Shown here in pieces: positions 1 through 64,000 of a DNA stretch of 64,000 bases. The stretch is taken from positions 1 to 64,000 of the forward strand of contig CASHSZ010000115.1 of the NCBI GenBank assembly GCA_949358305.1. The letters are read 5' to 3'. How positions within the stretch are numbered: position 1 is the first letter of the stretch; the number at the start of each line of letters is the position of its first letter. The notes below the pieces were generated by a model. That model had not been told where the DNA came from. It saw nothing but the letters and a program-made list of their open reading frames with translations, and ran no database searches. The position numbers were made by a program, and so were the translations under genes. The stretch is from Strigamia acuminata (lineage: Eukaryota; Arthropoda; Chilopoda; Geophilomorpha; Linotaeniidae).

Positions 1-3000
1 TAAACCTTAGTAGAAGGCTCCAATGTAAGTTTTAGAAACATCCAAGCAATGATTTGGGAGAATAGACTTTTGATCTCATCATAGTTGACTTAGCACAAAC
101 ACCACAAGACCAATGTCTCTGAATGTTCAGAAATAGTGTTTAAACCTTAGTAGAAGGCTCCAATGTAAGTTTTAGAAACATCCAAGCAATGATTTGGGAG
201 AATAGACTTTTGATCTCATCACAGTTGACTTAGCACAAACACCACAAGACCAATGTCTCTGAATGTTCAGAAATAGTGTTTAAACCTTAGTAGAAGGCTC
301 CAATGAAAGTTTTAGCAACATCCAAGCAATAAATTTTGAAAAAAAAATTTTGAGCTCATTTCACATTGCAGTTGACTTAGCACAAACACCACAAGACCAA
401 TGTCTCTGAATGTTTAGAAATAGTGTTTAAACCTTAGTAGAAGACTTCAAGGGAAGTTTTAGCAACATCCAAGCAATGATTTGCGAGAATAGACTTTTGA
501 TCTCATCACAGTTAACTTAGCACAAACACCACAAGACCAATGTCTCTGAATGTTCAGAAATAGTGTTTAAACCTTAGTAGAAGGCTCCAATGTAAGTTTT
601 AGAAACATCCAAGCAATAAATTTTGAAAAAAAAATTTTGAGCTTATTTCACATTGCAGTTGACTTAGCACAAAGACCACAAGATCAATGTCTCTGAATGT
701 TCAGAAATAGTGTTTAAACCTTAGTAGAAGGCTCCAATGTAAGTTTTAGAAACATCCAAGCAATGATTTGGGAGAATAGACTTTTGATCTCATCATAGTT
801 GACTTAGCACAAACACCACAAGACCAATGTCTCTGAATGTTCAGAAATAGTGTTTAAACCTTAGTAGAAGGCTCCAATGTAAGTTTTAGAAACATCCAAG
901 CAATGATTTGGGAGAATAGACTTTTGATCTCATCACAGTTGACTTAGCACAAACAGCAAAAGACCAATGTCTCTGAATGTTCAGAAATAGTGTTTAAACC
1001 TTAGTAGAAGGCTCCAATGTAAGTTTTAGAAACATCCAAGCAATGATTTGGGAGAATAGACTTTTGATCTCATCACAGTTGACTTAGCACAAACACCACA
1101 AGACCAATGTCTCTGAATGTTCAGAAATAGTGTTTAAACCTTAGTAGAAGACTTCAAGAGAAGTTTTAGCAACATCCAAGCAATGATTTGCGAGAATAGA
1201 CTTTTGATCTCATCACAGTTAACTTAGCACAAACACCACAAGACCAATGTCTCTGAATGTTCAGAAATAGTGTTTAAACCTTAGTAGAAGGCTCCAATGT
1301 AAGTTTTAGAAACATCCAAGCAATCATTTGGGAGAATAGACTTTTGATCTCATCATAGTTGACTTAGCACAAACACCACAAGACCAATGTCTCTGAATGT
1401 TCAGAAATAGTGTTTAAACCTTAGTAGAAGGCTCCAATGTAAGTTTTAGAAACATCCAAGCAATGATTTGGGAGAATAGACTTTTGATCTCATCACAGTT
1501 GACTTAGCACAAACACCACAAGACCAATGTCTCTGAATATTCAGAAATAGTGTTTAAACCTTAGTAGAAGGCTCCAATGTAAGTTTTAGCAACATCCAAG
1601 CAATAAATTTTGAAAAAAAAATTTTGAGCTCATTTCACATCGCAGTTGACTTAGCACAAACACCACAAGACCAATGTCTCTGAATGTTCAGAAATAGTGT
1701 TTAAACCTTAGTAGAAGACTTCAAGAGAAGTTTTAGCAACATCCAAGCAATGATTTGCGAGAATAGACTTTTGATCTCATTACAGTTGACTTAGCACAAA
1801 CACCACAAGACCAATGTCTCTGAATGTTCAGAAATAGTGTTTAAACCTTAGTAGAAGGCTCCAATGTAAGTTTTAGAAACATCCAAGCAATGATTTGGGA
1901 GAATAGACTTTTGATCTCATCATAGTTGACTTAGCACAAACACCACAAGACCAATGTCTCTGAATGTTCAGAAATAGTGTTTAAACCTTAGTAGAAGGCT
2001 CCAATGTAAGTTTTAGAAACATCCAAGCAATGATTTGGGAGAATAGACTTTTGATCTCATCACAGTTGACTTAGCACAAACACCACAAGACCAATGTCTC
2101 TGAATGTTCAGAAATAGTGTTTAAACCTTAGTAGAAGGCTCCAATGAAAGTTTTAGCAACATCCAAGCAATAAATTTTGAAAAAAAAATTTTGAGCTCAT
2201 TTCACATTGCAGTTGACTTAGCACAAACACCACAAGACCAATGTCTCTGAATGTTCAGAAATAGTGTTTAAACCTTAGTAGAAGACTTCAAGGGAAGTTT
2301 TAGCAACATCCAAGCAATGATTTGCGAGAATAGACTTTTGATCTCATCACAGTTAACTTAGCACAAACACCACAAGACCAATGTCTCTGAATGTTCAGAA
2401 ATAGTGTTTAAACCTTAGTAGAAGGCTCCAATGTAAGTTTTAGAAACATCCAAGCAATCATTTGGGAGAATAGACTTTTGATCTCATCATAGTTGACTTA
2501 GCACAAACACCACAAGACCAATGTCTCTGAATGTTCAGAAATAGTGTTTAAACCTTAGTAGAAGGCTCCAATGTAAGTTTTAGAAACATCCAAGCAATGA
2601 TTTGGGAGAATAGACTTTTGATCTCATCACAGTTGACTTAGCACAAACACCACAAGACCAATGTCTCTGAATGTTCAGAAATAGTGTTTAAACCTTAGTA
2701 GAAGGCTCCAATGTAAGTTTTAGAAACATCCAAGCAATGATTTGGGTGAATAGACTTTTGATCTCATCACGGTTGACTTAGCACAAACACCACAAGTCCA
2801 ATGTCTCTGAATGTTCAGAAATAGTGTTTAAACCTTAGTAGAAGCCTTCAATGTAAGTTTTAGCAACATCCAAGCAATAAATTTTGAAAAAAAAATTTTG
2901 AGCTTATTTCACATTGCAGTTGACTTAGCACAAAGACCACAAGATCAATGTCTCTGAATGTTCAGAAATAGTGTTTAAACCTTAGTAGAAGGCTCCAATG

Positions 3001-6000
3001 TAAGTTTTAGAAACATCCAAGCAATGATTTGGGAGAATAGACTTTTGATCTCATCATAGTTGACTTAGCACAAACACCACAAGACCAATGTCTCTGAATG
3101 TTCAGAAATAGTGTTTAAACCTTAGTAGAAGGCTCCAATGTAAGTTTTAGAAACATCCAAGCAATGATTTGGGAGAATAGACTTTTGATCTCATCACAGT
3201 TGACTTAGCACAAACAGCAAAAGACCAATGTCTCTGAATGTTCAGAAATAGTGTTTAAACCTTAGTAGAAGGCTCCAATGTAAGTTTTAGAAACATCCAA
3301 GCAATGATTTGGGAGAATAGACTTTTGATCTCATCACAGTTGACTTAGCACAAACACCACAAGACCAATGTCTCTGAATGTTCAGAAATAGTGTTTAAAC
3401 CTTAGTAGAAGACTTCAAGAGAAGTTTTAGCAACATCCAAGCAATGATTTGCGAGAATAGACTTTTGATCTCATCACAGTTAACTTAGCACAAACACCAC
3501 AAGACTAATGTCTCTGAATGTTCAGAAATAGTGTTTAAACCTTAGTAGAAGGCTCCAATGTAAGTTTTAGAAACATCCAAGCAATCATTTGGGAGAATAG
3601 ACTTTTGATCTCATCATAGTTGACTTAGCACAAACACCACAAGACCAATGTCTCTGAATGTTTAGAAATAGTGTTTAAACCTTAGTAGAAGGCTCCAATG
3701 TAAGTTTTAGAAACATCCAAGCAATGATTTGGGAGAATAGACTTTTGATCTCATCACAGTTGACTTAGCACAAACACCACAAGACCAATGTCTCTGAATG
3801 TTCAGAAATAGTGTTTAAACCTTAGTAGAAGACTTCAAGAGAAGTTTTAGCAACATCCAAGCAATGATTTGCGAGAATAGACTTTTGATCTCATCACAGT
3901 TAACTTAGCACAAACACCACAAGACTAATGTCTCTGAATGTTCAGAAATAGTGTTTAAACCTTAGTAGAAGGCTCCAATGTAAGTTTTAGAAACATCCAA
4001 GCAATCATTTGGGAGAATAGACTTTTGATCTCATCATAGTTGACTTAGCACAAACACCACAAGACTAATGTCTCTGAATGTTCAGAAATAGTGTTTAAAC
4101 CTTAGTAGAAGGCTCCAATGTAAGTTTTAGAAACATCCAAGCAATCATTTGGGAGAATAGACTTTTGATCTCATCATAGTTGACTTAGCACAAACACCAC
4201 AAGACCAATGTCTCTGAATGTTTAGAAATAGTGTTTAAACCTTAGTAGAAGGCTCCAATGTAAGTTTTAGAAACATCCAAGCAATGATTTGGGAGAATAG
4301 ACTTTTGATCTCATCACAGTTGACTTAGCACAAACACCACAAGACCAATGTCTCTGAATGTTCAGAAATAGTGTTTAAACCTTAGTAGAAGGCTCCAATG
4401 TAAGTTTTAGAAACATCCAAGCAATGATTTGGGAGAATAGACTTTTGATCTCATCGCAGTTGACTTAGCACAAACACCACAAGACCAATGTCTCTGAATG
4501 TTCAGAAATAGTGTTTAAACCTTAGTAGAAGACTTCAAGAGAAGTTTTAGCAACATCCAAGCAATGATTTGCGAGAATAGACTTTTGATCTCATCACAGT
4601 TGACTTAGCACAAACACCACAAGACCAATGTCTCTGAATGTTCAGAAATAGTGTTTAAACCTTAGTAGAAGACTTCAAGAGAAGTTTTAGCAACATCCAA
4701 GCAATGATTTGCGAGAATAGACTTTTGATCTCATCACAGTTAACTTAGCACAAACACCACAAGACCAATGTCTCTGAATGTTCAGAAATAGTGTTTAAAC
4801 CTTAGTAGAAGGCTCCAATGTAAGTTTTAGAAACATCCAAGCAATCATTTGGGAGAATAGACTTTTGATCTCATCATAGTTGACTTAGCACAAACACCAC
4901 AAGACCAATGTCTCTGAATGTTCAGAAATAGTGTTTAAACCTTAGTAGAAGGCTCCAATGTAAGTTTTAGAAACATCCAAGCAATGATTTGGGAGAATAG
5001 ACTTTTGATCTCATCACAGTTGACTTAGCACAAACACCACAAGACCAATGTCTCTGAATATTCAGAAATAGTGTTTAAACCTTAGTAGAAGGCTCCAATG
5101 TAAGTTTTAGCAACATCCAAGCAATAAATTTTGAAAAAAAAATTTTGAGCTCATTTCACATCGCAGTTGACTTAGCACAAACACCACAAGACCAATGTCT
5201 CTGAATGTTCAGAAATAGTGTTTAAACCTTAGTAGAAGACTTCAAGAGAAGTTTTAGCAACATCCAAGCAATGATTTGCGAGAATAGACTTTTGATCTCA
5301 TCACAGTTGACTTAGCACAAACACCACAAGACCAATGTCTCTGAATGTTCAGAAATAGTGTTTAAACCTTAGTAGAAGGCTCCAATGTAAGTTTTAGAAA
5401 CATCCAAGCAATGATTTGGGAGAATAGACTTTTGATCTCATCATAGTTGACTTAGCACAAACACCACAAGACCAATGTCTCTGAATGTTCAGAAATAGTG
5501 TTTAAACCTTAGTAGAAGGCTCCAATGTAAGTTTTAGAAACATCCAAGCAATGATTTGGGAGAATAGACTTTTGATCTCATCACAGTTGACTTAGCACAA
5601 ACACCACAAGACCAATGTCTCTGAATGTTCAGAAATAGTGTTTAAACCTTAGTAGAAGGCTCCAATGAAAGTTTTAGCAACATCCAAGCAATAAATTTTG
5701 AAAAAAAAATTTTGAGCTCATTTCACATTGCAGTTGACTTAGCACAAACACCACAAGACCAATGTCTCTGAATGTTCAGAAATAGTGTTTAAACCTTAGT
5801 AGAAGACTTCAAGGGAAGTTTTAGCAACATCCAAGCAATGATTTGCGAGAATAGACTTTTGATCTCATCACAGTTAACTTAGCACAAACACCACAAGACC
5901 AATGTCTCTGAATGTTCAGAAATAGTGTTTAAACCTTAGTAGAAGGCTCCAATGTAAGTTTTAGAAACATCCAAGCAATCATTTGGGAGAATAGACTTTT

Positions 6001-9000
6001 GATCTCATCATAGTTGACTTAGCACAAACACCACAAGACCAATGTCTCTGAATGTTCAGAAATAGTGTTTAAACCTTAGTAGAAGGCTCCAATGTAAGTT
6101 TTAGAAACATCCAAGCAATGATTTGGGAGAATAGACTTTTGATCTCATCACAGTTGACTTAGCACAAACACCACAAGACCAATGTCTCTGAATGTTCAGA
6201 AATAGTGTTTAAACCTTAGTAGAAGGCTCCAATGTAAGTTTTAGAAACATCCAAGCAATGATTTGGGTGAATAGACTTTTGATCTCATCACGGTTGACTT
6301 AGCACAAACACCACAAGTCCAATGTCTCTGAATGTTCAGAAATAGTGTTTAAACCTTAGTAGAAGCCTTCAATGTAAGTTTTAGCAACATCCAAGCAATA
6401 AATTTTGAAAAAAAAATTTTGAGCTTATTTCACATTGCAGTTGACTTAGCACAAAGACCACAAGATCAATGTCTCTGAATGTTCAGAAATAGTGTTTAAA
6501 CCTTAGTAGAAGGCTCCAATGTAAGTTTTAGAAACATCCAAGCAATGATTTGGGAGAATAGACTTTTGATCTCATCATAGTTGACTTAGCACAAACACCA
6601 CAAGACCAATGTCTCTGAATGTTCAGAAATAGTGTTTAAACCTTAGTAGAAGGCTCCAATGTAAGTTTTAGAAACATCCAAGCAATGATTTGGGAGAATA
6701 GACTTTTGATCTCATCACAGTTGACTTAGCACAAACAGCAAAAGACCAATGTCTCTGAATGTTCAGAAATAGTGTTTAAACCTTAGTAGAAGGCTCCAAT
6801 GTAAGTTTTAGAAACATCCAAGCAATGATTTGGGAGAATAGACTTTTGATCTCATCACAGTTGACTTAGCACAAACACCACAAGACCAATGTCTCTGAAT
6901 GTTCAGAAATAGTGTTTAAACCTTAGTAGAAGACTTCAAGAGAAGTTTTAGCAACATCCAAGCAATGATTTGCGAGAATAGACTTTTGATCTCATCACAG
7001 TTAACTTAGCACAAACACCACAAGACTAATGTCTCTGAATGTTCAGAAATAGTGTTTAAACCTTAGTAGAAGGCTCCAATGTAAGTTTTAGAAACATCCA
7101 AGCAATCATTTGGGAGAATAGACTTTTGATCTCATCATAGTTGACTTAGCACAAACACCACAAGACCAATGTCTCTGAATGTTTAGAAATAGTGTTTAAA
7201 CCTTAGTAGAAGGCTCCAATGTAAGTTTTAGAAACATCCAAGCAATGATTTGGGAGAATAGACTTTTGATCTCATCACAGTTGACTTAGCACAAACACCA
7301 CAAGACCAATGTCTCTGAATGTTCAGAAATAGTGTTTAAACCTTAGTAGAAGACTTCAAGAGAAGTTTTAGCAACATCCAAGCAATGATTTGCGAGAATA
7401 GACTTTTGATCTCATCACAGTTAACTTAGCACAAACACCACAAGACTAATGTCTCTGAATGTTCAGAAATAGTGTTTAAACCTTAGTAGAAGGCTCCAAT
7501 GTAAGTTTTAGAAACATCCAAGCAATCATTTGGGAGAATAGACTTTTGATCTCATCATAGTTGACTTAGCACAAACACCACAAGACTAATGTCTCTGAAT
7601 GTTCAGAAATAGTGTTTAAACCTTAGTAGAAGGCTCCAATGTAAGTTTTAGAAACATCCAAGCAATCATTTGGGAGAATAGACTTTTGATCTCATCATAG
7701 TTGACTTAGCACAAACACCACAAGACCAATGTCTCTGAATGTTTAGAAATAGTGTTTAAACCTTAGTAGAAGGCTCCAATGTAAGTTTTAGAAACATCCA
7801 AGCAATGATTTGGGAGAATAGACTTTTGATCTCATCACAGTTGACTTAGCACAAACACCACAAGACCAATGTCTCTGAATGTTCAGAAATAGTGTTTAAA
7901 CCTTAGTAGAAGGCTCCAATGTAAGTTTTAGAAACATCCAAGCAATGATTTGGGAGAATAGACTTTTGATCTCATCGCAGTTGACTTAGCACAAACACCA
8001 CAAGACCAATGTCTCTGAATGTTCAGAAATAGTGTTTAAACCTTAGTAGAAGACTTCAAGAGAAGTTTTAGCAACATCCAAGCAATGATTTGCGAGAATA
8101 GACTTTTGATCTCATCACAGTTGACTTAGCACAAACACCACAAGACCAATGTCTCTGAATGTTCAGAAATAGTGTTTAAACCTTAGTAGAAGGCTCCAAT
8201 GTAAGTTTTAGAAACATCCAAGCAATGATTTGGGAGAATAGACTTTTGATCTCATCATAGTTGACTTAGCACAAACACCACAAGACCAATGTCTCTGAAT
8301 GTTCAGAAATAGTGTTTAAACCTTAGTAGAAGCCTTCAATGTAAGTTTTAGCAACATCCAAGCAATAAATTTTGAAAAAAAAATTTTGAGCTTATTTCAC
8401 ATTGCAGTTGACTTAGCACAAAGACCACAAGATCAATGTCTCTGAATGTTCAGAAATAGTGTTTAAACCTTAGTAGAAGGCTCCAATGTAAGTTTTAGAA
8501 ACATCCAAGCAATGATTTGGGAGAATAGACTTTTGATCTCATCACAGTTGACTTAGCACAAACACCACAAGACCAATGTCTCTGAATATTCAGAAATAGT
8601 GTTTAAACCTTAGTAGAAAGCTCCAATGTACGTTTTAGCAACATCCAAGCAATAAATTTTGAAAAAAAAATTTTGAGCTCATTTCACATCGCAGTTGACT
8701 TAGCACAAACACCACAAGACCAATGTCTCTGAATGTTCAGAAATAGTGTTTAAACCTTAGTAGAAGACTTCAAGAGAAGTTTTAGCAACATCCAAGCAAT
8801 GATTTGCGAGAATAGACTTTTGATCTCATCACAGTTGACTTAGCACAAACACCACAAGACCAATGTCTCTGAATGTTCAGAAATAGTGTTTAAACCTTAG
8901 TAGAAGGCTCCAATGTAAGTTTTAGAAACATCCAAGCAATGATTTGGGAGAATAGACTTTTGATCTCATCATAGTTGACTTAGCACAAACACCACAAGAC

Positions 9001-12000
9001 CAATGTCTCTGAATGTTCAGAAATAGTGTTTAAACCTTAGTAGAAGGCTCCAATGTAAGTTTTAGAAACATCCAAGCAATGATTTGGGAGAATAGACTTT
9101 TGATCTCATCACAGTTGACTTAGCACAAACACCACAAGACCAATGTCTCTGAATGTTCAGAAATAGTGTTTAAACCTTAGTAGAAGCCTTCAATGTAAGT
9201 TTTAGCAACATCCAAGCAATAAATTTTGAAAAAAAAATTTTGAGCTTATTTCACATTGCAGTTGACTTAGCACAAAGACCACAAGATCAATGTCTCTGAA
9301 TGTTCAGAAATAGTGTTTAAACCTTAGTAGAAGGCTCCAATGTAAGTTTTAGAAACATCCAAGCAATGATTTGGGAGAATAGACTTTTGATCTCATCACA
9401 GTTGACTTAGCACAAACACCACAAGACCAATGTCTCTGAATATTCAGAAATAGTGTTTAAACCTTAGTAGAAGGCTCCAATGTAAGTTTTAGCAACATCC
9501 AAGCAATAAATTTTGAAAAAAAAATTTTGAGCTCATTTCACATCGCAGTTGACTTAGCACAAACACCACAAGACCAATGTCTCTGAATGTTCAGAAATAG
9601 TGTTTAAACCTTAGTAGAAGACTTCAAGAGAAGTTTTAGCAACATCCAAGCAATGATTTGCGAGAATAGACTTTTGATCTCATCACAGTTGACTTAGCAC
9701 AAACACCACAAGACCAATGTCTCTGAATGTTCAGAAATAGTGTTTAAACCTTAGTAGAAGGCTCCAATGTAAGTTTTAGAAACATCCAAGCAATGATTTG
9801 GGAGAATAGACTTTTGATCTCATCATAGTTGACTTAGCACAAACACCACAAGACCAATGTCTCTGAATGTTCAGAAATAGTGTTTAAACCTTAGTAGAAG
9901 GCTCCAATGTAAGTTTTAGAAACATCCAAGCAATGATTTGGGAGAATAGACTTTTGATCTCATCACAGTTGACTTAGCACAAACACCACAAGACCAATGT
10001 CTCTGAATGTTCAGAAATAGTGTTTAAACCTTAGTAGAAGGCTCCAATGAAAGTTTTAGCAACATCCAAGCAATAAATTTTGAAAAAAAAATTTTGAGCT
10101 CATTTCACATTGCAGTTGACTTAGCACAAACACCACAAGACCAATGTCTCTGAATGTTCAGAAATAGTGTTTAAACCTTAGTAGAAGACTTCAAGGGAAG
10201 TTTTAGCAACATCCAAGCAATGATTTGCGAGAATAGACTTTTGATCTCATCACAGTTAACTTAGCACAAACACCACAAGACCAATGTCTCTGAATGTTCA
10301 GAAATAGTGTTTAAACCTTAGTAGAAGGCTCCAATGTAAGTTTTAGAAACATCCAAGCAATCATTTGGGAGAATAGACTTTTGATCTCATCATAGTTGAC
10401 TTAGCACAAACACCACAAGACCAATGTCTCTGAATGTTCAGAAATAGTGTTTAAACCTTAGTAGAAGGCTCCAATGTAAGTTTTAGAAACATCCAAGCAA
10501 TGATTTGGGAGAATAGACTTTTGATCTCATCACAGTTGACTTAGCACAAACACCACAAGACCAATGTCTCTGAATGTTCAGAAATAGTGTTTAAACCTTA
10601 GTAGAAGGCTCCAATGTAAGTTTTAGAAACATCCAAGCAATGATTTGGGTGAATAGACTTTTGATCTCATCACGGTTGACTTAGCACAAACACCACAAGT
10701 CCAATGTCTCTGAATGTTCAGAAATAGTGTTTAAACCTTAGTAGAAGCCTTCAATGTAAGTTTTAGCAACATCCAAGCAATAAATTTTGAAAAAAAAATT
10801 TTGAGCTTATTTCACATTGCAGTTGACTTAGCACAAAGACCACAAGATCAATGTCTCTGAATGTTCAGAAATAGTGTTTAAACCTTAGTAGAAGGCTCCA
10901 ATGTAAGTTTTAGAAACATCCAAGCAATGATTTGGGAGAATAGACTTTTGATCTCATCATAGTTGACTTAGCACAAACACCACAAGACCAATGTCTCTGA
11001 ATGTTCAGAAATAGTGTTTAAACCTTAGTAGAAGGCTCCAATGTAAGTTTTAGAAACATCCAAGCAATGATTTGGGAGAATAGACTTTTGATCTCATCAC
11101 AGTTGACTTAGCACAAACAGCAAAAGACCAATGTCTCTGAATGTTCAGAAATAGTGTTTAAACCTTAGTAGAAGGCTCCAATGTAAGTTTTAGAAACATC
11201 CAAGCAATGATTTGGGAGAATAGACTTTTGATCTCATCACAGTTGACTTAGCACAAACACCACAAGACCAATGTCTCTGAATGTTCAGAAATAGTGTTTA
11301 AACCTTAGTAGAAGACTTCAAGAGAAGTTTTAGCAACATCCAAGCAATGATTTGCGAGAATAGACTTTTGATCTCATCACAGTTAACTTAGCACAAACAC
11401 CACAAGACTAATGTCTCTGAATGTTCAGAAATAGTGTTTAAACCTTAGTAGAAGGCTCCAATGTAAGTTTTAGAAACATCCAAGCAATCATTTGGGAGAA
11501 TAGACTTTTGATCTCATCATAGTTGACTTAGCACAAACACCACAAGACCAATGTCTCTGAATGTTTAGAAATAGTGTTTAAACCTTAGTAGAAGGCTCCA
11601 ATGTAAGTTTTAGAAACATCCAAGCAATGATTTGGGAGAATAGACTTTTGATCTCATCACAGTTGACTTAGCACAAACACCACAAGACCAATGTCTCTGA
11701 ATGTTCAGAAATAGTGTTTAAACCTTAGTAGAAGACTTCAAGAGAAGTTTTAGCAACATCCAAGCAATGATTTGCGAGAATAGACTTTTGATCTCATCAC
11801 AGTTAACTTAGCACAAACACCACAAGACTAATGTCTCTGAATGTTCAGAAATAGTGTTTAAACCTTAGTAGAAGGCTCCAATGTAAGTTTTAGAAACATC
11901 CAAGCAATCATTTGGGAGAATAGACTTTTGATCTCATCATAGTTGACTTAGCACAAACACCACAAGACTAATGTCTCTGAATGTTCAGAAATAGTGTTTA

Positions 12001-15000
12001 AACCTTAGTAGAAGGCTCCAATGTAAGTTTTAGAAACATCCAAGCAATCATTTGGGAGAATAGACTTTTGATCTCATCATAGTTGACTTAGCACAAACAC
12101 CACAAGACCAATGTCTCTGAATGTTTAGAAATAGTGTTTAAACCTTAGTAGAAGGCTCCAATGTAAGTTTTAGAAACATCCAAGCAATGATTTGGGAGAA
12201 TAGACTTTTGATCTCATCACAGTTGACTTAGCACAAACACCACAAGACCAATGTCTCTGAATGTTCAGAAATAGTGTTTAAACCTTAGTAGAAGGCTCCA
12301 ATGTAAGTTTTAGAAACATCCAAGCAATGATTTGGGAGAATAGACTTTTGATCTCATCGCAGTTGACTTAGCACAAACACCACAAGACCAATGTCTCTGA
12401 ATGTTCAGAAATAGTGTTTAAACCTTAGTAGAAGACTTCAAGAGAAGTTTTAGCAACATCCAAGCAATGATTTGCGAGAATAGACTTTTGATCTCATCAC
12501 AGTTGACTTAGCACAAACACCACAAGACCAATGTCTCTGAATGTTCAGAAATAGTGTTTAAACCTTAGTAGAAGGCTCCAATGTAAGTTTTAGAAACATC
12601 CAAGCAATGATTTGGGAGAATAGACTTTTGATCTCATCATAGTTGACTTAGCACAAACACCACAAGACCAATGTCTCTGAATGTTCAGAAATAGTGTTTA
12701 AACCTTAGTAGAAGCCTTCAATGTAAGTTTTAGCAACATCCAAGCAATAAATTTTGAAAAAAAAATTTTGAGCTTATTTCACATTGCAGTTGACTTAGCA
12801 CAAAGACCACAAGATCAATGTCTCTGAATGTTCAGAAATAGTGTTTAAACCTTAGTAGAAGGCTCCAATGTAAGTTTTAGAAACATCCAAGCAATGATTT
12901 GGGAGAATAGACTTTTGATCTCATCACAGTTGACTTAGCACAAACACCACAAGACCAATGTCTCTGAATATTCAGAAATAGTGTTTAAACCTTAGTAGAA
13001 AGCTCCAATGTACGTTTTAGCAACATCCAAGCAATAAATTTTGAAAAAAAAATTTTGAGCTCATTTCACATCGCAGTTGACTTAGCACAAACACCACAAG
13101 ACCAATGTCTCTGAATGTTCAGAAATAGTGTTTAAACCTTAGTAGAAGACTTCAAGAGAAGTTTTAGCAACATCCAAGCAATGATTTGCGAGAATAGACT
13201 TTTGATCTCATCACAGTTGACTTAGCACAAACACCACAAGACCAATGTCTCTGAATGTTCAGAAATAGTGTTTAAACCTTAGTAGAAGGCTCCAATGTAA
13301 GTTTTAGAAACATCCAAGCAATGATTTGGGAGAATAGACTTTTGATCTCATCATAGTTGACTTAGCACAAACACCACAAGACCAATGTCTCTGAATGTTC
13401 AGAAATAGTGTTTAAACCTTAGTAGAAGGCTCCAATGTAAGTTTTAGAAACATCCAAGCAATGATTTGGGAGAATAGACTTTTGATCTCATCACAGTTGA
13501 CTTAGCACAAACACCACAAGACCAATGTCTCTGAATGTTCAGAAATAGTGTTTAAACCTTAGTAGAAGCCTTCAATGTAAGTTTTAGCAACATCCAAGCA
13601 ATAAATTTTGAAAAAAAAATTTTGAGCTTATTTCACATTGCAGTTGACTTAGCACAAAGACCACAAGATCAATGTCTCTGAATGTTCAGAAATAGTGTTT
13701 AAACCTTAGTAGAAGGCTCCAATGTAAGTTTTAGAAACATCCAAGCAATGATTTGGGAGAATAGACTTTTGATCTCATCACAGTTGACTTAGCACAAACA
13801 CCACAAGACCAATGTCTCTGAATATTCAGAAATAGTGTTTAAACCTTAGTAGAAGGCTCCAATGTACGTTTTAGCAACATCCAAGCAATAAATTTTGAAA
13901 AAAAAATTTTGAGCTCATTTCACATCGCAGTTGACTTAGCACAAACACCACAAGACCAATGTCTCTGAATGTTCAGAAATAGTGTTTAAACCTTAGTAGA
14001 AGACTTCAAGAGAAGTTTTAGCAACATCCAAGCAATGATTTGCGAGAATAGACTTTTGATCTCATCACAGTTGACTTAGCACAAACACCACAAGACCAAT
14101 GTCTCTGAATGTTCAGAAATAGTGTTTAAACCTTAGTAGAAGGCTCCAATGTAAGTTTTAGAAACATCCAAGCAATGATTTGGGAGAATAGACTTTTGAT
14201 CTCATCATAGTTGACTTAGCACAAACACCACAAGACCAATGTCTCTGAATGTTCAGAAATAGTGTTTAAACCTTAGTAGAAGGCTCCAATGTAAGTTTTA
14301 GAAACATCCAAGCAATGATTTGGGAGAATAGACTTTTGATCTCATCACAGTTGACTTAGCACAAACACCACAAGACCAATGTCTCTGAATGTTCAGAAAT
14401 AGTGTTTAAACCTTAGTAGAAGGCTCCAATGTAAGTTTTAGAAACATCCAAGCAATGATTTGGGAGAATAGACTTTTGATCTCATCACGGTTGACTTAGC
14501 ACAAACACCACAAGTCCAATGTCTCTGAATGTTCAGAAATAGTGTTTAAACCTTAGTAGAAGCCTTCAATGTAAGTTTTAGCAACATCCAAGCAATAAAT
14601 TTTGAAGAAAAAAATTTTGAGCTTATTTCACATTGCAGTTGACTTAGCACAAAGACCACAAGATCAATGTCTCTGAATGTTCAGAAATAGTGTTTAAACT
14701 TTAGTAGAAGGCTCCAATGTAAGTTTTAGAAACATCCAAGCAATGATTTGGGAGAATAGACTTTTGATCTCATCATAGTTGACTTAGCACAAACACCACA
14801 AGACCAATGTCTCTGAATGTTCAGAAATAGTGTTTAAACCTTAGTAGAAGGCTCCAATGTAAGTTTTAGAAACATCCAAGCAATCATTTGGGAGAATAGA
14901 CTTTTGATCTCATCATAGTTGACTTAGCACAAACACCACAAGACCAATGTCTCTGAATGTTCAGAAATAGTGTTTAAACCTTAGTAGAAGGCTCCAATGT

Positions 15001-18000
15001 AAGTTTTAGAAACATCCAAGCAATGATTTGGGAGAATAGACTTTTGATCTCATCACAGTTGACTTAGCACAAACAGCACAAGACCAATGTCTCTGAATGT
15101 TCAGAAATAGTGTTTAAACCTTAGTAGAAGGCTCCAATGTAAGTTTTAGAAACATCCAAGCAATGATTTGGGAGAATAGACTTTTGATCTCATCACAGTT
15201 GACTTAGCACAAACACCACAAGACCAATGTCTCTGAATATTCAGAAATAGTGTTTAAACCTTAGTAGAAGGCTCCAATGTAAGTTTTAGCAACATCCAAG
15301 CAAAAAATTTTGAAACAAAAATTTTGAGCTCATTTCACATCGCAGTTGACTTAGCACAAAGACCACAAGATCAATGTCTCTGAATGTTCAGAAATAGTGT
15401 TTAAACTTTAGTAGAAGGCTCCAATGTAAGTTTTAGAAACATCCAAGCAATGATTTGGGAGAATAGACTTTTGATCTCATCATAGTTGACTTAGCACAAA
15501 CACCACAAGACCAATGTCTCTGAATGTTCAGAAATAGTGTTTAAACCTTAGTAGAAGGCTCCAATGTAAGTTTTAGAAACATCCAAGCAATGATTTGGGA
15601 GAATAGACTTTTGATCTCATCATAGTTGACTTAGCACAAACACCACAAGACCAATGTCTCTGAATGTTCAGAAATAGTGTTTAAACCTTAGTAGAAGCCT
15701 TCAATGTAAGTTTTAGCAACATCCAAGCAATAAATTTTGAAAAAAAAATTTTGAGCTTATTTCACATTGCAGTTGACTTAGCACAAAGACCACAAGATCA
15801 ATGTCTCTGAATGTTCAGAAATAGTGTTTAAACCTTAGTAGAAGGCTCCAATGTAAGTTTTAGAAACATCCAAGCAATGATTTGGGAGAATAGACTTTTG
15901 ATCTCATCACAGTTGACTTAGCACAAACACCACAAGACCAATGTCTCTGAATATTCAGAAATAGTGTTTAAACCTTAGTAGAAGGCTCCAATGTACGTTT
16001 TAGCAACATCCAAGCAATAAATTTTGAAAAAAAAATTTTGAGCTCATTTCACATCGCAGTTGACTTAGCACAAACACCACAAGACCAATGTCTCTGAATG
16101 TTCAGAAATAGTGTTTAAACCTTAGTAGAAGACTTCAAGAGAAGTTTTAGCAACATCCAAGCAATGATTTGCGAGAATAGACTTTTGATCTCATCACAGT
16201 TGACTTAGCACAAACACCACAAGACCAATGTCTCTGAATGTTCAGAAATAGTGTTTAAACCTTAGTAGAAGGCTCCAATGTAAGTTTTAGAAACATCCAA
16301 GCAATGATTTGGGAGAATAGACTTTTGATCTCATCATAGTTGACTTAGCACAAACACCACAAGACCAATGTCTCTGAATGTTCAGAAATAGTGTTTAAAC
16401 CTTAGTAGAAGGCTCCAATGTAAGTTTTAGAAACATCCAAGCAATGATTTGGGAGAATAGACTTTTGATCTCATCACAGTTGACTTAGCACAAACACCAC
16501 AAGACCAATGTCTCTGAATGTTCAGAAATAGTGTTTAAACCTTAGTAGAAGGCTCCAATGTAAGTTTTAGAAACATCCAAGCAATGATTTGGGAGAATAG
16601 ACTTTTGATCTCATCACGGTTGACTTAGCACAAACACCACAAGTCCAATGTCTCTGAATGTTCAGAAATAGTGTTTAAACCTTAGTAGAAGCCTTCAATG
16701 TAAGTTTTAGCAACATCCAAGCAATAAATTTTGAAGAAAAAAATTTTGAGCTTATTTCACATTGCAGTTGACTTAGCACAAAGACCACAAGATCAATGTC
16801 TCTGAATGTTCAGAAATAGTGTTTAAACTTTAGTAGAAGGCTCCAATGTAAGTTTTAGAAACATCCAAGCAATGATTTGAGAGAATAGACTTTTGATCTC
16901 ATCACAGTTGACTTAGCACAAACACCACAAGACCAATGTCTCTGAATGTTCAGAAATAGTGTTTAAACCTTAGTAGAAGGCTCCAATGTAAGTTTTAGAA
17001 ACATCCAAGCAATCATTTGGGAGAATAGACTTTTGATCTCATCATAGTTGACTTAGCACAAACACCACAAGACCAATGTCTCTGAATGTTCAGAAATAGT
17101 GTTTAAACCTTAGTAGAAGGCTCCAATGTAAGTTTTAGAAACATCCAAGCAATGATTTGGGAGAATAGACTTTTGATCTCATCACAGTTGACTTAGCACA
17201 AACACCACAAGACCAATGTCTCTGAATGTTCAGAAATAGTGTTTAAACCTTAGTAGAAGGCTCCAATGTAAGTTTTAGAAACATCCAAGCAATGATTTGG
17301 GAGAATAGACTTTTGATCTCATCACGGTTGACTTAGCACAAACACCACAAGTCCAATGTCTCTGAATGTTCAGAAATAGTGTTTAAACCTTAGTAGAAGC
17401 CTTCAATGTAAGTTTTAGCAACATCCAAGCAATAAATTTTGAAGAAAAAAATTTTGAGCTTATTTCACATTGCAGTTGACTTAGCACAAAGACCACAAGA
17501 TCAATGTCTCTGAATGTTCAGAAATAGTGTTTAAACTTTAGTAGAAGGCTCCAATGTAAGTTTTAGAAACATCCAAGCAATGATTTGAGAGAATAGACTT
17601 TTGATCTCATCACAGTTGACTTAGCACAAACACCACAAGACCAATGTCTCTGAATGTTCAGAAATAGTGTTTAAACCTTAGTAGAAGGCTCCAATGTAAG
17701 TTTTAGAAACATCCAAGCAATGATTTGGGAGAATAGACTTTTGATCTCATCACAGTTGATTTAGCACAAACACCACAAGACCAATGTCTCTGAATATTCA
17801 GAAATAGTGTTTAAACCTTAGTAGAAGGCTCCAATGTAAGTTTTAGCAACATCCAAGCAATAAATTTTGAAAAAAAAATTTTGAGCTTATTTCACATCGC
17901 AGTTGACTTAGCACAAACACCACAAGACCAATGTCTCTGAATGTTCAGAAATAGTGTTTAAACCTTAGTAGAAGGCTCCAATGTAAGTTTTAGAAACATC

Positions 18001-19192
18001 CAAGCAATGATTTGGGAGAATAGACTTTTGATCTCATCATAGTTGACTTAGCACAAACACCACAAGACCAATGTCTCTGAATGTTCAGAAATAGTGTTTA
18101 AACCTTAGTAGAAGGCTCCAATGTAAGTTTTAGAAACATCCAAGCAATCATTTGGGAGAATAGACTTTTGATCTCATCATAGTTGACTTAGCACAAACAC
18201 CACAAGACCAATGTCTCTGAATGTTCAGAAATAGTGTTTAAACCTTAGTAGAAGGCTCCAATGTAAGTTTTAGAAACATCCAAGCAATGATTTGGGAGAA
18301 TAGACTTTTGATCTCATCACAGTTGACTTAGCACAAACAGCACAAGACCAATGTCTCTGAATGTTCAGAAATAGTGTTTAAACCTTAGTAGAAGGCTCCA
18401 ATGTAAGTTTTAGAAACATCCAAGCAATGATTTGGGAGAATAGACTTTTGATCTCATCACAGTTGACTTAGCACAAACACCACAAGACCAATGTCTCTGA
18501 ATATTCAGAAATAGTGTTTAAACCTTAGTAGAAGGCTCCAATGTAAGTTTTAGCAACATCCAAGCAAAAAATTTTGAAACAAAAATTTTGAGCTCATTTC
18601 ACATCGCAGTTGACTTAGCACAAAGACCACAAGATCAATGTCTCTGAATGTTCAGAAATAGTGTTTAAACTTTAGTAGAAGGCTCCAATGTAAGTTTTAG
18701 AAACATCCAAGCAATGATTTGGGAGAATAGACTTTTGATCTCATCATAGTTGACTTAGCACAAACACCACAAGACCAATGTCTCTGAATGTTCAGAAATA
18801 GTGTTTAAACCTTAGTAGAAGGCTCCAATGTAAGTTTTAGAAACATCCAAGCAATCATTTGGGAGAATAGACTTTTGATCTCATCATAGTTGACTTAGCA
18901 CAAACACCACAAGACCAATGTCTCTGAATGTTCAGAAATAGTGTTTAAACCTTAGTAGAAGGCTCCAATGTAAGTTTTAGAAACATCCAAGCAATGATTT
19001 GGGAGAATAGACTTTTGATCTCATCACAGTTGACTTAGCACAAACAGCACAAGACCAATGTCTCTGAATGTTCAGAAATAGTGTTTAAACCTTAGTAGAA
19101 GGCTCCAATGTAAGTTTTAGAAACATCCAAGCAATGATTTGGGAGAATAGACTTTTGATCTCATCACAGTTGACTTAGCACAAACACCACAA
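1..19192 (+). repeat. Tandem satellite array, 140/147-bp monomers, higher-order structure
   Basis: Head-to-tail AT-rich repeats, roughly 136 units, with no gene. The common monomer is 140 bp (starts at 1, 141, 281). A longer form is 147 bp (281-427) and carries an A-rich tract in place of the segment around GATTTGGGAGAATAGAC. A third form has GACTTCAAG and GCGAGAAT variants. Every unit carries GTTTAAAC. Variants recur in order: the rare AAACAGCAAAAGACC variant lies at 951, 3212, 6733 and 11115, spaced 2261, 3521 and 4382 bp, all sums of 140- and 147-bp units. That is a higher-order repeat with block-length changes. Unit length is close to nucleosome spacing, so a centromeric or pericentromeric role is plausible but not shown. 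It is not a CRISPR array: there are no unique spacers. Confidence 0.97.
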
Positions 19193-20764
19193 TGTTGCGA
19201 GCAAGAACGCAACAAAAAGATCTGGAGATTTCACGTTGTTTATTTTCTGAAAGAGAGAAAAGGCTTTATAATTTTGTTGTCAAGTTTGAATAGATTTGCA
19301 ACTCTTATCTGACATGTCCAGTTGGTTTGCTGCCTTGTTGTCACGATCCTGGAAGTTCAAGGGGGTTGTCACTTCGCTTGCCACACCTGGAATGTTTGGA
19401 GGTTGTGTTTTTAGTCTTTTGGCATTGTTTTATGTGTCTTTTTCACTTGTTTGTGTTATTTCTAGTATTTATAAGTTTTCTCCTGTTTCCAGTTCACTTG
19501 TGAGAGAGATAGGCGTGCATCGGCAAGATGGCCGCCATAGCATAAGTGAGCTGGGAAACAGGAGAACTTGAAATAAGCACAATTGCAGTTTTAGTGCTTG
19601 TTTCACTGGTAATTTAATTTATACTAACTTGTATTGGTGTTTAAGGTAGTCCACAGGTGTCTTGGGTCGCTGGATGGACGTTGGACATCGTTTGTGAGCG
19701 TTTGCGAGCGTCGGGCGTGAGCGCACGCCTTGCGACGCCTCTCGTGGTCGTATGGGTCCTGCAAATGAGTTGAATCGGTCGGGTTTCAATGTCCAAGCAC
19801 TGGGAAAGTTGTACTGACCGTTCTAGGACGCAGATCCATCGTTGAGAAGGCCTGTGAGTCGCTCGCGACCTTGTCTGGCTCCATTCACGTCATTTTAGCA
19901 GTTGCATGGTCGCCATCTTAGATTTGGTGCTGCACTGGTGCCCTGTCATTGTTTCTTTTGGGGTTTTAATGGAACCTGGACATAGGGAATATTTACTAGT
20001 TATTGTTTGTATATTTACCAATATTAGTTGATGTTAATCTAAGCTTTTACTTTTGTTATTGCATGGTTGTTAAGGGGTTAAAACTGTGACACGTTGCGCC
20101 CTCTTTTGGTGGTGATTGGGTTTGGGCTCAGCATTGTGTTTTGAGTGTAACTAATGTTAGTTTTAGCCTTTGAATTATTTGTTAAGTTTAAGTGAAGTGC
20201 TGTTTGCACAGGTCATACTGTTATCAAGGTGTTAGGTTAAGTTTTGTCTTTATTTATGTTAAGTTTGACATCTGTTGTAGATATACGGAAACCTTGTCGG
20301 CACTATTGTTATTATTCAAATCTGTATTGTTTGGTCACTGACATTTATTGTAATCAGGTGACCAGTTGTTAAGAGTAGGTTGCTAAAGAAGCAACAGTTG
20401 TTATCAGTTGTTAAGTATTAAAACCAGTTGTGATTTTTCCTCCTTCTTTGGATAATTTATTCCTGGGTTTCTTTTACTTCAACATTCATGATGACTTGTG
20501 AGTAGAGAGCTTTGCCTGCTCTCCTCCTCCCTGGGAGCACGGAATTTCTACCCAGCAGCTAAAGAGGTTTTGCCAATCACTTCATCTAAATGCAGTCAGG
20601 CCTAGTTTCATGCAGTCAGGCCTAACCCTTCTTCAAGTTAGGCTTATGCTCAGAGAGAGGATTTCAACTTGTCTCTTCAACCACTATACAGTCTCGGGCG
20701 GTTTCCAGAGTTTGGTGACCAATTCGCCAGTTTTTTCCTGTGAGATCCAAGGTTGTTTGCTACA
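19193..20764 (+). repeat. Element A 5' LTR
   Basis: 1572 bp, TG...CA ends, matching 26827-28398. The first 22 bp form an inverted repeat, TGTTGCG-N8-CGCAACA. Inside are AGTTTGAATAG (19283-19293) and CTTATCTGACA (19304-19314), both also found in the LTR of element F. GCCAT-type motifs lie at 19525-19538 (AAGATGGCCGCCAT) and 19911-19917. An ATTAAA (20417-20422) followed by a T-rich stretch is the likely poly(A) signal. A 91-codon ORF at 19296-19571 is carried identically in both LTRs and has no recognisable product. Confidence 0.95.
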
Positions 20765-20773
20765 GGGAGCTGT

Positions 20774-20798
20774 TTTTTGGTACCGTGATTCCAGGATT
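20774..20798 (+). other. Putative primer-binding site of element A
   Basis: Ten bases after the LTR lies TTTTTGG-TACCGTGATTCCAGGATT. All five elements carry a version of GGTNCCGTGACCAGGATT just after their 5' LTR, the place where the minus-strand primer tRNA pairs. It loosely resembles the complement of a eukaryotic tRNA-Arg 3' end, but small insertions and deletions between elements make the tRNA identity uncertain. Confidence 0.55.
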
Positions 20799-20972
20799 TC
20801 ATGCGCGTGTGTGAAAAAGAGGTCATTCGGACGTTCAGCAAGTGATTCAAGTGGTTTGGTGCGTGCCAGTTGGTTTGTTTGTACGGCTGGTTCCGTGAGC
20901 GACCGGCATCAAGTGCGCACGCCAGAGAGTCACGTGAGAGCGGCCATTGACGTCCTGAGTCTGCCAAGTCAA

Positions 20973-20985
20973 ACACAACGCAATG
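20973..20985 (+). promoter_or_regulatory. Shared leader motif ACACAACGCAATG (element A)
   Basis: An exact 13-base motif found once in the 5' leader of elements A, E, F and G; its first 9 bases occur in H. Surrounding leader sequence does not align. Role unknown; RNA packaging or dimerisation is one possibility. Confidence 0.6.
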
Positions 20986-21134
20986 TGCAAGTTGAACCGC
21001 TACAGCCTGAAAGAAGAAGAACAGTTTTAGTTTATAAAGTGTATTTTGGTGGGCTGTTTTTTGGGTTTTTTGATGTGTCCCTTCTGGGGGGAGGGGAAGT
21101 GTGCATTTTCGTGTTTAAGTTAAAGTTTAAGTTT

Positions 21135-21166
21135 TTCTCCACTATAACTGCTTAGGCAGGGGAGAA
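21135..21166 (+). promoter_or_regulatory. Predicted leader RNA hairpin (element A)
   Basis: Outer stem TTCTCC (21135-21140) with GGAGAA (21161-21166) and inner stem CTGC (21148-21151) with GCAG (21156-21159), loop TTAG. Homologous hairpins occur in H (54177-54207) and G (45935-45963); the inner stem changes CTGC/GCAG to CCGC/GCGG in H, a compensatory change. Confidence 0.5.
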
Positions 21167-21497
21167 TTTAGATAGCCTAGTAGTTAAAAGAGTCTGCTTG
21201 ACAGCTTAGAGTTTTTGGGTGTTGCATCACTCAAATCCTTAGGAGTTTAGAGAGTTTAGCAGTTAACAGGAATTAGTCTACTATAGGAATTAGAGACTGG
21301 GTGTTGCGCCACTCAGATCTTTAGTAGCATAGAGTTTACAGTGAGTCTGTCTGTATATCATTCAGATCACTAGCGGTTTAGTTGAGCAGTTAGTGTATTT
21401 GGTCATTGTTTGTCCAAATATCGCCTGTGTTTAGAGTTGTGTGTCTTTGGTTTTTGACTGACTGATTGTCTTCACTTTCTGCCATTCCAGGTTTGAC

Positions 21498-24400
21498 ATG
21501 GCTACAGGAGGTGGATCAAGGTCAGGTTCAGGGAGAACAACGCCAACAACGGTTGAGCAACAACCGCCGGAAGAAATGGACGTGTTGTCTGGGAGGTTCA
21601 CGACTTTGGGGATCTCTTTGGACGCGCTTTTGAGAAGGTCCTTGACACTAAAAGATACCGGCGAGCTGGAAGCTGTAGAAATGGCTGCAGATGAACAGAT
21701 GATGAGAATGATAAACGACCTGAACACGATGCAGCCCAACCTGACAAGAGATCAGTACTTGGCAAATCTAAGGGAAATCGAAGAGTTAGAGACACCGATT
21801 TCGGTTCTTAAGCACAGAACCCGAATGTCAAAGAAGTTCGTGACGCATTGGTCAGCAAATCCCGCAAATGCTTCAGCGTTGACGACCAGTACGTCTCAGA
21901 GTTCGATTTTGAACCAGACCTTGTCGCAATCGACAAGAAGGCATAATAATGCAAAGCTTCCTAAGTTGGAAATGCGGAAATTCAATGGAGATGTGACGAC
22001 ATTTCGTCCCTTCCTAAGCAGCTTTGATTCTGCTGTTCACAGCAACCCTGATTTATCAGAAATTGAGAAGTTGCAATACTTGCAGTCGCTGTGCACGGGA
22101 GAAGCTGCCATGCTGATCTCTGCATTCCCTTTAGTGGACGGTAATTACAATTTGGCAAGAGAAGAGTTGGAACGTTCCTACGGGGACGATGAAGCCCAGA
22201 GAGTGGCATTGGTCAAGTCCATAAGGGATATGAGACAGGTTACGGAATTGCATCCGGTCAAAGCTGTCCGTACACAGTTGACCAAGGTGTCCACTGCTAT
22301 CCGCTTGCTGGAGCAGTTGAGCGTTCCAGTACAGACTGCTGGTCTGCTTCTGGCACCCGACGTGCTGAGGAAATTTCCACCTGCCATGGTGATGAGGTTT
22401 TACCAGCAGCAAGGGGCTAAGACCTCAAATTTAGTGACAATCTTGAATTTTTTTGCGGCTGAAGTTCAGCTCTTGGAGCAGATGGAAGATGTCATGGGGG
22501 CAGGAGGTCTTGCAACTAAAAAAGACAAGTCTGGAAGTTCCGACAAGGATAAGGATCAACGCAAGGGCACGATGTCCACCTGCGCCACGTCCAAAAAAGC
22601 CAAAGAGTCTTTTAGCCCAAAGCTGACCGTGGGAAGCGCAATTTGCATTTTTTGCAAAGAAGGTCATGCTAACACTTTCTGTAGGAAGGAAATGAGCGTG
22701 GCAGAGAAGACCACGATCATTCAACAGAACCGACTTTGCTTCAATTGCCTGCAAGAAGGACACAGGGCAATGCGGTGCCAGGTTAAAACCAGCTGCAGGA
22801 CTTGCGGCGGACGACATCATTCGTCCATCTGCAGGAAATTGAACACAGGAAGTGGAGGTGGGATAGAGAAGCCCAAGGACGTGAGCGCGAACGTTTCCTT
22901 GGCGATCTCCTCAACACTTCAGTTGATGATATTCACAGCGGAGTTAAAAACAAAGTCTGGAGGTTCGCACACGATACGTGGCATGTTAGATCCGGGCAGC
23001 CATCGGTCCTACATTTTAAAGAGTGTAGCCGACCGGATACGGTTGAAGAGTTGCGGGTCAATCGAAGCCACAGCCCAACGCCTCAATGAAGAGGATAATG
23101 CTGGATCGACGTCTTACGACGTTTACAAGCTACTCCTTCAGTCTAGACACGGAGCCAGAGAGCTCAAGGTGACGGCTTTAAGTGCAAGAAGCCTACCGCA
23201 TGTGTATGGGATAGCCAGCCCTGATACCATTCAGAAAGTTAAAGATTTGGGGTTCGAATTGGCTGAGGACTTACCTTCGACTGCAGGCAATGTTGATATC
23301 TTGCTTGGAGTTGATGTTTGGTGGGAAATCTGCCTTGACGGACGAAAGCGATTGGATAACCGCTTGGGTTTGGTCAATACCATTTTTGGGTGGGTGTTGT
23401 CAGGAGCCGCTGGGTCGACAGATGTCTTCTCCGAGAGCTCGCGTGACGTTTCTTGCTGCAACACCTGTGAGATTAAGACTGACCGTGACTTGGAAAAGCT
23501 TTGGAGTTTGGAGGCTGTTGGAATTACCGCTGGCGAACGCGATTCAGATTTTGTTCGAGATCGCTTTGAGAAGTCGCACAAGCGAATGGATGATGGTTGC
23601 TACCAAGTTTGTTTGCCCTTTAACGATAAGATCGGGGCTTTGGAGTCGAACTGGGAGTTGGCTCTGAATCAACTATCACATACGCTTAGGCGAATTGATA
23701 GTAACAGCGACCACAAGGAACGTTATAACAAAGCCATGTGGGACTACGTCAAGGAAGAGCACGCGGAAGTAGTACCTCTTGCAGAGAGATACAAGAAAAC
23801 TGGAGTTTATGTTATTCCGCACCATCCAGTGATCAAGGAGGACCGGGAAACGACCAAGTTCCGTGTCGTTTTCAACGCGTCGTCGGCGAAGAAGGGGCTA
23901 CCTTCGCTGAACGACTGTCTGTATCCTGGCCCTTCTTTAAATCCGGATATTGTCCCAGTTATGATCCGTTTTCGCCTTTTTTGTGTAGTGGCGATAGCAG
24001 ACATCAAGCAGGCTTTCCTGCAAGTGCTGATTAATCCTGACCACTGCGATTTTTTGCGGTTCCTTTGGGTCTCAGAAGAATATTTCCAAGAAGGATATTC
24101 GTGGCAGAATTTGTGGGATCACCTGGTCGTTTTAAGAATGATAGTCGTCCCTTTCGGGGTGAATTCTTCGCCATTCTTGTTGTGCGCTGTCATCCGCGCG
24201 CAAGGGCGATTGTATTTGGTGCTTTTCCCCAAAGAGGCAGACGCCCTCGATAAGGGCATCTACATGGACGACTTGACGTCCGGGGCCGATGGAACCCAAG
24301 AGACAGTTACGCACTGTGTCAATCTACGCAGGATCCTTGACGAGGGAAAGATGCCTCTCGTCAAGTGGGCATCATCAAAGGCAGATGTCTTTGACGCACT

Positions 24401-26774
24401 CAAAGACAAGGATTTCCACATGCGTGCAGACAAGTTTGAAGATCTAGGAGTTGTCAAGATGCTGGGCATCCTTTGGAGCGTCCAAGATGACACGCTAATG
24501 TTCAGGATCCCAACCGGTGTTGAGATTCCCCAGTCAAGGAGGGGCATTCTGTCATTATTGGCATCAGTCTTCGACCCCTTGGGGTTGATAGCTCCAGTCA
24601 TTTTGCGGATGAAGCTACTTTTACAGAGTATGTGGGGTCGCGACATCAAATGGGATGACATAATCTCAGAAGAAAACCGAGAGATAGTGGTCAAATGGTA
24701 CGCCGATCTTCAGCGCCTCACCGAAGCCCGGGTGAAGCGTTGGATGGGGACGTACTCGGGCCAAGAAATGGACATTGACGTCTTTTGCGACGCAAGTCCA
24801 CAGGCGTACGGGTGCGCAATCTACGTTCGAGCTGCGTCAGGCGCGACCCAACTGCTCTTGAGCAAAAGCCGAATTGCCCCCACCACCAAATTGACTTTGC
24901 CACGCCTAGAATTGACCGCAACTGTTGTTGGAGTCCGGATGGTGGAGTACATCCTAGAGGATTTCCTACCAGGTTATCCAGTTGGGAAGATAAGGTATTA
25001 CTCGGACTCAATGGTTGCGCTCGGGTGGTTGAAGTCTGATAAGAACAGGTGGAAGCCATATGTCTCCAACAGAGTGGCAGAAGTTCTTGAAAAGTCAAGT
25101 CCGAGTCAGTGGGCATACGTCCCGACGGACAGGAATCCAGCGGACGTATTGACACGCCCATGCGAGGCAAAGAACCTTTTGGCCAACCGTCTCTGGTGGG
25201 ACGGGCCCGGTCAGTTGGAAGACCTCGCGGACGAACCTGAGGACGTTGACCTCCCAATGGAAGAGGCAAAAAAGGAAAAGGTAGCTTTGGTTGCGTCAGA
25301 TGGAGAAGCGCATATGTGCGAGGTTTTCAAGCGATTTAGTAGTTTTAATCGCCTCGTGCGAGTTTTCGCGCTCATGCGGCGCTGGCTTCCTTTTTTCGCC
25401 CGCGGGAGGGACCTCGAGGTTCTCGAGATAGAAGTTGCCGAAGAAAGAGTCATCCGCTTGGCCCAGGTCTTGAGTTTTCCAGACGAAAGACAAGCCGCAA
25501 TGTTGAAAGAGAAAGTGGCAAAGGGCTCTATCCTGAAAAATTTCGACGTTTTTCTGGATGAGAGAGATTTACTAAGACTAAGGAGCCGTCTAGGGAAGTC
25601 AGCGCTTCCCTTCGACGAGGCATTTCCCATCATTTTGCACCCGGATAGTTGGGTAACAAGACTAATCATCAAGAAGGTCCACTTACAGCTCCTGCATGGT
25701 GAGCTGAGTGAGACGTTTTACCGGTTGAGAGACAAGTATTGGATTGTAAGAGGACGCCGAACGGTCAAGGCTGTGATCCGGAGTTGCTTGGTCTGCAAAC
25801 GAGAGCGGTTGGAACGCAATAACCCAGCCACTGGTGACCCTCCTATGGAGCGCGTCACGCCGGCAGCCCCGTTCCAGCATACAGGAATTGACCACCTCGG
25901 CCCTCTCACAGTCAAGCATAAGGAGAAAGGAAGAAAAGTCTATATTCTGTTGTTTACCTGCCTAGTAACACGAGCGATCCATTTGGAAGTCTCTGAGAAC
26001 CTTTCGGTGGAAAAGTTCCTTCTGGCCTTCCGTCGTTTCGGCGCCAGATTTGGGTACCCGGCGAAAGTGTTCTCCGACAACTCCAAAACTTTCGAGCGAG
26101 GAAGCCAGGAGATACAGTCGTGGGGTAAATTGCTGACCAAGGATGGGATCCGGACGTTCCTTTCGGAGAAGAGAGTGGTTTGGTCGTTCATCCCACCATT
26201 GTCACCTTGGGCTGGAGGAGCCTGGGAGAGACTTGTGCGTTCGGTGAAAGATAAACTACGTAAGATGCTGCTGCGTAGGACTGTAGACTTGGAGACGCTT
26301 CAGACGCTAGCCGTCGAGATAAGCTCCGTGCTTAACTCAAGGCCCCTGTCTTACGTGCATGAGGAGGTTGACGGCGGGAGAATTCTCAGCCCTGAGAACT
26401 TTCTCACTGGAGGAATGCCCAAGTGGGTTATCAACCGTCCACTGCACGCGATACAGAAGAAAGACCTACGGAGATTGGATAGAAAAAGACGACTTTTCGT
26501 TTGGGAGTTCTGGCGGATTTGGCGCGAGAGTTACCTGAAACAGCTAAGAAATTTTCATGAAGTCAAGGGTGACTCCCGTTTCAAGAATCCGGAAGTCGAC
26601 CAGATAGTATTGTTGGAAAAGGTCGGCTGCAATCCGTACTTCTGGCCGCTGGCACGGGTCATCGAAGTCCTACCAGGCGAAGATGGTTTTGTGCGCGTCG
26701 TGAGAGTGGTTACAGCCAATGGAAAGGAATATCGACGCTCGGTCAAACACGTAAGGGCTTTGGAGCTGGACTAG
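21498..26774 (+). CDS. gag-pol: BEL/Pao Gag-Pol polyprotein, intact
   Basis: A 1758-residue polyprotein for capsid formation, maturation, reverse transcription and integration. Visible domains in order: Gag (about 30-330, with the LPKLEMRKFNGD region near 153); three CCHC zinc knuckles (C383/C386/H390/C395, C414/C417/H422/C427, C433/C436/C445); an aspartic protease with DPGSHRSY at 498-505; reverse transcriptase with ADIKQAF (D835) and YMDD (922-925); RNase H with D1098, E1138, D1170 and D1216; integrase with an HHCC zinc site (H1395, H1400, C1430, C1433) and DDE residues D1465, D1527 and E1577; and the BEL-type C-terminal integrase extension (about 1640-1757). Length is normal for the family and no catalytic residue is missing. 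The protease triad reads DPG, not the usual DSG or DTG. The ATG at 21498 is the first after a likely 3' splice site and matches the start of relatives. It is more GC-rich than its homologue in H, with which it shares about two thirds of residues in pol by eye. Confidence 0.96.
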   Translation: MATGGGSRSGSGRTTPTTVEQQPPEEMDVLSGRFTTLGISLDALLRRSLTLKDTGELEAVEMAADEQMMRMINDLNTMQPNLTRDQYLANLREIEELETPISVLKHRTRMSKKFVTHWSANPANASALTTSTSQSSILNQTLSQSTRRHNNAKLPKLEMRKFNGDVTTFRPFLSSFDSAVHSNPDLSEIEKLQYLQSLCTGEAAMLISAFPLVDGNYNLAREELERSYGDDEAQRVALVKSIRDMRQVTELHPVKAVRTQLTKVSTAIRLLEQLSVPVQTAGLLLAPDVLRKFPPAMVMRFYQQQGAKTSNLVTILNFFAAEVQLLEQMEDVMGAGGLATKKDKSGSSDKDKDQRKGTMSTCATSKKAKESFSPKLTVGSAICIFCKEGHANTFCRKEMSVAEKTTIIQQNRLCFNCLQEGHRAMRCQVKTSCRTCGGRHHSSICRKLNTGSGGGIEKPKDVSANVSLAISSTLQLMIFTAELKTKSGGSHTIRGMLDPGSHRSYILKSVADRIRLKSCGSIEATAQRLNEEDNAGSTSYDVYKLLLQSRHGARELKVTALSARSLPHVYGIASPDTIQKVKDLGFELAEDLPSTAGNVDILLGVDVWWEICLDGRKRLDNRLGLVNTIFGWVLSGAAGSTDVFSESSRDVSCCNTCEIKTDRDLEKLWSLEAVGITAGERDSDFVRDRFEKSHKRMDDGCYQVCLPFNDKIGALESNWELALNQLSHTLRRIDSNSDHKERYNKAMWDYVKEEHAEVVPLAERYKKTGVYVIPHHPVIKEDRETTKFRVVFNASSAKKGLPSLNDCLYPGPSLNPDIVPVMIRFRLFCVVAIADIKQAFLQVLINPDHCDFLRFLWVSEEYFQEGYSWQNLWDHLVVLRMIVVPFGVNSSPFLLCAVIRAQGRLYLVLFPKEADALDKGIYMDDLTSGADGTQETVTHCVNLRRILDEGKMPLVKWASSKADVFDALKDKDFHMRADKFEDLGVVKMLGILWSVQDDTLMFRIPTGVEIPQSRRGILSLLASVFDPLGLIAPVILRMKLLLQSMWGRDIKWDDIISEENREIVVKWYADLQRLTEARVKRWMGTYSGQEMDIDVFCDASPQAYGCAIYVRAASGATQLLLSKSRIAPTTKLTLPRLELTATVVGVRMVEYILEDFLPGYPVGKIRYYSDSMVALGWLKSDKNRWKPYVSNRVAEVLEKSSPSQWAYVPTDRNPADVLTRPCEAKNLLANRLWWDGPGQLEDLADEPEDVDLPMEEAKKEKVALVASDGEAHMCEVFKRFSSFNRLVRVFALMRRWLPFFARGRDLEVLEIEVAEERVIRLAQVLSFPDERQAAMLKEKVAKGSILKNFDVFLDERDLLRLRSRLGKSALPFDEAFPIILHPDSWVTRLIIKKVHLQLLHGELSETFYRLRDKYWIVRGRRTVKAVIRSCLVCKRERLERNNPATGDPPMERVTPAAPFQHTGIDHLGPLTVKHKEKGRKVYILLFTCLVTRAIHLEVSENLSVEKFLLAFRRFGARFGYPAKVFSDNSKTFERGSQEIQSWGKLLTKDGIRTFLSEKRVVWSFIPPLSPWAGGAWERLVRSVKDKLRKMLLRRTVDLETLQTLAVEISSVLNSRPLSYVHEEVDGGRILSPENFLTGGMPKWVINRPLHAIQKKDLRRLDRKRRLFVWEFWRIWRESYLKQLRNFHEVKGDSRFKNPEVDQIVLLEKVGCNPYFWPLARVIEVLPGEDGFVRVVRVVTANGKEYRRSVKHVRALELD

Positions 26775-26804
26775 CGTGGTCGAGTCGCTTAGGCCGGCTG
26801 TCCG

Positions 26805-26826
26805 CTTCTTTTTCGGCTGGCAGCGA
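26805..26826 (+). promoter_or_regulatory. 3' terminal motif before the LTR (element A)
   Basis: CTTCTTTTTCGGCTGGCAGCG directly abuts the 3' LTR, where a polypurine tract for plus-strand priming is expected. The coding strand here is pyrimidine-rich, followed by a GGC-rich end. Comparable sequence precedes the 3' LTR of all five elements. Confidence 0.5.
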
Positions 26827-28398
26827 TGTTGCGAGCAAGAACGCAACAAAAAGATCTGGAGATTTCACGTTGTTTATTTTCTGAAAGAGAGAAAAGGCTT
26901 TATAATTTTGTTGTCAAGTTTGAATAGATTTGCAACTCTTATCTGACATGTCCAGTTGGTTTGCTGCCTTGTTGTCACGATCCTGGAAGTTCAAGGGGGT
27001 TGTCACTTCGCTTGCCACACCTGGAATGTTTGGAGGTTGTGTTTTTAGTCTTTTGGCATTGTTTTATGTGTCTTTTTCACTTGTTTGTGTTATTTCTAGT
27101 ATTTATAAGTTTTCTCCTGTTTCCAGTTCACTTGTGAGAGAGATAGGCGTGCATCGGCAAGATGGCCGCCATAGCATAAGTGAGCTGGGAAACAGGAGAA
27201 CTTGAAATAAGCACAATTGCAGTTTTAGTGCTTGTTTCACTGGTAATTTAATTTATACTAACTTGTATTGGTGTTTAAGGTAGTCCACAGGTGTCTTGGG
27301 TCGCTGGATGGACGTTGGACATCGTTTGTGAGCGTTTGCGAGCGTCGGGCGTGAGCGCACGCCTTGCGACGCCTCTCGTGGTCGTATGGGTCCTGCAAAT
27401 GAGTTGAATCGGTCGGGTTTCAATGTCCAAGCACTGGGAAAGTTGTACTGACCGTTCTAGGACGCAGATCCATCGTTGAGAAGGCCTGTGAGTCGCTCGC
27501 GACCTTGTCTGGCTCCATTCACGTCATTTTAGCAGTTGCATGGTCGCCATCTTAGATTTGGTGCTGCACTGGTGCCCTGTCATTGTTTCTTTTGGGGTTT
27601 TAATGGAACCTGGACATAGGGAATATTTACTAGTTATTGTTTGTATATTTACCAATATTAGTTGATGTTAATCTAAGCTTTTACTTTTGTTATTGCATGG
27701 TTGTTAAGGGGTTAAAACTGTGACACGTTGCGCCCTCTTTTGGTGGTGATTGGGTTTGGGCTCAGCATTGTGTTTTGAGTGTAACTAATGTTAGTTTTAG
27801 CCTTTGAATTATTTGTTAAGTTTAAGTGAAGTGCTGTTTGCACAGGTCATACTGTTATCAAGGTGTTAGGTTAAGTTTTGTCTTTATTTATGTTAAGTTT
27901 GACATCTGTTGTAGATATACGGAAACCTTGTCGGCACTATTGTTATTATTCAAATCTGTATTGTTTGGTCACTGACATTTATTGTAATCAGGTGACCAGT
28001 TGTTAAGAGTAGGTTGCTAAAGAAGCAACAGTTGTTATCAGTTGTTAAGTATTAAAACCAGTTGTGATTTTTCCTCCTTCTTTGGATAATTTATTCCTGG
28101 GTTTCTTTTACTTCAACATTCATGATGACTTGTGAGTAGAGAGCTTTGCCTGCTCTCCTCCTCCCTGGGAGCACGGAATTTCTACCCAGCAGCTAAAGAG
28201 GTTTTGCCAATCACTTCATCTAAATGCAGTCAGGCCTAGTTTCATGCAGTCAGGCCTAACCCTTCTTCAAGTTAGGCTTATGCTCAGAGAGAGGATTTCA
28301 ACTTGTCTCTTCAACCACTATACAGTCTCGGGCGGTTTCCAGAGTTTGGTGACCAATTCGCCAGTTTTTTCCTGTGAGATCCAAGGTTGTTTGCTACA
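26827..28398 (+). repeat. Element A 3' LTR
   Basis: 1572 bp, same sequence by eye as 19193-20764, ending GCTACA and followed by the ACAA target duplication. The terminal inverted repeat TGTTGCG-N8-CGCAACA is at 26827-26848. Confidence 0.95.
28051..28056 (+). terminator. Candidate poly(A) signal, element A
   Basis: ATTAAA followed about 10 bases later by a T-rich stretch. The same arrangement (A-A/T-TAAA, a short gap, then T-rich sequence) is found 200-350 bp before the end of the LTR in all five families. Confidence 0.4.
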
Positions 28399-28909
28399 AC
28401 AAGACCAATGTCTCTGAATATTCAGAAATAGTGTTTAAACCTTAGTAGAAGGCTCCAATGTAAGTTTTAGCAACATCCAAGCAAAAAATTTTGAAACAAA
28501 AATTTTGAGCTCATTTCACATCGCAGTTGACTTAGCACAAAGACCACAAGATCAATGTCTCTGAATGTTCAGAAATAGTGTTTAAACTTTAGTAGAAGGC
28601 TCCAATGTAAGTTTTAGAAACATCCAAGCAATGATTTGGGAGAATAGACTTTTGATCTCATCATAGTTGACTTAGCACAAACACCACAAGACCAATGTCT
28701 CTGAATGTTCAGAAATAGTGTTTAAACCTTAGTAGAAGGCTCCAATGTAAGTTTTAGAAACATCCAAGCAATCATTTGGGAGAATAGACTTTTGATCTCA
28801 TCATAGTTGACTTAGCACAAACACCACAAGACCAATGTCTCTGAATGTTCAGAAATAGTGTTTAAACCTTAGTAGAAGGCTCCAATGTAAGTTTTAGAAA
28901 CATCCAAGC
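28399..28909 (+). repeat. Satellite between elements A and E
   Basis: About 3.6 monomers in plus orientation, including one long A-rich variant with GAAACAAAAATTTTGAGC. It continues the phase of the main array after element A and is interrupted after CATCCAAGC by element E. Confidence 0.95.
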
Positions 28910-30267
28910 TGTTTCTGGCAAGGTCGCAGGCGACAACCAGGCCAGAAGGAGGGGCGGCAATACTTGACTGCTGCTTGGCTAAAATTGATACACAGAAGTT
29001 GGCCAAAGACTTGAAGAAATGCAAACACTGGAATTGAACTTGCTGCTTCACCTGTTGATCTGCCACTGGTGAGTTCAAGGAGGAGGAAGGAGGATTTTTC
29101 TACTCACTGCACATTGCTTTCTGGTTGTATAGAGAAATGAGACTTGGAGAGAAATAAAAAGCAACCATTTTATTCTCTAAATTCTTAACAAGACTACTAC
29201 AATTGAATCACGAGGATTTTACAAAGAAGTCACACTTTAACAATAATAAGAAACAACAAGTGTAACTATCTCCACATTGTATAAGGACACTTGCACTTAA
29301 AGTTACAGAGGTCTCTAAGTGCTTGTAAAGAGAAATAAGTACTGCTGGCACAACAAAACTACCGTAGAAGTTAATAGTTGAAAACACATAAGCCTAACAG
29401 CAAGTATTTGACATTAAATGCAAAAGTATACATTAACAACAGTCTCTAAACACAATGCTCATTGAGAACTAAATTATTCACTCTAAAACACACTGAACAA
29501 CTCATAAAATAGAGAAAAGAATAAGTAAAGACATTTTAGACCAATGAGCTGGCAACTTTACAGTAAGTGCAGAAGTTAAGTTATAAATCAACACAGATAA
29601 ATCTTAAACTTAACACTTTTACATTGCATAATAATTAAGTGATTAATTATTAATCAGAACCCACAAAAACTCTTTGGGATTAAACATTTTCTCCTCTCTT
29701 TACAGATACAAGTAGACCACTCCCACAGTAATGGCCGACAATGTAAACAGAGATCACTTGCAGGAAGATAGAAAGGCTTGAAATTAGCTCACTAGACAGG
29801 CTACACACAATCTAAGTTAACAAAACGCTTAATTGGTTAGTAATATACAGAAAACAAACAGAAATTGATTGAAACAGCTTAAAACTGATAATAACATACA
29901 TTTCTCATTCTAGTACCCTTTTGCTGTCTGAGAGCATCATTACACCTTGTCACTACATTGACAATAGTGGACTGGAAACAGGAAAACACTTGGAAACATC
30001 AAAACATGCATAACACAGGTAAACAAGATAGAAAATAAATTCTAAGTGGATAAATAACTAATGTAAAAACTCTTTTCTTCCCAGATTTATCCGGTCAGAT
30101 CAACCAGTACTGAGAAATTCACTCAAACTAACTCAAAGAAGACTTATATTCAAATAAGTGTCTAATTAAATTCCCAATCTAAGATAAATATTAAAAACCC
30201 TTTTTAATAATTCCAGATGACTAATTTTTAAGACGTTTAGCAGCTTTCCTTTATGTTGCTAGCAACA
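28910..30267 (-). repeat. Element E 3' LTR
   Basis: 1358 bp; read on the minus strand it starts TGTTGCTAGCAACA (30254-30267), a perfect 14-bp palindrome shared with element G, and ends GCCAGAAACA. A candidate poly(A) signal AATAAA lies at 29169-29174 on the minus strand, followed by a T-rich stretch. Confidence 0.94.
29169..29174 (-). terminator. Candidate poly(A) signal, element E
   Basis: AATAAA on the minus strand, followed by TTTTTATTT about 10 bases downstream; aligned in position with the poly(A) blocks of the other LTRs. Confidence 0.4.
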
Positions 30268-30293
30268 TAGATTGCCGGCGAAAAGAAAGTGCG
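30268..30293 (-). promoter_or_regulatory. 3' terminal motif before the LTR (element E)
   Basis: On the minus strand CTTTCTTTTCGCCGGCAATC immediately precedes the 3' LTR (with TA at the junction). It matches the corresponding ends of G and H closely, in the position expected for plus-strand priming. Confidence 0.5.
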
Positions 30294-30302
30294 AACAACC
30301 CA

Positions 30303-33300
30303 TCATTTAGTTTGATTACTTCTGGTCTTTGATGATAATATTTGGGAGACCTCTTTCACCTTTTTGTATTCCACTCTGGGTGGCATGATTCTTTGACGGA
30401 TCAAATTTGGTATCCACGGAGGTATTCTTCGGTTGACAATCATACAACTAAGTCGAATAATTCCGTTGATGATTTTCCTTTTCGTCTCTAGGGACTTCAT
30501 GGGCTTTGAGAAACATACTCGACAGGTTGGTTTGTATTTGTCGATCCCTCCTATCATCTTGACTCTGGTTTCGTGCGAAATTCGTCTTGAAAATTCAGCT
30601 TTATCTCCGCAAAAATAACATTTTGCTTGTAGTTTCACAACAGACTCGGCTAGTGGAACTAACTTGGATATCTGATCAAATGGCTTCCTCTTGAAGTCGA
30701 CGTCTAATGCGGCGACTATTACCTTTTTCTTTTGCTCAGACATTTCATTTGAAAAAGTAAAAATGTCGGGAAAAAACTGTCCTTCGTCAATTCCGATTGT
30801 CTTCACTAATTTCGTTTTTTCCACAGCATTGGTTAGGCTACTGGTCGCGATTGCTTCTCGTCGATGACCGTCGTGGGTCACGACTTCGGTTTTACTGTAA
30901 CGATCGTCATTGGAGTGTTTAATTAGCAGGGACGACGTCTTCTCTTCCTTTTCTAAAAGCTTCAATAACTTGGTCGTTTTCCCCGCATACATTGGACCAA
31001 TGATGAGATGAATTCCCTTTTGATTGGTTGACAAATCAATTTTCTTTTTCCAGAAATTCAGAATCACGTTTCCACTCCATCTCACGATTGCACACAATTT
31101 GGGTAAACTGGGCACTTGGTTTGTAAGTAATTCGACGTTCTTTCTCCCTGACTCTAACTGATTTCGCCCTCGTAATTCCGGCTTCATGTCCGAGCTTGGA
31201 GTTCTGTTGACCAATCCTCCATCCTTGAACGACTTTTTCGTTTTTTGGAGGGTGGTGTCCAGTTCCTCTTTCTCCAGACCACTGGAGAGGCTCGCGGCAA
31301 AACAAGAAGGTGTGACGTCTGTCTGTTTATTCACACCGGGTTCGCCATTCATGTTGGGCAGTGATTTCGGAATTAATTGGACTATTTTGTTTTCGTCATT
31401 TTCAGGTTGATTTGAGATCACTTCTTCTTTGGACTCGACCGCCATGCAAGAAATGTTGCACGCTGCCATGTTTTCTTCAAGCGGGTTGTTTGGTTTCAGT
31501 CGACCGTTTAGAATCCACCCAAAAATTGTCTCCATTAATCCCAACTCGTCGTTGATTTTTCGGCTTCCACCTTGACAAATCTTCCACCATGCGTTGCTTC
31601 CTAATAAGACGTCAATGTCTTCCGATTCTGACGGATGTATCTCAGCCATCTCAAGTCCGAGTGATTGGACTTGCTTTATGGCTTCTGCTCCAATTATCCC
31701 TTTGACTTTCGGGAGTGTGTCGGTTTCTAATGCAAGGATTGATGTCTTTTTTGTTCCGTGTCTTGATTGTAGTTCGAATCTAAAGACATCATGTGTCGTC
31801 GGAACTGGCTTTTTGTTGAGCAGACACTGTGTCATCGTGTGTAGTGTCTCGATCTTTTGCATCCGGAATTTATTTACTAGTCTCTTCGTGACGTAGGAGC
31901 GATGGCTTCCTGGATCTAGTAATCCGCGGACGGGGTACATGTCTCCATTTTTCTTCACAAAAAGAGCAGTGAAGACCATCAGTTGAATCTCCACCGACTC
32001 GGTAAGCGATACATTAGTAGACACGTTTTCTTCTTTTGGTGTAATCGCTTTTTCTTTGTTGTTTTTGTTGCAGATCGATGTGTGATGTCTTCCACCACAC
32101 AAGCGACAACAAAACTTCACGGTACATTCTTTGGCTGTGTGGTTATATCTCAAGCAGTTGAAACAAAGTCGTTTCTTCTTCACTATTTCGATCCTCGCCG
32201 GTACATCGAGATCCGCATCACAATTTGCGTGTGCGTGATCACCATCACAATAAGCGCAGGCGGGTTTGCGGTTTGGATTTGACTTGGAATTCATACTCAA
32301 TTTTCCATTCTCGGAAGTCACGAATGAGGACATGGTTCCAGTTGGTCTTTCTCTTGTTTCCTTTGAAGTTTTCTCAAATTTTTCTGACTTCTTCAGATGA
32401 GCGCGCTTAAGGAGAACGCTTTCTTCCGACAATTCAGCCAGTTGTATCTCGGTTGCTACGAAGTCCAGAAAAACGTTAACATCATCAACTTTTCCTTGAT
32501 GCTTTCGGTAAAAACGTTGGGAGATCTCCGGTGGAAATTTTCTAAGTAGTTCTGGAATAAGGTACGTTCCAGTAGTGTCAACTGACACAGACAGTTGCGC
32601 CATGGTCCGGACAGCAGATGCCAATGACGTGAATAGAGCTTTAAGTGGCTCGATTGGGTAGAGATCGAAAACGGGTTTCGACTCCCTAATCATCTTTGAA
32701 ATCGCATTTCTCTGCGTGTTTTCAGATCCGAATAGACTCTCCAATGTATTTTTCGCTAATGGGTAGGCGTCATCAGTTATTGGGTACGACTTGATTGCGG
32801 ATTCTGCAGCCCCAGTGCAGCATGACCTCAGATATATAAGCTTTTCCACGTTCGAAAGCTCCGTGTTCTGATCAACTGCTGATTCGAATAAATTCGCAAA
32901 GCCTCTATATTCAGTTGCATCGCCACTAAATTTGGCAATGTCGGTTTTCGGCAATCTCGTGTTTCTCCTAGATGAAGCGGACGTCTGGTTTAAACTGGAA
33001 TTCTGTCCCGGATGGGAACCAAATTGCCCTGCCATTTTTCCAGACACTTTTGCTCTTTGCTTCAATAAATTTACTCTGGTTCTAATGTCTTCAATTCGTT
33101 GAAGCCCCGCTAAATAGTCCTCTCTTTTTGACTCGTCTTTAAGAGCTTTCAATTCGTCGGCGAGATCACTCAATTGCTGGTCAACCGTTATTTGCATGGC
33201 TTCCAGCTCTCCTCCGTCTAGAATGTTGACTGAAGATCCCAGCAGATCCTCGGCTCCTTGAGCCTTTGCTTTCCAAATGACCTCCTTTTCCTCGAGATCA

Positions 33301-33320
33301 GCAGCGGATAATGTAGCCAT
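30303..33320 (-). CDS. Gag-protease-thymidine kinase fusion polyprotein
   Basis: 1005 residues from the ATG at 33320. Gag is about 10-310; three CCHC knuckles follow (C355/C358/H362/C367, C386/C389/H394/C399, C405/C408/C417), then a protease with DPGSHRSY at 469-476. Where A has reverse transcriptase there is a variable linker (about 600-765) and then a type II (TK1-like) thymidine kinase, about 768-940. It has P-loop GPMYAGKTT (775-783), HDG (816-818), DEGQFF (845-850) with the family's catalytic Glu, AALDVDFKRKPF (870-881), and two CxxC pairs (C901/C904, C933/C936) matching the zinc-binding lasso. All signature motifs are present, so activity is plausible: thymidine + ATP to dTMP. A basic tail (RRIPPWIPNLIRQRI, 964-978) is shared with G. 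No RT or integrase is encoded. An in-frame GTG three codons upstream is less likely as the start. A kinase released or packaged with Gag could raise dTTP for reverse transcription; that is inference. Confidence 0.93.
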   Translation of the reverse strand: MATLSAADLEEKEVIWKAKAQGAEDLLGSSVNILDGGELEAMQITVDQQLSDLADELKALKDESKREDYLAGLQRIEDIRTRVNLLKQRAKVSGKMAGQFGSHPGQNSSLNQTSASSRRNTRLPKTDIAKFSGDATEYRGFANLFESAVDQNTELSNVEKLIYLRSCCTGAAESAIKSYPITDDAYPLAKNTLESLFGSENTQRNAISKMIRESKPVFDLYPIEPLKALFTSLASAVRTMAQLSVSVDTTGTYLIPELLRKFPPEISQRFYRKHQGKVDDVNVFLDFVATEIQLAELSEESVLLKRAHLKKSEKFEKTSKETRERPTGTMSSFVTSENGKLSMNSKSNPNRKPACAYCDGDHAHANCDADLDVPARIEIVKKKRLCFNCLRYNHTAKECTVKFCCRLCGGRHHTSICNKNNKEKAITPKEENVSTNVSLTESVEIQLMVFTALFVKKNGDMYPVRGLLDPGSHRSYVTKRLVNKFRMQKIETLHTMTQCLLNKKPVPTTHDVFRFELQSRHGTKKTSILALETDTLPKVKGIIGAEAIKQVQSLGLEMAEIHPSESEDIDVLLGSNAWWKICQGGSRKINDELGLMETIFGWILNGRLKPNNPLEENMAACNISCMAVESKEEVISNQPENDENKIVQLIPKSLPNMNGEPGVNKQTDVTPSCFAASLSSGLEKEELDTTLQKTKKSFKDGGLVNRTPSSDMKPELRGRNQLESGRKNVELLTNQVPSLPKLCAIVRWSGNVILNFWKKKIDLSTNQKGIHLIIGPMYAGKTTKLLKLLEKEEKTSSLLIKHSNDDRYSKTEVVTHDGHRREAIATSSLTNAVEKTKLVKTIGIDEGQFFPDIFTFSNEMSEQKKKVIVAALDVDFKRKPFDQISKLVPLAESVVKLQAKCYFCGDKAEFSRRISHETRVKMIGGIDKYKPTCRVCFSKPMKSLETKRKIINGIIRLSCMIVNRRIPPWIPNLIRQRIMPPRVEYKKVKEVSQILSSKTRSNQTK

Positions 33321-34034
33321 AATCCTCACCGAGAAATGAAGAATTCAAAGGTCAGTTCAGGATTCAAACTCAACTTAACTGACTAAATTGGTTAACAAGA
33401 AATTGTCTAATTCTTTTACACTCTAGGATTTACTGAACACACAAAAACAGGATGGATATCCACAAGCTGTTAACAGGATTGAAACACACGGGATGTTAAA
33501 AGGATTGGCAAATTAACCCCCAAAATTCAATAATTAAAGGTAATTGACAATTCTCTTATTTTCACAATTGAGTTTCTGACTAGATACTCGTTTTAAATTG
33601 GGATACCAACACTAAAGCTTGGTATTATTCACTAATTCACTGGATATTCTCTAAATTCCACAAACTGGAATCGAGAATTTATTCAAACTGTTAAGACTTA
33701 AACTTCTTCTCCCCCCAACTACACCAGTTTCTAATCAAAAACTCCTTTGAAATGATTACAGCAGCAAATTCGGATATTATTCTATTTAAATAATAATTCT
33801 TAATAATTATTTCTTCAAATCTTCTTGTAGGATGTACATTGCGTTGTGTTTGGAATTGATTGTCGTGCAGGATCGCTCGTACTCTCGAAGCCTTGCTTGA
33901 TCCAAGTTGAAAAACCTCTTGACCATCTTGGCAATTTGAGAATCCAACTTGAAAAACCCACTTTTTTGCCTGTGAAAGGCTGACGAGAGCATACACTTCA
34001 CTGTAGTGGCACAGCTTCAATGGCACTTTACACA
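33321..34034 (-). other. Element E leader, gag-proximal part
   Basis: About 700 bp of non-coding leader between gag and the F insertion. On the minus strand it carries ACACAACGCAATG (33838-33850) and a G-run (GGGGGGAGAAG) near 33710. Short ORFs at 33691-34035 and 33807-34001 have no recognisable domain. The 5-bp F target duplication ACACA is at 34030-34034. Confidence 0.6.
33838..33850 (-). promoter_or_regulatory. Shared leader motif ACACAACGCAATG (element E)
   Basis: Exact match on the minus strand to the 13-base motif in A, F and G. The ATG at its end opens an 11-codon reading frame that closes before gag. Confidence 0.6.
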
Positions 34035-35781
34035 TGTTGCGAGCAGATACGCAACAAAATAATATTCAGAAAAGGGAGAGAAACTTTGGTTCATTTGCAT
34101 GATTCGAGTTACCATTCGTGGAATGTTTACCTTGTGAGTTGTCGGGGTTAGCTGAATCGTTTCGGTCATTTCGTTTCTTTAAAAGTCTCAATTTCTCGAA
34201 GAGTTCGCAACGTTAGAATTGAGAGGTGAGCGTGTCGCGCCATCTTGTGTTAAGTTCGGGCATCGGGTTTATCTACAAAGGAAAAGTCAAGGTTTTTAAT
34301 TTCGGTTCCGGTTAGTTTGAATAGTTTTCGAGAACTTATCTGACACGGTACAGGCAGGCATTGGGTCGCTGATTGAAGGCGATAACGGCGAGGATGGGTT
34401 TCAAAGCGAAAAGCGAAGTCGTTGTTGATTATCGAGCGGTTTGGTCTGGTCGGAGCGCACTCGGAAAGATGTTGTTTTGAAGCTGTAGATTTAAATATAT
34501 TAGGTCAGAAACTTTTTAGTCGATTAAATAAATAGCTTTGGATGTGGTTTACCGCAGAATTAGATCCGATGAGTCGGCGTGGGGCAGAGGAGAAGTTCCG
34601 TTGGTCACCAAGGAGCGTTGGTCGGTTGGATCCGCCATTAGGAGACAGTTGGTGCAACGAGCCTCGTTATCGACCGAGATTCATGTTGATTTAGTAAAAA
34701 GATTCTTTCGTGTTCGGTTCTTGTTATGAGAGTTTATTGAGATTTAGAATTATTTGGTTGCTTATTTATTCGTTGATTTTGGTTCCGATTTAGATTCACG
34801 GGATAAAATAGAGGTCACGTGATTTCACAGAGTTTTTGTCATTTCGTTCAGGTTCGGGTTTTGGGAAACACTCGGATATCTTCAAATTTAGTTCGGGTGA
34901 TGAGAATATAGTTCCGTGGCACCCAAATGAATAATTGCAGGAACACATCGAACAATTAGAATTGTTATTGAGTTTTTATTCGTAATTAAAAGCGTAATCG
35001 TGTGTGTGTGGCCGAGGTTTTCTTGAGGCTTAATTTTACGGCGATTGCATACAATGCCGCCTCGCGGCAAAGTTGCGCATTTTCGGGTTTTATAGATTCT
35101 CCTCTGTGTTCGTTGAGAATGTTAATTGCGGGTTTTTTGAGGTTTACACCTCACTCTAATTTATGTTACTGTCTTTAAATATTCTTTGAGTTCAGATGTG
35201 TTTATTGGCAGTGTATCTTCAATGTTAGATTAGGTTTTAAGTTTAAGTCTTAGGTCTCAACGGCTGTTGTGATCTTGAAGTACGGAAGCCTGTAGGAGAC
35301 AGTGTTGGTTGAGATATTATCCCTTTATTGTGTCAATAATGCGCTCGTGTCTTTTTCTATTGTAATAAAAGGCTGTGACACGAGCTAAGCGATTGTACAA
35401 GTAGTTATAGTTTTGATTTGAACGATTAAACATCGTTTTATTTTTGTTCGCAAATAAGAACGAGTGTTTCTTTTCGTTTTCACACGAGCGCGAGATTCGA
35501 ATCTACGCCATCTTTGATTTGCGAAAGACGATATTGATATTCGAGCCCGAATATCCGCCAACCGTCATGTTTAGAGCAAAAGCCAGGTTCTCGAGTTTCG
35601 GTCGACATGGAGAGGACAATGAGGGCCAAGTCAGAAAACATGAGATGCGTTATCAGATGTCAGAATGGTTTCAATCGAGTCGAGTAGTTAAAAGTGCTGT
35701 GCGAAGATTTGATCGCTCGAATGTTTATTACGAGGTGCGTGAGTTGCCGGTTCTTGCAGCAATCACTGCTTGCTGGCAACA
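34035..35781 (+). repeat. Element F 5' LTR
   Basis: 1747 bp, TG...CA, same by eye as 41047-42793; starts TGTTGCGAGCAGATACGCAA and ends GCTGGCAACA. AGTTTGAATAG at 34314-34324 and CTTATCTGACA at 34335-34345 match A. CGCCATCTT occurs at 34238-34246 and 35506-35514. ATTAAA (35425-35430) followed by TTTTATTTTT is the likely poly(A) block. The 232-codon ORF beginning at 35444 starts here and continues into the leader. Confidence 0.94.
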
Positions 35782-36142
35782 TAGCCCTTTTTGTGGTGCC
35801 GTAGATGACCGGGATTCGTCGGGTAGACGAGGAGAGAGCCAGCAACCAGAGGAGAATAGAAGTCCCAGGGTCGCAAAAGCAAGCAGCCGACGTCAACAGA
35901 GAAGTGCCCGCACTGATGGGTTGAGGGCGAAGCGGCAAGCGGTCTCTCGTCGGGCGGTAATCAAGTCGAAAGAGATTTGGGAAAAATACGTCGCGGGAGG
36001 TCGGTTGATCCGAAAGCGTCGGTCGAGCCGTCGGAAGGGACAATGGCGTCGCGGGGCCGGAATGAAGAAGGTTGCGGAAATTAAGCAGTCGGCGTACAAA
36101 GAAGGAGGAACGATCGGAACCCTGAATCTCGGGCGAGCCTAG
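35444..36142 (+). other. Leader ORF of element F, 232 codons, probably not a gene
   Basis: An open frame that starts in the 5' LTR and runs about 360 bp into the interior. The second half is rich in Arg, Lys and Ser (RKRRSSRRKGQWRR near 193-206), with no recognised domain. The 3' LTR copy diverges from it after residue 112, where the LTR ends. Comparable frames crossing the LTR/leader boundary exist in A, G and H but share no protein similarity, so I regard it as chance unless expression is shown. Confidence 0.25.
35788..35815 (+). other. Putative primer-binding site of element F
   Basis: TTTTTGTGGTGCCGTAGATG followed by ACCGGGATT, six bases after the LTR. It is the F version of the GGTNCCGTGACCAGGATT segment, with a few extra bases in the middle. 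Confidence 0.45.
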
Positions 36143-36149
36143 AAGTTAT

Positions 36150-36162
36150 ACACAACGCAATG
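36150..36162 (+). promoter_or_regulatory. Shared leader motif ACACAACGCAATG (element F)
   Basis: Exact 13-base match to A, E and G, 369 bp after the LTR, in an element that encodes no protein. Retention here favours a cis-acting RNA or DNA role over a coding role. Confidence 0.6.
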
Positions 36163-37757
36163 ACACTAGAAGAGAAGAGTCTTGTGTTTTCTTTTTTTTC
36201 GAATTGTTTATTTGTTTTAAGTTAGCTTAGAGTTGTTTTAGGATTGTTTTTGGGGGTTTTGTCTCGTTCGGCTAGTGTATGTGTATTGCGAGGTTGTTAT
36301 GTCGGATTCGATTTGGTGTGCGGTATATTGGTAGTCTTAATTTGTGGGGCGTGCTCTGTTTCAGGGCTCAACGAGGGTCGTAAGACACTCTTGCCTAATG
36401 AAACGAGTCATTGAAAAAACGCCTTGTAAAGTTTACTTTAGTGTGTATGATTTTCAGACTAGCATATTTTCGAGTTGTTTCCGACCTGACAATTTCGTGA
36501 GCGCCGTTCGATATGGAGTATTTCCGTTACGATCTTAACTTTTAAGTGTTGAGTTTTGCGAATCACATTCAAAGTTCGAAGTGTGTCCTTTTGGGGGGAC
36601 TGATTTTCAATTGCTTATGCATAATTAGTCGGTTTTTTTTATTGTGAACTAGATTTTCTTAGGAGATTGAAGTTTCTAGTCAGTCCTTTTTTTGTCACGT
36701 TGATGAATTAAAGGTAAAAAGCTTTGAGATAAATTTGAGTTCCAATTACGAGTTTAGAAATTAATTTCCGACGTTTATGAAAGTTGCATTTAAGTATGAA
36801 CATGTCCACGATAAATAGAACAGGGGCAGAAAGATAAATTCCCTTTATAGATAAAGACGTGGGTTCCCCCAATCGACAATTTTGAGATTGATGTGAGTTT
36901 TAATAGAAAAGAAAATTTCGAGTCTCTTAAGTTTGAACGCGGTTGGTATCCATTTGGGATTATGCAGAAATAAGAAGCTGGACAGCCTTTTAAAGGACCA
37001 GAAAAGAGAATTAGCACACCCCAGGTTAAGGGTCCAACTCGTGAATAGCATAAGAAGTTGTAGTGCAAGCTAAGTTTATACGTTGAATAAATCACTGGAT
37101 TTTGAGGAAATTTAGCTAGCAAGAAATAAGAGATGACGCGTGGAATTTCGATTCTCTATTCAGTTTTCGGGACGCCGAATAAAAGAAGGAGTTTTGGGTT
37201 TCATCATCCGTGGCAATAGAAAACTATGGTCGACTTCAAGAGGTTTTACTTTTATTAAAGTATCCAAGCGCTTTGAAGGGGGTCGAAAGCTAGTTGAAGA
37301 AAATGATTCGCCACGCGCAAGAATAATTTCAGATTAATGAAGGAACGAGAGAGTTTGTCATTGTCTGTAAATGCAGCATCGCCTTAGCGGGAGGTCCCAG
37401 TTGGTCACTTGGATCGAAATTGATACTTCCTCAGGCGGAAAAAGAGCGCAATAAGTTCCGTTGGTGTTGATTCGCAATAAATCGAACCAAAGAGAGATAA
37501 ATCTTATTGTACAGAATAAGAAAGACGAACGTAAAACCTTTACACTAATTTTCCTTTTTGGCAAAGGGCCGTTTAGAAATAGAAGTTGTTCGTCAGGAAT
37601 TTTCAGTGATTCTTTGTCTTTATTTTCGAAGCAACGAGCTACAAAAAGAAAATATTACATTGGTTGTTGGAGATTCCTTTAGTAGCAAGAAACTTTCTCT
37701 TTTGAGCTGTTAACAGCACGGTCAGTCTAATTTAGAAAGCTTGCAATTTAGAAGTCC

Positions 37758-38251
37758 AGTCGGTTAACAGTTGGTCCGTCGAGCTTCACTAGAAGAAGTG
37801 AGAAGAAGTTCAGTCGGTTAACAGTTGGTCCGTCGAGTTTCGCTAGCATAATGAGGAGAGGGTAATTGACGCGTGAGACTTTCGCGCTAAATTCACTCCT
37901 CAAGAATTGAAAAATGATAGGGGAGAAACTCGGGAAAGTCTCGAGGTTGCATAATAAAGTTTTAAAGAAGAAAATTCCCCCCTATACAGAAGACAGAAAT
38001 AGAAAAAGGCTTTAGTTGGTTAACAGTGGTCCATCAAGCCCAAGTATTAGGTTAGAGAAAAGGTTTTATTTGGTTAACAGTGGTCCAACAAACCTAAAGA
38101 TAGAGATCCATCTTCCTCCTTGTAGAGTAGGAAAAGGCAACAATCATTAGCTCTCAGCTAATAGAATAAAAAGGGATCATAAAAATTAAACTGAAAGGAT
38201 TTTTTAGAGCAATCAATTAGAGAATTAGTCCGGTGCAAGTTGGTCCGAAGA
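37758..38251 (+). repeat. Five degenerate short repeats in element F
   Basis: Copies at 37758-37783, 37812-37837, 38014-38038, 38068-38092 and 38226-38251 share a core like AGTCGGTTAACAGTTGGTCC. The first two are identical over 26 bases and 54 bp apart; the third and fourth are also 54 bp apart and read GTTAACAGTGGTCC. Function unknown. Confidence 0.75.
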
Positions 38252-41046
38252 GGTTGTTAATTTGGGAAGAGCCGTGTAAAGTCAGCCGAAGAAACAAGGT
38301 GACAGTAAAAAGGTTCAGTAGAGAAAAGGAGCGAATCCCAGTTTATTGAGAATTAAAGACCCCAGAACCAACAGAAAAGAACCCGATTTTCTCGTCACTT
38401 AGGAAAATAGAAAATGGTTTAGTTTATTCTTCCAGTCCTTATATACAGCTCTTTATTAAAGAAAATACAGACAATTCCTCTCGAGAATTTAGTGATTTCA
38501 AGTTTCGGAAGTTTCCTGATCGATTTCTTTGAAAGCATAGAAGATCTTCACAGTAGAAATACTTATTCTCCAGGATATTACAGTTAGAACAAGTTTAATA
38601 AATCGGGGGCAGATTAGGTTTGGACGTAAGAATTTATAATTTCTATTACATTCGAATTCAGGTGTTGGTCAAATATCGCAGTCGGTGTTAGTATTTATGG
38701 CATTAGTCAAAACCACATGAGCCGATCGGTTGAGATATTCATTGCTGCTGGGTGCATCTTAGAAAATAAAGTCTTCCTCCTTATCTAACCTTTAGTTGTT
38801 TTTTTTTTCTGACAGTTTCAGTATTAGAAAAGTTCGCCACTTTGTTTCGGGAAGTCTCCCGAAAAGTGGATCTACTCCTTGGCGCCGAGCGTGCCAAAAT
38901 ACATGCTGTCGCTTCCTAAATATCAATCCATACCATACTTAAATCCTGACTGAATAGAAAAATCCTTTACATCTAACATAAGAATAACAGAACGAGAAAG
39001 TTTTTCAATAAGTTCTCCTCTAGAAGAGATAGATTAGTTTTCCTGTTATAAGTACTTCCTTTTTCCTTTTTCCTCCGGAAAGCTCTACTTCAGAGGCAGC
39101 CAACGGAAATCGCCTTTGAACACTGGGAATCTTGAGAGTTCTGGACATTTTCAGAAAAAACGATTCAATTTGTGAAGTAATGGCTTTGTAAGACTTTCTG
39201 TTTGGAAGTTAGCAAACAAGTCCTTCGCATTGCGGTGCTCACATATGGGTTACGTTGTTCTTTTAGGGTTAGAAAATACATACAGAAGCAAATAGAATAG
39301 AAAACCTTGACCTCTTAAACCTTCATAACAGTCAAACTATATAATAGGAGTTTCAATCCATTTAGATGAATGAATCGCTTTTCCACTCGGGATTAGACGA
39401 AAATGGAAAACTTTCCAAATAGGTGCAGTTGTTTAGAGCTAAAACGAATGCGGGGACATAACAGGATCTGTTCACACCAGCTTATCTAATGTGACAAGGA
39501 CAGTGCTTTCATGCACACAATCAGATATAAAGTCCCTCTACACCCCTTCTCTCTTTGTGATTCTAATGGTTCTTCGTTTGAATGATCGATTTTTCGACAT
39601 GCAAGATGGCAAACACCAATGGGTTGCTCGAATCCCTTAGTCCCTTAGTCGAATTCGCGATTACACGAAGTGTCCTGGTCACTGGGACCCGATTAGCAAT
39701 AGAGCTTCCTTTCTTGTTTTTTTTTGAGTCGGGAGGGAATTATATGAATATAAAATAAAATTGGGATTGGAAACGACAAGATGTGTCCGGGAAAGTCCTG
39801 CCGGCCACCGGCGGAGTGCACGCCGTCGGTCGCCGAAGAGGAACGGTCACTAAACTTTTTTGATTAATTTCCTGTTTTCCTAATCCTAAGATTTTATATT
39901 GTGGAAAAAATAACAGATAGAAGAGTCTTCATGGCTTCCCTCACCCTTAACTCAAACATTTAACACGGGAAATAAAATACAGGGTGCTTAGAATAAGCCC
40001 AAGTTATGGTGGATTCAGTTAAATATCGAATGTCCTTGACTGGATAACAACAGGAAACTAACCCCTCCATTAGAAAATAGCAGCATGTGGTGTAATTGGT
40101 CTTAACAGGGTTTTCTTTTAAACAAAGTTGATGGAGTTTTCAAAGGCAGAATTAAGATAGGAAAGTATTAGAGATTTACAGAGCTGATAGTAAAGGTTGT
40201 TGCCTAAGACAAGTGAAGTGGATTAGCAAAAAAGAGAAGTCCGCCGTTTCTGAGTCTACGGGTTCGGCAATCTTGACTTCCTCTTTTAAGAATTTAAGAG
40301 AATTTAGTAAGACATTCGAGAGTTAACAGAAGACGATTCCGGTTTGTAAAAGGAATTTTAAGTGGTCCGGAAGTCGTTGTCTCCGAAAAAGAAAATAGAA
40401 TAGTCAAAGAACATCGGCACGTAAAGTGAATTTTGAGCCGCGTCGAGAGTCATGAGTCGTAAGGTTACGACGTCCGTTGAATTGAGTTAGAGTCTGGAAT
40501 TTAAAAGGGTGAACAGATTTTCTCAAGAGGAGCGAGGTCTATTTAAATTGATGCAATGTTACTTCGCTCGATACGGGACATTATGAAGCTACCGGTTGAG
40601 ATTAGCAAAAGGCGTAGACAATCGAGATTATGGAAGTTAGGTGGTTTCTCCTTCTCCACGAGAGCATCATTTTTTGAAAAGGTTCCTTCTCTGGAAGAAG
40701 ATAGAGAATTCCCGAATCTCATTGGCGTCCTTCGATTAAAAGCTGTGAATCGAAAATAGTTTTGTTTGCATAAATAATAGAGAGTGTCTGTATTTCCTAT
40801 TCCCCTCCCTCTTAGGTCCTTACACTCGGTCTCTTGGAAGGAAGAGATAAGTCCGAGATGGGAGCCTGAGAGAGGGGATGGGTTGCGGGGTACAGATAAG
40901 AGAGACGGTTGTTCATACTAAGCGTCTCCACAACGTCACTTGTGGTAATTAGCGAGGTTAGATGGGCTGTCCGAGTAAAGAGAAGATGTGAATTTATTAG
41001 GTATAAATTTCCCCCCGCTATCGTCTTTCTTTTTTGGTGGGAGCGA

Positions 41047-42793
41047 TGTTGCGAGCAGATACGCAACAAAATAATATTCAGAAAAGGGAGAGAAACTTTG
41101 GTTCATTTGCATGATTCGAGTTACCATTCGTGGAATGTTTACCTTGTGAGTTGTCGGGGTTAGCTGAATCGTTTCGGTCATTTCGTTTCTTTAAAAGTCT
41201 CAATTTCTCGAAGAGTTCGCAACGTTAGAATTGAGAGGTGAGCGTGTCGCGCCATCTTGTGTTAAGTTCGGGCATCGGGTTTATCTACAAAGGAAAAGTC
41301 AAGGTTTTTAATTTCGGTTCCGGTTAGTTTGAATAGTTTTCGAGAACTTATCTGACACGGTACAGGCAGGCATTGGGTCGCTGATTGAAGGCGATAACGG
41401 CGAGGATGGGTTTCAAAGCGAAAAGCGAAGTCGTTGTTGATTATCGAGCGGTTTGGTCTGGTCGGAGCGCACTCGGAAAGATGTTGTTTTGAAGCTGTAG
41501 ATTTAAATATATTAGGTCAGAAACTTTTTAGTCGATTAAATAAATAGCTTTGGATGTGGTTTACCGCAGAATTAGATCCGATGAGTCGGCGTGGGGCAGA
41601 GGAGAAGTTCCGTTGGTCACCAAGGAGCGTTGGTCGGTTGGATCCGCCATTAGGAGACAGTTGGTGCAACGAGCCTCGTTATCGACCGAGATTCATGTTG
41701 ATTTAGTAAAAAGATTCTTTCGTGTTCGGTTCTTGTTATGAGAGTTTATTGAGATTTAGAATTATTTGGTTGCTTATTTATTCGTTGATTTTGGTTCCGA
41801 TTTAGATTCACGGGATAAAATAGAGGTCACGTGATTTCACAGAGTTTTTGTCATTTCGTTCAGGTTCGGGTTTTGGGAAACACTCGGATATCTTCAAATT
41901 TAGTTCGGGTGATGAGAATATAGTTCCGTGGCACCCAAATGAATAATTGCAGGAACACATCGAACAATTAGAATTGTTATTGAGTTTTTATTCGTAATTA
42001 AAAGCGTAATCGTGTGTGTGTGGCCGAGGTTTTCTTGAGGCTTAATTTTACGGCGATTGCATACAATGCCGCCTCGCGGCAAAGTTGCGCATTTTCGGGT
42101 TTTATAGATTCTCCTCTGTGTTCGTTGAGAATGTTAATTGCGGGTTTTTTGAGGTTTACACCTCACTCTAATTTATGTTACTGTCTTTAAATATTCTTTG
42201 AGTTCAGATGTGTTTATTGGCAGTGTATCTTCAATGTTAGATTAGGTTTTAAGTTTAAGTCTTAGGTCTCAACGGCTGTTGTGATCTTGAAGTACGGAAG
42301 CCTGTAGGAGACAGTGTTGGTTGAGATATTATCCCTTTATTGTGTCAATAATGCGCTCGTGTCTTTTTCTATTGTAATAAAAGGCTGTGACACGAGCTAA
42401 GCGATTGTACAAGTAGTTATAGTTTTGATTTGAACGATTAAACATCGTTTTATTTTTGTTCGCAAATAAGAACGAGTGTTTCTTTTCGTTTTCACACGAG
42501 CGCGAGATTCGAATCTACGCCATCTTTGATTTGCGAAAGACGATATTGATATTCGAGCCCGAATATCCGCCAACCGTCATGTTTAGAGCAAAAGCCAGGT
42601 TCTCGAGTTTCGGTCGACATGGAGAGGACAATGAGGGCCAAGTCAGAAAACATGAGATGCGTTATCAGATGTCAGAATGGTTTCAATCGAGTCGAGTAGT
42701 TAAAAGTGCTGTGCGAAGATTTGATCGCTCGAATGTTTATTACGAGGTGCGTGAGTTGCCGGTTCTTGCAGCAATCACTGCTTGCTGGCAACA
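41047..42793 (+). repeat. Element F 3' LTR
   Basis: 1747 bp, same by eye as 34035-35781, followed by ACACA (target duplication) and the rest of the E leader. Candidate poly(A) signal at 42437-42442. Confidence 0.94.
42437..42442 (+). terminator. Candidate poly(A) signal, element F
   Basis: ATTAAA then TTTTATTTTT within about 6 bases, positioned as in the other LTRs. Confidence 0.4.
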
Positions 42794-42904
42794 ACACATA
42801 TAAGCTTTGCACAGCTTGAGAACAAAACCCACTGATGAATTTTGCAGCACACATGAAAATCCACTGAGATAACTGGAAGAAATCCTTGGTTCACGGCACC
42901 AAAT
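42794..42904 (-). other. Element E leader, LTR-proximal part with primer-site-like segment
   Basis: The start of E's interior, cut from the rest of the leader by F. On the minus strand, directly after the LTR, it reads ATTTGGTGCCGTGAACCAAG then GATT (42881-42904), E's version of the shared segment. ACACA at 42794-42798 is the F target duplication. No gene. Confidence 0.65.
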
Positions 42905-43766
42905 TGTTTCTGGCAAGGTCGCAGGCGACAACCAGGCCAGAAGGAGGGGCGGCAATACTTGACTGCTGCTTGGCTAAAATTGATACACAGAAGTTGGCCA
43001 AAGACTTGAAGAAATGCAAACACTGGAATTGAACTTGCTGCTTCACCTGTTGATCTGCCACTGGTGAGTTCAAGGAGGAGGAAGGAGGATTTTTCTACTC
43101 ACTGCACATTGCTTTCTGGTTGTATAGAGAAATGAGACTTGGAGAGAAATAAAAAGCAACCATTTTATTCTCTAAATTCTTAACAAGACTACTACAATTG
43201 AATCACGAGGATTTTACAAAGAAGTCACACTTTAACAATAATAAGAAACAACAAGTGTAACTATCTCCACATTGTATAAGGACACTTGCACTTAAAGTTA
43301 CAGAGGTCTCTAAGTGCTTGTAAAGAGAAATAAGTACTGCTGGCACAACAAAACTACCGTAGAAGTTAATAGTTGAAAACACATAAGCCTAACAGCAAGT
43401 ATTTGACATTAAATGCAAAAGTATACATTAACAACAGTCTCTAAACACAATGCTCATTGAGAACTAAATTATTCACTCTAAAACACACTGAACAACTCAT
43501 AAAATAGAGAAAAGAATAAGTAAAGACATTTTAGACCAATGAGCTGGCAACTTTACAGTAAGTGCAGAAGTTAAGTTATAAATCAACACAGATAAATCTT
43601 AAACTTAACACTTTTACATTGCATAATAATTAAGTGATTAATTATTAATCAGAACCCACAAAAACTCTTTGGGATTAAACATTTTCTCCTCTCTTTACAG
43701 ATACAAGTAGACCACTCCCACAGTAATGGCCGACAATGTAAACAGAGATCACTTGCAGGAAGATAG
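42905..43766 (-). repeat. Element E 5' LTR, 3' portion
   Basis: 862 bp matching 28910-29771 by eye, broken by element G after GGAAGATAG. The last four bases, ATAG (43763-43766), are duplicated on the other side of G. Confidence 0.93.
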
Positions 43767-45231
43767 TGTTGCTAGCAACAAATGGAGTTGTCAAAACGTT
43801 TACCGGCTAGGAAGAAAATCTATACATGTGGCAATTTCCTGGAAATACAGACAAAACGTTTTTAATAATATTCTTGTGTGTTTGAGTTCGAATTTGTCAA
43901 TTATCTGAATATTTCCCCGTATAAAAGCGTTTGCCATGTGAATTAATTATCTGAAATGTCAAAATATTGCTTTGTAAGTTTTTGTTGTCACTTATTAACG
44001 TTTTGTGCAAATTTTACCTGTTTCTTGAGTGTTATCTATTTCCAGTTCATTAGTGTAAGCAGTCCGACAAGCTGGATGCATCTCGCTCAATTCAAATGTG
44101 GACTGGAAGAGATCTAACTGTTATTATTAATGTTTAAATGCATTCAGTGCATTTTATCAGTTTATTAGCAATTTTCCTACCTTGTTTAATGTCCTGTGTG
44201 TCTATTGTGCGCATGTGAGTTCAACACCGCTCGTTTCAGGTGTGAAAACGTCCAAAATGCGTGTAAATGATCGCCTCCTATGCGTGTCCGCCTCTGGACA
44301 GCTGGTAGAAATGTTCCAGGTCCTGTCACGGATTAAAAACCACCTATATTAGTTGTTTGTATGCCTATTAATTAATTTGTTACCTTAAAATGCCTCTCAC
44401 TTGTCCTGGAAGTTTATTTGGGTTGCTTTTGTGCTCATATGAGCAATCTCTCTCTCCTTGTCCGCCATTGCTGTGGGCGTGGCTTAAGTGTTTCTGTAAA
44501 GATGTATTTAAAATTACCTTTTTGTGGGTTTTATGAGGTATTTGTGAGTAATTGGGCATTTGTGTATTTAGCAATGTAATAGTCTTAAGTTTTATTGCAT
44601 GATGATAATGCTTTCTGATGTAAATACTGCACTCACTGTAGAGCTGCAATTTGATTGGTAGAAAACCTCTATATTTATTCTTTTTCTTGTGTTTCATGAA
44701 TATTTACTAGGATTTAATGCATTTCTAATGGGTTCTTGAATATAGCATCTAAAGATTGATTGTAAAACTGATTTATTACATTTAATGTAGGTTTTCAGTT
44801 GTTAGGCTTAAGCAAATGTACTTGATGCCCTGTACGGTAGTCTATTTGTATCAGATGGTTTATTTCCTCCCTTTTTTAGGGACCTAAGGCTTCCTTACTT
44901 TCAAGTGCATATGTCCTTATACAATGCTTATGTGATTGCACTTGTTATAGTTTATTGTTTTAAGTGTAACTGCTTTGTTTCTGCTCTCGCGCTGCATTGT
45001 ATCTGTGTTATTCATGTTTTCAATGATATTAAACGATGTTTATTTTTACTCCCGTGGATTTTATTAACAGAATGAGTGAGGAGTAAAAACACCTTGTTTC
45101 CTCCAAAGTACCTGCTGTTCTGGATGCCTGACAGATGGACATTGAATCTTCAAAAGCCACTATACAAAAATCAGCGGTCAAAAGGAAGGTCCTTAGTTTC
45201 ATAATTGGCCCAACCCAGGCCAGTTGCAACA
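43767..45231 (+). repeat. Element G 5' LTR
   Basis: 1465 bp starting with the palindrome TGTTGCTAGCAACA and ending AGTTGCAACA, so the outer 6 bases are also inverted repeats. It contains TATAAAAG at 43920-43927, and ATTAAA (45028-45033) followed by TTTATTTTT. Confidence 0.94.
43920..43927 (+). promoter_or_regulatory. Candidate TATA box in element G LTR
   Basis: TATAAAAG 154 bases into the LTR, repeated at 49149-49156 in the 3' LTR. The best TATA match in any of the five LTRs; transcription start not determinable here. Confidence 0.4.
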
Positions 45232-45668
45232 TTTTTGGTCCCAGTGACCAGGATTACGCGAATTCGAGTCTGTGCCAGGTTTATTGTGTGATTTATGATT
45301 TGCTCTCATTTCAAGTGTCAAGCACCAGTGCTTTTTGTATGCGTGTCGTCCGTGCGCCGTTGTACGCCTGTATTTCCGGTCAGTTGCGGTCACGTATCTT
45401 GTGAGAGTGCCAAAAGGTGTGTTTCAAGTGCATCAGGTGTGTCCAGCTGCTTAGCGCCGTCTGTCTTCAAGTGCGCACTTGAGTTTGTGCCAAGTGACAG
45501 TGAGCCGTGCAGTGAATTCGCCTGTTTGGAGCAAATCGTCCTTTTCCCGTTTTGTGTCGTCGTGACAGTGGATCTCCTTCGAGTGGACAACGTCCTCAGT
45601 GTGGAGTTCAAGCCGCAGCGCACCACTGGTCGCGGATGTTCCTGGCTGTCAACTAGTCGTCAATCATC

Positions 45669-45681
45669 ACACAACGCAATG
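45669..45681 (+). promoter_or_regulatory. Shared leader motif ACACAACGCAATG (element G)
   Basis: Exact match to A, E and F, about 440 bp after the LTR. Confidence 0.6.
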
Positions 45682-45934
45682 CGATGTCCATCTGAAACGA
45701 AGATTTATATTTATAATTTTGTCTCAAATAAATTGTATATAATCTTCTTAAGTATATGTCCAGCATTCAGTCAGGTCTTTGGGGGAAAACAAATCGTTTA
45801 TTTAGCAAAGTCTTATTCAAGTGATCAGTTTTGGTCTAATAAGAAAAGATTTTCGAGAATAATTCAGTTAGGAGTGTTTTGTTTGCAATTTGGTTGTTAA
45901 ACCTACAATTGAATCTGGGCAAATACTCAAGTTC

Positions 45935-45963
45935 GCTCGCCATTACTGCATTAGGCAGAGAGC
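45935..45963 (+). promoter_or_regulatory. Predicted leader RNA hairpin (element G)
   Basis: Outer GCTC (45935-45938) pairs GAGC (45960-45963); inner CTGC (45946-45949) pairs GCAG (45955-45958), loop ATTAG. Similar in sequence and layout to the hairpins of A and H. Confidence 0.45.
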
Positions 45964-46286
45964 AATTGTCGTCTTAATTACGCCAGTGTGCATTTCCGTA
46001 GATATAAGCGTATCGAAATTTATTGTGACTCGGGGTTTTGGGGGTCCTTGTCATCTCCAAAGTCAATAGTTAGCTCACATAAATTAAGCGCTGTCGCATC
46101 GATCCTTGAACGTGGGATTTCGAGGTCGAAATTCGAGTGTGTAAGTCAAATCCGTCCTTTTTGTTTGTTGGTGTCTCTGCTTTGCCCTTAGTGTGTCGTC
46201 CGTTGGGTTGGGATCCAACTGGAAAAGGAGATTTTATTTTTACACAAAGAATCAATTCCTGTTGTCAAAGTTTACTTATCTGAAAA

Positions 46287-48962
46287 ATGTCACTTCCAGT
46301 AACCACTCCAGTCGCGCCGCCGTCCGCAGATCAGATAGAAGAATGGGAAATCTTATGGAAATCGAAGATAGGGAACATAGAAGACTTGTTGGGAACGTCA
46401 ACAAACATGCAGGATTTTGGGGAGTTGGATGCCATTTCCCAATCAATTCAGGAGCAACATGCTACATTGATAGATGATCTCACCGTTCTCCAACCGCACC
46501 TGGCAAGGGAGAAATATCTGGATTTCATCGTTCGTTTGGACAAGATTGGATCGAAGGTCAACCACTTGAAGAAGCGAGTGGAAGTCGCCCGGACCAGTTC
46601 AACCTCCTTGGGAGCTAGTGCCATTGCTTCACAGACGTTCAACACCGGATTCACATCGGTGTCGTCAAAGAAGCATAACTTACGCCTACCCAAGATTGAG
46701 ATCACCAAATATGATGGAAGCCCACTGAAGTTCCAGTCATATATAGACATGTTCGATGCTGCTGTCGACAAGAACGATGAATTGTCGGACATCGAGAAAC
46801 TACAATACTTGAAGTCAACCTGTACCGGAGATGCGGAAAAGGTCGTTGGATCTTTTCCACTAACCAAAGACTCTTACTCTCTTGCATTGGCAGAGCTAAG
46901 AAGTCGTTATGGATCTGAAATTAATCAGAAGAATGCGTTGGTAAAGTCGATACGCGAACTCAAGGCGGTACACGAGATGTATCCAGTCCTGCCGGTCAAG
47001 CAATTGTTGACATCGATTTCATCCTCATTAAAAACGCTCGATAAACTACATGTACCTATCCGAACAGCTGGTCTTTTCCTTGTGCCTGACCTTCTGGAAA
47101 AGTTTCCACCTGACATAGCGAAACGTTACCACCGCACCAACCAGGGTCGCATGGACAACGTACTAAAGTTTGTGGACTTTGTTGCGGAAGAACTGCGGAT
47201 TGCTGAGCTCGCTGAAGAAACGGTTCTGAAAGCAAAAGCATCTAAGAAAAAACAAGAAAAATCAGAAAAGTCACCGAAAGAGTCGGATTTTGCGCGAAAA
47301 GGCACCATGTCAACCTGTTTCACCTCACAGTCAGGGAAGGACAAACCTAAACCATCCGGTCCAATGGGGTCGGGAAAAATCGTCTGCGTTTTTTGTGACG
47401 GATCACATTATAATGCGAAATGCGACGCTTCTCTTACTGTTGCGGAACGAACAGAAATCGCTAAACAAAAGCGCTTATGCTTTAATTGCCTCCGCAGAAA
47501 TCATTCGGCGAAAGACTGCTTGGTAAGCTTCAGTTGCAGGAAATGTGGTGGTCGACATCACACGATAATCTGCTCCAAAGGTGAAGAAAAACCTGCTGAA
47601 AAGAAAGAAGAAATTCCCACCCAATCCAGTGTCTCTGCAAATGTATCTTTAGCAGTTGCATCGAGTATTCAGTTGATGGTATTTTCAGCTCAATTAATCC
47701 GAAAAAACAAGGAGCCAGTTATCGTCCGAGGTCTTCTTGACCCCGGGAGTCACCGGTCGTACGTATCTACCAAATTGGTCGAATGCCTTCGGATGACAAA
47801 GAAGGGATCCGTAGCATACATGATGAAGCGATTGGATGATGAACATGCGGTTCCCGCTAATTACGACGTAATTCCAGTGGAGCTACAGTCACGTCACGGA
47901 AATCAAAAGCTTACATTTGATGCGTTAAAAGCTAAAGCGTTGCCCACAGTCAGTGGACTGACAAACGCCGAAACTATCAAGAAAATATTGGCGTTTGGAT
48001 TGGAATTAGCTGAACCGCATCCGTCAGTCACGGATGAAATTGACTTCCTAATAGGAGGTGACAACTTTTGGAAAGTTGCTCTCTGTGGAAGAAAACGGAT
48101 TAGCAAAACATTTGGTTTGTCTCGCACGATATTTGGTTGGATTGCCAATGGATCGATTGGAAACACAAACCACGATTTGGATGAATATTCGGATACTAGC
48201 GCAGCTGTATCGTGTCTCTCGGTAGAACAAGGCCAAATTATCCGCAACAAATCAAAAAATCCGATCCTAATCGCAACTCAGGCATCGGAAGTCGTCCATC
48301 GCAAGAAGTTGAGTCAAATTTCAGATGAAAAGTCAAGTTGTTTCTGCACAGTCAACTCAAACCTTCCCGAATCATCAAAGACCATGCTTTCTCGAAAGGA
48401 AGGATCTGGAAATGCAGTCAAGAGCTGGCTATTTGGTTCTTTCGGCCGGGAAAATATTCCTCGTTACCGTGTGGAGAAGAGTTGGACTCGGAATTGGAGT
48501 GTAAGGTTATCCCACCCGGACTTTTTAAATTTCTGGGGCTCGATTCGAAGTAATCTAGAGGAAATTCAATCGATTAAAGGCCCAATGTTCTTGGGAAAAA
48601 AGGAAAAGCTTCTCGAGTTGCTGAAAATAGACAAAAAACCTTTACTATTCAGAAATACAAGAGACGTTTTGAGTCAAACTATTATCAAACAAGATCGAAA
48701 TGTTGGCGCAGAAATCGAATTGGTAAAGGAAGCAGATGCACGTTGTCCTAAGTATCGATATAGATCGCCTTGCACAAAGATGAAGTCGTTTGTAGGCAAA
48801 AATCAGAAATTTTCTTTCACTCATCAAGACTATGGTTTCTATTCAGAAGATCCACTGAAACAGAAACAGATGATAAATACACTGGTCAAGTTAAGCTTGG
48901 TCGCTGTTGGTAAAAGAATACCTGAATGGATTTCAAACCTATTACGTCAAAGAATTACATAG
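46287..48962 (+). CDS. Gag-protease polyprotein with remnant thymidine kinase domain
   Basis: 891 residues. Gag is about 15-310; three CCHC knuckles (C367/C370/H374/C379, C398/C401/H406/C411, C417/C420/C429); protease with DPGSHRSY at 485-492; a variable linker; then a segment homologous to the kinase end of E. GPMFLGKKEKLLELL (765-779) lines up with E's P-loop region, but the invariant Thr after Lys is Lys. There is no DEGQFF-like motif, and the CxxC pairs are not preserved. Between the P-loop and the tail there are about 70 residues, against about 150 in E. The tail GKRIPEWISNLLRQRI (875-890) is clearly kept. The domain cannot be an active kinase by known rules, yet the frame is open and the LTRs look identical, so the remnant may do something else or be tolerated. 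The ATG at 46287 aligns with the start of E. No RT or integrase. Confidence 0.9.
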   Translation: MSLPVTTPVAPPSADQIEEWEILWKSKIGNIEDLLGTSTNMQDFGELDAISQSIQEQHATLIDDLTVLQPHLAREKYLDFIVRLDKIGSKVNHLKKRVEVARTSSTSLGASAIASQTFNTGFTSVSSKKHNLRLPKIEITKYDGSPLKFQSYIDMFDAAVDKNDELSDIEKLQYLKSTCTGDAEKVVGSFPLTKDSYSLALAELRSRYGSEINQKNALVKSIRELKAVHEMYPVLPVKQLLTSISSSLKTLDKLHVPIRTAGLFLVPDLLEKFPPDIAKRYHRTNQGRMDNVLKFVDFVAEELRIAELAEETVLKAKASKKKQEKSEKSPKESDFARKGTMSTCFTSQSGKDKPKPSGPMGSGKIVCVFCDGSHYNAKCDASLTVAERTEIAKQKRLCFNCLRRNHSAKDCLVSFSCRKCGGRHHTIICSKGEEKPAEKKEEIPTQSSVSANVSLAVASSIQLMVFSAQLIRKNKEPVIVRGLLDPGSHRSYVSTKLVECLRMTKKGSVAYMMKRLDDEHAVPANYDVIPVELQSRHGNQKLTFDALKAKALPTVSGLTNAETIKKILAFGLELAEPHPSVTDEIDFLIGGDNFWKVALCGRKRISKTFGLSRTIFGWIANGSIGNTNHDLDEYSDTSAAVSCLSVEQGQIIRNKSKNPILIATQASEVVHRKKLSQISDEKSSCFCTVNSNLPESSKTMLSRKEGSGNAVKSWLFGSFGRENIPRYRVEKSWTRNWSVRLSHPDFLNFWGSIRSNLEEIQSIKGPMFLGKKEKLLELLKIDKKPLLFRNTRDVLSQTIIKQDRNVGAEIELVKEADARCPKYRYRSPCTKMKSFVGKNQKFSFTHQDYGFYSEDPLKQKQMINTLVKLSLVAVGKRIPEWISNLLRQRIT

Positions 48963-48968
48963 GATGTC

Positions 48969-48995
48969 GGTTTCTTTCTTTCGGCCGGCAATCTT
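48969..48995 (+). promoter_or_regulatory. 3' terminal motif before the LTR (element G)
   Basis: GTTTCTTTCTTTCGGCCGGC then AATCTT, abutting the 3' LTR; near-identical to E's end. Confidence 0.5.
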
Positions 48996-50460
48996 TGTTG
49001 CTAGCAACAAATGGAGTTGTCAAAACGTTTACCGGCTAGGAAGAAAATCTATACATGTGGCAATTTCCTGGAAATACAGACAAAACGTTTTTAATAATAT
49101 TCTTGTGTGTTTGAGTTCGAATTTGTCAATTATCTGAATATTTCCCCGTATAAAAGCGTTTGCCATGTGAATTAATTATCTGAAATGTCAAAATATTGCT
49201 TTGTAAGTTTTTGTTGTCACTTATTAACGTTTTGTGCAAATTTTACCTGTTTCTTGAGTGTTATCTATTTCCAGTTCATTAGTGTAAGCAGTCCGACAAG
49301 CTGGATGCATCTCGCTCAATTCAAATGTGGACTGGAAGAGATCTAACTGTTATTATTAATGTTTAAATGCATTCAGTGCATTTTATCAGTTTATTAGCAA
49401 TTTTCCTACCTTGTTTAATGTCCTGTGTGTCTATTGTGCGCATGTGAGTTCAACACCGCTCGTTTCAGGTGTGAAAACGTCCAAAATGCGTGTAAATGAT
49501 CGCCTCCTATGCGTGTCCGCCTCTGGACAGCTGGTAGAAATGTTCCAGGTCCTGTCACGGATTAAAAACCACCTATATTAGTTGTTTGTATGCCTATTAA
49601 TTAATTTGTTACCTTAAAATGCCTCTCACTTGTCCTGGAAGTTTATTTGGGTTGCTTTTGTGCTCATATGAGCAATCTCTCTCTCCTTGTCCGCCATTGC
49701 TGTGGGCGTGGCTTAAGTGTTTCTGTAAAGATGTATTTAAAATTACCTTTTTGTGGGTTTTATGAGGTATTTGTGAGTAATTGGGCATTTGTGTATTTAG
49801 CAATGTAATAGTCTTAAGTTTTATTGCATGATGATAATGCTTTCTGATGTAAATACTGCACTCACTGTAGAGCTGCAATTTGATTGGTAGAAAACCTCTA
49901 TATTTATTCTTTTTCTTGTGTTTCATGAATATTTACTAGGATTTAATGCATTTCTAATGGGTTCTTGAATATAGCATCTAAAGATTGATTGTAAAACTGA
50001 TTTATTACATTTAATGTAGGTTTTCAGTTGTTAGGCTTAAGCAAATGTACTTGATGCCCTGTACGGTAGTCTATTTGTATCAGATGGTTTATTTCCTCCC
50101 TTTTTTAGGGACCTAAGGCTTCCTTACTTTCAAGTGCATATGTCCTTATACAATGCTTATGTGATTGCACTTGTTATAGTTTATTGTTTTAAGTGTAACT
50201 GCTTTGTTTCTGCTCTCGCGCTGCATTGTATCTGTGTTATTCATGTTTTCAATGATATTAAACGATGTTTATTTTTACTCCCGTGGATTTTATTAACAGA
50301 ATGAGTGAGGAGTAAAAACACCTTGTTTCCTCCAAAGTACCTGCTGTTCTGGATGCCTGACAGATGGACATTGAATCTTCAAAAGCCACTATACAAAAAT
50401 CAGCGGTCAAAAGGAAGGTCCTTAGTTTCATAATTGGCCCAACCCAGGCCAGTTGCAACA
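48996..50460 (+). repeat. Element G 3' LTR
   Basis: 1465 bp, same by eye as 43767-45231, followed by ATAG and the remainder of E's LTR. TATAAAAG copy at 49149-49156. Confidence 0.94.
50257..50262 (+). terminator. Candidate poly(A) signal, element G
   Basis: ATTAAA then TTTATTTTT about 7 bases later, 198 bases before the LTR end. Confidence 0.4.
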
Positions 50461-50960
50461 ATAGAAAGGCTTGAAATTAGCTCACTAGACAGGCTACACA
50501 CAATCTAAGTTAACAAAACGCTTAATTGGTTAGTAATATACAGAAAACAAACAGAAATTGATTGAAACAGCTTAAAACTGATAATAACATACATTTCTCA
50601 TTCTAGTACCCTTTTGCTGTCTGAGAGCATCATTACACCTTGTCACTACATTGACAATAGTGGACTGGAAACAGGAAAACACTTGGAAACATCAAAACAT
50701 GCATAACACAGGTAAACAAGATAGAAAATAAATTCTAAGTGGATAAATAACTAATGTAAAAACTCTTTTCTTCCCAGATTTATCCGGTCAGATCAACCAG
50801 TACTGAGAAATTCACTCAAACTAACTCAAAGAAGACTTATATTCAAATAAGTGTCTAATTAAATTCCCAATCTAAGATAAATATTAAAAACCCTTTTTAA
50901 TAATTCCAGATGACTAATTTTTAAGACGTTTAGCAGCTTTCCTTTATGTTGCTAGCAACA
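50461..50960 (-). repeat. Element E 5' LTR, 5' portion
   Basis: Begins with the G target duplication ATAG, then 496 bp matching the end of 28910-30267, up to the palindrome TGTTGCTAGCAACA at 50947-50960. On the minus strand this is the U3 end, so E's own promoter is separated from its gene by both G and F. Confidence 0.93.
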
Positions 50961-52152
50961 AAGCAATGATTTGGGAGAATAGACTTTTGATCTCATCACA
51001 GTTGACTTAGCACAAACAGCACAAGACCAATGTCTCTGAATGTTCAGAAATAGTGTTTAAACCTTAGTAGAAGGCTCCAATGTAAGTTTTAGAAACATCC
51101 AAGCAATGATTTGGGAGAATAGACTTTTGATCTCATCACAGTTGACTTAGCACAAACACCACAAGACCAATGTCTCTGAATATTCAGAAATAGTGTTTAA
51201 ACCTTAGTAGAAGGCTCCAATGTAAGTTTTAGAAACATCCAAGCAATGATTTGGGAGAATAGACTTTTGATCTCATCACAGTTGACTTAGCACAAACACC
51301 ACAAGACCAATGTCTCTGAATGTTCAGAAATAGTGTTTAAACCTTAGTAGAAGGCTCCAATGTAAGTTTTAGAAACATCCAAGCAATCATTTGGGAGAAT
51401 AGACTTTTGATCTCATCATAGTTGACTTAGCACAAACACCACAAGACCAATGTCTCTGAATGTTCAGAAATAGTGTTTAAACCTTAGTAGAAGGCTCCAA
51501 TGTAAGTTTTAGAAACATCCAAGCAATGATTTGGGAGAATAGACTTTTGATCTCATCACAGTTGACTTAGCACAAACACCACAAGACCAATGTCTCTGAA
51601 TGTTCAGAAATAATGTTTAAACCTTAGTAGAAGGCTCCAATGTAAGTTTTAGAAACATCCAAGCAATGATTTGGGAGAATAGACTTTTGATCTCATCACG
51701 GTTGACTTAGCACAAACACCACAAGTCCAATGTCTCTGAATGTTCAGAAATAGTGTTTAAACCTTAGTAGAAGCCTTCAATGTAAGTTTTAGCAACATCC
51801 AAGCAATAAATTTTGAAAAAAAAATTTTGAGCTTATTTCACATTGCAGTTGACTTAGCACAAAGACCACAAGATCAATGTCTCTGAATGTTCAGAAATAG
51901 TGTTTAAACCTTAGTAGAAGGCTCCAATGTAAGTTTTAGAAACATCCAAGCAATGATTTGGGAGAATAGACTTTTGATCTCATCACAGTTGACTTAGCAC
52001 AAACACCACAAAACCAATGTCTCTGAATGTTCAGAAATAGTGTTTAAACCTTAGTAGAAGGCTCCAATGTAAGTTTTAGAAACATCTAAGCAATGATTTG
52101 GGAGAATAGACTTTTGATCTCATCACAGTTGACTTAGCACAAACACCACAAG
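50961..52152 (+). repeat. Satellite between elements E and H
   Basis: About 8.5 monomers in plus orientation, starting AAGCAATGATTTGGG in phase with 28909 and including one 147-bp long variant. It stops after CACCACAAG where element H begins. Confidence 0.95.
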
Positions 52153-53713
52153 TGTTGCAAGACAGCGTAGAAATTGTTGTGCTATTTTATTGTCAATATT
52201 TTTTACCATTTACTTTGAGTTGATAAAAATCTTTAAGTGTTTTAATTTCCTTTGCCTAATTGGTATTTTTCACTTTTCAGATTTTTATTGCTTATTAAAG
52301 TGTTTTGACTTAATTTTTATTCATACTTTTCAATATTCAGTAATGTTTATGCTTTGTATTGATTTCAAAAATCTTATTCCGTGCATTTATTGACTTATTC
52401 ACTTGTTTTTTGAGAGTTTGTGTTGATTCCGAACTGTTTTGGTGCAAATTTCGTTACCTAGCATACAATTGCGATGCTAGTGACGTCATTTTTCAGTTTC
52501 CCGTAAAGTTACGGTTCCGTCTTCTAACCTTTTGTTTAGTACTTTTCAAATCGCTTGGAATTTTATTAGGCATTCGTTTAGACTAATTCAAGCATGCTCT
52601 TTTTATCTAGATGCATCAAAACTGCTTTGGAAGTTCCGTTTGATTGGTTTGAACGTTCGTTTCCGTCTGCCATAAAAGCACAGCCGGGAATGTTCGTTTG
52701 GCCGATAAATTCGTATTTATTCAATCTGTGTATTTTATTCCGATGTTTTGTGAAGAGAATTGATAATTATTCTTATAATTTAATCGATATTTTATTGATT
52801 ATATACATTTAGTGTTCTTACATTCATTTTACGTGTATTTTGCCGCCGATGTTTTGTTCGCCGGACGCCATGTTTGATCCAACACCTTTGTTATGTTCGC
52901 CGGTCGCCATGTTTGTCCCAAGCGACTGTTTACATTTAGTAATCGTTGTTTATGTATTTTATATCACATAATTTGCATTTATTTTTTCATTGCGTTATTA
53001 TTCAGTATGTATTCTTTGATAATTTTGTGCTTTTGTACCGATCGAAATTCAAATGTGATCGTTATGTCATATTCGAAGCCTGTGATTGGCTATTTTCAAT
53101 CCTTTCTTTCCGAGATCGGTTTATTGCAAATATCTCATTGTTTAACGTGTTTTTGGACATTGTTGTGATTAGCTTTTTTGTTCACCGCATTCTTGTGGTC
53201 ATTTCAATGTAATTCAATGTATTTTTAATGCATTTTTTAGCAAATGCCAACTTTGCCGTAATCTTGTTTCCTCCGTTACCATGGTAACGGAATCTTTCGT
53301 GTATCTGTATTTCGCCGCTATCGGCCTGGCGCGTGCCATATTCGGTACTGCGCATGTGCGGTTCTCTAAGAACCAATCTAATTGCTGTAATTTCTTCAGT
53401 TATTAACCAACCTTTGAATAAATGTGTTGTGTTTTATTAGCTCTTGTTTTAGGTTTATTTTCAAACACATTCAATGTGTAGTGAGTAGTTTAAAAATTCT
53501 CAGGCCAACTTATGTTTCTGCCACCTATTGGATACTTGGTGCAGGTGTTCTCCACATTGTTCCAGCGGTACAACAATGCCATTTGTTGCGGATTTATTGC
53601 TCTCCAGTGCGATTTTCGTACTAGCCACGCCATACGACCTTGGGCGAGCTCAAGTGTCTTGAATTTGGATACGCATCGCCATTCCTTTCTATCTGTCTTG
53701 TTGACCTGCAACA
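52153..53713 (+). repeat. Element H 5' LTR
   Basis: 1561 bp, TGTTGCAAGACAG start, CTGCAACA end. CGCCATGTT at 52866-52874 and 52905-52913; CATAAAAG near 52672 is a weak TATA candidate; AATAAA at 53417-53422. It differs from the 3' LTR mainly in the first 950 bp. Short ORFs within (for example 52190-52393 and 52893-53168) have no recognised product. Confidence 0.93.
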
Positions 53714-53725
53714 CAGATACGAAGC

Positions 53726-53748
53726 TTTTGGTAGCCGTGACCAGGATT
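53726..53748 (+). other. Putative primer-binding site of element H
   Basis: Twelve bases after the LTR; H's version of the shared GGTNCCGTGACCAGGATT segment. Confidence 0.5.
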
Positions 53749-54176
53749 CCGTCTGCAATTCGTGAGTTTTTCCAGTGCATCATCAATACGTTTGAAAAAG
53801 TGTTTGGTGCGACGGAGGAACAATACGTTCGTGTTTCGTCACCCATGTCAAGAGTCAACGTTCAACGTGACAGAAGTTACGACGGAGACTGCTTTGGCGG
53901 CGAAAACGAACAAAAGTGTGCATGCAGTTGGAGTTCAAGGTCACAACACTGGATAACACAACGCGTCGTGTTGGAAAGCGGATTCGCCCCTGGAATAATT
54001 GCATTTTACAGTGTTTTGCCTTATGAAATTGAAATTTTGGAGATTTTGGTTATTAAGGGGAACAGTATCAAGTGTCTTTATGGGATTTTGGTAGTTGCAT
54101 TTGTTGGTTTTCGGGAAAATTTCGATAAAGTGTCTATTTTACAACTTTTGAAGTGTTTTTTCATTGCATGCTTAGT

Positions 54177-54207
54177 TCTCCACTATAACCGCCATAAGCG
54201 GGGGAGA
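54177..54207 (+). promoter_or_regulatory. Predicted leader RNA hairpin (element H)
   Basis: Outer TCTCC (54177-54181) pairs GGAGA (54203-54207); inner CCGC (54189-54192) pairs GCGG (54198-54201), loop CATAA. Shares CTCCACTATAAC with A, and its inner stem keeps pairing through a T:A to C:G change. Confidence 0.5.
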
Positions 54208-54446
54208 TTAGATTTATTTCGAGTAGAACTGACTAGTTTCAAGTTGAATAAGCTGTCAGTAGAGTCAAAATTTAATGTTAGGAGTTATTGGCGTGTTTTG
54301 TTGCAAAACGAACCGTCAATTATTTTCAAACTGTGCAGGGTAATTGTGTCACGTTTTATTTACGTACACAAAAACCGCTCAAATTTTTGGTCATCCTCGA
54401 TTGGCCAAACATTTGATATTCTAAAATTCTCACGTGTCACCAAGGA

Positions 54447-54583
54447 CCGTGAAAATTGAGTGCTTTTTGGGGGATAAAATTAAAAAGTTTATTCTCTTTA
54501 AAGTTAAAACAAAAACCGTGAATATTGAGATATTTTTGGGGGATAAAATAAAAAGGTTTATTCTCTTAAAAATTAAAACAAAG
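54447..54583 (+). repeat. Two 69-bp direct repeats in element H leader
   Basis: 54447-54515 and 54516-54583 share CCGTGAAAATTGAG-like starts, TTTTTGGGGGATAAAAT and TTTATTCTCTT. They lie just upstream of gag. Confidence 0.8.
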
Positions 54584-54659
54584 TTGAATTGTCATGCCCG
54601 TTTTTATCTGTTCTTTCCAAATTTTACAGCCGAATTTTTTGTGAGAGAGGACAGAGAAA

Positions 54660-57600
54660 ATGGCGGAACCTACAATGAGAGATCTTCTAACTGAGGATCA
54701 AATCGAAGTGCAACAACAACGTTGGGAATCGCAAATCACTGCAATGAATCATTTGTTGTCTATATCGGAGAAGACAGCAGATCCAGGTGAACTGGAAGCG
54801 CTGGTGCAAACTGCGAACCCAAAAGAAACGAGAATAGTCGGTGCGCTGAATGATCTACAGGAATATTCGGACCACGGCTATTATCTGGAATGCATTGACA
54901 AGCTTGAGACTATGCAAGCAAGAGTGGATCTTCTTCGCACGAGATACGAAATTTCAAAGCGATCACTTCCAACTTTGGGAGGAAGATTAAATACGTCGAC
55001 AAGCTCAAACCAGAATACAACCTTGAACGCGACAGCAACGTTTAGAAAAAATTCGAAGCTGCCCAAACTGGATTCCGTAAAATTCGACGGAGATATTTTG
55101 AAGTACAGAACATTCAAAAGCAACTTTGAGACCTCCGTACACAAGGATCCAGACCTGAGTAACATTGAAAAACTCCAGTATTTACAAACTATGTGTACTG
55201 GAGAAGCGGCAATTCTCATCTCAACTTTTCCCCTGATCGAGGAATCCTATGACCTTGCAAGAGAAGAACTCGAAAGACATTTTGGTGATGAGGATGCACA
55301 ACAAACTGCGTTAATAAAATCAATTCAAGAATTAAAAGTGGTTTCGAGTATTTATCCAACAAAATCGATAAAAACAAACTTGACCAAGATTTCTGCGACT
55401 ATTAGACTTTTAGAGCAACTTAAAATTCCTATTCAGACTTCGGGAGCTTTCTTATTGCCCGACATAATTAGCAAGTTTCCAACTTCAATGGCATTAAGAT
55501 TTTACCAGGTTCACGGAATTCAAAATAAGAACATTGTTACGTTGCTCAATTTCTTTGTGAATGAAGTTGCGATGGCCGAACGAACTGAAAACGTCTCGGA
55601 AAAATCGAAAAAAGACAAGAATGAAAAATCGGACGTAGAGAAAACGAAAGTGAAAGGTTCAATGACCACGTGCGCAGCTACTCAAGACGCCAAGCAGTCT
55701 ACTAGTGCCAAAACAAAGAATGAAACGAAATCTGACAGCAAGAGTGCGCCTTCAAGGACAAGCAAGTGCATTTTTTGTGATGAAGAACATTTAAACGGCT
55801 CTTGTAAAAAGGATTTCGAAATCAACGCGAAAATCGAAATAGTAAAGAAAAACAGACTGTGTTTTAACTGTTTCCGAACTGGACATAGAGTGGGAGACTG
55901 CAAGGTCAAATTTTCTTGTAAACATTGTGGTGGGCGACACCACTCCACAATATGCAAAAAATCCGAGGTGAAGAATTCAACGAGCGCTGCGGAGAAGCCG
56001 AAGGAGCCACAAGTAACAACACATGTTTCATGCGCAATCTCGACGACTCTACAACTAATGATATTCACCGCGGACCTCAAAACAAAATCAGGAGGAACTC
56101 ACAGCATTCGAGGGATGATTGATCCGGGAAGCCATCGATCGTTCATCACAAAAGAATTTGTTGAAAGACTTAAACTGAAAAAATGCGGCAGTGTCTCTGC
56201 CACCACACAGAGATTCAACGACTCGTCTCCAGCAGCCACGGACTATGATGTGTTTAATGTCACACTGCAGAGTAAAAATGACACTCAAGATTTGAAACTT
56301 TCAATGCTTTCTGTGGAAAATTTGCCACGAGTGCAGGGCATTCTTAACTCATCAATAATAGACAAGGTGAAGAAGTTAAACCTTGAACTTGCTGAAGACC
56401 TACCAGCTAAGACTTCTCAAATCGATGTGCTTTTAGGAGTCGACGTGTGGTGGAAGGTCGTTAAGGACGGCAAGAAAAAAGTAAACGCAGATCTTGGATT
56501 AATAAATACAATTTTTGGATGGGTCTTGTCCGGAGCGGCGGGGAACACCAATTTATTCGAAGATGATGAAGAATTGACAACATGTTGCAATACATGCGAC
56601 TTAGACATCCAAGAAAAATTGGACAAACTGTGGAACTTGGAATCCATCGGTATAAATGCGGGAGAAAAAGAATCCGACTTTATTCGCGATCGATTCGAAT
56701 CAACTACGAAGCGTCTAGACGATGGACGTTATGAAGTCATGCTTCCATTCAATGGACAGGAAGTCGACTTGGAATCCAATTGGGAGTTGGCCATGAACCA
56801 ACTGGCTAACACACTCAAAAGAATAGATGCCAACGAGGATTACAAAAAACGTTACGACGAGTCCATGTGGCAGTATATTCACGAAAATCACGCGGAGGAA
56901 GTCCCAAAAGAAGAGCGTTTTCTGAAGAAAGGAACATACAATATACCTCACCATCCTGTAATCAAGGAGGATCGAGACACGACGAAATTTCGAGTAGTGT
57001 TCAACGCGTCTTCATCCAAGAAGGGGAAACTTTCCCTCAATGACTGTTTATTTCCGGGACCCTCCCTTAATCCAGACTTAATACTCGTTATTGTGAGATT
57101 CCGTCTCTATTGTATTCCAATAATAGCAGACATTAAGCAAGCGTTTCTCCAGGTTATGATCAACCCAACTCAAACAAACTTTTTACGTTTTTTGTGGGTC
57201 GCTCGTGACTATTTCAAAGAGCCATACTCATGGCAAAATTTGTGGAATAATCTAATGGTTCTGCGAATGATTGTCGTGCCATTTGGCGTCATTTCTTCTC
57301 CATTCCTCTTGTGTGCGACGATTAGGAAACAAGCGAAACAATTTGAAGAAACTCATGCAAAAGAAGTCGACGCACTCGATGATGGAATCTTCATGGATGA
57401 TTTGACGTCAGGAGGAGATTTTACAGCCGACACAACCTCACATTGCGAGAAACTGAAAATGATATTAGACGACGGAAAGCTTCCCCTCGTGAAGTGGGCG
57501 ACCTCAAGCAAGGACGTCTTCAACAATTTGAAAACAGAAGGTTTTCATATGCGAGGAGAGGAGTTTTCGGACTTAGGAATTATAAAAATGCTTGGAATAT

Positions 57601-57854
57601 TGTGGAACACGGCAGAAGATGTCATGATGTTTAACATTCCGACAATTGAAAAAATTCCGAATACAAAGCGAGAAGTTGTTTCATTAATGGCTTCCATATT
57701 CGATCCAATGGGACTCATTGCTCCTGTTGTGCTTCAAATGAAACTGCTAGTTCAAGCAATCTGGATTAGAACAAAAAACTGGGATGAAAAGATTCTTGAC
57801 TCAGAGAAAAAAGAAGTCGAAGAATGGAGTCAAGACATACAAAAATTGAAATAA
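54660..57854 (+). pseudogene. gag-pol: BEL/Pao Gag-Pol, 5' part up to a premature stop (element H)
   Basis: 1064 residues from ATG 54660 to TAA 57852-57854. Gag (about 30-310), three CCHC knuckles (C370/C373/H377/C382, C401/C404/H409/C414, C420/C423/C432), protease DPGSHRSF at 488-495, and reverse transcriptase with ADIKQAF (D824) and FMDD (911-914), ending just before RNase H. Homologous along its length to the protein of A. The stop lies in a connecting stretch where A reads through, and the frame continues immediately after it without a shift, so a single nonsense change is the simplest explanation. A truncated Gag-protease-RT could still be made; integrase could not without readthrough. 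Confidence 0.9.
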
Positions 57855-59900
57855 TTGAAAGTACAACGTTGGCTGCAGACTTATTCCGGTCAAGACATCA
57901 CTTTAGAAGTTTTCTGTGACGCAAGCACAAAGGCATTTGGCTGTTCAATTTTTGTCGTCAATCTGGAGGGCAAAAGAACTTTATTGTTGAGTAAATGTCG
58001 TATTGCGCCGACGAAAAAAGTGACTCTTCCTCGACTTGAATTAACTGCAGCAGTGGTTGGAGTTAGGATGACCAAGTACCTGTTAGAAAACTTTCTTCCC
58101 GGGTACCCAGTCACTGAAGTGCGATACTACTCGGACTCCACCATAACTTTAGCATGGATAAATAGTGACAAAAACGTGTGGAAGCCATACGTCTCGAACC
58201 GTGTGCAAGAAATTACTTCTTCAACCAAACCCAAACAATGGTCTCATGTACCAACGGAATTTAACCCAGCAGATTTATTAACTCGACCACATAACTCAAA
58301 AACATTGATGAACAATAAACTTTGGTGGTTTGGAGTTGATGTCTCGAAACTGGAAGAAAGAGAAATTATACAAGAGGATCTTCCAGAAGAAGAACGAAAA
58401 ATCGTTGTGATGACAATTCAAGTGACAGAAAGCTTTATTGGTCGATTCTTCAAACGATTCCGAAATTACAACCGACTTTTGAGAGTTTTCTCATACATTT
58501 TGCGATGGAAAAACAAACTTTTACGCGGTGAGCCTCTCTCGCCACTCGAGTTAGAGGACAACCAATTGAAGATCCTGCAGTTTTCTCAGAAATTACATTT
58601 TTCTGAGGAGATTGATGATGTGAAAAACAAAAGAAAACTGTCTAAACACTCCACCCTACGCAATTTCGAGCTCTTCATTGACGAGGACGGATTACTTCAA
58701 CTTCGTAGCCGCTTGAAAAAATCTTTATTGACATTTGATGAAGTGTATCCAATTATTTTGCATTATGATAGTTGGATAACAAGACTGTTAATTAAAAAAG
58801 TGCATTTGGAGTTGCTTCACGGTGACATAAGCGAAACTTTGTATCACCTACGCGAACAATTTTGGATTATAAGAGGACGAAGAACTATACAAACAGTTAT
58901 TCGAGAATGTGAGATTTGCCGACGAGGAAAACTTGCACGCAACAACCCTTCAACGGGTGACCTTCCTGCTGAACGTGTGACACCAGCGGCGCCATTTCAA
59001 AACACCGGAGTTGACCACTTGGGTCCCATTTATGTCGGCAGCAACAAGAAAGAAACGAAAAAAGTATATATCTTGCTTTTTACGTGTATGGTGACCCGTT
59101 CCATACATTTAGAAGTATCAGAGGACCTTTCTGTGCCAAAGTTTTTGCTTGCAATGAGAAGATTTGGGGCACGCTATGGATACCCCGGGAAGATTTTCTC
59201 TGACAACAGTAAGACGTTTGAGCGCGGAAGCCTCGAATTACAATCGTGGGGAAAACTCATCGGTCATAAAGATGTGAAAACATTCCTATCTGAAAAAAGG
59301 GTGCTATGGACATTCATCCCACCGCTGTCTCCATGGATGGGCGGAGCGTGGGAACGTCTAGTCCGCTCAGTAAAAGATAAACTTCGAAAGACATTGTTGC
59401 GCAGCACCGTAGACTTAGAAACTCTCCAAACTTTGGCTCTGGAAATTAGTTCAGTGCTAAATTCACGACCTTTATCTTATGTCCCCGACAGTGTTGATGG
59501 TGGTAGAATTTTGGCACCTGAAAACTTCTTAACAGGAGGTATGCCTAAATACCTAATAAACAAACAATTGAGTGCAATTAAAAAATCCGATTTGAGAAAA
59601 CTGGACATTAAACGACGCCAATTTATTTGGGAGTTCTGGAAAATTTGGAAAAAGAGTTACCTCATGCAATTGAGGAATTTTTATGAATCCAAAGGTGATA
59701 AGTTCTTCAAAAACCCTAAAGTAGACCAAATAGTGCTTCTAGAAAAAATGGGTACTAACCCATATTTTTGGCCACTTGCCAGGATAAAAGAAATTTTTCC
59801 CGGTGAGGATGGTCAAATCCGTGTGATAAAAGTTGTGCTACCCGATGGACGTGAGTTAAAAAGGTCAGTCAAGCATGTGAGAGCCCTAGAACTTGAGTGA
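57855..59900 (+). pseudogene. gag-pol: BEL/Pao Gag-Pol, 3' part after the stop: RNase H and integrase (element H)
   Basis: About 681 codons in the same frame as the 5' part. RNase H residues D22, E62, D94 and D140 (numbering from 57855) are present. Integrase has its zinc site (H317, H322, C352, C355) and DDE residues D387, D450 and E500, followed by the BEL C-terminal extension to about 680. No other disabling change is visible. The first codon is TTG and no good ATG start lies upstream, so this half is probably not made on its own. Confidence 0.9.
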
Positions 59901-59934
59901 TTTTTTTTTGTGATTTTTTGCGTGGTTCTCCATC

Positions 59935-59958
59935 TCTGTCCTCTCGCCGGCAATTCGC
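59935..59958 (+). promoter_or_regulatory. 3' terminal motif before the LTR (element H)
   Basis: TGTCCTCTCGCCGGCAATTC then GC, abutting the 3' LTR; shares TCGCCGGCAAT with E, and CGGCAAT with G. Confidence 0.5.
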
Positions 59959-61520
59959 TGTTGCAAGACAGCGTAGAAATTGTTGTGCTATTTTATTGTC
60001 AATATTTTTACCATTTACTTTGAGTTGATTAAAATCTTTAAGTGTTTTAATTTCCTTTGCCTAATTGGTATTTTTTCACTTTTCAGATTTTTATTGCTTA
60101 TTAAAGTGTTTTGACTTGATTTTTATTCATACTTTTCAATATTTAGTAGTGTTTATGCTTTGTATTGATTTCAAATTTCTTATTCCGTGCATTTATTGAC
60201 TTATTCACTTGTTTTTTGAGAGTTTGTGTTGATTCCGAACTGTTTTGGTGCAAATTTCGTTACCTAGCATACAATTGCGATGCTAGTGACGTCATTTTTC
60301 TGTTTCCCGTAAAGTTACGGTTCCGCCTTCTAACCTTTTGTTTAGTACTTTTCAAATCACTTGGAATTTTATTAAGCATTCGTTTAGACTAATTCAAGCA
60401 TGCTCTTTCTATCTAGATGCATCAAAACTGCTTTGGAAGTTCCGTTTGATTGGTTTGAACGTTCGTTTCCGTCTGCCATAAAAGCGCAGCCGGGAATGTT
60501 CATTTGGCCGATAAATTCGTATTTATTCAATCTGTGTATTTTATTCCGATGTTTTGTGAAGAGAATTGATAATTATTCTTATAATTTAATCGATACTTTA
60601 TTGATTATTTACATTTAGTGTTTTTACATTCATTTTACGTGTAGTTTTGCCGCCGATGTTATGTTCGCCGGACGCCATGTTTGATCCAACACTTTTGTTA
60701 TGTTCGCCGGTCGCCATGTTTGTCCCAAGCGACGATTACACAATGTAACCGTTATTTTTGTATTTTATATCACATAATTTGCATTTACTTTTACATTGCG
60801 TTATTATTCAGTATGTATTCTTTGATAATTTTGTGCTTTTGTACCGATCGAAATTCAAATGTGATCGTTATGTAATTTTCCTGGCCTGTGATTGGCTATC
60901 GTCAATCCTTTCTTTCCGAGATCGGTTTATTGCTAATATCTCATTGTTTAACGTGTTTTTGGACATTGTTGTGATTAGCTTTTTTGTTCACCGCATTCTT
61001 GTGGTCATTTCAATGTAATTCAATGTATTTTTTAATGCATTTTTTAGCAAATGCCAACTTTGCCGTAATCTTGTTTCCTCCGTTACCATGGTAACGGAAT
61101 CTTTCGTGTATCTGTATTTCGCCGCTATCGGCCTGGCGCGTGCCATATTCGGTACTGCGCATGTGCGGTTCTCTAAGAACCAATCTAATTGCTGTAATTT
61201 CTTCAGTTATTAACCAACCTTTGAATAAATGTGTTGTGTTTTATTAGCTCTTGTTTTAGGTTTATTTTCAAACACATTCAATGTGTAGTGAGTAGTTTAA
61301 AAATTCTCAGGCCAACTTATGTTTCCGCCACCTATTGGATACTTGGTGCAGGTGTTCTCCACATTGTTCCAGCGGTACAACAATGCCATTTGTTGCGGAT
61401 TTATTGCTCTCCAGTGCGATTTTCGTACTAGCCACGCCATACGACCTTGGGCGAGCTCAAGTGTCTTGAATTTGGATACGCATCGCCATTCCTTTCTATC
61501 TGTCTTGTTGACCTGCAACA
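59959..61520 (+). repeat. Element H 3' LTR
   Basis: 1562 bp. Roughly the first 950 bp differ from the 5' LTR by dozens of substitutions and small indels; the last 600 bp differ by only a few. Ends CTGCAACA, then satellite in reverse orientation. Confidence 0.93.
61224..61229 (+). terminator. Candidate poly(A) signal, element H
   Basis: AATAAA followed by TGTGTTTTATTAG, in a part of the LTR conserved between both copies. Confidence 0.45.
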
Positions 61521-64000
61521 GAGACATTGATCTTGTGGTCTTTGTGCTAAGTCAACTGCAATGTGAAATAAGCTCAAAATTTTTTTTTCAAAATTTATTG
61601 CTTGGATGTTTCTAAAACTTACATTGGAGCCTTCTACTAAGGTTTAAACACTATTTCTGAACATTCAGAGACATTAATCTTGTGGTCTTTGTGCTAAGTC
61701 AACTGCAATGTGAAATAAGCTCAAAATTTTTTTTTCAAAATTTATTGCTTGGATGTTGCTAAAACTTACATTGAAGGCTTCTACTAAGGTTTAAACACTA
61801 TTTCTGAACATTCAGAGACATTGGACTTGTGGTGTTTGTGCTAAGTCAACCGTGATGAGATCAAAAGTCTATTCTCCCAAATCATTGCTTGGATGTTTCT
61901 AAAACTTACATTGGAGCCTTCTACTAAGGTTTAAACACTATTTCTGAACATTCAGAGACATTGGTCTTGTGGTGTTTGTGCTAAGTCAACTGTGATGAGA
62001 TCAAAAGTCTATTCTCCCAAATCATTGCTTGGATGTTTCTAAAACTTACATTGGAGCCTTCTACTAAGGTTTAAACACTATTTCTGAACATTCAGAGACA
62101 TTGGTCTTGTGGTGTTTGTGCTAAGTCAACTGTGATGAGATCAAAAGTCTATTCTCCCAAATCATTGCTTGGATGTTTCTAAAACTTACATTGGAGCCTT
62201 CTACTAAGGTTTAAACACTATTTCTGAACATTCAGAGACATTGGTCTTGTGGTGTTTGTGCTAAGTCAACTGTGATGAGATCAAAAGTCTATTCTCCCAA
62301 ATCATTGCTTGGATGTTTCTAAAACTTACATTGGAGCTTTCTACTAAGGTTTAAACACTATTTCTGAACATTCAGAGACATTGATCTTGTGGTCTTTGTG
62401 CTAAGTCAACTGCAATGTGAAATAAGCTCAAAATTTTTTTTTCAAAATTTATTGCTTGGATGTTGCTAAAACTTACATTGAAGGCTTCTACTAAGGTTTA
62501 AACACTATTTCTAAACATTCAGAGACATTGGACTTGTGGTGTTTGTGCTAAGTCAACCGTGATGAGATCAAAAGTCTATTCTCCCAAATCATTGCTTGGA
62601 TGTTTCTAAAACTTACATTGGAGCCTTCTACTAAGGTTTAAACACTATTTCTGAACATTCAGAGACATTGGTCTTGTGGTGTTTGTGCTAAGTCAACTGT
62701 GATGAGATCAAAAGTCTATTCTCCCAAATCATAGCTTGGATGTTTCTAAAACTTACATTGGAGCCTTCTACTAAGGTTTAAACACTATTTCTGAACATTC
62801 AGAGACATTGATCTTGTGGTCTTTGTGCTAAGTCAACTGCAATGTGAAATAAGCTCAAAATTTTTTTTTCAAAATTTATTGCTTGGATGTTTCTAAAACT
62901 TACATTGGAGCCTTCTACTAAGGTTTAAACACTATTTCTGAACATTCAGAGACATTGATCTTGTGGTCTTTGTGCTAAGTCAACTGCAATGTGAAATAAG
63001 CTCAAAATTTTTTTTTCAAAATTTATTGCTTGGATGTTGCTAAAACTTACATTGAAGGCTTCTACTAAGGTTTAAACACTATTTCTGAACATTCAGAGAC
63101 ATTGGACTTGTGGTGTTTGTGCTAAGTCAACCGTGATGAGATCAAAAGTCTATTCTCCCAAATCATTGCTTGGATGTTTCTAAAACTTACATTGGAGCCT
63201 TCTACTAAGGTTTAAACACTATTTCTGAACATTCAGAGACATTGGTCTTGTGGTGTTTGTGCTAAGTCAACTGTGATGAGATCAAAAGTCTATTCTCCCA
63301 AATCATTGCTTGGATGTTTCTAAAACTTACATTGGAGCCTTCTACTAAGGTTTAAACACTATTTCTGAACATTCAGAGACATTGGTCTTGTGGTGTTTGT
63401 GCTAAGTCAACTGTGATGAGATCAAAAGTCTATTCTCCCAAATCATTGCTTGGATGTTTCTAAAACTTACATTGGAGCCTTCTACTAAGGTTTAAACACT
63501 ATTTCTGAACATTCAGAGACATTGGTCTTGTGGTGTTTGTGCTAAGTCAACTGTGATGAGATCAAAAGTCTATTCTCCCAAATCATTGCTTGGATGTTTT
63601 TAAAACTTACATTGGAGCCTTCTACTAAGGTTTAAACACTATTTCTGAACATTCAGAGACATTGGTCTTGTGGTGTTTGTGCTAAGTCAACTGTGATGAG
63701 ATCAAAAGTCTATTCTTCCAAATCATTGCTTGGATGTTTCTAAAACTTACATTGGAGCCTTCTACTAAGGTTTAAACACTATTTCTGAACATTCAGAGAC
63801 ATTGATCTTGTGGTCTTTGTGCTAAGTCAACTGCAATGTGAAATAAGCTCAAAATTTTTTTTTCAAAATTTATTGCTTGGATGTTGCTAAAACTTACATT
63901 GAAGGCTTCTACTAAGGTTTAAACACTATTTCTGAACATTCAGAGACATTGGACTTGTGGTGTTTGTGCTAAGTCAACCGTGATGAGATCAAAAGTCTAT
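61521..64000 (-). repeat. Satellite array in inverted orientation
   Basis: About 17 monomers of the same family, 140 and 147 bp, on the minus strand and running off the window. Long variants alternate with common ones (for example near 61680-61790, 62385-62490 and 62810-63050). The first unit abuts the H 3' LTR as GAGACATTGATC, with no duplication of the upstream flank. Confidence 0.96.

Follow-up and report, generated by a model that had tools for sequence, protein, structure and literature searches.

Known systems

Retrotransposons of the BEL/Pao type, also named Belpaoviridae, are LTR elements, a class known to have captured several enzymes, namely dUTPase, exonuclease, esterase and demethylase. 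Other LTR elements have lost pol. The TR-GAG elements of plants are Gag-only and non-autonomous, consisting of LTRs and Gag without pol, and are mobilised in trans; we know of no enzyme cargo in them. In the Gag-oncogene retroviruses and in maize Bs1, host coding sequence is fused to Gag and pol is lost.

The bdelloid LTR elements Juno, Vesta and TelKA carry a captured dUTPase (PMC5408684), as does the fungal PosPlaTy3 (PMC2864245); the latter report cites the idea that dUTPase allows viral replication in non-dividing cells. Such captures suggest that the supply of thymidylate matters to reverse transcription. Gypsy elements of Phalaenopsis have captured an AlkB-type RNA demethylase which is active in vitro, so that a captured domain in a retroelement can be active (PMC9289625). 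The nearest published parallel to the fusion of Gag with thymidine kinase (TK) described here is dUTPase in LTR elements. No retrotransposon thymidine kinase was found in the literature searched, which held few subscription articles and no bioRxiv preprints.

Structure of the element and its surroundings

The window, that is, the whole 64-kb stretch of DNA that was analysed, consists of a 140-bp satellite interrupted by five LTR elements, E1 to E5 (Table 1). The element of interest, E2, has two LTRs without a single difference over 1358 bp and is flanked in the satellite by the target site duplication (TSD) AAGC; it is a young LTR element that transposed recently. Since E3 lies in its leader and E4 in its 5' LTR, both inserted later than E2. 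The interior of E3 contains no frame longer than 241 aa and gave no match to the BEL proteins of the window.

Table 1. Features of E2 and neighbouring elements in the window
Feature	Position	Strand	Remarks	Basis
E1	19192..28398	+	Apparently autonomous BEL; LTRs 1573 bp, identical; Gag-Pol frame 21462-26774	LTR comparison, frame scan
E2 3' LTR	28910..30267	-	1358 bp	LTR comparison
Gap from E2 stop to 3' LTR	30268..30302	-	35 bases; PPT-like TTTCTTTT-CGCCGGCAATC stretch	Sequence
E2 Gag-protease-linker-TK-tail	30303..33320	-	Single open frame, 1005 aa	Counted from first ATG
C-terminal tail	30306..30509	-	Beyond TK; partly retained in E4	Alignment
Type II thymidine kinase domain	30510..31016	-	P-loop, DEGQFF, two CxxC pairs	Pfam, structure match, fold model
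Protease-TK linker	31017..31400	-	Evolves fast; families A and C 25% identical	Alignment
Protease active-site stretch	31893..31922	-	LLDPGSHRSY	Sequence
Three zinc-knuckle-like Cys/His boxes	32031..32258	-		Sequence
DUF1759 (BEL/Pao Gag domain)	32505..32930	-	E 2e-17	Pfam
E2 5' leader, main part	33321..34033	-	Remainder past E3, 42794-42904	
E3	34034..42793	+	LTR element in E2 leader; LTRs 1748 bp, identical; TSD about ACACA	LTR comparison
E2 PBS-like site	42882..42901	-	TGGTGCCGTGAACCAAGGAT, immediately inside 5' LTR	Sequence
E2 5' LTR, first part	42905..43766	-	Identical to 3' LTR; holds E4 insertion	LTR comparison
E4	43767..50460	+	Sister element in E2 5' LTR; LTRs 1465 bp, identical; TSD ATAG	LTR comparison
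E4 Gag-protease frame	46284-48962	+	With TK relic	ORF list, alignment
E4 TK relic	48573..48858	+	GPMFLGKKEKLLELL..., DEGQFF part gone	Alignment
E2 5' LTR, rest past E4	50465..50960	-	Identical to 3' LTR; then TSD AAGC and satellite	LTR comparison
E5	52153..61524	+	BEL Gag-Pol element; LTRs 97% alike; one in-frame stop breaks the frame	LTR comparison; only first frame scanned

The long frame of E2 runs on the minus strand from an ATG (MATLS) at 33320 to a stop codon at 30303-30305. The ORF entry with an upstream GTG start covers 30303-33329, and the Pfam residue numbers refer to this 1008-residue version. The frame shows the marks of BEL/Pao elements, including the DUF1759 Gag domain, Cys/His boxes and an aspartic protease, and its Gag-protease part is 36-38% identical to those of E1 and E5. 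The Pfam thymidine kinase profile PF00265 matches residues 773-940 of 1008 with an E-value of 9.6e-54, and the motifs DPGS, GPMYAGKTT, DEGQFF, AALDVDFKRKPF, CYFC and CRVC are all present. The preliminary description had placed Gag, three knuckles, a DPGS protease and a thymidine kinase in one frame, and both sequence and Pfam bear this out: on this evidence E2 is confirmed to encode a predicted BEL/Pao Gag-protease fused to a complete type II thymidine kinase. The preliminary description named no strand and did not mention the lack of pol, the two nested insertions that split the element or its many copies.

The linker, the kinase and a short tail occupy the place where pol starts in an autonomous relative. 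Reverse transcriptase (RT), RNase H and integrase were absent from the parts of E2 compared with the E1 and E5 proteins, the leader portion 33330-34034 had no match to the BEL proteins of the window, and no second long frame was seen in the ORF list. E2 is thus not an autonomous BEL/Pao element, which would contain RT, RNase H and integrase; it shows the features of Gag-only non-autonomous elements, with Gag present, pol absent and recent transposition. The putative primer binding site is presumably complementary to the 3' end of tRNA-His, and stretches similar to the PPT-like one occur in E1, E3, E4 and L025, a copy of a second family.

Potential partners encoding pol are present in the same genome. 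E1, with its identical LTRs, encodes a Gag-Pol of 1770 aa. The nearest long Gag-Pol-like frames outside the window, of 2105, 2043 and 1752 aa, share only 45-47% identity with E2 in the knuckle-protease part; in the 2105-aa frame the protease is directly followed by RT, without TK. E1, E5 and these frames of 1752-2105 aa are possible trans partners of E2.

The thymidine kinase domain

The solved structure closest in sequence to the E2 kinase is human TK1 (E 2.2e-42). The AlphaFold model has a mean pLDDT of 79.5, with most of the core above 90 and the ends below 50; a Foldseek search with it placed a Leishmania TK first by E-value and human TK1 second, the latter with a TM-score of 0.95 by target length and an rmsd of 1.2-1.3 A. 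The best matches in structure and protein searches were thus thymidine kinases, and the proposed type II (TK1-like) character, recognised from the P-loop, the catalytic Glu and the zinc and lasso residues, agrees with profile, residues and modelled fold.

Compared with 31 other TK1 proteins of our own selection, the E2 kinase keeps 37 of the 42 invariant columns; the remaining five show F>Y, E>K, R>K, R>K and A>S. Conservation is lower at columns 90% conserved in the other TK1s, where 18 of 32 are kept and 14 differ; two of the latter (G and T of AALDGTF) we take to lie near the substrate pocket. The window copy, all seven further A loci, two of three B loci and most of the C loci examined retain the Asp-Glu pair, the P-loop, the lasso Tyr and all four cysteines of the zinc site. 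Damage is seen in single copies, L038 having GLM for GPM and L027 being without the second CxxC. The residues and the model suggest that the E2 kinase is seemingly intact and bears the marks of a working enzyme.

Copies across the genome

At least 84 full Gag-protease-TK frames of 995-1013 aa were counted in the 237-Mb genome among 144 scored TK matches (at least 34 frames of 1013 aa, 13 of 1009 aa, 32 of 995 aa and 5 of 1002 aa). Because 144 of 245 candidates were scored, with the listing counted by hand, these figures are lower bounds. One more Gag-TK frame, of 991 aa, has an altered end, and the other 59 matches are stand-alone TKs and shortened or broken Gag-TK copies. Codons for DEGQFF occur at 175 places in the genome, against one for the reversed pattern. 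The full frames fall into two families, with Gags 55% alike.

Three copies were checked in full, and all have LTR pairs and TSDs. Besides the window copy, these are two of the second family: the uninterrupted L025, which consists of an LTR (366-1323), leader, frame (2494-5481), 93 bp and a second LTR (5575-6532), with one difference in 958 bp between the LTRs and the TSD CAAC, and L026, built on the same plan, with 715-bp LTRs without differences and the TSD TTTG. Another locus, L028, is a tandem of two units 4967 bp apart and identical over 4485 bp.

The full frames lie on the long contigs C1, C5, C8, C9, C11 and C13, and also on C4 and many short contigs. They are mostly clustered, at 64-67 Mb of C1, 12-15.5 Mb of C5, 6.8-7.6 Mb of C8, 0.3-0.7 Mb of C9, 0.1-0.6 Mb of C11 and 7.9-10.3 Mb of C13, and also on short contigs. 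Of 20 Gag-TK loci for which 1.5 kb or more of flanking sequence is available, 10, among them the copy in the window, adjoin the 140-bp satellite. Clustering and satellite neighbours suggest that the Gag-TK copies reside in centromeric or similar DNA, and their number in satellite bears on the life of retroelements in centromere-like DNA. In a separate observation, the TTAGG telomere repeat was found at 18,915 places in the genome, compared with 21 for the reversed pattern, and it opens contig C1; telomeres of this type indicate an arthropod genome.

The fusion is therefore not unique to one place, although all of its copies come from one assembly. This single source speaks for an assembly chimera or contamination, but at least 84 full frames spread over so many contigs, the LTR pairs with TSDs and the repeated satellite neighbourhood make such an origin vanishingly improbable, and the number of frames rules out a chimera for practical purposes.

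Selection on the kinase and its loss in E4

Over 169 codons, the dN/dS of the kinase between the window copy and three copies of subfamily B (L037, L038 and L039) is 0.18, 0.21 and 0.17, with Fisher p of 8e-4, 2e-3 and 3e-4, respectively; since the window copy enters all three comparisons, they are not independent of each other. Between the window copy and family C, silent sites are saturated (pS 0.77) while pN is 0.28 (p 2.5e-20), and L025 and L026 give a dN/dS of 0.23 (p 0.02). The linker has a dN/dS of 0.5-0.6. Identity between the window copy and family C is 55% in Gag, 60% from knuckles to protease, 25% in the linker, 57% in TK and 50% in the tail, so that the kinase evolves like Gag and unlike the adjoining linker. 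These codon comparisons indicate that between families the kinase is under purifying selection. Within subfamilies no selection was detected in the pairs compared: window-L003 gave 0.56 and L025-L034 0.86 (p 0.5-1), L037-L039 gave 0.55, and L025-L028, with one silent and four replacement changes, 1.15.

The sister element E4 retains only a piece around the P-loop between its Gag-protease and tail, which are 41% and 50% (E 9e-8) identical to those of E2. Its family has 31 matches in the genome, 19 of them with the full 892-aa frame, and has thus spread with a kinase relic only. By this comparison the kinase would be at most useful and not indispensable in the E4 family, unless supplied by others. 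Since the tail occurs in families A and C and in E4, the order Gag-protease-TK-tail was presumably present in the ancestor they share, which would make the fusion old and the kinase a part that can be lost.

Origin of the captured kinase

Phylogenetic analysis was performed on 46 rows, ten from this genome and 36 chosen by us from 203 database proteins. The four Gag-TKs form a single clade (support 96/92), and all ten kinases of this genome, on long branches, form one clade (99/98) apart from the 36 database proteins. Within it the Gag-TKs group with stand-alone TKs that other repeats of this genome carry; for the Gag-TKs joining the repeat-borne S190 and S271 before S221 does, p-AU is 0.195. 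Earlier quick trees had 64 rows and 80 rows, the latter including three viral sequences and leaving out P0086, P0085, P0106 and P0002, and the 80-row tree was poorly searched, because a constrained tree scored 22.6 above the free one. Viral rows were left out of the 46-row tree, and poxvirus-type TKs were in none of the trees. The highest identity among the 120 proteins listed is 51% for the E2 kinase (to Timema) and 53% for that of S221. Among proteins of Gag-TK size there were three matches, none of them named as a Gag fusion.

Since the Gag-TKs fall in one clade, one capture is likely, and the simplest reading of the tree is that it drew on the TK stock of this lineage. Given the grouping with repeat-borne kinases, the kinase may have been taken directly from a repeat and not from an ordinary host gene. 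The proposal that the element captured a cellular salvage enzyme thus stands as regards a TK1-type kinase, but its cellular source is put in doubt by the tree. Other repeats of the genome also carry intact TK frames, and profile, pattern and protein searches gave only repeat-borne TKs and no ordinary spliced host TK1 among the matches listed (100 of 175 pattern places; 150 of 205 and 150 of 200 candidates scored). Four additional DEGQFF-pattern places comprised two old, broken Gag-TK relics (L040 and L041), which lie outside the crowded regions, and two that are not TK.

Two other sources were considered. A viral donor is without support, eight IMG/VR loci having given TKs at 30-36% identity. 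A TK-bearing autonomous BEL ancestor was rejected on the 2105-aa frame, which was read past the protease; the other long BEL frames had no TK match at their places among the matches listed.

Possible role of the kinase

No RT or integrase was found in E2. A kinase that just assists the element's own polymerase is therefore not the explanation, and the earlier suggestion that it may raise dTTP where nucleotide pools limit reverse transcription needs correction on this point. We consider it somewhat better than an even bet that E2 represents an RT-less BEL/Pao lineage with TK in place of pol, which packages itself, borrows RT and integrase and makes dTMP near its particles. The most confident step of this scheme is that autonomous BEL elements in the genome would supply RT and integrase in trans. 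Next in confidence, the Gag-TK of E2 would package its own RNA with cis preference; conservation of both Gag and TK points to cis packaging and to a half-autonomous element, no mere passenger RNA. Least confidently, the kinase, either retained in the particle or released by proteolysis, would phosphorylate thymidine and raise dTMP and, through host kinases, dTTP. It would do so where reverse transcription takes place or in cells that are not in S phase, in which a shortage of thymidylate would limit cDNA synthesis. The path from dTMP to dTTP takes two more kinases.

Alternatively, the kinase could act on the cell rather than on the particle, freed Gag-TK raising thymidine salvage in germline or quiescent cells to the gain of other elements. 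This is compatible with the intact TK frames in several other repeats, with the dN/dS of 0.12 between the kinases of S190 and S271, with the spread of E4 without a working TK and with the lack of an ordinary spliced host TK1 among the matches listed. However, a shared product would not shield the kinase of each element from decay, and each of the 84 full frames listed still has its kinase joined to Gag, so we regard this as rather unlikely. A non-enzymatic role, as an ATP- and nucleotide-binding oligomer which aids Gag assembly or binds nucleic acid, would suit the tetrameric nature of TK1 enzymes, the constant C-terminal part of Gag and the retention in E4 of an N-terminal relic and the tail after loss of the catalytic part. 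An assembly function by itself needs no thymidine site, yet catalytic, P-loop, lasso and zinc residues are kept across families with Gags only 55% alike, which renders this role improbable. Slightly less probable again is that the kinase was an accidental acquisition at the loss of pol and has since only travelled with recent bursts. The copies are young, with little variation and no detectable selection within subfamilies, and the E4 family spread after losing TK, but a mere passenger would hardly have survived saturation of silent sites at 57% protein identity when the adjoining linker did not survive the same divergence.

The favoured reading of an RT-less, self-packaging lineage can be taken further, to a picture we regard as doubtful: Gag-TK particles would be small workshops for dTMP, using the RT and integrase of relatives and giving thymidylate in return, with a kinase that is traded among mobile elements and is possibly the host's only TK1. 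Intact TK occurs in at least four repeat types of the genome. If the kinase works, there would be a direct link between how DNA building blocks are supplied and how jumping genes spread, and its retention in an element without RT would make the link between nucleotide supply and reverse transcription directly testable. One could then ask if the scarce good at the places where Gag-TK elements jump is nucleotides rather than polymerase; the families with intact TK (A-D) and the relic family of E4 form a natural experiment.

Comparison with known systems

Human TK1 (1xbt) has in common with the E2 kinase the fold, the P-loop, the catalytic Glu and the zinc and lasso residues. It differs in being unfused, whereas the E2 kinase is fused to Gag, and its own C-terminal part is absent from E2, which has the tail of the element instead. 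The BEL/Pao elements E1 and E5 share with E2 the DUF1759 Gag, knuckle-like boxes, protease and LTRs, as well as PBS- and PPT-like sites and a TSD of 4-5 bp, and differ from it in that E2 has TK where RT, RNase H and integrase would stand. TR-GAG elements resemble E2 in having LTRs and Gag without pol, to which E2 adds an enzyme. The Gag-oncogene retroviruses and Bs1 are recent single events, in contrast to the Gag-TK fusion, which is old, present in several families and constrained. Phalaenopsis AlkB elements also contain a captured enzyme domain but belong to Gypsy, are 25 kb long and have an extra frame (PMC9289625). In the dUTPase elements (PMC5408684, PMC2864245), a pyrimidine-nucleotide enzyme is likewise fixed in the polyprotein; however, it lies next to RT in pol, is unrelated to TK and belongs to elements which are not BEL/Pao.

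Satellite arrays and inserted elements

Within the satellite unit the starts of the Gag-Pol elements E1 and E5 almost coincide, at ...CACCACAA, and this agreement hints at a target preference. The start of L028, a locus elsewhere in the genome bearing thymidine kinase (TK), lies at the satellite-unit point common to both; it comprises two Gag-TK units arranged head to tail and identical over 4485 bp. An additional frame, 50% similar to the knuckle-protease part of the Gag-protease-TK element E2, may represent a further pol-less family.

In the first satellite array Tandem Repeats Finder also reported a period of 567 bp, which spans the same positions as the 140-bp one and may be a higher-order unit. 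The arrays on either side of E5, whose LTRs are 97% alike, run in opposite orientations, and E5 therefore marks an inversion or other rearrangement. The LTRs of E3, nested in the E2 leader, are identical; its interior did not match the BEL proteins of the window, and E3 is presumably another non-autonomous element.

Positions and loci of satellite arrays, elements and TK frames
Feature	Location	Size
140-bp satellite	1-19192	
E1 start	19192	
E3	34034-42793	LTRs 1748 bp
Satellite before E5	50961-52152	
E5 start	52153	
Satellite after E5	61519-64000	
Additional frame, perhaps pol-less	G000:C14:39558-40424	897 aa
Stand-alone TK	L018-L021, L024	190 aa
Stand-alone TK	L014-L016	221-239 aa
Stand-alone TK, some with N	L009-L013, L017, L022, L023	216-269 aa and longer

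Stand-alone thymidine kinases

Intron-less stand-alone TK frames of three types were observed, each within other large dispersed repeats of the genome. The 190-aa type has at least 40 genomic matches among those listed, and its repeat is a mosaic, alike over more than 8 kb in the two loci compared at length, in which a segment of roughly 1.8 kb is inverted and TK is the sole recognised gene. Comparison of the stand-alone TKs S190 and S271 gave a dN/dS of 0.12.
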